Origin: Plantactinospora alkalitolerans
GTDB lineage: Bacteria; Actinomycetota; Actinomycetes; Mycobacteriales; Micromonosporaceae
Direction of reading: 5' to 3'
Assembly: GCF_015690345.1 (NCBI RefSeq)
Contig: NZ_JADPUN010000115.1
Location: forward strand, 1 to 43,402
DNA: 43,402 nucleotides
A program made the position numbers and the translations under genes. Shown here piece after piece: positions 1 through 43,402 of the stretch (the stretch's first letter is position 1; every line of letters begins with the position of its first letter). The notes under the pieces were generated by a model. The model made no database searches. It had not been told where the DNA came from and was given only the letters and a program-made list of their open reading frames with translations.

Positions 1-53
1 ACACGGTGCGGGCGCCGGTGGAGGTCCTGCCGTGACCGGCGGCCCGTCGTCTC

Positions 54-944
54 CTACTTCGTCGCCCCGCTGGTGAAGCCGTTGTAGATGAAGCGCTGGA
101 GCAGCAGGAAGACGATCAGTGTGGGGACGATGACCAGGATCACCCCGGCCGAGATGACCTCCCACCGGGCCCCGAAGGGTCCCTTGAACCGGAACAGCGA
201 GGTCGAGATGACGCCGAGGTCCCGGTCGGGCATGTAGAGGAACGGGATGAAGAACTCGTTGTAGATGGTGATCCCCTTGATGATCACGACGGTGGCGATC
301 GCCGGCTTCAGCAGGGGCAGGATGATCCTGAAGTAGATGGTGAGGGAGTTGGCACCCTCGATCGCGGCGGACTCGTCCAACTCGCGCGGGATGCTCCGGA
401 GGAACTGCTGGAAGATGTAGATCGAGATGATGTCCGTGCCGAGGAACAGCGCGATCGCCGACCAGCGGGTGTTGAACAGGCCGAGATTGTTGACCACCTG
501 GAACGTGGCCACCTGGGTCGTGACCCCGGGCACCAGCGTGGCCAGCAGGAACAGCAGGATGATCGTCTTGCGGAACCGGAACTGGAACCGGTCGAGGGCG
601 TACGCCGCCATCGAACCGATGAGAACGGTGCCGGCGAGGGAGACGACGAGGATGATCGAGGTGTTGACGAACGCCCGCAGCATGCCGCCCTCGTTGAAGG
701 CGGTGACGTAGTTGTCGACGTTGAACCAGTTGCCGGGCGCGTCGAACGGCTCGCCGTTGACGTACTCGTCGTTGGTCTTCAGCGAGGCCATCAGCAGGGC
801 CACCAGCGGCAGCAGTACGACGACCGAGGCGAGGACCAGCGAGACGTACTTGAGGATGACGGCGATCCGGGCGCCGACGGACCGCGACCGGGTCGACCGG
901 GCGCGTCGCGTGGCGGGTGCCTCGGAGCCGCCGAGGTCGGTCAT
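54..944 (-). CDS. Carbohydrate ABC transporter permease (MalG/MsmG type)
   Basis: This 296-residue inner-membrane permease forms the translocation channel of a sugar importer together with the preceding gene. A hydrophobic helix at about residues 28-50 precedes a periplasmic loop, and four to five more helices follow. The cytoplasmic EAA loop is visible at about residues 190-210 (ESAAIEGANSLTIYFRIILP), the contact site for the ATPase. The ATG start lies 2 bp after the stop of the upstream permease gene, so translation is probably coupled. The length is normal for the family. No ATPase gene is present; actinomycete sugar importers often share one MsiK-type ATPase encoded elsewhere. The substrate cannot be told from the sequence. 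Confidence 0.93.
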   Translation of the reverse strand: MTDLGGSEAPATRRARSTRSRSVGARIAVILKYVSLVLASVVVLLPLVALLMASLKTNDEYVNGEPFDAPGNWFNVDNYVTAFNEGGMLRAFVNTSIILVVSLAGTVLIGSMAAYALDRFQFRFRKTIILLFLLATLVPGVTTQVATFQVVNNLGLFNTRWSAIALFLGTDIISIYIFQQFLRSIPRELDESAAIEGANSLTIYFRIILPLLKPAIATVVIIKGITIYNEFFIPFLYMPDRDLGVISTSLFRFKGPFGARWEVISAGVILVIVPTLIVFLLLQRFIYNGFTSGATK

Positions 945-946
945 GC

Positions 947-1912
947 TCACGACAGTTCCACTCTCTCGTCGGGCACGATCCGGCGCTGTACCCAGGTGAT
1001 CAGCAGAATGATCAGGAGCAGCACGACGGCCATCGCCGAGGCCAGTCCCACCTTGTAGGCCTTGAACGCCAGGTGGACGGTCTGGGTCACGAACGTCTCG
1101 CTGCCGTTGGCGCCGCCGGTCATGATGTACGGGATCTCGAAGACCGACAGCGAGCCGCCGATCGCCAGGATGAACGACAGCCCGACGATCGGCCTGATGC
1201 CGGGCAGGATGAGGAAGCGGAACTGGTGCCACCGGTTCGCGCCGTCGATCTCGGCCGCCTCGTACATCTGCGCCGGAATCGACTGGATCGCGCCGAGGAA
1301 GAGGACGAAGTTGAGTCCCAAGTAGCGCCAGATGGACGTGCCGGCGAGGGAGTAGTTGATGGTGCCCGGATCGCCGAGCCACTGCCGGGACAGGTCGCCG
1401 AGGCCGAGAGCGCTCAGGGTCGAGTCGAGGGTGCCGCCGGGCTCGAAGAAGTACAGGAAGACCATCGCGATCGCGACACCGTTGATCAGGTACGGGAAGA
1501 AGATGATTCCCTTGAAGAGGTTCCTGAACCTGACGTTGAAGCTCAGCACCGTGGCGAAGTAGAGCGCCAGCACGATCTGGACGACCGACGCGCCGACGTA
1601 GTAGAGGCTGACCCGGAGCACGCCGAAGAGTTCGGGGCGGGTCGCGATCTCGACGTAGTTGTCGGCGCCGATGAATTCCCTGGTCGGGCTCAGCCCGTTC
1701 CAGGAGGTGACGCTGTAGCCGAACATGCCCAGGACCGGGATGTAGGTGAAGACCACCAGCAGCGCCACGGGCACGATCAGGAAGAGGTACGGGGTGCGGG
1801 GCTTTCGCCGGGGCGGCCCCTGCCGACGTCGGCCGGTGGGTCCGAGGCGCCGCTGGGGGATTTTCCCGGACAGCCCGGAGAAGCGACTCGCGGTGTTCGT
1901 CGGAGTTGCCAT
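947..1912 (-). CDS. Carbohydrate ABC transporter permease (MalF/UgpA type)
   Basis: The product is a 321-residue permease, partner of the MalG-type gene that follows 2 bp later. It has a basic cytoplasmic tail, a first helix near residues 45-67 (LFLIVPVALLVVFTYIPVLG) and an EAA loop (YEAAEIDGANRWHQFRFLILP) near residues 215-235, as expected of a MalF/UgpA subunit. I chose the ATG at 1912 over one at 1996, because the extra 28 residues are charged and low in complexity and a purine-rich GGAAGG lies upstream. The gene is 114 bp downstream of the binding-protein gene and is probably co-transcribed with it. Confidence 0.93.
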   Translation of the reverse strand: MATPTNTASRFSGLSGKIPQRRLGPTGRRRQGPPRRKPRTPYLFLIVPVALLVVFTYIPVLGMFGYSVTSWNGLSPTREFIGADNYVEIATRPELFGVLRVSLYYVGASVVQIVLALYFATVLSFNVRFRNLFKGIIFFPYLINGVAIAMVFLYFFEPGGTLDSTLSALGLGDLSRQWLGDPGTINYSLAGTSIWRYLGLNFVLFLGAIQSIPAQMYEAAEIDGANRWHQFRFLILPGIRPIVGLSFILAIGGSLSVFEIPYIMTGGANGSETFVTQTVHLAFKAYKVGLASAMAVVLLLIILLITWVQRRIVPDERVELS

Positions 1913-2026
1913 CTGGAAACCCAAACCTTCCGGTAGGCCCGGCCGTACGTCGTCGTGTCGGCCGGTGGGCGTGCGGGCGGCAGCCACCACCCACACGCCC
2001 GAGGTCCGTTGCCCGGGTTCGACCGA

Positions 2027-3313
2027 CTATTTGACCTTGGATTTGGCGTCCGACCACTTTCTGTTCAGGTCGGCGAAGATCTCGTCCCTGGTCTCCTTCT
2101 TCGCCCCACGCGCGGCATCCACGATCCGTTGCCGGTACTTGCCGTCGCCGAGGGCGATCTCGGCCTGGTTGCCGATCCTGTCGGCCAGCCCTTCCTCGCC
2201 CTTGGGCGGGGGACTGAGCTCGATGAACTCGGTGTTCGCGGCGGTCAGGTCCGCCAGGGTGGTCGGCATCGCCTGGCTGATCACCGGGGAGATGCCGCCC
2301 TGGTCCACGGCGTAGTTCGACTCGTTCGTGAACCAGTCGATCCAGGCCCGGGCCGTCGCCTTGTTCCTAGAGTTGATGTTGATGGCGTTCTTGTAGTCGC
2401 CCGCGATCACCGTGTGGAACTTGCCGTTGACCTGAGAGGGGAAGGGCAGGTATCCGATGTCGGCCTTGTCGGTGGCCGCGCCCTGCATCTGCACGATGGC
2501 CCAGGAGCCGAGCATCATCGTGGCGACCTTGCCGGTGCCGATCATGCCCTTGGACTGTTCCCAGTTGGTGGTCGTCGGGTCCGGCTCGGTCAGACCCTGT
2601 TGCACGATGTCGAACAGCAGCGAGTCCACGACGTGGTGCTCCCTGCCGGGAGCCCACGGCGCGTCATCCCTGGCCAGCTTGATCGCCGCGTCGGGATCGC
2701 CGCTCACCACACCCCGGAGACCCTCCCACTGGGAGAGTGGCCAGGCGTCCTTGTAGTTGGTGTACAGCGGGATCGCGTCGGTCCTGTCCCTGATCGCGGT
2801 CAGCGCCGCCAGGAACTCGGCCGGCGTCCTCGGCGGCGCGGTGATGCCCGCCTGCTGCCACACCTTCTTGTTGTAGACGAAGCCCTGCGCGTTGCCGGTG
2901 ATGGCGAGACCGTAGACCTTGCCGTCGAGGACCTTCTCGTTGCGGACGAACCGGTACCTGTCCTTGAGTTCGTCGATCGTCCCCAGTGGTTCGAAGAAGG
3001 TCGACAGCAGGTCGTCGGTGACGGAGTTCGGGATGAGGAGGACGTCGCCGTACTCCTTGGTGTTCATCCGGATCCGGACTTCGCCCTCGTAGTCGGTGAT
3101 CGCCTCGAACTTGACCGTCGTGCCCGGATACTTCGTTTCGAACTTCTTCTTGTACTCCTGTAGCACGGTATTGACGATGTCGGTGCGCTGGGTGAGTACC
3201 GTGATCTCGCCGGAGATGGCGCCGTCGGAGCCGCCCTCTTCGTCACCCCCGCCACAGCCCGCCAGGGCCAGCAGAAGTGCGAGTGCGGTGCCGGCGATTC
3301 CGTACCTTCTCAT
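2027..3313 (-). CDS. Sugar ABC transporter substrate-binding lipoprotein
   Basis: This 428-residue family 1 solute-binding lipoprotein should capture a sugar or oligosaccharide outside the membrane and hand it to the two permeases. The signal peptide ends in a lipobox, LALAGCGGG, with Cys at about residue 20. The mature part has the alternating binding-protein fold signatures, including GKVYGLAITGNAQGFVYNKKV and KVATMMLGSWAIVQMQ. ATG 3313 is preferred: AAAGGTGGGA stands 6-15 bases upstream and the signal peptide begins directly after it. It is the first gene of the operon. Two copies of a palindromic operator lie 166 and 258 bp upstream, so LacI-type control is likely. The ligand is unknown. 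Confidence 0.93.
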   Translation of the reverse strand: MRRYGIAGTALALLLALAGCGGGDEEGGSDGAISGEITVLTQRTDIVNTVLQEYKKKFETKYPGTTVKFEAITDYEGEVRIRMNTKEYGDVLLIPNSVTDDLLSTFFEPLGTIDELKDRYRFVRNEKVLDGKVYGLAITGNAQGFVYNKKVWQQAGITAPPRTPAEFLAALTAIRDRTDAIPLYTNYKDAWPLSQWEGLRGVVSGDPDAAIKLARDDAPWAPGREHHVVDSLLFDIVQQGLTEPDPTTTNWEQSKGMIGTGKVATMMLGSWAIVQMQGAATDKADIGYLPFPSQVNGKFHTVIAGDYKNAININSRNKATARAWIDWFTNESNYAVDQGGISPVISQAMPTTLADLTAANTEFIELSPPPKGEEGLADRIGNQAEIALGDGKYRQRIVDAARGAKKETRDEIFADLNRKWSDAKSKVK

Positions 3314-3462
3314 ATGCGCGTCCCACCTTTCGGGGTCCACATTGGACACAACACGATATGTAGAGGCGCGCCCTTGGGGGGTGGGATAGGCGTCGCGACT
3401 TGCAGGGGAACGTACACGCGGGTTACAGCCGTGTCAACGAGGTGACAACAGCGTGCGAGAAC

Positions 3463-3587
3463 TGAACCGTTAAGTGCATGAACCGGTTCAGGCAGAAGGT
3501 GCCGTTTGGCCTGCTAGATGCCTCGACCCAGGCGATGCCGCTGGCGATCCACCTCCGGGGTCACCCTGCGTGAACCGGTTCAGGCAG
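3463..3587. promoter_or_regulatory. Repeated palindromic operator TGAACCGGTTCA
   Basis: The 17-base sequence TGAACCGGTTCAGGCAG occurs twice, at 3479-3495 and 3571-3587. Its first 12 bases form a perfect palindrome with the central CCGG/AACCGGTT character of LacI-family operators. A degenerate copy, TGAACCGTTAA, begins at 3463. The copies are 92 bp apart and lie upstream of the sugar-binding-protein gene. Looping between two operators is plausible. The cognate regulator is not adjacent in this window. Confidence 0.75.
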
Positions 3588-3645
3588 CGTCGCCACAGGG
3601 TCCTGGCCGACGGGGGCGGAGAGGCCCATGTGGATACCGGAAGAC

Positions 3646-3674
3646 AACGACAAAGGGCAGTACGTCTTTGTTGT
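3646..3674. promoter_or_regulatory. Imperfect hairpin in the ABC/GNAT intergenic region
   Basis: ACAAAG (3650-3655) and CTTTGT (3666-3671) form an inverted repeat around a 10-base loop. The stem can be extended by three or four pairs with one G-U. It lies between the end of the GNAT gene and the start of the sugar-importer operon, in a stretch poorer in GC than its surroundings. It could terminate the upstream unit or be a further regulator site. Nothing else recognisable lies in 3588-3805. Confidence 0.35.
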
Positions 3675-3805
3675 ACTTCGACGACGACAAGTCGGCGAGG
3701 TGATGGGCGACGCCGGCATATTGGAGGTCGATCCGATCCGGGAATGGACGCCCGCGCAGTCGTCGAATTGTCAGCGGGGCCCGCGAACTGTGAAGCGGGC
3801 GGGTG

Positions 3806-4306
3806 TTACCCGACGAGGCGTCTGCCGAGCGAGAGGCCCGCATCGGCGAAGCCGTGCCTGCGGTAGAAGCGCACGGCGCCGCTGTTCCGGTGGTGGATGC
3901 CGGCGGACAGGTACCGGATCCCGCGATCCGTCGCCCACCGCCGCGCCGCCTCCAGTAGTGCTGATCCGGTCCCGAGGCCCCGGGCATCGGCCAGGACGAC
4001 CGTGTGTACCGCCGCGGACGGCTCGGCGCGCAGGATCTGATGCTCCGGCGGATCGGGGTGGCGCAGCACCTCGACCATGCCGACCAGTCGCCCGTCGGAC
4101 GTCTCGGCGACGAGTACGGCGTCGTCCCGTCCGGCCCCCTCGGCGAGTACGGCGGCAAAGTGTCGGGCCACCACGTCCCGCGGCGGAACGCGGTAGACGG
4201 CCGGATCGAGGGCGACGTGCGCCTCGGCGTTGGTCAGGCGGAACTCCACCAGGGACGGGATGTCGGTCGCGTTCGCCAGCCGAACCGCTGGCCCTGTCTG
4301 CTGCAT
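3806..4306 (-). CDS. GNAT-family N-acetyltransferase
   Basis: The 166-residue protein is predicted to transfer an acetyl group from acetyl-CoA to an amine. The family's pyrophosphate-binding motif A is present as ADARGLGTGSALLEAA at about residues 105-120 (R-G-L-G-T-G core). The downstream motif B region ends in FYRRHGF near residue 150. The first 100 residues fit the GNAT beta-strands (VRLANATDIPSLVEFRL; VLVAETSDGRLVGMVEV). It starts 10 bp after the stop of the TetR gene and is likely co-transcribed with it. The substrate is unknown. Confidence 0.9.
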   Translation of the reverse strand: MQQTGPAVRLANATDIPSLVEFRLTNAEAHVALDPAVYRVPPRDVVARHFAAVLAEGAGRDDAVLVAETSDGRLVGMVEVLRHPDPPEHQILRAEPSAAVHTVVLADARGLGTGSALLEAARRWATDRGIRYLSAGIHHRNSGAVRFYRRHGFADAGLSLGRRLVG

Positions 4307-4316
4307 CGTCCCGATC

Positions 4317-4946
4317 CTAGGAACAGAGCTGTGGAAGCAGGGTGTCGTAGGTCCACTGTTCCCACCGCTCGGGGGACCAGCCCCGCTCGTGTACGAACAG
4401 CAGGTAGAGCTCGGTGCTCAGCAGGGCGTACAGGAGGTCGGCGGCGTGTTCCGCGGAGACTTCCGCGCGTGCTCCCGGCTTGGTGACCATGCTCTTCGCG
4501 GCGACGGCGTGCACCTCGAACCGGGGATCACCGCCCGCTGGCCAGAGCTGCGCGACCTCGGCGTCCGTCGTGGCGGCCGTGGCGACCATCTTCGTGATCC
4601 GTGCGACCCGTTCCAGGATCTCCCGGGTTCCTCGAATGTGTGCCGCCAGGTGGGTGACGGCGGTGTCGGTCGCCAGGGCGTCCCGGAACCAGGGGCGGTT
4701 CATCGTCGCGACCGGTTCGTCGTCCCCGGCGATGGTCACATCGACGAGTTCCTTCAGCAGCGTCCGCTTGTTGCCGAAGACGAAGTAGATCGTCTGTACC
4801 GCCACACCCGCTGCGGCGGCGACGTCCTGCAGGTTCGTCGCCCCGTATCCGTGCTCGACGAACAGGTCGCGGGCGGCCTCCAGGATGCGTCGGCGCGTCT
4901 CGGCGGCCTTCTGGGTCCGCTTGTTCACTCGCTTGACATCCGTCAT
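4317..4946 (-). CDS. TetR/AcrR-family regulator of the adjacent exporter
   Basis: This 209-residue one-component repressor has its DNA-binding domain at about residues 15-60: the RRRILEAARDLFVEHGYGATNLQDVA helices followed by the recognition region GVAVQTIYFVFGNKRTLL. The C-terminal two thirds is the variable ligand pocket. It is divergent from the DrrA/DrrB-like exporter genes. The 62-bp gap is filled by a phased CTAG operator array, so it almost certainly represses the exporter and itself. No strong ribosome site precedes ATG 4946; only a GAGG about 12 bases upstream, inside the operator array, is visible. The inducer is probably an exported compound. Confidence 0.93.
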   Translation of the reverse strand: MTDVKRVNKRTQKAAETRRRILEAARDLFVEHGYGATNLQDVAAAAGVAVQTIYFVFGNKRTLLKELVDVTIAGDDEPVATMNRPWFRDALATDTAVTHLAAHIRGTREILERVARITKMVATAATTDAEVAQLWPAGGDPRFEVHAVAAKSMVTKPGARAEVSAEHAADLLYALLSTELYLLFVHERGWSPERWEQWTYDTLLPQLCS

Positions 4947-4959
4947 GGCTATAGCGTAC

Positions 4960-5004
4960 CTCTAGAGATGGTCACTAGTGATGAACTCTAGAGAAAGGCT
5001 CTAG
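4960..5004. promoter_or_regulatory. Phased TetR operator array (four CTAG sites, 13-bp period)
   Basis: CTAG occurs at 4962, 4975, 4988 and 5001, exactly 13 bp apart. Two of the sites sit in the perfect palindrome CTCTAGAG (4960-4967 and 4986-4993) and one in TCACTAGTGA (4972-4981). The fourth is a half-palindrome, CTCTAG (4999-5004). The array occupies the whole promoter space between the divergent TetR and exporter genes and overlaps the exporter's ribosome site GAGAAAGG (4991-4998). Confidence 0.8.
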
Positions 5005-5008
5005 TCAG

Positions 5009-6022
5009 ATGTCCATGAACTCCGCGCCCGCGATCGAAGCCAGCGGTCTGGTCAAGACCTTCGGCGGGAACCGCGCTCTGGACGGTGTCGACCTGGTCGT
5101 GCCCGCCGAGGGCGTGTTCGGCTTCCTGGGTCCGAACGGGGCAGGCAAGACCACCAGCATCCGGGTCCTGGCCACCCTGTCTCCGCCGGACGCCGGAACC
5201 GCACGGGTGCTCGGCCACGACGTCGTCCGGGAAGCCGACCGGGTACGCGAGCGGATAAGCCTGACCGGTCAGTTCGCCTCGATGGACGAGGAACTGACCG
5301 GATTCGAGAACCTCACGATCCTCGCCCGGTTACTCGGCTTCACCAGGGCGGGGGCCAGAAACCGGGCCGACGAACTGCTGGACGGCTTCGGCCTGGCCGA
5401 GGCGGGCGGCCGGACCGTCAAGACGTACTCGGGAGGCATGCGTCGGCGGCTCGACGTCGCCGCGAGCATCATCATCAGCCCTGACCTGCTGTTCCTGGAC
5501 GAACCCACCACGGGTCTGGACCCACGCAGCCGCAACCAGGTCTGGGCCATCGTCCGCGCGCTCGCCCGGGAAGGCACCACCGTGCTGCTCACCACCCAGT
5601 ACCTCGACGAGGCCGACCAGCTCGCCGACCGGCTCGCCGTCATCGACCGTGGCCGGATCATCGCGGAGGGCACCCCCAGCCAGCTCAAGACGTCGGTGGG
5701 TGCCGGAACCGTCCAGGTCCACGTACGCGACCCGGCCCGCCGGTCCGAGGCCGGGCGGCTACTGGCCGAGGCCCTCGGCACCCCGGTCCAGACCGGATCC
5801 GACGAAACCGCCCTGTCGGCCCGGGCCGACGATCCCGGGCGTGCCTCGGTCGCGCTCGCCGGTCTGGCCCGCGCCGGTATCGACCTCACCGCCTTCGCGC
5901 TCGCTCATCCCAGCCTCGACGAGGTCTTCCTCGCCCTCACCGGGCACCGCGCGGAAACCGACACCGACACCGACGCCCACACCGACGCCCACGCCGACAC
6001 CCATCAGGAGAAGACAGCATGA
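5009..6022 (+). CDS. DrrA-type drug-export ABC ATPase
   Basis: The 337-residue ATPase powers a two-component exporter with the next gene. Visible motifs are Walker [10 protein letters not shown] (about residue 41), signature [12 protein letters not shown] (about 142), Walker [14 protein letters not shown] (about 162) and a switch region [14 protein letters not shown]. The DrrA-type C-terminal extension ends near residue 310. The tail is odd: a His/Asp/Thr-rich run ([16 protein letters not shown]) made by a short nucleotide repeat at about 5957-6003. ATG 5009 follows GAGAAAGG by 10 bases; a second ATG at 5015 is possible. The stop overlaps the next start as ATGA. Substrate unknown; the TetR context suggests efflux or self-resistance. 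Confidence 0.92.
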
Positions 6023-6864
6023 CCACCACACCAGTTCCGCATGGTTCGGCGGGCCTGCCCGATCGCGCCCTCCGCGACGCCCTGGCGACCCGGCCACGAC
6101 CACCTCGGACGGGCCCGCTGTCGGCGTCACTGACGCTCGCCTGGCGTGCCCTACTGAAGATCAAGCATGTCCCGGAACAGCTTGCGGACGCGATCATGAT
6201 TCCAATCCTGTTCACCGTCATGTTCACGTACCTGTTCGGCGGCGCCATGGCCGGCTCGACCCACGAGTACCTCCAGTTCCTCCTTCCGGGCACGATGGTC
6301 TTCGCGGTGCTGCTCATCACCGTGTACGCGGGCGTGAACCTGAAGAACGACGTGACCAGGGGCATCGCCGACCGCTTCCGATCGATGCCGATCTGGCGGC
6401 CAGCCCTCCTGGTGGGCGGGTTGATCAGCGATGCCGGCCGTAATCTGCTGGCCGCCGGACTGGTCGTCGCCCTCGGGCTGGTCATGGGCTTCCGGCCGGC
6501 GGGCGGTGTGATCGGCGTGCTACTCGCGGTCGGGCTCGTCCTGGTGTTCGCCTTCGGCCTGTCCTGGGTCTGGGCGACGCTCGGGCTCGTCCTGCGCACG
6601 CCGAGCGCGATCAGCGCCGTGAGCTTCCTCGTCCAGTTTCCGCTCACCTTCGCGAGCAACGTCTTCGTCGATCCGCAGACGATGCCCGGTTGGCTGCGGA
6701 CGTTCGTCAGGTTCAATCCGGTCAGCCAACTCGTGGAGGCGGTACGGGGGCTGATGAACGGCACGGCCCAGGCGAGTCGGATCGCTGCCGTACTTCTCGC
6801 CTCGGGCCTGCTCGTGGCGGTCTTCGCACCGTTGACCATGCGGCTGTACCGCAACCAGACCTGA
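6019..6864 (+). CDS. DrrB-type ABC-2 exporter permease
   Basis: The product is a 281-residue ABC-2 permease and partner of the upstream ATPase, with which it shares an ATGA overlap. A proline-rich cytoplasmic N-terminus (residues 1-35) is followed by about six hydrophobic segments, among them [28 protein letters not shown] and [17 protein letters not shown]. The conserved FxSNxFV-like stretch ([19 protein letters not shown]) near residue 215 and [13 protein letters not shown] near 235 are typical of daunorubicin-resistance permeases. It is the last gene of the unit. About 124 bp without a visible gene follow. Confidence 0.92.
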
Positions 6865-6988
6865 TCTGGACCAGAGGCGTCGACAATGATCCTTCCACCC
6901 GGGTCGGCGGCAGGCCAGGTGCCGGCCTCGGCTTCGGCTTCGGCAACTGTGCGTGGTACAGCCGGCGCCAGACGTTAGGGAGCACATC

Positions 6989-7450
6989 GTGGATTTTGTT
7001 GTCAGTTCAATCGGCACCGTACGCAACGACCGTACGGACAGTGCCCTGACCGACCACTGGGGAGAGGTGACCAGCACCATCGTGGTGGACGAGCGGTTCG
7101 GTGACGACTGCCTGCTCGGGCTGGCCGAGTTCTCCCACGTCGACGTCTTCTTCGTCTTCGACCGGACCACGGAACGGCCGGACTACCGGCCGCGGCGACC
7201 ACGCGGCCGGGCAGACCTGCCAGAAGTGGGGGTGTTCGCCGACCGGGGACCACGCCGTCCCAACCGCATCGGCATGACCAGCTGCGCGATCACATCGGTC
7301 AAGGGCCGGGAACTCGGGGTGCGGGGACTCGACGCGATAACGGGCACGCCGGTCGTCGACCTCAAACCCACCATGGCCGAATTCCAGCCCACCGGTCTCC
7401 GACAGCCCGACTGGGTCGGTCGGCTCATGGCCGACTACTTCCTGCCGTAG
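6989..7450 (+). CDS. trmO: TrmO-like tRNA (t6A37) methyltransferase, TsaA/UPF0066 family
   Basis: This 153-residue protein belongs to the TsaA/UPF0066 family. The E. coli member TrmO N6-methylates t6A37 in tRNA-Thr using S-adenosylmethionine. Family landmarks are the start VSSIGTVRND, the strand GLAEFSHVDVFFVFDR near residue 45, the core GVFADRGPRRPNRIGMTSCAI near 80-100 and GLDAITGTPVVDLKP near 115. I chose GTG 6989, which follows AGGGAG by 6 bases and begins right at the domain; an upstream ATG would add 12 unrelated residues. It appears monocistronic. The exact tRNA substrate in this organism is inferred from the family. Confidence 0.88.
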   Translation: MDFVVSSIGTVRNDRTDSALTDHWGEVTSTIVVDERFGDDCLLGLAEFSHVDVFFVFDRTTERPDYRPRRPRGRADLPEVGVFADRGPRRPNRIGMTSCAITSVKGRELGVRGLDAITGTPVVDLKPTMAEFQPTGLRQPDWVGRLMADYFLP

Positions 7451-7457
7451 CCTCCGT

Positions 7458-7548
7458 GCTGCTGTAGCTCCGGGCTGCCATGGCCCGTGCTGCCATGGCC
7501 CGTGCTGCCATGGCCCGTGCTGCCATGGCCCGTGCTGCGGTAGCCCCG
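7458..7548. repeat. 15-bp tandem repeat between convergent genes
   Basis: Four perfect copies of the unit GCTGCCATGGCCCGT run from 7474 to 7533. They are flanked by degenerate copies at 7458-7473 (16 bases) and 7534-7548. Each unit contains the palindrome GCCATGGC. The array lies in the 130-bp gap between two convergent genes and may fold as a transcription-ending structure. Unit number is likely to vary between strains. Confidence 0.85.
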
Positions 7549-7579
7549 CGCCGCGCTCCGCCGCGTCGGTGCCCCCCGG

Positions 7580-7969
7580 TCAGCCCGAACGCCTCCGCCG
7601 CCGCCAGGTCTCGACGACCTCGTCGACGTCGAAGGTGCGCAGGACCACCGGCGGTCCGTCGACCAGTCCCCGACGGGCCTGCCGGATCCGCTGGTTGAGT
7701 TCGGTGACGACGGCGCGTACAGACTGCTCGGACGACTCCCTCGCCAACCGCTCCGTCAGTTCCTCGGCCTCCTTGCGGATCTTCAGCGAGGTCGGCACGA
7801 GTCCGGTGAGGTTCTCCCGGCGTACCCACTCCCTGATCCACCAGTTCTCGTCGTCCGTGCCACCGTGCCCGGGCAGGGGGCGGCCGGCGCCGGGCAGGTT
7901 GTCGAACTCGCCCCGCTCCTGCGCCTCCCGGATCTGGCGCTCGACGCGGGATTCGTACCGGTCAGGCAT
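7580..7969 (-). CDS. DUF1992 (DnaJ-C28-like) domain protein
   Basis: A 129-residue soluble protein with the DUF1992 signature near its start: ESRVERQIREAQERGEFDNLPGAGRPL, then the tryptophan pair DENWWIREWVRRENL. The C-terminal half is a charged helix (LKIRKEAEELTERLARESSEQSVRAVVTELNQRIRQARR). This domain also occurs in eukaryotic DNAJC28, but no biochemical role is established in bacteria. ATG 7969 was preferred because GGGAGGACA precedes it and the domain starts at once. Its promoter probably lies in the 330-bp gap shared with the divergent phosphoesterase gene. Confidence 0.87.
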   Translation of the reverse strand: MPDRYESRVERQIREAQERGEFDNLPGAGRPLPGHGGTDDENWWIREWVRRENLTGLVPTSLKIRKEAEELTERLARESSEQSVRAVVTELNQRIRQARRGLVDGPPVVLRTFDVDEVVETWRRRRRSG

Positions 7970-8120
7970 CGGATGTCCTCCCTCGGCCGCACCGCCCGTA
8001 GCTTCGCCGCCCGCTGACGGGATGACCAGCTCGCGGGCTTGCGCGGCTCGGGCAGGCTCGTCGGTCCCGCGACGCGCGGGGGACCCAATTCTAGGTGCGG
8101 GATTCGGGCATTGGCCGCAC

Positions 8121-8136
8121 GTGTGCGCCGGCACAC
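8121..8136. promoter_or_regulatory. Inverted repeat in a 330-bp divergent intergenic region
   Basis: GTGTGC-GCCG-GCACAC is a perfect six-base inverted repeat, roughly centred between the divergent DUF1992 and metallophosphoesterase genes. It could be a regulator site or a small hairpin. Nothing else supportable was found in 7970-8299. Confidence 0.35.
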
Positions 8137-8299
8137 CCGGGTCCGACCAGCGCGAGCCCCGACGGCGGCCGTCGATCCTGTGCCCGCGCTCAGCAAGGTG
8201 GTCGATCGCGGATCCGGCGTGTCATGCTGCACGAACCGGACCGACGGGAGTGCCCGTACGGCCCGGACGAGGCCCCCGGCAATCTGAGGAGTCGGAGCT

Positions 8300-9481
8300 G
8301 TGTCAGCCACCGGAACGGTGCGGGCGGCACCGGCGAGACGATCCCTGCGGCCAGTCCTGTTCACCCTGACGATTACCGCGATCTTGGCGCTGCTGTTCGG
8401 GGTGCCGTGGTGGACGCTGGTCGTCGCGGGCGCGCACTGGCCGACTTCCGTGACCGCCACCGGCACGATCGTCTTCGTCGCGGCGCTCGTGGCGTTCCCC
8501 GTGCTGATGTACCTCGGGCACGGCGGCCGGCACCAGGACTGGGCGGCCCGGACCGGCGACACCCTGCTCGGGGTGGTCTGGGTGCTCTTCGTCTGGTCTC
8601 TGCTCGGCAACCTGCTGCGGCTCGGACTGGCCGTCGGCGGCGTCGCTGACCCGGCCCGGTCCCGGATCACCGCCGCGACGGTCGCCGTCGTCACCGTCGG
8701 GCTGCTGCTCTGGGGGTACGCGGAGGCGATGCGGGTGCCCCGGGTCCGGCGGGTGGACGTGCGCGTCCGTCGGCTCGGTGCGGGCCTGGACGGCGTTCGG
8801 GTCGTCCTGCTCACCGACACCCACTACGGTCCGATCGACCGGGCTGGGTGGTCGTCCCGGGTCGTCGCGGCCGTCAACGAACTCGATCCCGACATCGTGT
8901 GCCACACCGGTGACATCGCCGACGGGACCGTCGCGCAACGGCGGGACCAGGCCGCACCGCTCGGTGAGGTCCGGGCCCGACTCGCCCGAACCTACGTCAC
9001 CGGAAACCACGAGTATTTCGGCGAGGCCCAGGGCTGGCTCGACCACATGCGTCACCTCGGCTGGGAACCGCTGCACAACCGGCACGTCGTCGTGGAGCGG
9101 AACGGTGCCCGGCTCGTCGTCGCCGGTGTCGACGACGCGACCGCCGGAGCCTCGGGACGTCCCGGCCACCACGCCGACCATGCCGCCGCGCTCAGCGGTG
9201 CCGACCCCGACCTTCCGGTAATGCTGCTCGCACACCAGCCGAAGCAGATCGGCGCGGCGGTCGCGCACGGCATCGACCTGCAGATCTCCGGGCACACCCA
9301 CGGCGGTCAGATCTGGCCGTTCAACTTCCTGGTACGCCTCGACCAACCAACGGTGCACGGCCTCACCCGGCACGGCGACCGGACCCAGTTGTACACGAGC
9401 CGGGGGACCGGTTTCTGGGGTCCACCGTTGCGGATCTTCGCGCCGAGCGAGATCACCGTGCTCACCCTGCGTGCGGGCTGA
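8300..9481 (+). CDS. Membrane-anchored metallophosphoesterase (YkuE/YaeI-like)
   Basis: The 393-residue protein has about four N-terminal membrane helices (roughly residues 18-150) followed by a calcineurin-like phosphoesterase domain. All metal-binding motifs are visible: DTHYG (about 173), GDIAD (about 203), GNHEY (about 234), a histidine in LLAHQP (about 312) and GHTHGG (about 332). Related proteins hydrolyse phosphodiesters, for example in UDP-sugar or lipid substrates, using two metal ions; the substrate here is unknown. GTG 8300 starts the frame with GAGGA about 10 bases upstream. It is convergent with the DUF6766 gene. Confidence 0.9.
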   Translation: MSATGTVRAAPARRSLRPVLFTLTITAILALLFGVPWWTLVVAGAHWPTSVTATGTIVFVAALVAFPVLMYLGHGGRHQDWAARTGDTLLGVVWVLFVWSLLGNLLRLGLAVGGVADPARSRITAATVAVVTVGLLLWGYAEAMRVPRVRRVDVRVRRLGAGLDGVRVVLLTDTHYGPIDRAGWSSRVVAAVNELDPDIVCHTGDIADGTVAQRRDQAAPLGEVRARLARTYVTGNHEYFGEAQGWLDHMRHLGWEPLHNRHVVVERNGARLVVAGVDDATAGASGRPGHHADHAAALSGADPDLPVMLLAHQPKQIGAAVAHGIDLQISGHTHGGQIWPFNFLVRLDQPTVHGLTRHGDRTQLYTSRGTGFWGPPLRIFAPSEITVLTLRAG

Positions 9482-9507
9482 CCGCCGGAGGAGGCGCCGT
9501 CAGGAGG

Positions 9508-10224
9508 TCAGGATCCCGTCTCGTGGTGCGGCGTGGTGACCGGCTTCGACTCGGGTGAGCCGTGCTGGCGGAGGAACACGCTGAGCACGACCAGGGCGCC
9601 GACGGCGAGGAACTCACTCTGCCAGTTCTGCATGGACTGGAACCAGAAGTCGCTGGTGCCCAGGAACTGCCAGGCGCTGATCGGAGCGGCGCCGCTCTCC
9701 AGCGCCTGTTGTTCGTTGTGCTCGGCGGTCCCGCCCAGGAGGTGCAGGACGAAGGAGGCGCCGAAGATCAGGAACAGGGCGATGGACAGGCTGTTGCGGT
9801 AGAGCACGAGCGCCACGCCGCCAACCCGTACCGGCCAGGGCGAGTCGCGCTTCGCGTTGCGGGCGTAATCCTCCGGCCGGTCCGTGTCCGGCTCGGGCTT
9901 GGACTCCGACGATCCGCGTTGCACCAGGTACGCGGTCAGCAGTACGTAGCCGCCCATCTGGAGGAACTCCGACTCCCAGTTCTCGAACACCGCCTCCGCG
10001 AAGTGGCCGGTGCCGAGATAGCTGAGGTATCCCTGTGGTGCGGCGCCGAACTGGGCCAGCTCCTCGTTGTGGGCGTGCCAGCCGAAGATGCTCTGTAGGA
10101 CGAGGAAGACCAGGAAGGCTCCGAACATCGACACCGCCAGCGCGTTGTCCCGCAGCCAGTGATGCTCGGTCGCGGTCTTCCCGCCGTCCGCTGATGTCTC
10201 TTCCTCAACGAGTTGACGCCCCAT
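9508..10224 (-). CDS. DUF6766 membrane protein with internal duplication
   Basis: A 238-residue membrane protein of unknown function matching the DUF6766 type. It is built of two similar halves. Each has a hydrophobic helix, then HNE (HAHNEELAQFGAAP; AEHNEQQALESGAAP), then a second helix preceded by NW-SEFL (ENWESEFLQMG; QNWQSEFLAVG), and ends in RGSSESKP or HGSPESKP. Four helices in total are expected. ATG 10224 is supported by AAAGGAGA 7 bases upstream. The frame stays open a further 1.5 kb upstream, but that part is the antisense of the propeller gene. The conserved His and Glu next to the membrane could bind metal; this is inference. Confidence 0.85.
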   Translation of the reverse strand: MGRQLVEEETSADGGKTATEHHWLRDNALAVSMFGAFLVFLVLQSIFGWHAHNEELAQFGAAPQGYLSYLGTGHFAEAVFENWESEFLQMGGYVLLTAYLVQRGSSESKPEPDTDRPEDYARNAKRDSPWPVRVGGVALVLYRNSLSIALFLIFGASFVLHLLGGTAEHNEQQALESGAAPISAWQFLGTSDFWFQSMQNWQSEFLAVGALVVLSVFLRQHGSPESKPVTTPHHETGS

Positions 10225-10504
10225 CCGGAGGTCTCCTTTCAACAGGAGGTTTCGCTGTCCCCGACTCAAGGAGTCCCGTTCCCCGGCTACTCTCCGTTCC
10301 CTGTCTGGATCTGCGGAAAACCTGGTCAGAGCGGATGCGGTCCGGTGGTCGGGCTCGGTGCCCGACATGCCGACGTGGGGCGGCCGGGGAACGAGCGGTT
10401 CGCCGTACTGGCCGATCCGGAGGGGAACGGGTGCTGTCCGCCCGACCGGTTGCCCGGAGGGTATGACCCGGATGTCCGGGGCTTGTCCGGCCTCGGCCGC
10501 ATTG

Positions 10505-10528
10505 CCGATATATAGATACTGATATATG
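10505..10528. promoter_or_regulatory. AT-rich repeat upstream of the propeller gene
   Basis: GATATAT occurs at 10507-10513 and again at 10521-10527, 14 bp apart, with AGATACT between. This is the most AT-rich spot in the neighbourhood and sits 55-75 bp before the start of the secreted repeat protein. It is probably the core promoter or an activator or repressor site. The remaining 10225-10504 shows no gene. Confidence 0.4.
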
Positions 10529-10581
10529 TTTCCTGGCAGGATCCGACCGAGATGGGCGGACCTGGCGGAGGGAATGTGACC

Positions 10582-11784
10582 ATGTTCGGTCCCGGCGGAT
10601 CCACCCTGCGTCGACGCGCCGCCATCTTCGTGCTGGCGACGCTGTGCGGGTGGAGCCTCGCGCCGCAGCCGGCAGCATCCGCGGGGCAGGGGAGTGCCGC
10701 GGTTCCGGTCGGCAGCGGGAGCCGGACCGAGGCTGCCGCCGCTCCCGGCCTGTATGCCGGCGGAACGTTCACCAGGGCTGGCGGGGTCGCGGTCGACCAC
10801 CTGGCGACCTGGAACGGCTCGGCCTGGTCGAGACCCGGTGGTTCGTCGACCGCCGGGCCGGACGGCTCGGTCACCGCCCTCACGGTGTACGACGGGGACC
10901 TGATCGCCGCAGGTAGTTTCCTGACCGCCGGTGGGGTGCGGGTGAACGGCATCGCCCGGTGGGACGGCACCGCCTGGTTCCCGTTGACCGGCTCGTCCGG
11001 TACCGGCGTGATGACGACGCCCCTCGACTTCGTCGACGCGCTGGCGGTGTTCGACGGTGACCTGATCGTGGCTGGACAGTTCCTCCGGGCCGGCGGCGTG
11101 ACCGTCAACCACATCGCGCGATGGGACGGCAGCGAATGGTTTCCGCTGACCGGGTCCGGTGGCACCGGGGTGAACGTACCCTCCGTCTGGGACCTGGCCG
11201 TCCACGGCGGCGCGTTGATAGTCGGGGGCGGATTCACGCAGGCCGGCGGGACCGCCGCGAACGGGATCGCGCGCTGGACCGGCAGCGCCTGGTCGACCCT
11301 GGGCACCGGCTTCAACGGTGACGTGCTGGCGCTGACCGTCTTCGACGGGTCGCTGGTGGCGACCGGCGGGTTCACCCAGGCCGGCGGGTCCGCCGCCAAC
11401 TACGTCGCCGAGTGGGACGGCAGCGCCTGGTCGCCCCTTGGCGCGGGGCTGGACGCGGAGGGTCGGGCGTTGACCGTCTATGGCGGATCGCTTGTCGTCG
11501 GCGGCACCTTCACCGAGGCGGGTGGGGCACCGGCGAACTACGTGGCACGGTGGAGCGGCAGCGCCTGGTCGGCGCTGGCCGGGCCGTCGGGTACCGGCAC
11601 CGAGGACATCGTGGTGTCCCTGGCCGTCCATGGCGGCCGTCTGATCGCCGGTGGCTTCTTCGGCCGGGCGGGCGGCGTGGTGGTGAACCAGGTGGCCGGA
11701 TGGGACGGTACCGCGTGGTCCCCGCTGGCCGGACCAGCGGGCGCCGGTACGGACGCCGGCGTGTACGCACTGCACACGGTCTGA
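10582..11784 (+). CDS. Secreted seven-repeat beta-propeller-like protein
   Basis: A 400-residue exported protein of unknown function. A signal peptide (RRRAAIFVLATLCGW...PAASA, residues 7-35) is followed by seven repeats of about 45-50 residues. Each has the pattern AGG-x5-N-x-IA-x-WDG-x-AW-x-PL, then V-x-AL-x-V-x-DG-x-L-x-x-GG-x-F. Seven WxGxxW motifs can be counted, which fits a seven-bladed propeller. Such repeats resemble the delta-60/Kelch-like repeats of surface proteins. ATG 10582 follows GGAGGGAA by 7 bases; GTG 10576 and ATG 10552 are alternatives. There is no anchor at the C-terminus, so it is probably released. Its ligand is unknown. Confidence 0.8.
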   Translation: MFGPGGSTLRRRAAIFVLATLCGWSLAPQPAASAGQGSAAVPVGSGSRTEAAAAPGLYAGGTFTRAGGVAVDHLATWNGSAWSRPGGSSTAGPDGSVTALTVYDGDLIAAGSFLTAGGVRVNGIARWDGTAWFPLTGSSGTGVMTTPLDFVDALAVFDGDLIVAGQFLRAGGVTVNHIARWDGSEWFPLTGSGGTGVNVPSVWDLAVHGGALIVGGGFTQAGGTAANGIARWTGSAWSTLGTGFNGDVLALTVFDGSLVATGGFTQAGGSAANYVAEWDGSAWSPLGAGLDAEGRALTVYGGSLVVGGTFTEAGGAPANYVARWSGSAWSALAGPSGTGTEDIVVSLAVHGGRLIAGGFFGRAGGVVVNQVAGWDGTAWSPLAGPAGAGTDAGVYALHTV

Positions 11785-11870
11785 CCGGTCCCCGGCGGTC
11801 TGACCGGCTGCCGGTGGTCTGACCGGTTCCCCGGCGGGCTACCGGTCCCCGGTCGGCTACCGGGACGCCG
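11778..11870. repeat. Imperfect 19-bp tandem repeat between convergent genes
   Basis: GGTCTGACCGG begins at 11778, 11797 and 11816 (19-bp period), followed by two degenerate GGCTACCGG units to about 11865. The repeat starts inside the last codons of the propeller gene and runs to the end of the convergent GntR gene. GC-rich pairing between units could stop transcription from either side. Confidence 0.6.
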
Positions 11871-12582
11871 GCGCGCTGTCCAGCATCCGCTCGGCGTACG
11901 CGTCGACGAGCTGCCGTTCGGCGGTGCGCAGGTAGGCGTCGAGCACCGCCGTGGCCCGTTCGACGTTCCCGGCCCGGATCAGCTCCAGCAGCTCGCGGTG
12001 CCGTTCGAGGTAGGGCTGGTGGAAGGTCTGCGGCGCGTCCATCACGTGGAAGGCGAGGCGGATCTCGGCCAGGGTCTGCCGCATGATCTCCTCGACCCGG
12101 GGGCTGGCGGCAAGACCGGCGATGGCCTGGTGGAACTGCATGTTGGCGGTCCCGACGTCGAACCACCGCTGCTCTGCCGCGGCCCGTTCACCCTCGGTCA
12201 GCGCCGCCTCGATCGCCTCCATCGCACCGGGGGAGCTGTTCCGGGCGTTGGCCACGGCCGCGCACTCCAGTACCCGCCGTACCCGGTAGATGTCGATGAC
12301 GTCCTCGACGCCGAGCACCCGGACGAAGACGCCCCGGTTGAGTTCGTGCACGACGAGCCGCTCGTGCATCAGCAGCCGGAACGACTCCCGCAGCGTGTTG
12401 CGGGAGACGCCGAGCGCGGCGCCGATCATCTCCTCGGAGAGTCGGGTGCCCGGCAGCAGGGCACCCTCGGTGATCCGTGCACGCAGGACCTCCGCCACCC
12501 GTTGCGCCGTGCTCGCCCGACTGATCAACGCTCGGTCATCCTGCAGCTTCGCCAGCCACGTCACGCGATCATTGTCCTTCAT
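11857..12582 (-). CDS. GntR-family (FadR/FCD) regulator of 5-oxoproline genes
   Basis: This 241-residue repressor is divergent from pxpA. The winged helix occupies residues 22-90 (RVAEVLRARITEGALLPGTRLSEEMIGAALGVSRNTLRESFRLL). An all-helical FCD sensor domain follows, with the histidines expected for metal or carboxylate binding (FHQAIA, RHRELLE). FCD regulators usually sense small organic acids, so 5-oxoproline or glutamate would be natural ligands here; that part is inference. ATG 12582 lies 137 bp from pxpA, and the gap holds inverted repeats suitable as its operators. Confidence 0.9.
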   Translation of the reverse strand: MKDNDRVTWLAKLQDDRALISRASTAQRVAEVLRARITEGALLPGTRLSEEMIGAALGVSRNTLRESFRLLMHERLVVHELNRGVFVRVLGVEDVIDIYRVRRVLECAAVANARNSSPGAMEAIEAALTEGERAAAEQRWFDVGTANMQFHQAIAGLAASPRVEEIMRQTLAEIRLAFHVMDAPQTFHQPYLERHRELLELIRAGNVERATAVLDAYLRTAERQLVDAYAERMLDSAPASR

Positions 12583-12632
12583 TCGTCCGGGCCCACAATC
12601 GAGAGAAGGTCCATGCTTTGACGAGATTACAA

Positions 12633-12663
12633 GTCAACATGACCATTGACGGATTGTTCAACA
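12633..12663. promoter_or_regulatory. Candidate GntR operators before pxpA
   Basis: GTCAACATGACCATTGAC (12633-12650) is an inverted repeat with GTCAA and TTGAC arms eight bases apart. TGTTCAACA (12655-12663) is a nine-base near-palindrome. Both lie between the divergent GntR gene and pxpA, in a stretch that is AT-rich for this genome. Either could be the FadR-type operator. Confidence 0.5.
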
Positions 12664-12719
12664 GTCTGCGAGCCTGAACTCACGGCGCTCCACCGCACTC
12701 TTCCCCCCCGGGAGGCGCA

Positions 12720-13481
12720 ATGTCGGTCATCCTCGATCTGAACAGTGACCTCGGCGAAGGCTTCGGAGTCTGGCAACTGGGCGACGACAAGGCCCTGCTC
12801 TCGATCGTGACCAGCGCCAACGTCGCGTGCGGGTTCCACGGTGGAGATCCGACGATCATGCGACGGGTCTGCGCCGAGGCGATCAGCCGGGACGTGTCGA
12901 TCGGCGCCCACGTGGGTTACCGGGACCTGGCCGGCTTCGGCCGCCGGGCGATGGACATCGAACCCGACCGGCTCGCCGACGACGTGCTCTACCAACTGGC
13001 CGCGCTCGACGGGATCGCCCGGAGCGAGGGCGGTCGGGTCCGGTACGTCAAGCCGCACGGCGCGCTCTACAACCGGACCGTGACCGACCAGGCGCAGGCC
13101 GGCGCCGTCGTGGCCGCCGTCGCCGCGTACGACCCGAGTCTGCCGGTGCTCGGCCTGCCCGGCTCGCAACTGCTGCGTCAGGCCGACGAGGTGGGCCTCA
13201 AGACCGTGCGGGAAGCCTTCGCCGACCGTGGTTACCAGTCCGACGGCAGCCTGGCGAAACGCGGCAGTCCGGGCGCGGTGATCACCGATCCGGCGGTGGT
13301 GGCGAGACGCTGCGTCAAGATGGCGACGACCGGCCAGGTGACCGCCGTCGACGGTGGCGCGGTCGGGGTCCGGGCCCGGTCGCTCTGCGTACACGGAGAC
13401 ACGCCCGGCGCGGTGGAGCTGGCCCGCCAGGTGCGTACCGCCCTGCAGGACGCGGGCGTACAGCTCGGCACGTTCACCTAG
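12720..13481 (+). CDS. pxpA: 5-oxoprolinase subunit A (LamB/YcsF family)
   Basis: The 253-residue protein is PxpA. With PxpB and PxpC it performs the ATP-dependent opening of 5-oxoproline to glutamate in the cytoplasm. The family start is unmistakable: LDLNSDLGEGFGVW, then SANVACGFHGGDP, IGAHVGYRDLAGFGRR, YVKPHGALYN and GLPGSQLL, with EAFADRGYQSDGSLAKRG further on. ATG 12720 follows GGGAGGCGC. Unusually, pxpA is separated from pxpB and pxpC by 6.4 kb that holds a secreted peptidase-like gene and an importer. It is divergent from a GntR regulator. Confidence 0.96.
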   Translation: MSVILDLNSDLGEGFGVWQLGDDKALLSIVTSANVACGFHGGDPTIMRRVCAEAISRDVSIGAHVGYRDLAGFGRRAMDIEPDRLADDVLYQLAALDGIARSEGGRVRYVKPHGALYNRTVTDQAQAGAVVAAVAAYDPSLPVLGLPGSQLLRQADEVGLKTVREAFADRGYQSDGSLAKRGSPGAVITDPAVVARRCVKMATTGQVTAVDGGAVGVRARSLCVHGDTPGAVELARQVRTALQDAGVQLGTFT

Positions 13482-13679
13482 CGATCACCCCGGATCGGTT
13501 CCCGTCGACCGGAGCAGCGACGCACCCGGCCGACGGTCACCGGCTCCCGCACCTTCATTGCCACCGCCCGATGCCGCGGGCGGACAGCACCAACCCCCAG
13601 TGAAGCGCCGGCTCCATCCCCCTGGTTGGGCCCGGACGGTCGGAACCGGCGCAGCTATCGAGGAAGGTCGAAGATCACC

Positions 13680-15035
13680 TTGCATGTGCAGAAGTTGACT
13701 GAGAGTGTACGTGGCCGAGCCAGGATGCTCGCCGCCACCGCCATCGGTGCCTCCCTGGTGCTGCTGCCCGGCGCCACCGGTGCCCAGGCCACGAGCCCGG
13801 CCGGGCACGCCGGACCGGCGGGGCAGTGCTACGACCGGACCGTCGCGACGACGTACGAGGAGACCCGCATCGACACGCCCGCGCTGCCGGGCGGCGTCCA
13901 GGTGCCGAGCCGGCTGGTCGAGGTCGGCGGCTTCGCCCCGTTCGTCGCGCGGCTCACCGCCGACCTGTGCGGGGTCCGGTCGGTCAGGGAGGCCGACAAG
14001 CTGCTCCAGACCCGAGGCGCCGAACTGTGGCGCACCGCCGTCGAACGGGCCCAGGGCAAGCGCTGGATGGGCAGCATCGAACGCTACGACGACCGGCCGC
14101 TCTACTGGTCGCGGCTGACCGGCACCCGCGACCTGCGGCAGTGGACCCCCCGGTTTCCGGTGACCGCCGCCGCCCGCGCCTCCCTGCTGAAGACCTTCGA
14201 GTACGCCTCCCGGGGCATCGCCTCGACGGACTTCTCATCGAGCCGGACGGTGACCAGGGTGCTGGTCAGCGGCTTCGACCCGTACCAGCTCAACGGCGAG
14301 ATCCGGCGCTCCAACCCGTCCGGCGCCTCCGCCCTGCAACTCGACGGTCAGGAGTACCAGGTCGGCGCCCGTACGGTCCAGATCCAGGCGGTAATGCTGC
14401 CGGTGACCTGGAGCGGGTTCGATCTCGGCTACGTCGAGGACGCCTTCGGACCGCACCTGACCCGGAACAGCAGGGAGCGCGCCGACCTGATCATGACGAT
14501 CAGCCAGGGCGGCCGGGCTCGGATGGCCATCGAGCAGTGGGCCGGTGCGTGGCGCGGCGGCAGCGCGGACAACAACAACGAGGGCACCCCCGAACTCGTT
14601 CCGCCGGTGACGAACTGGCCGCAACCGTCGACCAACCCCGAGTTCATCGAGACCACCCTGCCGTTCCAGCAGATGATCGACGCCGGAACGACCCCGTGGC
14701 CGACCGCGCTCAACCCGCGGATCTGCGAGTGGACCGGTAACACCCGGCCCGACCCGGCCAAGGTCTCCTGCCACGACAACGGCCCGTCCGCCGACGCGCA
14801 GGCGCAGGCGGGTGGCGGCGGCAACTACCTGTCCAACGAGAGCATGTACCGCTCGAACCGGCTGCGGCTCGCCCTCGGCGCGACCGACGTACCCGGGGGG
14901 CACCTGCACATCTCGTCGCTGGTGTACCCGCAGGACCCGCTGGCGATCATCGACGCTCCGTTCGCCGCCGACCGCGCGCAGACCATCGAGCAGACGGTCG
15001 CTCTGGTGAAGGCAGCCGGCGCCGCCGTCTCCTGA
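13680..15035 (+). CDS. Secreted pyroglutamyl-peptidase-like protein, Cys-to-Ser variant
   Basis: This 451-residue exported protein has a C-terminal peptidase C15-like domain. After a signal peptide (MLAATAIGASLVLLPGATGAQA) and about 150 residues of unknown fold, the Pcp landmarks appear: VLVSGFDPY and NPSG (about 195-215), TISQGGRARMAIE with the catalytic Glu at about 285, and GGHLHIS with the catalytic His at about 410. The nucleophile position reads GGNYLSNESMY, giving Ser at about 385 (codon 14832-14834) where classical enzymes have Cys in AGTFVCNYLFY. If active, it would release N-terminal pyroglutamate outside the cell. The start is uncertain: TTG 13680 lies 12 bases after AGGAAGG; GTG 13686 is possible. 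Confidence 0.8.
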   Translation: MHVQKLTESVRGRARMLAATAIGASLVLLPGATGAQATSPAGHAGPAGQCYDRTVATTYEETRIDTPALPGGVQVPSRLVEVGGFAPFVARLTADLCGVRSVREADKLLQTRGAELWRTAVERAQGKRWMGSIERYDDRPLYWSRLTGTRDLRQWTPRFPVTAAARASLLKTFEYASRGIASTDFSSSRTVTRVLVSGFDPYQLNGEIRRSNPSGASALQLDGQEYQVGARTVQIQAVMLPVTWSGFDLGYVEDAFGPHLTRNSRERADLIMTISQGGRARMAIEQWAGAWRGGSADNNNEGTPELVPPVTNWPQPSTNPEFIETTLPFQQMIDAGTTPWPTALNPRICEWTGNTRPDPAKVSCHDNGPSADAQAQAGGGGNYLSNESMYRSNRLRLALGATDVPGGHLHISSLVYPQDPLAIIDAPFAADRAQTIEQTVALVKAAGAAVS

Positions 15036-15098
15036 CCGGCTCCGCCGCGCGGAACACGTCCGAACCAGCCCCGCCGCGCGGAACACGTCCGACCGGCC
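15034..15098. repeat. 29-bp direct repeat
   Basis: A 22-base unit (CCGCCGCGCGG followed by AACACGTCCGA) occurs at 15042-15063 and 15071-15092. It is embedded in a 29-bp tandem repeat that begins with GACCGGC-type bases and starts a third partial copy. It directly follows the peptidase-like gene and precedes the palindromic element upstream of the importer. Confidence 0.7.
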
Positions 15099-15138
15099 CC
15101 GGGTGACGGCAGACCCGGGCCCCGGCGGGCCACGTGAT

Positions 15139-15191
15139 GGGAAGGGCCCCTTCCTATACAGAAAGCGATAAGAAGGGGCCCTTCCTTGCAT
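15139..15191. repeat. Palindromic repeat element, copy 1
   Basis: GGAAGGGCCCCTTC (15140-15153) pairs perfectly with GAAGGGGCCCTTCC (15172-15185) around an 18-base loop, CTATACAGAAAGCGATAA. Each arm is itself nearly palindromic. Copy 2, in the same orientation, lies at 21471-21523. It stands 50-100 bp before the importer's binding-protein gene. Size and structure fit a REP/MITE-like non-coding repeat. Confidence 0.85.
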
Positions 15192-15239
15192 TTCTTCCCA
15201 GCTCCGGTGCGGGCTGGCCGCCAGCAGAAAGGCCTGATC

Positions 15240-16505
15240 ATGCGCAAGATCACAAGCATCACGGTCGCCGTTGTTCTCGCCGCCGGGCTCGCCGGCTGTG
15301 GCGGAGGAGACGACGCCGGTTCGACCGACGAGGTCAAGCTCGCCGGGCTGTGGCCGTTGAGTGGGCCGAACGCCACCCAGGGGACGGACGTGCTGCACGG
15401 CGCCGAACTCGCCGTGGACGTCATCAACAACGAGCATCCCGGGCTGGACCTGCCGCTCGGGCCGGGTAAGGGGCTGCCGGGGCTGGGCGACGCGCCGGTG
15501 AAGCTGATCACCGGCGACACCCAGGGCAAGCCCGAGATCGGTGCCGGCGAGGTTGACCGGCTGGTCACCACCGAGAAGGTCGCCGCCGTGATCGGCTCGT
15601 ACCAGTCCGGTGTGACCCTGACGGCGAGCCAGCGGGCCGAACGGCTCGGGGTTCCGTTCGTGAACGAGGCCTCGTCGTCGGTCGCGCTCACCGAGCGGGG
15701 CCTGGAGTGGTTCTTCCGGACCGGACCGACCGACGAGACCTTCGCCCGGTCGATGTTCGACTACCTCAAGGCCCGGCAGGCCGGCGGCGACCAGATCCGG
15801 ACGGTCGGCATCTTCCACAGCAACGACCAGTTCGGCAACGACGGCGCCGGAGTGACCGAGAAGGTCGCCGCCGAGGCCGGCCTGCCGGTCACGGTCAACG
15901 TCGCGTTCGACCCGACGGCGGCCGACCTGGGCTCCCAGGTGGCACAGGTGCGGAGCAAGAACCCGGACGTACTGTTCGTGCTCGCCTACACCGACGCGGC
16001 GATCAAGCTGATGAAGACGCTCGACCAGCTCGACTACTATCCGCCCGCGCTGCTCGCCTACGGCAGCGGCTTCGCCGACCCGGCGTTCGCCACCGGGCTG
16101 GGTCCGCTGGCCAACGGCGCGTCGAGTCGGGCGGCCTGGTCCAGCGAGATCGCCGCGAAGCGGCCGGCCGCGAAGACCGTGGCCGACCTGTTCCAGCAGC
16201 GGTACGGCGCTCCGATGACCGAGAACTCGGCGCGGGCCTTCACCGCCGTGCTGGCCCTGGCCCAGGCGATCGACACCGCCGGCTCGACCAAGCCGGCCGC
16301 GATCCGGGACGCGCTGCGGGGGCTGGACATCCCCGGCGAGAAGACGATCATGCCGTGGACCGGCATCAAGTTCGACGACAAGGGCCAGAACACCGGCGCC
16401 GCCGGAGTCGTCGAGCAGATGATCGAGGGAAAGTACCGGGTGGTCTTCCCGGCCGACCTCGCCTCCGTACCGCCGGTCTGGCCGATGAACAAGGCGCAGC
16501 GGTGA
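15240..16505 (+). CDS. LIV-type ABC importer substrate-binding lipoprotein
   Basis: A 421-residue periplasmic-binding-fold (Peripla_BP_6) lipoprotein, first gene of a five-gene HAAT importer. The lipobox LAGCGGG puts Cys near residue 20. The mature part begins VKLAGLWPLSGPNATQG and continues with GAELAVDVINNEHPG, AAVIGSYQSGVTLTASQRAERLGVPFVNEASSS and VFVLAYTDAAIKLMKTLDQL, all typical of LivK-like proteins. From its neighbours (PxpA, PxpB, PxpC, a pyroglutamyl-peptidase-like protein) its ligand is probably 5-oxoproline or a short pyroglutamyl peptide. AAAGG stands a suitable distance before ATG 15240. Confidence 0.92.
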   Translation: MRKITSITVAVVLAAGLAGCGGGDDAGSTDEVKLAGLWPLSGPNATQGTDVLHGAELAVDVINNEHPGLDLPLGPGKGLPGLGDAPVKLITGDTQGKPEIGAGEVDRLVTTEKVAAVIGSYQSGVTLTASQRAERLGVPFVNEASSSVALTERGLEWFFRTGPTDETFARSMFDYLKARQAGGDQIRTVGIFHSNDQFGNDGAGVTEKVAAEAGLPVTVNVAFDPTAADLGSQVAQVRSKNPDVLFVLAYTDAAIKLMKTLDQLDYYPPALLAYGSGFADPAFATGLGPLANGASSRAAWSSEIAAKRPAAKTVADLFQQRYGAPMTENSARAFTAVLALAQAIDTAGSTKPAAIRDALRGLDIPGEKTIMPWTGIKFDDKGQNTGAAGVVEQMIEGKYRVVFPADLASVPPVWPMNKAQR

Positions 16506-16539
16506 GTGGGCGCGGCGACGAGCGGAGCGGGGAGGGCGC

Positions 16540-17400
16540 ATGAGCGACCTTCTTCAGTCGGTCGTCAACGGCCTGCTGATCGGCGCGGTCTTCGCGCTGG
16601 TGGCGGTCGGCCTGACCCTCATCTACGGCGTCATGGACGTGATCAACTTCGCGCACGGCGAGATGGTCATGCTCGGCATGTACACCTCGTTCTTCGCCTG
16701 GTCGGTGCTTGGCCTCGACCCGCTGTGGTCGATCCCGCTCGCCGGGGTGTCGATCGCCCTGACCGGCCTGCTGATGTACGTCGGCGCGGTCGGTCGGGTG
16801 CTCGGCAGGTCACCGCTGGCACAGGTGATCGTCACCTTCGGACTACAGGTGTTCCTCCGTGGCCTGGCCCAGTTCCTCTGGACACCGAACACCCGCACCA
16901 TTCCCCGGCCCTGGGCCGCCGGACTGCGCTGGGAGATCGGGCCGGTGATCATCGGCGGACCGCAGGTCATCATGGCGGTCGGTGCGCTGCTGGCCACCGG
17001 CGCGGTGGCGTACTTCATGAACCGGACCCGGCTCGGCGGCGCCGTACGCGCCGCCGGCGAGGACCCGGCGGCGGCGTCACTGATGGGAATCGACCCCCGG
17101 AAGATGTACGCCCTGTGCTGGGTCGTCGCCGGCCTGGCCACCGGGGTCGCCGGAGCGCTGCTGATGAACTCGTACTCCGCGTCGCCGACCGCCGGGGTCA
17201 GCTTCGTCCTGATGGCCTTCGTGGTGGTCGCGTTCGGCGGGTTCGGCAGCATCACCGGGGCCGCCCTGGCCGGACTGCTGGTCGGAGTCGCCCAGGGAGT
17301 CGTCGGGCTGTACGCCCCGAGCTACACCCTCGCGGCGGCGCTGGCGCTGTATCTGGTGGTCGTCCTGGTACGACCGCAGGGACTGCTGGGGACCAGATGA
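16540..17400 (+). CDS. LivH-type ABC importer permease
   Basis: The 286-residue permease has eight or so hydrophobic segments and the LivH hallmark near the N-terminus: LLIGAVFALVAVGLTLIYGVMDVINFAHGEMVMLGMY. The EAA-like loop is RAAGEDPAAASLMGIDPRKMYALCWVVAGLATGVAG at about residues 170-205. GGGGAGGGCGC precedes ATG 16540. It lies 34 bp after the binding-protein gene and is followed after 22 bp by the LivM-type partner. Confidence 0.95.
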   Translation: MSDLLQSVVNGLLIGAVFALVAVGLTLIYGVMDVINFAHGEMVMLGMYTSFFAWSVLGLDPLWSIPLAGVSIALTGLLMYVGAVGRVLGRSPLAQVIVTFGLQVFLRGLAQFLWTPNTRTIPRPWAAGLRWEIGPVIIGGPQVIMAVGALLATGAVAYFMNRTRLGGAVRAAGEDPAAASLMGIDPRKMYALCWVVAGLATGVAGALLMNSYSASPTAGVSFVLMAFVVVAFGGFGSITGAALAGLLVGVAQGVVGLYAPSYTLAAALALYLVVVLVRPQGLLGTR

Positions 17401-17422
17401 GCCAATCACGAGAGGCAGGACG

Positions 17423-18508
17423 ATGAGCGCGCCGACCGTACTGCACCGGCCGTCGCCGGCCCGGCTCCGAGCATTTCCGGTACGACGGCTGCCGTCCTGG
17501 ACCACCGCTGTGGTGATCGTGGCAGCGCTGGCCGCGTACCCACTGGTCTTCGCCGACTCGGCGGCGCACAACATCGGCATCCTGGCGTTGACCTTCGGCA
17601 TCGCGGCCACCGGATGGAACCTGCTCGGCGGCTACGCCGGACAGGTCTCCTTCGGGCACGCGCTGTACTTCGGCACCGGCGCCTACACCACCGCGCTGCT
17701 GGTCCGCGACGGCTGGTCGCCGTGGCTGGCGATCGCCCTCTCGCTGCCGCTGGCCGCGTTGTTCGCCGCCGCCGTCGGCTGGCCGTGCTTCCGGCTGCGG
17801 CACCACTACTACTCGATCGCGACCATCGCCGTCGCCGAGATCGTCTTCATCCTGGTCACCAACCTGCCCGGCCTCGGGCAGGCGAACGGCTGGGAGTTGC
17901 CGGTGGTCGAGCCGTCCCTGGCCAACCTGCAGTTCTCGCTGCTGGACAAGCGGCCGTACTACTACGTGGCGCTCGGCTTCTTCTGCGTCGCCGCGCTCGC
18001 CGTCTGGCTGTTCCTGCGGGGCCGGGCCGGAAACTACGTCCGGGCCATCCGCGACGACCAGGTCGCCGCGGCGGCGGTCGGGATCGACGTGCACCGGTAC
18101 AAGCTGGCCGCCGCCGCCCTGTCCGGGGCGATCACCGCGCTGGCCGGCGGCTTCTACGTGATGTACGTCCTCTTCGTCGACCCGCCCTCGGGGCTCGGAC
18201 TGGACCTCTCGGTGTCGTTCACCCTGATGGCCGTGCTCGGCGGGGTCGGCCGGTTCTGGGGGCCGCTGCTCGGTGCCTGGGTGCTGGTCTTCGTCCAGGA
18301 CCTCACCCGGCAGGAGTTCTCCGGCAGCGGCCGATCGGTGGACCTGCTGCTCTACGGTGCGCTGATCGTCCTGGTGTCGATCACCGAGCCGGGCGGCCTG
18401 CTGGCCATCCTGCAACGGTTGTGGGCGCCGGTCGCCCGCCGACTGGGCCGGGCGTCCCGGACCGAAACCGACCCTGAGCCGGTCGAGTCTGCTGAGGTGA
18501 AGGCATGA
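17423..18508 (+). CDS. LivM-type ABC importer permease
   Basis: The 361-residue partner permease carries the LivM signature (ALTFGIAATGWNLLGGYAGQVSFGHALYFGTGAYTTALL) at about residues 55-95, and the cytoplasmic loop YVRAIRDDQVAAAAVGIDVHRYKLAAAALSGAITALAGGFY at about 203-243. A short basic N-terminus and a hydrophilic C-terminal tail flank the helices. ATG 17423 follows GAGAGGCAGGA. Its stop overlaps the LivG-type ATPase start as ATGA. Confidence 0.95.
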   Translation: MSAPTVLHRPSPARLRAFPVRRLPSWTTAVVIVAALAAYPLVFADSAAHNIGILALTFGIAATGWNLLGGYAGQVSFGHALYFGTGAYTTALLVRDGWSPWLAIALSLPLAALFAAAVGWPCFRLRHHYYSIATIAVAEIVFILVTNLPGLGQANGWELPVVEPSLANLQFSLLDKRPYYYVALGFFCVAALAVWLFLRGRAGNYVRAIRDDQVAAAAVGIDVHRYKLAAAALSGAITALAGGFYVMYVLFVDPPSGLGLDLSVSFTLMAVLGGVGRFWGPLLGAWVLVFVQDLTRQEFSGSGRSVDLLLYGALIVLVSITEPGGLLAILQRLWAPVARRLGRASRTETDPEPVESAEVKA

Positions 18509-19227
18509 GCGCGACGTTGTTGAAGGTCGACAACCTGTCCTGCCGGTTCGGTGGGCTGTGGGCCAACCGGGACGTCAGCTTCTCCGTCGAGCAGGGCGCC
18601 ATCATGGGGCTGATCGGACCGAACGGCGCCGGCAAGAGCACGCTCTTCGCCATGGTGGCCGGCGCGCAGCGTCCCACCGCCGGCCGGTTGCACTTCGACG
18701 GCCGGGACGTCACCGGCTGGCCACCGCACGCCGCCGCCCGGGCCGGGGTCGGCCGCACCTTCCAACTGATGCGGGTCTTCGGCTCGATGAGCGTGCTGGA
18801 CAACCTGACCACGGCGTCCTTCGTCCGGCATTCCCGGTTGCGGGACGCCCGGCGGCGGGCCCGGGAGGTCGCCGAACTGGCCGGACTGGTACCGGTACTG
18901 GACTCGCCGGCCGCGTCGCTCACCGCGGCCTGGAAGAAGCGGCTGGAGATGGGACGGGCGCTCGCCACCGACCCGAAGTTGCTGCTGCTCGACGAGGTGC
19001 TCTCCGGACTGACGCCCACCGAGGCGCGCGAGGCGGTGGAGATCGTCCGCACCATCAACCGTGGCGGCGTCACCATCCTGATGGTGGAACACGTAATGGA
19101 GGTCATCATGCCGCTCTGCCACCGGCTGGTCGTACTGCACTACGGGCAGAAGATCAGTGAGGGCGCGCCGGAGCAGGTCGCGCACGACCCGGCCGTGGTC
19201 GAGGCGTACCTCGGAAAGGCCCTGTAG
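18505..19227 (+). CDS. LivG-type ABC importer ATPase with atypical signature
   Basis: A 240-residue ATPase of the LIV importer. Walker A is GPNGAGKST (about residue 40), the Q-loop region is VGRTFQLMRVFGSMSVLDNL, Walker B is LLLLDEVLSGLTPTE (about 155) and the switch His is in MVEHVMEV. The usual LSGGQ (LSYGQ in LivG) is replaced by SLTAAWKKRLEMGRAL, with neither glycine nor Gln. Similar LT-x4-KRLE forms occur in a subset of HAAT ATPases. The ATP site may depend on the LivF partner's intact signature. It overlaps livM upstream and abuts livF directly. Confidence 0.93.
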   Translation: MSATLLKVDNLSCRFGGLWANRDVSFSVEQGAIMGLIGPNGAGKSTLFAMVAGAQRPTAGRLHFDGRDVTGWPPHAAARAGVGRTFQLMRVFGSMSVLDNLTTASFVRHSRLRDARRRAREVAELAGLVPVLDSPAASLTAAWKKRLEMGRALATDPKLLLLDEVLSGLTPTEAREAVEIVRTINRGGVTILMVEHVMEVIMPLCHRLVVLHYGQKISEGAPEQVAHDPAVVEAYLGKAL

Positions 19228-19929
19228 ATGTTGACCGTGAGCGATCTCCATGTGGACTACGCCGGGGTCGTCGCGCTGCGCGGCGTGGACCTGCGGGTCG
19301 AACCCGGCGAGCTGGTGGCGCTGGTCGGCGCGAACGGGGCCGGCAAGAGCACGCTGCTGGCGGCCGTATCCGGGCTGCACCGACCGGTACGCGGCACGGT
19401 GACCTTCCTCGACGAGGAGGTCGGCAGGCTGCCGGCGTACCGGATCGCCCGCCGGGGTGCGGTGCTGGTGCCGGAGGGGCGGCGGCTGTTCGGGCACCAG
19501 ACCGTCCTGCAGAACCTGCTGCTCGGCGGCTATCACCGGACCTCGGCGGAGCGGGAGGCGGACCTGTCCCGGGTGTACGAACTCTTCCCGATCCTCGCCG
19601 AGCGGTCCGGTCAGCGTGCCGGCACCCTCTCCGGGGGTGAGCAGCAGATGGTGGCGCTGGGCAGGGCGCTGATGAGTCGACCGAAGCTGCTGATGCTCGA
19701 CGAACCGTCGCTCGGCATCTCACCCAAGTTCACCAGGATGATTTTCGAGGTGCTGGCCGAGATCCGCCGGGCCGGCACCACCATCCTGCTGGTAGAGCAG
19801 AACCTGCGGGCCGCGCTGGAGCTGGCCGACCGGGCGTACGTGCTCCAGACCGGCGAGGTGGTGATGTCCGGCCCGGCCGACGAACTCGCCTCCTCCGACG
19901 AGGTACGGCGCTCGTACCTCGGGCTGTGA
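19228..19929 (+). CDS. LivF-type ABC importer ATPase
   Basis: This 233-residue ATPase begins at the base after the LivG-type stop. It has a complete motif set: Walker A GANGAGKST (about residue 35), Q-loop LVPEGRRLFGHQTVLQNLLLG, signature TLSGGEQQMVALGRAL (about 130), Walker B LLMLDEPSLGISP (about 153) and the switch LVEQN. The stop overlaps the next gene as GTGA, tying the importer to pxpB by translational coupling. Confidence 0.95.
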   Translation: MLTVSDLHVDYAGVVALRGVDLRVEPGELVALVGANGAGKSTLLAAVSGLHRPVRGTVTFLDEEVGRLPAYRIARRGAVLVPEGRRLFGHQTVLQNLLLGGYHRTSAEREADLSRVYELFPILAERSGQRAGTLSGGEQQMVALGRALMSRPKLLMLDEPSLGISPKFTRMIFEVLAEIRRAGTTILLVEQNLRAALELADRAYVLQTGEVVMSGPADELASSDEVRRSYLGL

Positions 19930-20603
19930 GCCGCGTCGACGAGGGATGGGCGGCGGTGCGGATCATCCCGGTGGGCCTGCGTGCGCTGCTGGTCGAGGTG
20001 CCGGAGCCGGCGTACGCCCACGCGCTGGTCGCCGAACTCGACCGGCGGCGGGAACGCGGTGAACTGCCCGGCGTCGAGGACGTCGTACCCGGCGAACGCA
20101 CCGTGCTGGTCGACGGGCTCGACGATCCGGCGGGCCTGGCGGCGCAACTCGCCACCTGGCGGCCGACGTCGGCCCGCCTGCCGGACGGCCCGCTGGTCGA
20201 GGTGCCGGTCCGGTACGACGGTGCCGACCTCGCGGAGGTCGCCCGGAGATGGCAGGTTCGCGAGGAGGACGTCGGACGGATCCACAGCGCCCCGGAGTAC
20301 CGGGTCGCGTTCTGCGGCTTCGCGCCCGGCTTCGGTTACCTCACCGGACTGCCCGAGCGCTACCACCTGCCCCGGCGGGCGGTGCCCCGGACCAGGGTGC
20401 CGGCCGGGTCGGTCGCGCTGGCCGGTGGCTACGCCGGGATCTACCCACGGGACTCGCCGGGCGGCTGGCAGCTGCTCGGCCGTACCGACCTGGTGCTCTT
20501 CGATCCGGGCCGGAACCCGGTCGCCCTGCTCACCCCCGGCACCCGGGTCCGGTTCCGGGACGTCGACGCTCCCGAGGACGCCGATCGGGACGTCAGCGGA
20601 TGA
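19926..20603 (+). CDS. pxpB: 5-oxoprolinase subunit B (KipI-like)
   Basis: A 225-residue PxpB/KipI-type protein, part of the 5-oxoprolinase complex. Family landmarks are VRIIPVGLRALLVEV at the start, VEVPVRYDGADLAEVA near residue 90, IHSAPEYRVAFCGFAPGFGYLTGLPERYHLPRRAVPRTRVPAGSVALAGGYAGIYP across 120-175 and GGWQLLGRTDLVLFDP near 180. GTG 19926 gives a GTGA overlap with the ATPase gene. GTG 19956, nearer the usual family N-terminus and preceded by GAGGGATGGG, is an equally good start. It overlaps pxpC as ATGA. Confidence 0.95.
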   Translation: MSRVDEGWAAVRIIPVGLRALLVEVPEPAYAHALVAELDRRRERGELPGVEDVVPGERTVLVDGLDDPAGLAAQLATWRPTSARLPDGPLVEVPVRYDGADLAEVARRWQVREEDVGRIHSAPEYRVAFCGFAPGFGYLTGLPERYHLPRRAVPRTRVPAGSVALAGGYAGIYPRDSPGGWQLLGRTDLVLFDPGRNPVALLTPGTRVRFRDVDAPEDADRDVSG

Positions 20604-21502
20604 GCACCGGACGATTCGTCGAGGTGGTCCGGTCCGGCGCGCTCAGCACCGTGCAGGACCTCGGCCGCCCCGGGCACGCCCACCTCGGCGTACCGCGGTC
20701 GGGAGCGCTCGACCTTCCGGCGCACCTGCTGGCGAACCGGCTGGTCGGCAATCCCGCGGACGCGGCGACGATCGAGACGACGATCACCGGAGTCTCGCTG
20801 CGGGTCGGTCAGGCCGCCACCGTCGCGGTCACCGGGGCGTGGGCACCGGTGACCGTCGACGGCCGCCCGGCGGGCTGGTCGGCGCCGGTGTCGGTGCCGG
20901 CGGGCGCGCGCGTCGACGTGGCCACCGCGAAGCGTGGCCTCCGCAGCTACCTCGCCTTCTCCGGCGGTATCGCGGTTGCGCCGGTGCTCGGTAGCAGGTC
21001 GACCGACCTGCTCTCCGGACTCGGACCGGCCCCGCTCGCGGTCGGTGACCGGCTGCCGCTGGGCGAGGTTGCCGGGCCGCCGGCTCCGGTCGACGTCGCC
21101 CCGACCGGGACGCTGACCGAGGAGACGACCCTGCGGGTCGTGCTCGGCCCGCGCGCCGACTGGTTCACCGACGACGCGCCGGGGATTCTCGCCGGGCCCG
21201 GATACCGGGTGTCCACCCTGAGCAACCGGGTGGGGATGCGCCTGGAGGGACCCGCGCTGCCCCGGCGGATCGGCGGGGAACTGCGCAGCGAGGGGGTGGT
21301 GCTCGGAGCGGTGCAGGTGCCCGCCGCCGGCACCCCGGTCATCTTCCTGGCCGACCATCCGACGATGGGCGGGTACCCGGTGATCGGCGTGGTGCACCCG
21401 GACGACCTCCCACTGGCCGCCCAGGCCGCACCCGGCACCCCGATCCGGTTCCGGATCGTCGAGGGTGTGCGGAGGGGGCCCTTCTTATACAGAAAACGAT
21501 AA
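20600..21502 (+). CDS. pxpC: 5-oxoprolinase subunit C (KipA-like)
   Basis: The 300-residue PxpC/KipA protein completes the 5-oxoprolinase. Recognisable stretches are [30 protein letters not shown] at the start, [17 protein letters not shown] near residue 50, [24 protein letters not shown] near 115-135, [17 protein letters not shown] near 210 and the C-terminal [17 protein letters not shown] near 255-270. The last eight residues, GPFLYRKR, and the stop codon are encoded by the palindromic repeat element (copy 2), so the natural end of the protein has been replaced. Confidence 0.95.
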
Positions 21503-21523
21503 GCGAGGGCCCTTCCTTACATT
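21471..21523. repeat. Palindromic repeat element, copy 2, at the 3' end of pxpC
   Basis: This copy has the same order as copy 1 (15139-15191): a GGGCCCTTC arm, TATACAGAAAACGATAAG, then an AGGGCCCTTCCTTACATT arm. The central parts differ at one base and the arms at a few. It overlaps the end of pxpC and provides its TAA at 21500-21502. The two copies enclose the importer, pxpB and pxpC. Confidence 0.85.
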
Positions 21524-21566
21524 GGTGGGGCACGTCCGGGTGGACGTGCCGCGAAAGGAGCACTCG

Positions 21567-21998
21567 ATGAACGGAACCATCCGGCCCGGCTTCCACCTCG
21601 CGATCCCGGTCGACGACCTGGAGCGGGCCCGCGCCTTCTACGGAGGCGTGCTCGGGCTCGCCGAGGGCCGGTCGTCGGACGCCTGGGTGGACTGGAACTT
21701 CTACGGCCACCAGATGGTGACCCACGTCGTACCGGCGGCGCGGCAGGCGGACGCGGGCAACAACCCGGTCGACGGGCACGACGTACCGGTGCCGCACTTC
21801 GGGCTCATCCTCTCCGTCGACGACTTCCACGCCCTGGCCGACCGGCTCCGATCCGGCGGCGGGGAGTTCGTGATCGAGCCCTATCTCCGGTTCGCCGGGG
21901 AGCCGGGGGAGCAGTGGACGATGTTCTTCCGCGACCCGGCCGGCAACGCCCTGGAGTTCAAGGCCTTCCGTGACGAGTCGCAGATCTTCGCCAGGTGA
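21567..21998 (+). CDS. VOC (glyoxalase/bleomycin-resistance) family protein
   Basis: A 143-residue metal-dependent-fold protein with two beta-alpha-beta modules. The likely metal ligands are His in PGFHLAIPV (about residue 9), His in VPHFGLIL (about 73) and Glu in NALEFKAF (about 130), with the usual FYGGVLGL and MFFRDPAGN stretches. VOC proteins include isomerases, dioxygenases and resistance proteins; the reaction here is unknown. ATG 21567 follows AAAGGAG. It is the last gene before a strong terminator and is probably transcribed with pxpBC. Confidence 0.88.
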
Positions 21999-22056
21999 AG
22001 CCGTCCGGCGCCGCCGACGCCTCGCCGGATGGACGGACGGATCGCCGAGATCGGGG

Positions 22057-22102
22057 CCCGGGTGCGTCCCGGCCAATCCTGACCGGCCGGGACGCACCCG
22101 GG
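22057..22102. terminator. Long GC hairpin terminator between convergent genes
   Basis: Bases 22057-22074 pair perfectly with 22085-22102 (18 bp, core GGGTGCGTCCCGGCC) around the loop AATCCTGACC. It lies 59 bp after the VOC gene and 106 bp from the end of the convergent MFS gene. There is no U-run, as is common for actinomycete terminators. It probably works in both directions. Confidence 0.85.
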
Positions 22103-22207
22103 GTTACCTGATTCGGTGACCTCCTTCGAGGTGATCACCAGGGGGCGGGTCGGTGTCGACCTCCATCCGTACACATGGCCAGGGCCGACTCCGGACCTGC
22201 CCTGGGA

Positions 22208-23605
22208 TCAGTGGTGGTCGGCCGCTGCGGCGCGCGGCAGCAGCGGCAGGCACAGTCCGCACAGCACGATCACGCCGAGCACTCCGAGCAGCGTGAGAAG
22301 CAGGCCGGAACGCGCGCCGTGGACGGCGCCGACGGTGAGGAAGAGCGTCGAGACGACGGCCGAGCCGACGGCGTTGACGATCTGTTGTACGGCGTTGAGG
22401 GTTCCGCTGGCGCTGCCGGTCTGCTCCTCGTCGACGTCGCCGAGCGTGACCGCGAAGAGCGAGCCGAAGCAGCAGCCCATGCCCAGTCCGCAGAGGAACA
22501 GGGGCACGGTGAAGAGCCAGGCTGGTGCCTTGGCACCGACGATGGCGAGGTAGCCGAGCACACCGGTACCGGTCAGCGCGAGCCCGACCGTGACCAGGCG
22601 ACGACCGAGCCGGACGATGGCGCCGCGGGCCGAGAACGAGGCGATGATGATGCCGACGGAGAGCGGCAACATGATCTCCGAGGTCCGCAGCGGCGCGAGC
22701 CGCAGCCCCGATTGCAGGTAGAGCGACGTGACGTAGAGCAGGCCCGCGACGGCCGCGAAGAAGAGCGACGAGACCAGGAGGCCGGCGACGAAGCCCCGGT
22801 TACGGAACAGCGCGGGCGCCAGTAGCGGGTTCCCGCCACGGAGCTGGTGCCGGGAGAAGAGGGCCAGCAGGGCGAGGCCGGCGACGATCGCGAACACCGG
22901 CAGCGGAGTCCAGCCGCCGTCGGCGCTCTGGATCAGCCCGCCGAGCATCCCGAGCACGCCGAGCATCAGCAACAGCGTCGCCAGCGGATCGATCGCGACC
23001 GCCCGCCGCCCGCGGTCCGCCGGCAGCACCCTGGCCGCGATCAGGAGCACGACGAGCGCGAGTAGGAGGTTGGCGGCGAAGACACCGCGCCAGCCGAGGC
23101 CGAGCGGGTCCGCCTCGATCAGCAGCCCGGCGACGACCGGCCCGCTGATCGAGCCCACCGCCATGAGCGGGCCGAAGAGTCCGAACACGCGACCGAGTTC
23201 GGTACGCGGAAAGGCGCGGAGCAGGATGCTGAAGCCCTGCGGGATCAGCAGGGCACCGAACGCGCCCTGCAGGAGACGAGCTCCGATGATCGATGCGGAA
23301 TCCCAGGCGAGCGCGCAGAGCAGCGATGCGGCGCCGAATCCGGCGATGCCGAGGAGGAACGACCGGCGGTAGCCGTACCGGTCGCCGATTCGGCCGCCGA
23401 CCACCAGGATCGAGCCGAGCGCGAGGGCGTACGTCGAGCCGAGCCAGGGCGTCAGCGAGACCGGAGCGTGCAGGTCCCGTACGACGGACGGGGCGGCGAT
23501 GTTGGTGACCGTGGTGCTGAGCAGATCGAGGATGTCCGCGACCAGGATGACGGCGAAGATCCACCATCGGAGGGCGGAACGGATGGGGGTGCTGATTTCG
23601 GGCAT
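22208..23605 (-). CDS. MFS transporter, DHA2-like drug exporter
   Basis: The 465-residue major facilitator protein has 12-14 hydrophobic segments. Motif A is GGRIGDRYGYRRSFLLG at about residue 70, and the R-rich segment SIIGARLLQGAFGALLIPQGFSILLRAFP at about 105-133 is typical of the DHA2 drug:H+ antiporters. Motif C-like glycine and proline residues occur in GPLMAVGSISGPVVAGLLIEADPLGLGWRGVF. It lies downstream of, and in the same direction as, a PaaX-type regulator, with an inverted repeat before its start. It probably exports a toxic aromatic or drug; the substrate is unknown. Confidence 0.92.
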   Translation of the reverse strand: MPEISTPIRSALRWWIFAVILVADILDLLSTTVTNIAAPSVVRDLHAPVSLTPWLGSTYALALGSILVVGGRIGDRYGYRRSFLLGIAGFGAASLLCALAWDSASIIGARLLQGAFGALLIPQGFSILLRAFPRTELGRVFGLFGPLMAVGSISGPVVAGLLIEADPLGLGWRGVFAANLLLALVVLLIAARVLPADRGRRAVAIDPLATLLLMLGVLGMLGGLIQSADGGWTPLPVFAIVAGLALLALFSRHQLRGGNPLLAPALFRNRGFVAGLLVSSLFFAAVAGLLYVTSLYLQSGLRLAPLRTSEIMLPLSVGIIIASFSARGAIVRLGRRLVTVGLALTGTGVLGYLAIVGAKAPAWLFTVPLFLCGLGMGCCFGSLFAVTLGDVDEEQTGSASGTLNAVQQIVNAVGSAVVSTLFLTVGAVHGARSGLLLTLLGVLGVIVLCGLCLPLLPRAAAADHH

Positions 23606-23617
23606 GACGCAGCACTC

Positions 23618-23634
23618 TCTCTAAGAGCTAGAGA
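23618..23634. promoter_or_regulatory. Inverted repeat operator before the MFS gene
   Basis: TCTCTA-AGAGC-TAGAGA is a perfect six-base inverted repeat beginning 13 bp before the MFS start codon, in the gap to the PaaX-type gene. It would overlap the promoter or ribosome site and is a natural repressor site. Confidence 0.5.
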
Positions 23635-23783
23635 TCAGACGCCATCGCTGGGGATGACGCCGTGCTGGCCGGAAGTCCCGACACGGATACGCCTCAGGGC
23701 GTAACTCGCTGCACCTTACGGTGATCAGGTTAGCAGGCCGCCCGAGGTGTGCTGAAACGCCGCCGCGCGGGCCCCTACGCGGT

Positions 23784-24719
23784 TCAGGTACCGGCGGCGC
23801 CCTCGGTCAGGTCGGTCACCGCCACGTTCGGCGACGGCCCCGCGACCCGGCTGATCCGTCCCCATTCCCGGGTCGCGGCCGGCTCCCACCTGGAGTGTTG
23901 GCGATGGAAGAGCCGGGCGGCGCGGGCACCGATCCACCGATCGGGGAGCAGTTCCCCGGGCAGCCCGGGATCGATCAGCGGTAGGCGACGCCAGGCGTGT
24001 ACGAGCCGGGTGAAGCGGGCGATCGGATCGTCGGTGGGTTGTCGCGTGAACTCGGCGACGAACGCCTCGTAGGCCCGCTCGATCTCGTCGAGGTCCCATG
24101 CCTGGCGGACCAGGCTCGGCAGGTCGGTGCCCGCGAGATATTCGGAGAGGAAGATCTGTGCGTGTTCGGTCACCCCGGCTTCCTGGAGGACGAACTCGGC
24201 CTCCTTGACCCGGCCGGTGTGGGTGCTGATCCAGACTCCGGGTGCGGGCCTGCCGAAGCCTGCCCAGCCCAGCCGGGTCTGTAGCACGTGCCGCCCGGTC
24301 CGGTTGCTCTCCGGTATCCGGACGAGCAGGAGCAGCCACCGGCGGTCCCAGTCCGGTTGGGTGGCGGTGAAACCGAGGATTCGGCTGGCACCCATGTCGA
24401 GGAACTGCTCGAACGCCGGGCTGAGTCGCCACCACGTGTACCGTCCGGCGCGGCTGGGGATGAGCCAACCGTCCGCCGAGGCGCGCACCAGGGCCTGTCG
24501 GCAGGCCGCCTCCGCGACGCCGAGCCGGCCCAGCGCGTCGATGAACGCCGACGTCGGCGCGGGTTGCCTGGCCGGGCGGGCGTAGTCGCCGAGGACGGTG
24601 ATCAGCAGTCCTCGGACCCCGCCGGTGCCGGCCGCGTACCGCCGGGACAGGACGAACCTCTCCCGGGACGCGTTGCCGAAGGGGCCGGGCGGGAGGCGGC
24701 TGTCTGGTGGTTCAGCCAT
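23784..24719 (-). CDS. PaaX-family transcriptional regulator
   Basis: This 311-residue GntR-like repressor matches the PaaX family. The N-terminal winged helix spans about residues 35-95 (VRGLLITVLGDYARP...TSAFIDALGRLGVAEAACRQALVRASADGWLIPSRAGR). The central part is WDRRWLLLLVRIPESNRTGRHVLQTRLGWAGFGRPAPGVWIST, and the C-terminal part has the FVAEFTRQ and WRRLPLIDPGLPGELLPDRWIG stretches typical of PaaX. PaaX itself senses phenylacetyl-CoA; the effector here is unknown. It probably controls the downstream MFS exporter. ATG 24719 has a weak ribosome site, so the start is less certain. Confidence 0.9.
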   Translation of the reverse strand: MAEPPDSRLPPGPFGNASRERFVLSRRYAAGTGGVRGLLITVLGDYARPARQPAPTSAFIDALGRLGVAEAACRQALVRASADGWLIPSRAGRYTWWRLSPAFEQFLDMGASRILGFTATQPDWDRRWLLLLVRIPESNRTGRHVLQTRLGWAGFGRPAPGVWISTHTGRVKEAEFVLQEAGVTEHAQIFLSEYLAGTDLPSLVRQAWDLDEIERAYEAFVAEFTRQPTDDPIARFTRLVHAWRRLPLIDPGLPGELLPDRWIGARAARLFHRQHSRWEPAATREWGRISRVAGPSPNVAVTDLTEGAAGT

Positions 24720-24937
24720 GCCCGGATCGGTGGTCGGCCGTCCAGGGGTGACCAGGATCAGGATGCATCCGGGGATTGTATTGCCCTCGGTGGACCTCCA
24801 GGCGACGAGGCATTGAGGCGGAACTCGTTACTGAATCGACGTGTGACGTTCTCCCGACGGTGATGCTATGCATCTTCGACAGTGTCGTGGGCTTCGTACC
24901 TGTTCAGGCGGTCGGCTCTGTTCGGTCGGTGATTGGG

Positions 24938-24975
24938 ATTAGACTAATAAGTTGACTGACGACATGAGTCTGTCA
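24938..24975. promoter_or_regulatory. Two palindromes upstream of the CBM2-esterase gene
   Basis: ATTAGACTAAT (24938-24948) has five-base arms around one base. TGACTGAC (24953-24960) and GTCTGTCA (24968-24975) form an inverted repeat with one mismatch around seven bases. Both lie in an AT-rich pocket 58-95 bp before the start codon and probably mark the promoter and a regulator site. The rest of 24720-25032 shows nothing else. Confidence 0.45.
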
Positions 24976-25032
24976 CATGATTGCAGCGACAGGCGTCGAT
25001 GTGACGTGTGCAGGATCGTTGGGAGGACGAGC

Positions 25033-26163
25033 ATGGCTCTTCGTACCCGCATGGCCGCGGCCGGTGCCGCGGTCACCACGGCGTTGGCCGTGATCTCAAC
25101 CCCGCTGCGGAGGTGTGGGGGCGGGGCGATGCGCCGCCCCCGGCTCCGCGTGCTCGTCGCGGTCGCCGTGCCGGTGGCGTTAGCCGCCACCGGCAGCGTC
25201 GTCTCGGCGACCGCGCACGCGGCAGCCGCCGGTTGCCGGGTGAACTATGCGGTGAGTTCCCAGTGGCAGGGTGGCTTCGGCGCCAACATCAGCCTGACCA
25301 ACCTGGGTGATCCGATCACCAACTGGATGTTGACCTGGTCGTTCGGTGCCGGCCAGCAGGTGACCCAGGCATGGAATGCCACGGTCACCCAGAGCGGGTC
25401 ACAGGTCAGCGCCCGCAACGTGGGCTGGAACGGCAACCTCGGCACCAACACCAGTACGACCTTCGGATTCAACGGCTCGTGGAACAACAGCAGCAACCCG
25501 GCACCGTCCAGCTTCGCGCTCAACGGTGTGACCTGCAACGGTACGAGCCAACCGGGACCGACGGGAACGCCCACGTCCGGCCCCACCCCGACGCCGCCGA
25601 GTCCGACCACGGGTCCGACCGGCGGCCCCCAGCCGGCGAACTCGATGGGCTTCATCGGCTGCTCGATGGCGGAGAACGTCGCGCAGGGGTATGTCGCGAT
25701 CGGCGGCCGGCGCATCTGGGGCCCGTACGGGACCGGCGGCATGGTCGTGCAGTCGTGGACGGACACCAATTCCAGCTCGTGGCGGCTGTTCGACCAGCAG
25801 GCGAGCCGGTACGGAAGGCCGACGGCGGTGTGGGTGCAGATCTGCATCTTCTCCCAGAACGGAGCGACCTACGACGAGGTCAGGCGACTCATCGCCAACG
25901 CCCGTCAGCACGCTGCCCCCGGAGCGACGATCTACATCTCCGGTCAGCCGCTCTACGATGCCGGCCAGAGCTGCTTCCTGGCCGGGGCCAACGGTCCACA
26001 GTTGACCGACAGCCTCGCCCGGCAGGCGGCCGCCGACACGACGCAGAACGTGACCTACCCTGGGACGTTCCGGCTACGGAGCAACGAGGTGTCGGACGGC
26101 TGCCACGCCAACTCGGCCGGACAGTCGTCGCTCGGCAGGCAGGCCCAGGCGTACTGGGGCTGA
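25033..26163 (+). CDS. Secreted CBM2 - linker - SGNH esterase
   Basis: A 376-residue exported plant-polymer enzyme. After the signal region comes a family 2 carbohydrate-binding module (CRVNYAVSSQWQGGFGANISLTNLG...WSFGAGQQVTQAWNATVTQSG), with aromatic binding residues and two Cys at its ends. Next is a Pro/Thr/Gly linker, then an SGNH-like domain. The nucleophile is probably Ser in FIGCSMAENV, and the terminal DGCH carries the Asp-His pair. An acetyl-esterase role on cellulose-bound xylan is likely but inferred. Two starts compete: ATG 25033 with GGGAGGA 5 bases upstream, and ATG 25129, which gives a more usual signal peptide (MRRPRLRVLVAVAVPVALA). Confidence 0.85.
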   Translation: MALRTRMAAAGAAVTTALAVISTPLRRCGGGAMRRPRLRVLVAVAVPVALAATGSVVSATAHAAAAGCRVNYAVSSQWQGGFGANISLTNLGDPITNWMLTWSFGAGQQVTQAWNATVTQSGSQVSARNVGWNGNLGTNTSTTFGFNGSWNNSSNPAPSSFALNGVTCNGTSQPGPTGTPTSGPTPTPPSPTTGPTGGPQPANSMGFIGCSMAENVAQGYVAIGGRRIWGPYGTGGMVVQSWTDTNSSSWRLFDQQASRYGRPTAVWVQICIFSQNGATYDEVRRLIANARQHAAPGATIYISGQPLYDAGQSCFLAGANGPQLTDSLARQAAADTTQNVTYPGTFRLRSNEVSDGCHANSAGQSSLGRQAQAYWG

Positions 26164-26193
26164 GTACGGAACCGGGCCGGCTGCCGCTTGCCG

Positions 26194-26694
26194 TCAGTCG
26201 CAGCCGACCCCGGTGCCGTCGTCGGCCGGCGCCGCCGTCTCGTACGAGGTGATCGCGGCGACCTTGGCGGCGGACGCCGACGACGCGTCGAAGCGGTAGC
26301 CCAGCCACTCCCGGGCCAGGCGCCGGGCCAGCTCCAGCCCGATCACCCGCTGCCCCATCGCCAGCACCTGGGCGTCGTTGCTGAGCACGGCGCGTTCCAC
26401 GGAGAAGCCGTCGTGGGCGGTCACCGCCCGGATGCCCGGCACCTTGTTGGCCGCGATCGCCATGCCGAGGCCGGTGCCGCAGATCAGCAGCGCCCGGTCC
26501 GCCCGGCCCTGCGCGACCAGCCGGGCGGCGGCCACCGCCACGTGCGGGTACGCCGTCGTGTCGTCCCGGCCCACGCCGACGTCCTCGACCGAGGCGACCC
26601 GGTCGTCCGCCTCCAGATCGGCGCGGAGTACCTCCTTGTAGTGCAGGCCCGCGTCGTCGCAGCCGACGACGACGCGCAGCCGTTCGGGGCTCAT
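26194..26694 (-). CDS. RpiB/LacAB-type sugar-phosphate isomerase
   Basis: The 166-residue protein interconverts aldose and ketose phosphates. RpiB-family marks are [16 protein letters not shown] at the start, [56 protein letters not shown] in the middle, with the CGTG catalytic loop, and [16 protein letters not shown] near residue 115. Next to a DhaK-DhaL kinase, homologues in mycobacterial and Brucella tetritol pathways convert D-erythrulose 4-phosphate to D-erythrose 4-phosphate, so that role is plausible here. Its start overlaps the kinase stop as ATGA. It is the last gene of the operon. Confidence 0.9.
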
Positions 26695-28532
26695 CTCCCT
26701 GACCTCCCGTCCACCGTGGACACCTCCGGTCTGTTCGCTGCGTGCCGCTCGAATGCCGTCGCCACGGTGCGGAGGCAGAGCGCCAGCGACACGGCGCCGG
26801 GGTCCGGGGTACCGACGCTCCGCTCGGCCAGCGGACGGGCCCGGCCGATCCTGGGCCGCAGTCCGGCGGTGGCGTCCGCCGCCCGGTCGGCCACCTCGGC
26901 CGCCTGCTGCCAGGCCGCCCCGAGCGGCGTGCCGGACCCGGCGGCGGTGTCGAGGGCGTCGTGGAACGGCATCAGGGCGTCGAGCAGCGTCTTGTCGCCG
27001 GGCTCGGCACCACCCAGTCCCTGCACGGTCTCGATCGCGGCCCAGACCGCGGCCCGGACCTCGGCCGTACCGAGCGGGCTGCGCTCGTCGCCCAGTTGCT
27101 CGCCGGCCGAGCGGAGGGCCGCACCCCACAGCACTCCGGAGGTGCCGCCGGCCCGGGCCGCCCAGGCGTCTCCGGCCGCGCCGAGCACCGACGCGACGCC
27201 GCCTCCACCGTCGACCGTACCCCTGGCGGCCTCGGCGGCGGCCCGCACGCCACGCAGCATGCCACGCCCGTGGTCACCGTCACCGGCCACCGCGTCCAGC
27301 CGACCCAGCTCGTCCTCGGCGGCCGCGATCGCCTCGGCGACCTCCGCGAACACCTCGGCGACGGACCGGCCGTACGCCCGGGACTCCGAACTGCTCCGCG
27401 CCGTCCCGGCGCCGTCGTTCGCGGTGTCGGCGACCACCTGCCCGCCGTTCGCGGAGCCGGCGACCACCTGCCCGCTGCTGTCGGAGTCGGAGCCGGTCGC
27501 GGCCCGATCCGTCCCGTCGGCGATGGGCGCGGCCCGGTGCGGGTTCTTCCGGTACGCCGGAGTGTCGGCCGGCGCGCACCAGAAGCCCTCCAACTCCTCG
27601 TCCAGCCAGCAGAGGGTCAGCGAGCAGCCGGCCATGTCCAGGCTGGTGACCAGCTCGCCGACCTCGGGGTCGACCACCTCGAGCCCGGCCCGGGAGAGTT
27701 CCTCGGCGACCGTCTTCCAGACGACGAACAGCTCCTCGTACTTCGTGGCCCCCAGACCGTTGAGGATGGCGGCGACGCGGTGGCCGGCGCCCTCCGGCCG
27801 CTCGGCGAGGACGCCACGGGCCAGCACCCGGGCGAGTTCCGAGGCGGTCGGCAGGTCGTCGGAGGAGACCCCGGGCTCGCCGTGGATGCCCAGCCCGAGC
27901 CCCATGGTGCCGGCCGGCACGGTGAACAGCGGATGATCCTGGCCGGGCAGGGTGCAGCCGGCGAACGCGACGCCGAGCGACCGGGTCAGCGCGTTGGTGG
28001 CCTGGGCGACCCGTTCGACCTCGGCCAACGGGTAGCCGGCTTCGGCCGCCGCGGCGGCGGTCTTGAAGACCACGAAGTCACCGGCGATGCCTCGGCGCTT
28101 GTCCGCCTCGGCCGGAACGGCGCTGGCGATGTCGTCGGTGACCAGCACGGTCCGGGTGTCGATACCCTCCGCCCGCAGCCGCTGCTGGGCCAGCCCGAAG
28201 TTCATCACGTCCCCGGCGTAGTTGCCGAAGAGGAAGAGCACCCCGCCGCCGTTGTCGGCGGCCCGGGCCACCTCGTACGCCTGCTGCGCCGAGGGGGAGG
28301 TGAAGATGTTGCCCACCACGGCGCCGTCGGCGAAGCCGGGCCCGACCACGCCGCAGAACGCCGGATAGTGTCCGGATCCGCCGCCGACCACCACCGCGAC
28401 CTTTCCGGCGCGGGTGGCCCCGGCCCGGACCACGCCGCCGTCGACGCCCCGGACGTAGCGGCGGTGCAGGTCGAGGAAGCCGGCGAGCATGTCCTCGGTG
28501 AACGAGGCGGGATCGTCGTACAGGCGGGTCAT
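26691..28532 (-). CDS. DhaK-DhaL fused kinase (dihydroxyacetone/tetrulose kinase family)
   Basis: The 613-residue ATP-dependent kinase joins both domains in one chain. DhaK (about residues 1-330) has [42 protein letters not shown] and GLGIHGEPG, whose His binds the carbonyl substrate covalently. A linker of about 65 residues contains a duplicated 10-residue unit ([20 protein letters not shown]). DhaL (about 400-590) has the metal-binding [12 protein letters not shown] and [13 protein letters not shown]. Family members phosphorylate dihydroxyacetone or erythrulose. GGAGGAG precedes ATG 28532. Both ends overlap neighbours as ATGA. Confidence 0.93.
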
Positions 28533-29491
28533 CGGCCAGCTCCTCCGGTCGGCGGGTCGGAGCGTTCCGACCCGGCTGTCCCGTCCTCCGGCGCCAGCAG
28601 CGTGACGACCTTCGAATCGTCCTCGGCCGCCATGCCCTGGCGCATTGCCAGGGTGTAGAGCTGGGTGGCGGCGGCCGCGACCGGTGTCGGCACTCCCGCC
28701 GCCGAGGCGACCCGGCCGACGATGTGCATGTCCTTGCTGATCACGTCCAACCGGGACCGCAACTCGACGTCCCCAGTGTACGCCCGTGCCATCCGTGGGC
28801 CTCGATCCGCCAGCATGAACGAGGCCGCCGCGCCCGAGCCGAGTACCTCGACCACGGTGTCGAGATCGAGGCCGAGCGCGCGGGCCAGCGCCAACGCCTC
28901 GGCCGCGGCGGCGGTGTGGATGCCGCAGAGCAGTTGGTTCACCGTCTTCATGGTCTGGCCGTCGCCCGGGTGCGGGCCGACGACGTGCACGCTGGAGGCC
29001 AGCAGGTCGAGCACCCGGCGGCCGCGCGCGAGCGCCCGGTCCGTCGCGCCGACCATGATCAGCAGGTCGCCGGTGCCGGCCCGGACCGGTCCGCCGCTCA
29101 CCGGCGCGTCGACCAGGTCGATCTGCCGTTCGGCCAGTGCCGCCGCGACCGTCTTCGCCGCCTCCGGGCCGACGGTGCTGGTCAGCACGACCACGGCACC
29201 CGGCCGCAGGGTGTCGATGGCGCCGTCGTCGCCGAACAGCGCGGCCCGGAGCTGGGCCTCGTCGCGGACGGCGAGCACCACGACGTCGGCCGTCCGGCAC
29301 GCCAGCGCCGGACTTCCCGCCCCGACCGCGCCGCCGGAGACGGCGAGTTCGCGCCGCTCGGCGGAGATGTCGAAGGCCCACACCGGCAGTTCGGTGCTGA
29401 GCCGGAGCGCCATCGGCAGCCCCATCGCGCCCAGACCGAGGACGGCGACGGTCGGCGGGGTCGGTTCGTTCGGTGGTCCGTGCCGGGTCAC
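28529..29491 (-). CDS. Beta-hydroxyacid dehydrogenase (6-phosphogluconate-dehydrogenase-like)
   Basis: This 320-residue NAD(P)-dependent enzyme oxidises a 3-hydroxyacid or similar sugar-derived substrate. It has the Rossmann motif VAVLGLGAMGLPMALRL at about residue 17, the substrate motif DAPVSGGPVRAGTGDLLIMVG at about 125-145, the catalytic Lys in GDGQTMKTVNQLL at about 178, and the C-terminal KDMHIVGRVASAAGVPTPV. GTG 29491 follows GGAGG and overlaps the TIM-barrel gene's stop as GTGA. Relatives act on glycerate, tartronate-semialdehyde or four-carbon acid sugars (LtnD type); which of these applies is open. Confidence 0.92.
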   Translation of the reverse strand: MTRHGPPNEPTPPTVAVLGLGAMGLPMALRLSTELPVWAFDISAERRELAVSGGAVGAGSPALACRTADVVVLAVRDEAQLRAALFGDDGAIDTLRPGAVVVLTSTVGPEAAKTVAAALAERQIDLVDAPVSGGPVRAGTGDLLIMVGATDRALARGRRVLDLLASSVHVVGPHPGDGQTMKTVNQLLCGIHTAAAAEALALARALGLDLDTVVEVLGSGAAASFMLADRGPRMARAYTGDVELRSRLDVISKDMHIVGRVASAAGVPTPVAAAATQLYTLAMRQGMAAEDDSKVVTLLAPEDGTAGSERSDPPTGGAGR

Positions 29492-30420
29492 GGTGCCTCC
29501 TTCGGGGGCAGGATCGACGCGAGGTAGCGGCGGTTCGTGGACATCACGCCGAGCCCGTCCCCGCCGTACTGTTCCAGGCAGAACGCCCCGCTGAAGCCGT
29601 ACGCGACGGCGGAGCGGACCGCCCGGCGGTAGTTGATGACGCCCAGTTCCATCGAGGTCGGCGTGCTGAGCACCGCGCCGGTCGTACCATCCTCGAACCG
29701 GTGATAGTTCTTGACGTGCCAGTAGTTCGTCAACGGCAGGCACTTGTCGAGCATCACCTCGATCGGCTCGATCGGCCGGTGCAACCGGACCAGGTTGCCG
29801 AGGTCGGGGTTGAGTCCGACGTTCGGATGCCCGATCTCCTCGATCAGCCGGACGGCGGAGTCGGCGGTGCCGAGCAGGGTGTCCTCGTACATCTCCAGGG
29901 AGAGGGCGACGCCGACCTCGGCGGCGTGCCGGCCCAGTTCGCGTAGCCGGGACGCGGCCAGCTGGCGGGTTTCCGGATCGTCCGCGTCGCGTGGCCCGTC
30001 CACGGTCCAGAACCACAGCACCTCGCGCTGCCGGGCGGTCAGCGGACGGTGCAGGCCGACGCTCAGCACCGAGCAGCCGAGCGCCGCCGCCGCGTCGATC
30101 GACCGGTGGCTGTAGTCGAGGTTCTCCACCCCCGTCACCGGGTCGATGACGCTGCGCCGGATCACCGAGATCGCCTCGGCCCGCAGCCCGGCCGCGCGGA
30201 CCGCCTCGCCCAGTTCGGTCAGCCGGGCGGGGGAGAGGTCACCGGCCCGGACCCACGAGTCCGTCAGGTCGACCTCGGTGAAGCCCTCGGCCGCCACCTC
30301 GGCGAGAATGTCCCGCCAGGTCTGCGCCGGGGCGTCCTGCACCGGCACGCCGGGCCGGAGTTCGGCCGGAAACGGCAGCATGGCCGCCGCCAGCGGCCAG
30401 CCGGAGTCAGCCGTCGGCAT
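29488..30420 (-). CDS. TIM-barrel sugar isomerase/epimerase (xylose-isomerase-like)
   Basis: A 310-residue AP-endonuclease-2/xylose-isomerase-like barrel. The metal ligands expected of the fold are visible: Glu in ALSLEMYEDT (about 170), Asp in NVGLNPDLGN (about 203), His in YWHVKNYHRF (about 230) and Glu in GAFCLEQYGG (about 280). Such enzymes isomerise or epimerise ketoses; in C-glycoside and 3-keto-sugar pathways relatives catalyse elimination or hydration. ATG 30420 lies inside the preceding DUF6807 gene (14-bp overlap). Confidence 0.88.
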   Translation of the reverse strand: MPTADSGWPLAAAMLPFPAELRPGVPVQDAPAQTWRDILAEVAAEGFTEVDLTDSWVRAGDLSPARLTELGEAVRAAGLRAEAISVIRRSVIDPVTGVENLDYSHRSIDAAAALGCSVLSVGLHRPLTARQREVLWFWTVDGPRDADDPETRQLAASRLRELGRHAAEVGVALSLEMYEDTLLGTADSAVRLIEEIGHPNVGLNPDLGNLVRLHRPIEPIEVMLDKCLPLTNYWHVKNYHRFEDGTTGAVLSTPTSMELGVINYRRAVRSAVAYGFSGAFCLEQYGGDGLGVMSTNRRYLASILPPKEAP

Positions 30421-31480
30421 GGTGCCTCCTCGGTTCGTCAGTCAACAGGTCGGTCATGCCGGCCCGTTCGGCCAGCCGGGCACATCCGGCCACGTCCCGC
30501 TCGCCGTCCGCGACGAGAACGTCGTAGCGTAGGCGCAGCTCGGTGCGGGGCGCGAAGGCGTACTCCCGGTCGAAGAACGGGGCCGGGCCGAGGCAGGCGT
30601 ACGGCTCGGTGCGGACGAACCAGCGGGTCCGGCCGCCGACGTTCGCCGGGTCGTCCCGGAAGACCAGGGTGGAGGTCAGCGCGGCGGGCGGTCCGAGGCC
30701 GTCGTGCCGGCCCACGAAACCCATCCACGGCCCGCGCCAGCCCATGAGTTCGTCGGCACCCGGGCCGTCCTCGGTCAACACCTGTCCGCCGATGAACGAG
30801 CGGGGGCCGTGCCAGAACAGTCCGCCGTAGCCGGCGTTCTCCCGACCCTGGGTGGTCGGGCTGCCGACCGTGATCACCTCGTCGGTGTCGTTGCGGAGCA
30901 CGGTCTCGAACTGGAGTCGCCAGGTGCTCAGGTTGGCCCACACGGCCACGGCCAGCCGACGCCGCTCGGAGACGACCGGGCTGCCGTCCGGACCGACCCA
31001 GCGGAGCCGTTCGACCAGGCGTACGGCGTCGGCGTCGCGGCGCAGCGCCGGGAAGTCGACGTGCGCGACGAGCCCGAGATTGTCCAGCGACCGGTAGCCC
31101 TGACCCCGTACGTACGTCGACCCGCCCCAGAAGTTGTACGGCCCGAAGTTGGAGACGCCGAAGCAGAGCCCCTTGTGCCACAGGTGGTTGTGCGGGCGGT
31201 ACAGGCTGACCACGTTGCCGGCGAGGGTCCGCATCGGGTGCAGGTAGGGCCTCGGGGACTCGGCCCGGGGCTCCTCCGGCGTGTAGACGTAGTCGAACAG
31301 TTCCGTGCCGTGCCAACCGACCCGGACCGAGCGGCCGACGTCGTGCGTGACGGTCAGTCCGCTGCTGGGCCGTGTCGTCGTCGCCCCGGAGTCCGCCCGC
31401 CCGGGAAGCGCGGAGGGCAGCTCGGCGGGCGCGGTGGCGGGCGCCGGTACGGCGACAGCCGGGGCTGAGAGGTTCACCAT
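30407..31480 (-). CDS. DUF6807 (PmoA-like) protein, second paralogue of the operon
   Basis: A 357-residue protein of the family sometimes labelled PmoA-like (DUF6807). No signal peptide or membrane helix is seen. Shared motifs with the operon's first gene are SPRPYLHPMRTLAGNVVSLYRPHNHLWHKGLCFG (about residue 73-105), NFWGGSTYVRGQGY, GSPTTQGRENAGYGGLFWHGPR and WMGFVGRHD. The concentration of His, Asn and Trp suggests a beta-sandwich sugar- or metal-binding protein. No reaction is established, and the methane-oxygenase name is misleading. The first 45 residues are a low-complexity Ala/Pro tail absent from the paralogue. ATG 31480 overlaps the upstream gene by 7 bp. Confidence 0.85.
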   Translation of the reverse strand: MVNLSAPAVAVPAPATAPAELPSALPGRADSGATTTRPSSGLTVTHDVGRSVRVGWHGTELFDYVYTPEEPRAESPRPYLHPMRTLAGNVVSLYRPHNHLWHKGLCFGVSNFGPYNFWGGSTYVRGQGYRSLDNLGLVAHVDFPALRRDADAVRLVERLRWVGPDGSPVVSERRRLAVAVWANLSTWRLQFETVLRNDTDEVITVGSPTTQGRENAGYGGLFWHGPRSFIGGQVLTEDGPGADELMGWRGPWMGFVGRHDGLGPPAALTSTLVFRDDPANVGGRTRWFVRTEPYACLGPAPFFDREYAFAPRTELRLRYDVLVADGERDVAGCARLAERAGMTDLLTDEPRRHHADG

Positions 31481-32553
31481 CGGGGTCCGTTGCCTTCCAT
31501 CTTCCGGTAGAACGGTGAATCGGTGGAGAGTTCGTCCGGCCGGACGGCGCTGCGGGTGAACGCCGAGGCGTACACCCCGGCGACGAGCTGCATCGTCCGC
31601 CGGCTCTCGGTGGAGGTCACCGGTGCCGGCGTACCCGTCCGGAGGCTCCGCAGCACCTCGGCGAACTGCGCGCGGTGTGCACTGCGTACCCCGGAGGCGC
31701 CGCTGTGCCAGGCCCCCATCACCTCGTCGGCGAACTCCGGCGCGGGGGTGATCCGCCAGTCGTCGTCGCCGTAGCCGTACAGGTGGGTCAGCTCCACCGT
31801 GGCCCGTTCGAAGTCGAAGCGCAGGTAGCTCTCCTCGCGGATCGACAGCATGCTGTTCACCACGCTGGCCGCCGCGCCGCCCGCGAAGCTGACGTGGGCC
31901 ATGCTCAGATCCTCGGTGTCCATCCGCCGGGCCTGCTGCCGGGCGACGGCGGAGACCTCGGTCCAGTCGCCGAGGATCGCGCAGAGCAGGTCCATCTGGT
32001 GGATACCGTGTCCCATGGTCGGCCCGCCGCCCTCGGTGTCCCAGCGGCCCCGCCACTCGACGTCGAAGTAGGCCTGGTTCCGGAACCAGGTGGTGTGACA
32101 GATCGCCAGCAGCGGTCGACCCAGTACCCCGGAGTCGAGCATGGCGCGCAGCCGTATCGCGCCGGTGCCGAACCGGTGCTGGAAGACGGTGGCCAGCGCC
32201 GCCCCGTGCTTCCGCTCGGCCTCGATCAGGTTGTCGAACTCGGCCAGGCTCAGCGCCGGCGGCTTCTCGACCAGTACGTTGCTGCCCGCCTCCAGGCAGG
32301 CCAGTGCCAGGTCGTGGTGGGTGCCGGGCGGGGTGCAGATGTGCACCAGGTCGGGCTGTTCCTTCTCCAGGAGGCTGGTCAGATCAGGGTGCCGGGCCGG
32401 TACGTCGTACCGGTCGCAGAACGCCGACAGCCGGTCGACGTCGACGTCGACGGCACCGACCAGGCGTACGCCGTCGCCCAGGCCGCGCAGTGAATCGGCG
32501 TGGATTCGCGCGATGTTTCCGGTTCCGACGATCGCGGCACGGATGGGTTCCAC
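31474..32553 (-). CDS. Gfo/Idh/MocA-family oxidoreductase
   Basis: The 359-residue NAD(P)-dependent sugar dehydrogenase has the Rossmann motif AAIVGTGNIARIHADSL at the N-terminus, the family EKP motif in VLVEKPPALSLAEFD (about residue 95) and the catalytic stretch GGGPTMGHGIHQMDLLCAILG (about 175), whose Asp and His act on the sugar hydroxyl. It probably oxidises the incoming sugar or glycoside in the first step of the pathway. The start is GTG 32553, with AAGGAG six bases upstream. It lies 30 bp after the cupin gene, the only gap within the operon. Confidence 0.93.
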   Translation of the reverse strand: MEPIRAAIVGTGNIARIHADSLRGLGDGVRLVGAVDVDVDRLSAFCDRYDVPARHPDLTSLLEKEQPDLVHICTPPGTHHDLALACLEAGSNVLVEKPPALSLAEFDNLIEAERKHGAALATVFQHRFGTGAIRLRAMLDSGVLGRPLLAICHTTWFRNQAYFDVEWRGRWDTEGGGPTMGHGIHQMDLLCAILGDWTEVSAVARQQARRMDTEDLSMAHVSFAGGAAASVVNSMLSIREESYLRFDFERATVELTHLYGYGDDDWRITPAPEFADEVMGAWHSGASGVRSAHRAQFAEVLRSLRTGTPAPVTSTESRRTMQLVAGVYASAFTRSAVRPDELSTDSPFYRKMEGNGPRW

Positions 32554-32583
32554 AGAGGCTCCTTCGACGGTTGCGGGGCGGCG

Positions 32584-33381
32584 CTATCCGCGTCCGGCAC
32601 GGAGGGGGTCGTACGGGGAGAGGTAGCCGCACATGCCCAGGGTCGTCCGGTCGGGCCGGGCGATCCGGGAGACGGCGGCGGCGGCCAGGTGGCTGTGGTC
32701 GCCGCGCCGGAGGGCGTCGATCTGTTCCCCGGTCTGTCGGCTCACGGCGACCGGCCCGGATTCCCAGCGGGCCTGCCAGGCGTCCAGTTGCGGCCCCGCC
32801 AGGGCGGTGGCCGCCGTGTAGAACTCGTCGAGCGCGGCGGTGTCTCCGGCCTCGTACCTGCGACGGAGTTCGGTGAACCCCTCGATCGCGAGGTCCCGGC
32901 GGGCCCGGGCCCGGTCGGCGGACGGCGACCCGGCGCCGCCCGGCCCGGTCAGCGAGACCGCCCGCCGGTACGTCGGCAGATCCACCAGGTGTGCCGGTGG
33001 CACGGTGAGTACGGCGTCGCCGGCCTCCGGCAGTCCGCTGTTCTGCATCACCACGACGACCTGTAGCGCGCCGTCGTCGTTCACGGCCCGGTGGATGGTG
33101 CCGGGCGTGAACCAGACCACGTCGCCCGGGGTCAGCGTCGACTCCTCGAACCCCTGCGGCGTCAGCGTCTGTAACCGGCCCCGGCCGGCGACGACGACGT
33201 AGCACTCCGCGCAGCAGAGGTGCACGTGTGGCGAGCCGCCGTGCAGTCCGTCGTCGGTCTGCCACGGATAGACCTGCAACCCGCTGATGCCGACCGCGCC
33301 GGGGAAGGGCGGCATCCCGGCGGGCTCGGGGACCGGCGGCGTCCCGGTCGGGTCGGCGGGTGCCCCGCTGTCGTCGGTCAC
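32584..33381 (-). CDS. Cupin-domain protein
   Basis: A 265-residue protein with a single cupin barrel in its first half. Metal-binding motif 1 is SPHVHLCCAECYVVVAGRGR (His-x-His, Glu) and motif 2 is GDVVWFTPGTIHRAV. The C-terminal half is helical (RRDLAIEGFTELRRRYEAGDTAALDEFYTAATALAGPQLDAW) and without known relatives that I recognise. It may be a sugar isomerase, lyase or sensor protein. GTG 33381 overlaps the upstream DUF6807 gene as GTGA. A proline-rich leader of about 35 residues precedes the barrel. Confidence 0.83.
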   Translation of the reverse strand: MTDDSGAPADPTGTPPVPEPAGMPPFPGAVGISGLQVYPWQTDDGLHGGSPHVHLCCAECYVVVAGRGRLQTLTPQGFEESTLTPGDVVWFTPGTIHRAVNDDGALQVVVVMQNSGLPEAGDAVLTVPPAHLVDLPTYRRAVSLTGPGGAGSPSADRARARRDLAIEGFTELRRRYEAGDTAALDEFYTAATALAGPQLDAWQARWESGPVAVSRQTGEQIDALRRGDHSHLAAAAVSRIARPDRTTLGMCGYLSPYDPLRAGRG

Positions 33382-34316
33382 GGCGACTGCTCCGCGACGA
33401 ACGACTCGATCTCCTCCCGGTCCCAGGCGCGGTCGGCGAAGACCACCCGGTGGGTCAGCCGGAAGGTTTCCCCGGGTGCGAGTTCCACCTCCTGGTCGAA
33501 GGCGGGCGACGGGTTCACGGCGGGAAACGGGTCGTTGCGGACGAACCATTTCAGCGGGACGGGGGCGCTGGTGGTGCCGGCGAGGACCAGCACGGTGCCG
33601 CCGCCGTCGACCTCGTCGTGCTGCCCGGTGTACGCCAGCCACGGCGATTCCCGGCCCATGCTCTCCGGGCCACCGCCGCCGTCGGCGGTGATAATCTGAC
33701 CGCCGGTCCAGCCGCGTGGCCCGCGCCAGAAGAAGCCGGTGTACCCGGCGTTCGGGCGGCCGTGCGTCGTCGGACTGCCGAGGTGCAGCTCCGAGCCGCG
33801 GATGTTGCGCAGTTCGGTGCCGAAGTCGAGCATCCAGCTGCCCCGGTCCGTGTCGACGCCGTGTATCCGCAGCTCCCGGTGCTCGGCGACCCAGTGCTCG
33901 TCGGTAGAGGTGATCCAGGTCAGCGACTCCCGCAGGGTCAGTTCGGTGTCGGCGACGTCGACCAGGTCGAAGGCGTCGTGCCGCATCCGCCCGATGTTGT
34001 CCAGCGCGGTGTAGCCCCTGTCGCGTACGTAGGAGTGCCCGCCCCAGAAGTTCTGCCCCGACAGGTGGGAGATCGTCATCTGGATGCCCTTGTGCCACCG
34101 GTGGTCGTTCGGCCGGTACGCCGAGACCAGCGCGCCGCTCAACGTACGCAGCGGGTGCAGGTAGGGCTTGCGTGACTCGTGGTCCGGTACCGGCGGGTCG
34201 TACACGTAGGTGGCGATGTCCACTCCGGCGGCGTTGACGACGATCTGACGTCCATGCTCGTGGGTGACGGTCAGCCTTCCGGTCGGCCCGGCCGTCGTGC
34301 TGCTTGCGGAGGTCAT
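33378..34316 (-). CDS. DUF6807 (PmoA-like) protein, first gene of the sugar operon
   Basis: This 312-residue protein is a paralogue of the one at 30407-31480. It shares RKPYLHPLRTLSGALVSAYRPNDHRWHKGIQMT, NFWGGHSYVRDRGYTALDNIG, GSPTTHGRPNAGYTGFFWRGPR and LKWFVRNDPFPAVNPSPAFD. The conserved His residues cluster in the first third. ATG 34316 follows AAAGG at about 13 bases, so the start is moderately sure. It leads the operon, divergent from a LacI regulator, which places DUF6807 proteins at the entry of this pathway. The biochemical function is unknown. Confidence 0.85.
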   Translation of the reverse strand: MTSASSTTAGPTGRLTVTHEHGRQIVVNAAGVDIATYVYDPPVPDHESRKPYLHPLRTLSGALVSAYRPNDHRWHKGIQMTISHLSGQNFWGGHSYVRDRGYTALDNIGRMRHDAFDLVDVADTELTLRESLTWITSTDEHWVAEHRELRIHGVDTDRGSWMLDFGTELRNIRGSELHLGSPTTHGRPNAGYTGFFWRGPRGWTGGQIITADGGGGPESMGRESPWLAYTGQHDEVDGGGTVLVLAGTTSAPVPLKWFVRNDPFPAVNPSPAFDQEVELAPGETFRLTHRVVFADRAWDREEIESFVAEQSP

Positions 34317-34495
34317 GGAAGCGGTCGTGCCTTTCGCTCGCTCGGGTGGACGGGTGCGGGGGCGGCGTGGGACCGTCGGCGCACCGGCGACGGTCAGCAT
34401 TGTCCCGAAGTCGGCCGTACATCGTTGTAGGTCGATTGGATGGGATGGGCGGGAAAGCTGGCTGACTGTCTTCAATGGTCTGCTCGGGCTGGGCA

Positions 34496-34574
34496 AAAGC
34501 GAACGGTAATCGCTTTCCGAGCTAACCGCTTTCCCTTCCCGACGTCAAGATCCAGCAGCCGCTGAAACACTTTC
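34496..34574. promoter_or_regulatory. LacI-type operators in the divergent promoter region
   Basis: AAAGCGA-ACGGTAA-TCGCTTT (34496-34516) is a perfect seven-base inverted repeat. A related half-site, AACCGCTTTCC, follows at 34524, and GAAACACTTTC, a smaller palindrome, lies at 34564-34574. They sit between the DUF6807-led operon and the LacI gene and fit autoregulated LacI control of both. The remainder of 34317-34823 contains no recognisable gene. Confidence 0.6.
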
Positions 34575-34823
34575 GGTGCAGGTCAGCACGGTGCGCAGGG
34601 GGACCGTCACGGGCCCGCCGGTCTGCCGGTCCGCCCGCCGCCGACGCGCCGGAGCGGCGGCCAGCCAGCGGTACCGGAGACCGGGTCTCGACCCGCCCGA
34701 TCGGCTTGCCCCGCCTGATCGGCTTGGCGATCACCACGGGGCGCCGGTGGGCACTAAGGTGCGGATGCCGGGCGTGGTGCCTGCTCGTACGTCGCCACCG
34801 ATCAACTCGTGGGGGCCGCCAAC

Positions 34824-35861
34824 ATGACCAAGCGATCATCCGCGACGATCACGCTGATGGATGTCGCCCACGAGGCCGGCGTGTCGGTGGCCACCGCCTC
34901 CCGGGTGCTGAACGGAAGCGGCACCCGGCAGGTCCGGGCGGATCTCGCGGACCGGGTGCTCGCCGCCGCCGCCGCGTTGAACTACTCCACGAACGCCCAG
35001 GCCCAGGCGATGGCCCGGGGGCACACCAATGTGGTGGGGTTACTGGTGCACGACATCGCCGACCCGTTCTTCTCGTCCATCGCGGCGGGCGTGATGCGCG
35101 CCGCGGAACAGCACCGCAGCATCGTGATGATGTACAGCACGACGGGGCGGGCCGAACGCGAACTCGACTACCTGACCACCCTGCGCAGCCAGCGCCCCCG
35201 GGCCGTCATCCTGGCCGGCAGCCGGTTCGCCGACCGTGGGCTGCGGGACCGACTCGGGGCCGAACTGCGGATCATCGAGGAGGCCGGGGCGCGGGTCGCG
35301 CTGGTGAGCCAGAACGTCCTGCCGCTCGACACGGTGCTGATGGAGAACCGCGAGGGCGGCCGGATGTTGGCGCGCAGGCTCGTCGAACTGGGGCACCGGC
35401 GGTTCGCCGTACTCGCCGGACCCCGTGCGCTGCTCACCGCCCGTGATCGACTCGCCGGGTTCCAGGCCGGGCTGACCAGCGCCGGGATCACCCTGCCGAA
35501 GGGGCGGGTGCTGCACGGCGACTTCACCCGGGACGGCGGTTACGCCACGATGCGCGACCTTCTCGCCCGCGATCTCGACGCCACCTGTGTCTTCGCCGTC
35601 AACGACGTGATGGCGGTCGGCGCCATCTCGGCGCTGCGCGACCACGGCGTACCGCTGCCCGGTGGCATGGCGGTGGCCGGCTTCGACGACATCGTCACCC
35701 TCCGGGACGTGACACCGTCGCTCACCACCGTCCGGCTTCCGCTGGAGGAGGTCGGCGTGGCGGCGCTGGAACTCGTGATGCAGCCCCGGGCCGAGCGGCC
35801 CCGACTGCGCCGGGTCCGCGGCGAGGTGGTCGTCCGGGACAGCACGCCCGCGCTGGCCTGA
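34824..35861 (+). CDS. LacI-family repressor of the sugar operon
   Basis: The 345-residue regulator has the LacI helix-turn-helix at its start (ITLMDVAHEAGVSVATASRVLNG), the hinge ALNYSTNAQAQAMARGHTNVVGLLVHDIADPFFSSI and a periplasmic-binding-type sensor. The end carries VAGFDDIVTLRDVTPSLTTVRLP, as usual. ATG 34824 follows GTGGGGG; GTG 34809 would add five residues. It is divergent from the eight-gene operon, whose sugar or pathway intermediate is its likely inducer. It ends 13 bp before the convergent TetR gene. Confidence 0.94.
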   Translation: MTKRSSATITLMDVAHEAGVSVATASRVLNGSGTRQVRADLADRVLAAAAALNYSTNAQAQAMARGHTNVVGLLVHDIADPFFSSIAAGVMRAAEQHRSIVMMYSTTGRAERELDYLTTLRSQRPRAVILAGSRFADRGLRDRLGAELRIIEEAGARVALVSQNVLPLDTVLMENREGGRMLARRLVELGHRRFAVLAGPRALLTARDRLAGFQAGLTSAGITLPKGRVLHGDFTRDGGYATMRDLLARDLDATCVFAVNDVMAVGAISALRDHGVPLPGGMAVAGFDDIVTLRDVTPSLTTVRLPLEEVGVAALELVMQPRAERPRLRRVRGEVVVRDSTPALA

Positions 35862-35874
35862 CCATCTCCGCCCG

Positions 35875-36534
35875 TCAGTGGGCGTCGTGCGCCTGGGCGG
35901 TGCCGGTCATGCGGCGGCTGTGCTCGACCAACGCCGGATAGTCGGTGGCGACGCCGCGCAGCAGCGCCTCGACCGCCCGGTCGATGTCGGCGTCGCCGGT
36001 CGCCGCGTGGCCGAACAGGGCCCGGTAGTGCACCAGTGACCCGAGCATGTCCAGGACGAGATCGCGGTCGAGGTCGGTACGCAGGTCCCCGCGTGCGGTC
36101 GCGCGGTCGATCATCCGGGCCACGGCAGCCCGGGGCGGATCGAACAGGGTGGTCATGAATCGCTGGCGTAGGTCCGGCTCCGGCGCGCAGTCGGCGAGCA
36201 ACGGTCCGAGCACCTCCGGCTGGATGCGGTCGAAGAGCGCGACGAAGAGGGTGAGGCCCTCGTGCAGGTCGCACAGCGTGCAGCCGGTGTCCGGAGTGCG
36301 CGCGGCGCCCAGCCGTACGGCCAGCGCCGCGAGGACCAGCCGGGGACGGCCGGGCCAGCGGCGGTAGATCGCCGGTTTGGTGGTGCCGGCGCGGCGGGCG
36401 ACCTCCTCGAACGCGAGGTGGACGTAGCCGACCTCGTCGAGCACGGCCAACGTGGCGTCCAGCACCGCCCGGTCGATCTGCGGATCGCGTGGCCGGCCGC
36501 CACGGGGCGGCGGGGGAGATTGTGCGGCTTCCAC
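35875..36534 (-). CDS. TetR-family regulator of the adjacent dehydrogenase
   Basis: This 219-residue repressor has an N-terminal HTH (IDRAVLDATLAVLDEVGYVHLAFEEVARRAGTTKPAIYRRWPGRPRLV, about residues 20-68) and a helical ligand domain. The Cys pair in TGCTLCDLHEG is uncommon and could bind metal or sense thiols (inference). GTG 36534 is the start, with no clear ribosome site. The 64-bp gap to the divergent imine-reductase-like gene contains GATAC elements 25 bp apart (36550 and 36575) that may form its operator. Confidence 0.92.
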   Translation of the reverse strand: MEAAQSPPPPRGGRPRDPQIDRAVLDATLAVLDEVGYVHLAFEEVARRAGTTKPAIYRRWPGRPRLVLAALAVRLGAARTPDTGCTLCDLHEGLTLFVALFDRIQPEVLGPLLADCAPEPDLRQRFMTTLFDPPRAAVARMIDRATARGDLRTDLDRDLVLDMLGSLVHYRALFGHAATGDADIDRAVEALLRGVATDYPALVEHSRRMTGTAQAHDAH

Positions 36535-36598
36535 GACGGAAGCCTACCTGATACGTTACGAGTCGAACCGGAACGATACTAGGCCAGGGGAGTCGACG

Positions 36599-37486
36599 AT
36601 GGACATTCCGATCAGCGTTCTCGGCCTGGGCGCCATGGGCACCGGACTGGTCCACGTCCTGCTCGGCCGTGGCCACCCGGTGACGGTCTGGAACCGTACC
36701 CCCGGCAAGGCCCGGGACCTGCTGGCCGAGGGGGCGGTCCTGGCCGGCACGGCCGCCGACGCCGTGGCGGCCGGGGAGTTGGTCGTGGTCAGCCTGACCG
36801 ACTACGACGCGGTCGAGGAGGTGCTGGAAATCGTCGCGGACGCCGCGGCGGGCAAGGTAGTCGTCAACCTGACCACCGGCGCTCCCGACCGGGCACGGCG
36901 GGTGGCCGACTGGGCGCGGCGGGTCGGAGCCGACTACCTCGACGGTGTCGTCCAGGCCGGTCCCGAACAGCTCGGCAGCCCGGAGGCAACCCTCTTCTAC
37001 AGCGGCTCCGAGCCGGCGTTCGCCGCCCATCGCCGGACCCTGGAACAGCTCGGCACCAGCCACCATCTCGGGCCGGATGCCGGCCAGGCATGCCGGTACG
37101 ATCTGGCGCTGTTCGGCCTCTGGTACGAGGCCGAACTGGCCTACCTGAACGCGTTGGCGCTGGTGGGTGGCGCCGACAATACCGCCCTGGACACCTTCGC
37201 CACGTTCGCCGGCCGACAGTTGGATCATGTCGCGCGGGCGGCGGCCGAGACGGCCGGCGAGGTCGGCGAACGCCGCTATCCCCGGGGGCCGGCCACCCTG
37301 GTCGAGCACGCTCCGGTACTGGAGCAGTTGACGCGGCTGCGGGCGGCCGCCGGTCTGCACCACACGCAGCTCGTCCACCTGCACGAGGCGGTGCGGCGCC
37401 GCATCGGCCGGGGCCACGGCGCGGAGGGCCTGACCGGCGTGATCGAGGAACTCGCCATCGCGGTCCGGCCCGCGCCGGCCGAGTGA
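36599..37486 (+). CDS. Imine-reductase-like NAD(P)-dependent oxidoreductase
   Basis: A 295-residue enzyme with an N-terminal Rossmann domain (ISVLGLGAMGTGLVHVLLGRGHPVTVWNRTPGKA) and a helical C-terminal domain of the imine-reductase/reductive-aminase kind rather than a 6-phosphogluconate dehydrogenase end. There is no catalytic Lys at the usual place; the segment reads CRYDLALFGLWYEAELAYLNALAL, with Asp and Tyr as in imine reductases. WNRTPGK suggests NADPH preference. ATG 36599 follows GGGGAG. It is divergent from TetR and convergent with the FAD monooxygenase. It could tailor the neighbouring polyketide or act in detoxification. Confidence 0.87.
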   Translation: MDIPISVLGLGAMGTGLVHVLLGRGHPVTVWNRTPGKARDLLAEGAVLAGTAADAVAAGELVVVSLTDYDAVEEVLEIVADAAAGKVVVNLTTGAPDRARRVADWARRVGADYLDGVVQAGPEQLGSPEATLFYSGSEPAFAAHRRTLEQLGTSHHLGPDAGQACRYDLALFGLWYEAELAYLNALALVGGADNTALDTFATFAGRQLDHVARAAAETAGEVGERRYPRGPATLVEHAPVLEQLTRLRAAAGLHHTQLVHLHEAVRRRIGRGHGAEGLTGVIEELAIAVRPAPAE

Positions 37487-37502
37487 TCCACCCGGCCGTA
37501 CG

Positions 37503-38852
37503 TCAGCTCTCCGCTCCCCGGTAGTCGTAGAGCTGGTCGACGAACTTCCGGCGCAGCGGCGGAAGTCTGCTGGTAACGCTGAAGTAGCCCCGGGCGGCCA
37601 GCATGGCGAACCGGCCGATGATCGGCTTGTAGATCGGGTCGTCGCCGTTGGTGCCGTTGGTACGCAGCGAGTCGGCGACCCGGGCGAAGCCGTACCGGAT
37701 CATCTCGGTCTCGTAGTCCGCGACCGCCTCCACCAGCGGTCTTTCGTCGGCCACCGCCGCGACCAGGTGCCGGCAGAGCAGCGCCGCGTCCCGCAGCGCG
37801 GTGTTGGCCCCGACCCCCCGACCGGGGGTCATGGTGTGGATCGCGTCGCCGAGCAGCGTGATGTTGCTGCTCTTCCACGGCTCGACCGGCACGGAGGTGG
37901 CGACCTTGATCGGGATGACGCTGCCCGGATCGCTGTGCCGGAGCAGTTCGCGCAGCGTGGGGTGCCAGTTCCGGGTCAGGTCGAGCGCGACCTGTGCGAG
38001 CCGCTCGCCCCGCAGTTCCATCACGTCCGAGGGAAATCGGTCCGCCGCGCTCCAGATGATCAGGTTGATGCAGTCCCGGGTGTTGTCGTAGAGCAGTCCG
38101 GGCCAGCTTCCGATCAGACTCGCGTCGGTCACCCCGACACCGGGCTTGACCGAGCCGCGCTGGTCCCACTTGAACTCCATCACGTGCAGGACGCCCATCA
38201 GGCCCCCGCTGCCGAAGATCAGCGAGATTCCGCCCCTGATGTCGTCGGGGAGCAGACTCCGGGTGTACTCGGTGAGCGGGATCTTGCTGGCGATGTTGAT
38301 GCTTCCGGCATCCTTGACCTCGGCGTGCGGCAGATACTGCCGACGTACCGCCGAGTGGGTGCCGTCGGCCGCGACCAGCAGGTCCCCGGTCGCGGAGGTG
38401 CCGTCGGCGAAGTGGGCGGTGACGGTGCCGTCGTCGTGCCGCTCGTAGTGGGTGAAGGTCTTGCCGAACTGGACCACGTCGTCCATGTCGGTGAGCAGCA
38501 CCTGGCGCAGGGTCATCCGGGAGACCGACTGGTCGATGCTCGTCGGGTCCGCCTCGGGGCGCAGCGCGAAGGACGCCGTCCGGTGCAGTTGCTCGGTCAG
38601 TACGTTGAAGAACCGGGGCGCGCGGGCGCAGGTCGCGAGGAAGGTGGTGAACAACTCCGACGGCAGGCACTCCCGCAGGGCCCGGCAACCGGTCGGGTTG
38701 ATCCCGACCCGGTAGCCGAGGAGGCCGTCGCTCCGGGTCCGGTACCGCTCGTAGACCGCGACGCTGATGCCGGCGCGCCGGAGGCCGTGCGCCAGACACA
38801 TGCCGCCGGTGCCGGCACCGATGACGATGACATGTAACGGTCTGCCTTGCAT
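37503..38852 (-). CDS. FAD-dependent monooxygenase (aromatic polyketide type)
   Basis: The 449-residue flavoprotein hydroxylase has the FAD Rossmann motif VIVIGAGTGGMCLAHGLRRAGISVAVYER at the N-terminus, the DG motif in LLVAADGTHSAVRRQYL (about residue 160) and the GD motif in NITLLGDAIHTMTPGRGVGANTALRDAALL (about 310). It would hydroxylate or oxidise an aromatic ring using NAD(P)H and oxygen. ATG 38852 follows GAAGAGGG and lies 17 bp after a TcmI-type cyclase gene, with which it is co-directional. This pairing is typical of type II polyketide clusters, where such enzymes make quinones or rearrange the ring. Confidence 0.93.
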   Translation of the reverse strand: MQGRPLHVIVIGAGTGGMCLAHGLRRAGISVAVYERYRTRSDGLLGYRVGINPTGCRALRECLPSELFTTFLATCARAPRFFNVLTEQLHRTASFALRPEADPTSIDQSVSRMTLRQVLLTDMDDVVQFGKTFTHYERHDDGTVTAHFADGTSATGDLLVAADGTHSAVRRQYLPHAEVKDAGSINIASKIPLTEYTRSLLPDDIRGGISLIFGSGGLMGVLHVMEFKWDQRGSVKPGVGVTDASLIGSWPGLLYDNTRDCINLIIWSAADRFPSDVMELRGERLAQVALDLTRNWHPTLRELLRHSDPGSVIPIKVATSVPVEPWKSSNITLLGDAIHTMTPGRGVGANTALRDAALLCRHLVAAVADERPLVEAVADYETEMIRYGFARVADSLRTNGTNGDDPIYKPIIGRFAMLAARGYFSVTSRLPPLRRKFVDQLYDYRGAES

Positions 38853-38869
38853 CGGACCCTCTTCCGCTG

Positions 38870-39214
38870 TCAACTCGGGTTGCCGGTCGCCGATCCGGGA
38901 CCGTCCCACTGGTAGAAGCACCTGGCCATGGCGTCGCGGGGAGACTGCCAGTTCGGTGAGTACGGCGAGATGTACGTCGACAGCCGTTCGGTGACGCTGG
39001 CGAACAGCGGATGCCGGTTGGCCTGCTCCAGCCGGGCCGGCGAGAACTCCTCCGTCTCCATCAGATGCAGGCAGAGGTCGCCGAGCTGGTAGAGCGAGCG
39101 GTGTCGTACGCCCGTGACGGTATGCAGGTCCGTCTCGTCGGATTCGGTGAAGATCTTCGCGATCTCCTCCTCGGTTCCGGGAACTATCCTGCCCACGATC
39201 AGCACACGATTCAT
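38870..39214 (-). CDS. TcmI-family polyketide cyclase (copy 1)
   Basis: A 114-residue ferredoxin-like-fold cyclase of the TcmI family, which closes a late ring in aromatic polyketides. It has the recognisable sequence HRSLYQLGDLCLHLMETEE (about residues 40-60), then [29 protein letters not shown] at the C-terminus. ATG 39214 starts the family's usual MNRVLIVGRIVPGTEEEIAKIF. It resembles the second cyclase at 42222-42566 along its full length and is the first gene of a unit with the FAD monooxygenase. A SARP-like heptamer repeat lies about 115-132 bp upstream. Confidence 0.92.
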   Translation of the reverse strand: MNRVLIVGRIVPGTEEEIAKIFTESDETDLHTVTGVRHRSLYQLGDLCLHLMETEEFSPARLEQANRHPLFASVTERLSTYISPYSPNWQSPRDAMARCFYQWDGPGSATGNPS

Positions 39215-39328
39215 GTCGTCTCCCCACTGGCTGGTACGGGTCGGCCCGGTTGGCCGAGACGCGACCGGTTCGTCCTCGGCCGGCGGTACGACGGAACGTT
39301 CCGGGCCCGGCCACCATGCCGTTGCCGA

Positions 39329-39346
39329 CGTCAAGGGGACGTCACC
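39329..39346. promoter_or_regulatory. SARP-like heptamer direct repeat, cyclase 1 promoter
   Basis: CGTCAAG-GGGA-CGTCACC on the plus strand: two heptamers sharing CGTCA at an 11-bp period, which is the geometry of SARP binding sites. The site lies upstream of the minus-strand cyclase gene. A near-identical pair occurs upstream of the second cyclase. The rest of the 39215-39616 gap holds no gene I can support. Confidence 0.5.
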
Positions 39347-39616
39347 CGGCGCGCACGCACCCGGGGCCCCGATTGACGGCTCGGTGACGCCGCCGTCGCC
39401 ACGATGGGAGCCCGCCGAGCGCACCGGACGCCTTGACCGAGGCCTGCCCGGGCCACGGTCGCAGGTCAATGAAACGAGTTGCCGAAAGTAGTGCGTCGGA
39501 CCGTCGGTGGCGCTCCTTCGGCGACGGTGCCGGGACGGCGCTCAACGGGCGATTGCTTCGTTTGATGGGAAGCGATCTCGTGAGCATCGGGACTAGGTGC
39601 CGGCATCGGGCTCGCG

Positions 39617-40713
39617 TTGTCGCGCCACCAACTGGATGGGGCGCTGGCGTCGTTCGTGCCCGGTACGTCGCCGTCGCCGTCGGCGTCGCGGCCCGTGGCG
39701 TCGGCCGCGCCCAAGTCGACGGTGGCCGTCTCGGGCAAGCCCGGGATCCAAGGGCCGGGGGTGTCCGACCATCTCGACCGGTGCGGCCTGTGGAAGGCCG
39801 ACCGGGCTGCCGACAGCGCCGCCGGGTGGTGCACTTTCCATCAGCGGATGCTGGCGACAACCCACATGTCCACCCTCTATCAGTGCAAGGGGCCACAGGA
39901 CTCGTTCGCCGGCGACCAGACGATCGCGGTCGACGTCGGCATCGTCACCAAGGGCGCCTGCGCGGTGATCTGGTTCCGGCTGGTCGACCAGCGCGGTTAC
40001 GTAGCCTCGTTCTGCGAGAACGAGATCCGGCTGGGATCGACGAGAGCTCGGGGAACGGGTTCAACTCGGAGCAGCGGGTGGCCTCGAGCGCGTTCCAGGT
40101 CGGGCAGACGCACCGGACCGGCATCACCGTGCACAACGGCACGGCCCAGGTGACGGTCGACGGCACGCCCGTTCTGAGTATGCCGGTCACCGACCCGCAG
40201 CTGGTCGCGGGCCGGGTCGTGCTCGGGGCGCTCAACGACGCGACCGAAGGGGACGCCACAGTGGCCTTCGCGAACGTCGATCTCCGGTCGCCGGTGGTGG
40301 GTCAGCCGGCGCGCTTCACCGATCCGACGACCGGCTCCGGCCAGTCGATGGTGGAGCTTTACTCGTACGATCCGGTCGCGCGCTCCGCGGTGGCTCAGCC
40401 GGTGCTCGCGATGGCCAGTGCGGACTACTGCAAGCAGTTCAAGATCGACTCGAGCGACATCAGGTGCAGCGACCCGTTCCAGATCGTCGAGAGCCACACG
40501 AGGGTGACGATCCCGGTCCGGTCCGCGCCGAAGCTGACGTCGTGGAAGAACGTCGGTGGCGGGGACGGCATCGTCTCGGTGCGCGCCGGCGCCGGTCACT
40601 CCATCTCTGCGTCCAAGTTCACCAGGTGGCTTGCCGGGGAGCAGGGTGGCCTGGTCGCGGTCACCACCACCAACGGCGAGGTCACCACGCTGACCAAGAT
40701 CGACAACGCCTGA
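39617..40713 (+). pseudogene. Frameshifted gene for a secreted or surface LamG-like protein
   Basis: Two overlapping frames encode one protein. From 39617 (or slightly upstream, after a stop at 39581) to about 40036 the frame reads a Ser/Pro/Ala-rich linker, then GLWKADRAADSAAGWCTFHQRM through GYVASFCENEIRLG. From about 40036 the next frame continues IDESSGNGFNSEQRVASSAF to KIDNA at 40713. Restoring one base near 40031-40036 joins them. The middle resembles a concanavalin-like (LamG/DUF1080-type) sandwich with paired Cys. There is no clear start codon, signal peptide or membrane helix, so the N-terminus, perhaps a kinase or anchor region, is also missing. It may be a decayed gene or a sequence error. 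Confidence 0.65.
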
Positions 40714-40757
40714 CCCGGATGCGTCGCGGTCCCGGTCACCAGCGCGTCCGGGTCAGG
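40709..40757. terminator. Hairpin terminator between convergent genes
   Basis: CCTGACCCGGATGCG (40709-40723) pairs with CGCGTCCGGGTCAGG (40743-40757), 15 bp with one G-U. The stop codon of the frameshifted gene (40711-40713) lies in the stem. The convergent SARP gene ends 95 bp further on. Confidence 0.75.
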
Positions 40758-40851
40758 CGATCGACTCCCAGGGTGCGCTCGCTGCCGCCGTCAGGCGCGG
40801 CAGCATCGGAGGCGGTCCCGTCCTGGCCGGATCAGTCCCCTGCCGGAGGAA

Positions 40852-41712
40852 TCAGCGTGAGCCCGGTATCGCCGGCAGGACCGACCGCTCGGCGTACGGC
40901 CCGGGACGCGAGGGCTGCGGCTTCGGCCGTGGCGAATGCGTGATCGTCGGCCGGGGAATCGGGGCGAGCACGTCACTGAGCAGGCCGCACATCGCCTCCG
41001 ACGGCTCCAGTTGGAGTTCCCGCAGCAGCAGGTCGCGGTAGACGTAGAACGCCTGTAGAGCCTCGTAGGCGTTGCCCTCGGCGAGGTGGGTCTCGACGAT
41101 CAGCCGGTGCGGTGTCTCCCGGAGCGGCTCCGCCCGTACCGCCTCGAGGGCCGCCTGCAGAGCCTCGCCGTGTTGCCCGGCCCGCAGGTGACTGCGGGCG
41201 ATCTCCTCCAGCATGTGGAGCCGCAACTGGCGCAGCCGTTCGCGTTCGGGCAGGACCCACTCGTCGTACCAGCCGGGTAGCAGGTCGTGTCGGCCGGTGG
41301 TGAGGATCTTCGCGGCCCGGCGGGGGTCCGCACCGTCCCGGACCCGTTCGGCGGCCCGGACGAGATCGTCGATGTCCAGCAGAACCACCGGGTCGAGCCG
41401 CACGGTGTCACCGACGGTCAACACCGGACAACTGCTCTCCTGCCGCAGCCGCCACAGCGCCGTACGCAGGGACGACATCGCCCGCTCCTCCGCGGTGTCC
41501 GGCCACAGCAGACCGGCCAGGTGCGCCCGGGTCGCTCCGGGGCGCAGGCCGATCAGCGCGATGATCCGTTGCAGTCCACGCGGTACGACGATGGGTGCAC
41601 CATCGTGCAGCAGGTTGAACCCGTCCAAGAGCAGCAGTTGGATCGTCTGGGCGGGCGGCTGGGCCGGCGGCCGGTGTGCCCGGTCGTGCGGCTCGCACTC
41701 CTTCGAGGTCAC
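40852..41712 (-). CDS. SARP-type (BTAD) pathway activator
   Basis: A 286-residue activator. The OmpR-like winged helix (residues 25-105: LLLLDGFNLLHDGAPIVVPRGLQRIIALIGLRPGATRAHLAGLLWPD...AMSSLRTALWRLRQ) is followed by the bacterial transcriptional activation domain (residues 125-255, with LLPGWYDEWVLPERERLRQLRLHMLEEIARSHLRAGQHGEALQAALEAVRAEPLRETPHRLIVETHLAEGN). SARPs bind heptamer direct repeats near the -35 region of antibiotic genes. GTG 41712 follows GGAGGGTGG. It lies between the two cyclase genes and is most likely the cluster-specific activator. The last 30 residues form a proline-rich tail. Confidence 0.93.
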   Translation of the reverse strand: MTSKECEPHDRAHRPPAQPPAQTIQLLLLDGFNLLHDGAPIVVPRGLQRIIALIGLRPGATRAHLAGLLWPDTAEERAMSSLRTALWRLRQESSCPVLTVGDTVRLDPVVLLDIDDLVRAAERVRDGADPRRAAKILTTGRHDLLPGWYDEWVLPERERLRQLRLHMLEEIARSHLRAGQHGEALQAALEAVRAEPLRETPHRLIVETHLAEGNAYEALQAFYVYRDLLLRELQLEPSEAMCGLLSDVLAPIPRPTITHSPRPKPQPSRPGPYAERSVLPAIPGSR

Positions 41713-41841
41713 GGCCCACCCTCCTGCATCCGGAACCCGTGTCCCGAAGTCCGCTCTGCCTCCGACGGTGGCCGTCCAGCGCTCCGGTACGCCGATGGTG
41801 CTTCGGACGCCGCCTCCGTCAGCCGGCTGCTGACGCCGCAA

Positions 41842-41874
41842 AGCGTGACGAAGGTTATCAATCACCGTCACGCT
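41842..41874. promoter_or_regulatory. Inverted repeat upstream of the SARP gene
   Basis: AGCGTGAC (41842-41849) and GTCACGCT (41867-41874) form a perfect eight-base inverted repeat around 17 bases, 130-162 bp before the SARP start. GTCA/GTCG motifs recur at 41867, 41877 and 41888. It could be the site of a regulator acting on the SARP gene. Confidence 0.45.
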
Positions 41875-42022
41875 GGGTCAATCGGCTGGTCGACATTCCG
41901 ACGTACCCGTCCGGTCAGGCCCGCACCCGCTCTGACCTGCGTATAAGAGATTCTCTCCGACCCTCGGTGGGGCGCTCGGGGCGCCTGTGCGGAGGTCGGG
42001 ATCGGGCATCCTGCCCGGGCAC

Positions 42023-42040
42023 CGTCACCGGAGCGTCACC
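42023..42040. promoter_or_regulatory. SARP-like heptamer direct repeat, cyclase 2 promoter region
   Basis: CGTCACC-GGAG-CGTCACC is a perfect heptamer repeat at an 11-bp period, matching the site before cyclase 1. It lies about 180-200 bp upstream of the cyclase 2 start. Nearer to the gene, GGTCGGGGGAG is repeated at 42127 and 42139 (12-bp period), and TTGACA at 42080-42085 may be a -35 box. No gene is seen in 41713-42221. Confidence 0.5.
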
Positions 42041-42221
42041 AAACCAGGGTCCTGTGGTACGTGATCGGGTGACATTCCGTTGACACCGCCTCGGCAGGGT
42101 GGTCACCAGTCATTGGACGAGGTGACGGTCGGGGGAGTGGTCGGGGGAGCAGACCCGTCCACGGCCCGGAACCGAGTGTCGCCGTACGCGGAGCGCGGGA
42201 ATCGCCCAGGGAGGCCACCCC

Positions 42222-42566
42222 ATGGATCGCTCGCTGATCGTCGCGAAGGTTGTTCCGGCCGCGGAGCAGCAGGTGGCCCGGATCTTCGCCGAGTCGGACC
42301 GGACCGAACTACCCCGACTGGTGGGCGTACGGCACCGCTCGCTCTACCGGCTGCACGATCTCTATGTCCACCTTGTCGAGACCGACAGCTCCGGCTCGGC
42401 CGCCGTCGAGGGCGCGCGCCGGCATCCGGAGTTCGTCCGGGTGAGCGAGCGCCTGGCACCGCACATCTCGCCGTACCTGCCGACCTGGCGGGTGCCGGCG
42501 GACGCGATGGCGCGCTGTTTCTACCGCTGGGACGCCTCGGTCGACCCTGCCGAGGGCCGGCGATGA
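42222..42566 (+). CDS. TcmI-family polyketide cyclase (copy 2)
   Basis: The second 114-residue TcmI-type cyclase starts [31 protein letters not shown]. It contains [18 protein letters not shown] and ends [29 protein letters not shown], aligning with copy 1 without gaps over most of its length. ATG 42222 follows GGGAGG. Its stop overlaps the acetyl-CoA carboxylase gene as ATGA, tying ring closure and malonyl-CoA supply into one transcript. Two related cyclases could act at different rings, or one could be a duplicate. Confidence 0.92.
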
Positions 42567-43402
42567 CCGGGCGATCGGCGACCGGAGCCGCCGTCCGCCG
42601 GAGTGCCTTCGTCGATCTCGACCAGCAGCCCTGGACCCGCTGCCGGTCATGCCGAACCCTGCTGTACCGGAAACGCCTGCGTCGCAACCTGGACGTGTGT
42701 CCCGAGTGTGGCGACCACCGTCGGCTGGAGGCGCCGGAGCGGATTCGCCAACTCGTCGACCGGGGAACGTTCAGCCAGCTACCGGACGTGGCGGCGCAGG
42801 TCGATCCGATCGGATTCGTCGACTCGATGCCGTACCCGCAGCGGCTCGCCGCCGCGCGGGCCGAGACCGGACTGGCCGAGGCGGTGCTCTGCGGCACGGC
42901 GAGCATCGGCGGCCACCGGCTCGTACTCGCCGTGATGGATTTCCGGTTCCTCGGCGGCAGCCTCGGATCGGCGACCGGTGAACTGATCACCCGGGCCGCC
43001 GAGTGCGCCCTGGCCGGCCGGCTTCCGCTGATCCTGGTCACCGCGTCCGGCGGCGCGCGGATGCAGGAGGGCGTACTGGCGCTGATGCAGATGGCCACCA
43101 TCAGCCAGGCGATTGCCGCGCTGCGCGAGGCGGGGCTGCTCACCGTCAGCCTGGTCACCGATCCCACCTACGGCGGAGTGGCCGCCTCGTTCGCGACCTG
43201 CACCGACATCGTGCTGGCCGAGAGTGGGTCCCGGCTCGGCTTCGCCGGTCCCCGGGTGATCCGCCAGACCATCCGGCAGACGCTGCCGGAAGACTTCCAG
43301 ACCACGGACTTCCTGCTCCGGCACGGCCAGGTCGACATGGTGGTGGAGCGGAGTGTGCTGCGAGCCCGGCTGGGCTGGCTGCTAGCAGCCGCAGTGCGCC
43401 AG
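42563..43402 (+). CDS. accD: Acetyl-CoA carboxylase carboxyltransferase beta subunit (partial)
   Basis: At least 280 codons of an AccD-type subunit, open to the window's right edge. It makes malonyl-CoA with AccA and biotin carboxylase. A four-Cys zinc finger ([24 protein letters not shown], about residues 27-50) is followed by the carboxyltransferase core: [72 protein letters not shown] and [35 protein letters not shown] housekeeping AccD with zinc finger is uncommon in actinomycetes, which usually use AccA3/PccB-type enzymes, so this is probably a cluster-dedicated enzyme. It may continue into a fused alpha subunit. Confidence 0.93.

Follow-up and report, generated by a model that had tools for sequence, protein, structure and literature searches.

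D-Apionate catabolism, reportedly described by Carter et al. in 2018, includes a 3-oxo-isoapionate decarboxylase branch. This branch yields L-erythrulose and requires an isomerase resembling triosephosphate isomerase (TPI). It proceeds through acid oxidation, decarboxylation, an erythrulose kinase, and an isomerase, the order of chemistry proposed below, with a Gfo-family sugar dehydrogenase upstream. The tetritol and erythrulose pathways of Mycobacterium smegmatis, reportedly described by Huang et al. in 2015, reach D-erythrose 4-phosphate via a DhaK-DhaL kinase (DhaKL) and RpiB. The pathways for L-threonate, D-threonate, and D-erythronate share a related HIBADH-type dehydrogenase and use a DUF1537 kinase and an aldolase-type decarboxylase. 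Operons for the beta-elimination of 3-keto-glycosides (GlycDH/OGE, puerarin operon) combine a Gfo-family oxidoreductase with a sugar-phosphate-isomerase-like TIM barrel (PMC10628242).

The window (the whole stretch of 43,402 nucleotides of Plantactinospora alkalitolerans DNA analyzed here) carries an eight-gene operon which shares features with each of these systems and departs from all of them. Unlike the D-apionate branch, it has two DUF6807 genes, a metal-type cupin, and a HIBADH-type dehydrogenase, no lactonase was recognized in it, and its genome has no second TPI. In contrast to the M. smegmatis pathways, the operon has no polyol dehydrogenase, and the proposed entry would be via a decarboxylated sugar acid. 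DhaKL and RpiB stand in place of the kinase and decarboxylase of the threonate and erythronate pathways. Unlike in the 3-keto-glycoside operons, the TIM barrel goes with a kinase and an acid dehydrogenase; 5tnv, rather than an eliminase, is its one strong PDB match.

Results and Discussion

Gene organization and conservation

The eight genes run in one direction on the minus strand from position 34316 to 26194, and the place, strand, and family given for each in the first-pass annotation, which had called them a catabolic operon, agree with Pfam and the coordinates (Table 1). Six of the seven junctions overlap, four by 4 bp and two by 7 and 14 bp, and one is a 30-bp gap; "mostly 4-bp overlaps" was fair wording. 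The LacI-family gene is divergent from the operon, as had been noted.

The entire gene order is kept in a congener (G058) at protein identities of 88–96%, and this congener, as well as partly Micromonospora sp. HM5-17, retains the promoter-like region, which argues that the arrangement is not due to chance. One-base variants of the operator-like sequence occupy the same position in both. In the congener, three other called genes lie between LacI and the operon. Of the genomes searched, only the window genome and this one congener have the fused operon. The operator pattern GGAAAGCGNTTACC is found at two places in the window genome (the reversed control at none), the further match preceding another Gfo-TIM pair (Gfo2-TIM2) elsewhere in that genome. 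The same pattern lies upstream of a pectin lyase gene (PL11) in the congener. Rfam models, applied to the window at their gathering thresholds, detected no RNA element.

Table 1. Features of the operon and its upstream region
Feature	Position	Strand	Evidence
DUF6807-A (PF14100), module 1, first gene	33378–34316	-	Pfam, 267 bits
Metal-type cupin with helical C-terminal part, module 1	32584–33381	-	Pfam Cupin_1/Cupin_2
Gfo/Idh/MocA oxidoreductase, module 1	31474–32553	-	Pfam
DUF6807-B (PF14100), second subfamily	30407–31480	-	Pfam, 227 bits
PF01261 TIM barrel, proposed beta-keto-acid decarboxylase, module 2	29488–30420	-	282 bits to PDB 5tnv; neighborhoods; tree and invariant residues
HIBADH-type beta-hydroxyacid dehydrogenase, module 2	28529–29491	-	Pfam NAD_binding_2 and NAD_binding_11
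DhaK-DhaL fused kinase, proposed erythrulose kinase, module 2	26691–28532	-	Pfam Dak1, Dak2
RpiB-type isomerase, proposed tetrulose-phosphate isomerase, module 2	26194–26694	-	Pfam LacAB_rpiB
Promoter-like -35 TTGACG, 17 bp, -10 TTAGCT	34520–34548	-	sequence only
LacI-type operator-like GGAAAGCGATTACC, directly past -10	34505–34518	-	conserved sequence
Divergent LacI-family regulator	34809–35861	+	Pfam; 96% identical copy in G058

The downstream module

Comparison of gene neighborhoods divides the operon into two modules. Module 2, with the TIM barrel, DhaKL, and RpiB, is also found in rhizobia and several actinobacterial families, there without DUF6807. Of 22 module-2 loci (2 plasmids and 20 genomic loci, the congener's included), 19 have DhaKL within 8 kb of the TIM barrel, 16 have RpiB, 14 have a TPI-like gene, and 7 have the acid-transporter gene TctA; no acid transporter is among the eight genes of the operon. 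A beta-hydroxyacid dehydrogenase is near the TIM barrel in 19/22 loci, of the 3HCDH type in 11, the PdxA type in 6, the isocitrate/isopropylmalate type in 1, and the HIBADH type in 3 (the congener and two loci that carry 3HCDH too), and none was recognized in L029, L037 (contig edge), and L045. The partners are interchangeable, unrelated beta-hydroxyacid dehydrogenases (3HCDH, PdxA, and Iso_dh type); PdxA and 3HCDH partners swap at least twice within supported clades of the TIM barrel tree. Such neighborhoods fit a beta-keto acid that would be decarboxylated to a tetrulose, phosphorylated, and isomerized to erythrose 4-phosphate.

At E 0.001, the TIM barrel matches four PDB entries, 5tnv and three at ≤24 bits (two D-tagatose 3-epimerases and AsbF), with no solved C- or O-glycoside eliminase among these sequence matches. 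The first-pass annotation had seen a 3-keto-glycoside cleavage pair in the operon Gfo and the TIM barrel; this did not hold, as it is the kinase and beta-hydroxyacid dehydrogenases, rather than Gfo, that keep company with this TIM barrel. The C-glycoside version of this pair was rejected because relatives of the TIM barrel accompany kinase, RpiB, and acid dehydrogenases.

None of the module-2 enzymes passes a curated model that matches its proposed activity. The kinase exceeds the cut-off of NCBIfam PRK14479, "dihydroxyacetone kinase family protein" (752 vs. 492 bits). RpiB, one of two genes of its family in the window genome, passes TIGR02133, an actinobacterial ribose-5-phosphate isomerase model (197 vs. 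168 bits), but not the D-erythrulose-4-phosphate isomerase model, which is named for rhizobia (143 vs. 240 bits). The two genes adjoin with a 4-bp overlap, as expected of a tetrulose module of erythrulose kinase and RpiB.

For the dehydrogenase, the best NCBIfam model is L-threonate dehydrogenase (NF043037; 247 bits, below the cut-off of 350), in keeping with breakdown of L-threonate or another C4 acid by module 2: the dehydrogenase would make an oxo-tetronate, the TIM barrel would isomerize it, and decarboxylation would give dihydroxyacetone, which DhaKL would turn into DHAP. Related dehydrogenases in L031 and L036 adjoin a kinase of the DUF1537 family, with the domains SBD_N and NBD_C (called by Pfam in L031, by similarity in L036). 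However, a route ending in C3 would leave RpiB, so frequent near the TIM barrel, without a role, the operon lacks an aldolase-type decarboxylase, and the TIM barrel gave no 2-oxo-tetronate isomerase match at E 0.001, although NCBIfam may have no such model. This makes the degradation of a C4 acid distinctly improbable.

Two or three TPI genes are present in 15 of the 21 module-2 genomes; the window genome (G000, 96% complete) and the one-contig congener genome each have a single PF00121 match. Both score with the housekeeping group (315–318 bits, against 149–227 for second copies elsewhere), and the TPI-like L-erythrulose-1-phosphate isomerase required in the D-apionate branch was found in neither genome. 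With a single TPI gene in each, D-erythrulose is a likelier tetrulose than L-erythrulose, as a D-erythrulose variant would have no need for this isomerase. The missing copy is not special to the fused operon, since the module-2 genomes G208, G382, G386, and G446 likewise lack a second TPI. A candidate genomic rule would be that a second TPI-like gene marks L-erythrulose routes and its absence D-erythrulose routes. The TPI-like genes near the TIM barrel and the second TPI copies also strengthen the earlier proposal that kinase and RpiB form the tetrulose-to-erythrose-4-phosphate half of a pathway.

The TPI counts bear as well on a D-apiose/D-apionate operon. Gfo would then be the apiose dehydrogenase, DUF6807 or the cupin the apionolactonase, and the HIBADH-type enzyme the apionate oxidoisomerase, followed by the TIM barrel as 3-oxo-isoapionate decarboxylase, DhaKL as L-erythrulose kinase, and RpiB as final isomerase. 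The enzyme types resemble the decarboxylase branch, and the operator pattern upstream of the congener's pectin lyase gene agrees with this assignment, but its L-erythrulose product needs the TPI-like isomerase, for which the single TPI of both genomes leaves no candidate, and an apiosidase was not recognized. No apionate-named NCBIfam match was found among the window proteins scanned; such models may not exist. We consider an apionate operon unlikely. The branched sugar suggested in the first-pass annotation may be apiose, but the missing second TPI speaks for D-erythrulose.

The upstream module

Module 1, consisting of Gfo/Idh/MocA, DUF6807, and cupin, is recurrent in actinobacterial neighborhoods. 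Both DUF6807 copies lie above the Pfam gathering cut-off of 27 bits (Table 1) and share 41% identity. The predicted structure of DUF6807-A is a beta-sandwich (pLDDT 89) with weak fold matches to galactose-mutarotase-like domains. H54, H72, H75, K76, E145, R147, H233, D234, and R260 are invariant in 32 aligned DUF6807 sequences, both window copies included, as are H52, H54, E59, and H97 in 17 aligned cupins. In fold, the cupin model weakly resembles dTDP-keto-sugar 3,4-ketoisomerases and cupin phosphoglucose isomerase. The nearest solved relatives of Gfo are 3q2i (113 bits) and 3q2k (103 bits), and its 38 solved-structure matches include DgpA and a glucuronide-3-dehydrogenase, which point to oxidation of a ring hydroxyl rather than of C1.

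A window-type Gfo lies beside DUF6807-A in 21/41 loci, and a cupin does so in 16/41; among 15 further A-type loci (L130–L144), Gfo is present in 13 and cupin in 11. B-type relatives elsewhere are accompanied by Gfo and/or cupin. DUF6807 itself is spread over at least Actinobacteria, Chloroflexi, and a proteobacterium. The 36-locus A-type set combines these 15, selected by DUF6807-A score, with 21 of L046–L086 chosen for a window-type Gfo, and Gfo counts on it are biased by this choice. Relatives of GH30, GH10, or GH115 were found in 10/36 A-type loci versus 0/25 B-type and 0/22 module-2 loci (A-type vs. module-2, Fisher p = 0.009, a guide only, since L053, L082, and L051, which supplied the three reference proteins, are themselves among the ten positive loci, several of the ten are closely related, and matches anywhere in the fetched locus were counted). 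Genes of fetched loci were called with a simple in-house program and labeled by the best BLAST match to a few reference proteins. Sixty-six neighbor proteins were chosen by eye as likely carbohydrate genes, and the tallies give presence, not rates. Names were also given by eye to MFS transporters, rhamnose genes, uronate dehydrogenase, pyruvate kinase, GatB, nucleoside hydrolase, and the SGNH part of a CBM2 protein. Some DUF6807 loci contain genes that resemble uronate oxidation by this judgment. 4-O-Methylglucuronate, prompted as a module-1 substrate by the GH30 and GH115 neighbors, was not pressed; the compound is not named in any of the papers among the matches listed.

Module 1 could also be an oxidative glycosidase, with module 2 merely co-regulated and acting on another sugar acid. 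Gfo would produce a 3-keto glycoside or uronide, cupin and DUF6807 would isomerize or cleave it, and Gfo2-TIM2 would finish elimination, hydration, and reduction. DgpA and the glucuronide-3-dehydrogenase among the Gfo matches, the glycoside-hydrolase neighbors, and the uronate-type genes are in line with such roles. Gfo2-TIM2 shares the operator pattern. A Gfo2 relative comes immediately after the cupin in L052 and L058; in L144 it is separated from the triad by a LacI gene, and in L148 it is ~9 kb off. Against this, a TIM2 relative was seen in L144 only, and the tightly spaced chain of eight genes favors one pathway. An oxidative glycosidase beside a module 2 that is only co-regulated is fairly unlikely.

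Connection of the modules and proposed pathway

Module 1 does not need module 2. The TIM barrel was found in 0/19 module-1 genomes, a set without a positive control. In the class sample, with the window genome left out and up to five candidates scored per genome, DUF6807-A matches of ≥270 bits occur in 2/18 module-2 genomes versus 29/375 others (p = 0.64), and general co-inheritance of the modules was rejected on these matches; any match at E 1e-10 occurs in 9/18 versus 73/375 (p = 0.005). With strong matches co-occurring no more than by chance, the two congeneric operons are the basis for a flow between the modules.

We infer the reactions, this flow, and the substrate from the material above, in a model of upstream oxidative sugar processing that feeds a sugar-acid module leading to erythrose 4-phosphate, to which we give slightly less than an even chance. 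Gfo/Idh/MocA, the two DUF6807 proteins, and the metal cupin would oxidize and open a plant-cell-wall sugar or glycoside, perhaps assisted by the Gfo-TIM pair encoded outside the operon, to a five-carbon sugar acid. The HIBADH-type dehydrogenase would oxidize its beta-hydroxyl to the 3-oxo acid, which the TIM barrel would decarboxylate to erythrulose. Phosphorylation by DhaKL and isomerization of the tetrulose phosphate by RpiB would give D-erythrose 4-phosphate, which would enter the pentose phosphate pathway. A narrower version is rather unlikely in all its details: a xylan- or pectin-derived C5 sugar would be converted to a D-pentonate by Gfo, DUF6807, and cupin, dehydrogenated at C3, and processed via D-erythrulose to erythrose 4-phosphate, with DUF6807 as a new class of sugar enzymes of mutarotase-like fold.

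That no described pathway holds all of these parts, as stated at first, is uncontradicted in the open-licence literature, but module 2 is close to the apionate/erythrulose route. In that literature, a single paper names DUF6807, only as a Pfam number and with no function given, and neither "PmoA family protein" nor 5TNV is mentioned in it; such absence is weak evidence, because most subscription journals lie outside the search. We regard the operon as partly known chemistry, combined anew, and not as categorically new; it may be a single operon for an undescribed sugar-breakdown route. Since two DUF6807 subfamilies are here predicted to be co-transcribed with enzymes of guessable chemistry, the operon narrows the substrate class and makes DUF6807 function testable. 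A decarboxylating route from a sugar acid to erythrose 4-phosphate, if true, would be useful to metabolic engineers. The host is a soil actinobacterium, in which one operon unites two gene sets usually found apart.

Operon layout and separation into two modules

The eight operon genes lie where the first-pass annotation had placed them and belong to the families it had named: DUF6807-A, cupin, Gfo/Idh/MocA (Gfo), DUF6807-B (41% identical to DUF6807-A), a PF01261 TIM barrel, a HIBADH-type dehydrogenase, a DhaK-DhaL kinase (DhaKL) and RpiB. Four of the seven junctions are 4-bp overlaps, two are overlaps of 7 and 14 bp, and one is a 30-bp gap. The 43402 bases of the window make up the whole of contig C352, and the genome has 9.2 Mb. 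Among the loci and genomes searched, the full eight-gene order was found solely in the window genome and in one congener, G058. Features with coordinates are summarized in the table.

Features of the window and of related loci
Feature	Position	Strand	Description
Operon	34316 to 26194	-	eight genes
LacI gene	34809-35861	+	divergent from the operon
Promoter-like motif			TTGACG, 17 bp, TTAGCT; 5' of gene 1 (DUF6807-A)
Operator-like motif	34518-34505		GGAAAGCGATTACC; immediately after TTAGCT
Leader stretch	34398-34417	-	20 bp, ends in ATG; identical in G058
CBM2 protein	24952-26163		convergent; separated from the operon end by 30 bp
Gene group	12720-21502		LamB/YcsF, both carboxyltransferase-domain proteins, branched-chain-type ABC transporter
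Combined locus L144	6938-16550 (L144)		DUF6807 triad, LacI, Gfo2, TIM2, FGGY kinase
Third DUF6807 gene of the window genome	6763-7638 (L027, G000:C440)		adjoins a LacI gene
Adjacent DUF6807 matches of the congener	G058:C1:8294026-8295752		two of five matches in G058

Comparison of the window proteins with the fetched loci by tblastn split the operon into two modules: Gfo, DUF6807 and cupin (module 1) recur jointly without the TIM barrel, and TIM barrel, DhaKL and RpiB (module 2) recur jointly without DUF6807. In Micromonospora sp. HM5-17, the closest named relative found by DUF6807-A (79%), DUF6807-A, cupin and Gfo stand in the window order, the run ends there, and no TIM-barrel match was found in the genome. 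In the family sample 3 of 150 genomes carry the TIM barrel and in the class sample 19 of 394, with the window genome part of both counts; 93 plasmid records, chiefly from Sinorhizobium, carry it too. It was found in none of 19 module-1 genomes, a set without a positive control, and its co-occurrence with DUF6807-A (at least 270 bits) did not exceed chance (p = 0.64). In one genome, G531, the two modules lie about 7 kb from each other, each a distinct unit with its own regulation. The pathway link between the modules therefore rests on a single operon in two congeners.

By eye, the C-terminal part of the CBM2 protein beside the operon resembles an SGNH esterase. The gene group at 12720-21502 looks like a 5-oxoprolinase cluster.

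Predicted substrates of module 2

The module-2 set comprised 22 loci, 20 from genomes (one being the congener) and two from rhizobial plasmids. Within 8 kb of the TIM barrel, DhaKL was present in 19 loci, RpiB in 16, a TPI-like gene in 14 and TctA, a tripartite tricarboxylate transporter gene, in seven. A beta-hydroxyacid dehydrogenase was nearby in 19 of the 22, all but L029, L037 (contig edge) and L045. Several families are represented among these dehydrogenases (3HCDH, Iso_dh, PdxA and HIBADH type), and in the tree of TIM barrels, at starred nodes, L040 (PdxA) falls within a clade otherwise associated with 3HCDH and L044 (3HCDH) pairs with L035 (PdxA). As unrelated beta-hydroxyacid dehydrogenases interchange beside the TIM barrel, its substrate is most likely their common product type, a beta-keto acid. 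Residues E176, D206, K237, E283 and several arginines are invariant in 23 sequences, which would fit metal binding and an acid as substrate. The structure 5tnv, labeled AP endonuclease family protein and nothing more specific, is almost identical to the TIM barrel of L041 (667 bits, 306 residues), whose neighbors are TPI, RpiB, DhaKL and 3HCDH. L029 and L045, without an acid dehydrogenase nearby, lie beside genes that by eye resemble those of a nucleoside-type ABC transporter and a nucleoside hydrolase.

In the L-erythrulose route, L-erythrulose 1-phosphate is converted by a TPI-family enzyme. Two or three TPI genes are present in 15 of 21 module-2 genomes; a single one was found in the window genome, G058, G208, G382, G386 and G446. 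As the window genome and G058 have one TPI each, the window's module is most simply predicted to act on D-erythrulose. The window assembly is 96% complete, so that a second TPI may be missing from it, though the G058 genome is in one contig.

Module 1 and its neighborhoods

The DUF6807-A model (pLDDT 89) matched GH36, GalM-type and LacZ structures best (E about 1e-5 to 1e-3), but TM-scores were mostly 0.3-0.45, and the match list also includes unrelated entries, among them a virus capsid protein. The cupin has a conserved metal-type residue set and shows weak similarity to cupin phosphoglucose isomerase and to keto-sugar isomerases; the structures nearest to Gfo are 3q2i and 3q2k. There is good support for placing all three among the sugar enzymes, at the level of class and not of reaction.

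A pattern scan of genome contigs gave 41 DUF6807-A loci, with window-type Gfo adjoining in 21 and cupin in 16. The 20 loci without Gfo are L047, one 3.8-kb contig, and 19 titled Chloroflexi, Caldilineaceae or Thermoflexus. Relatives of DUF6807-B have these partners too: of 25 loci chosen for a medium DUF6807-A score, 21 were closer to DUF6807-B; Gfo adjoins in 13 and cupin in 14. Relatives of GH30, GH10 or GH115 reference proteins, which Pfam bore out, were detected in 10/36 A-type, 0/25 B-type and 0/22 module-2 loci, the references themselves coming from A-type loci and several positive loci being close relatives. Other neighbors, from 66 hand-picked proteins, included GH3, GH42, GH62, GH43 and GDSL-type. 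A Streptomyces plasmid carries consecutively a transporter, a glycoside hydrolase, a xylanase, Gfo, DUF6807 ('PmoA family'), cupin and an arabinofuranosidase. In eight loci of Caldilineaceae, a Chloroflexi group (L059, L060, L062, L063, L064, L068, L070, L083), DUF6807 follows a GatB-like gene, as judged by eye, with neither window-type Gfo nor cupin adjoining.

Operator copies and a putative regulon

The promoter/operator region is kept in G058, where the LacI gene is 2.5 kb off with three called genes in between, and is partly kept in Micromonospora HM5-17, which has GGAAAGCGTTTACC. There are two occurrences of the operator pattern GGAAAGCGNTTACC in the window genome and three in G058; its reversed control is absent from both. 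The second copy in the window genome sits between another LacI gene (42% identity to the window LacI) and a second Gfo and TIM-barrel pair (Gfo2-TIM2), an arrangement also present in G058, and the third copy in G058 is just 5' of a PL11 rhamnogalacturonan lyase gene. Given these copies, the operon may belong to a small plant-cell-wall regulon. Each LacI gene is, however, accompanied by its own operator copy, and related regulators could have a common operator yet a different function.

Relatives of Gfo2 lie immediately 3' of the cupin in L052 and L058; in L144 a LacI gene stands between the Gfo2 relative and the triad, and in L148 the distance to DUF6807 is about 9 kb. Only L144 yielded a TIM2 relative. 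L144 would be a good second system for assay.

By position, the leader ATG of the window shares the reading frame of DUF6807-A, but that of G058 does not. The surroundings of the third DUF6807 gene of the window genome resemble, by eye, L-rhamnose catabolism genes and sugar ABC permeases; the FGGY kinase there was borne out by Pfam, and the presumed isomerase gene had no Pfam match at 1e-8.
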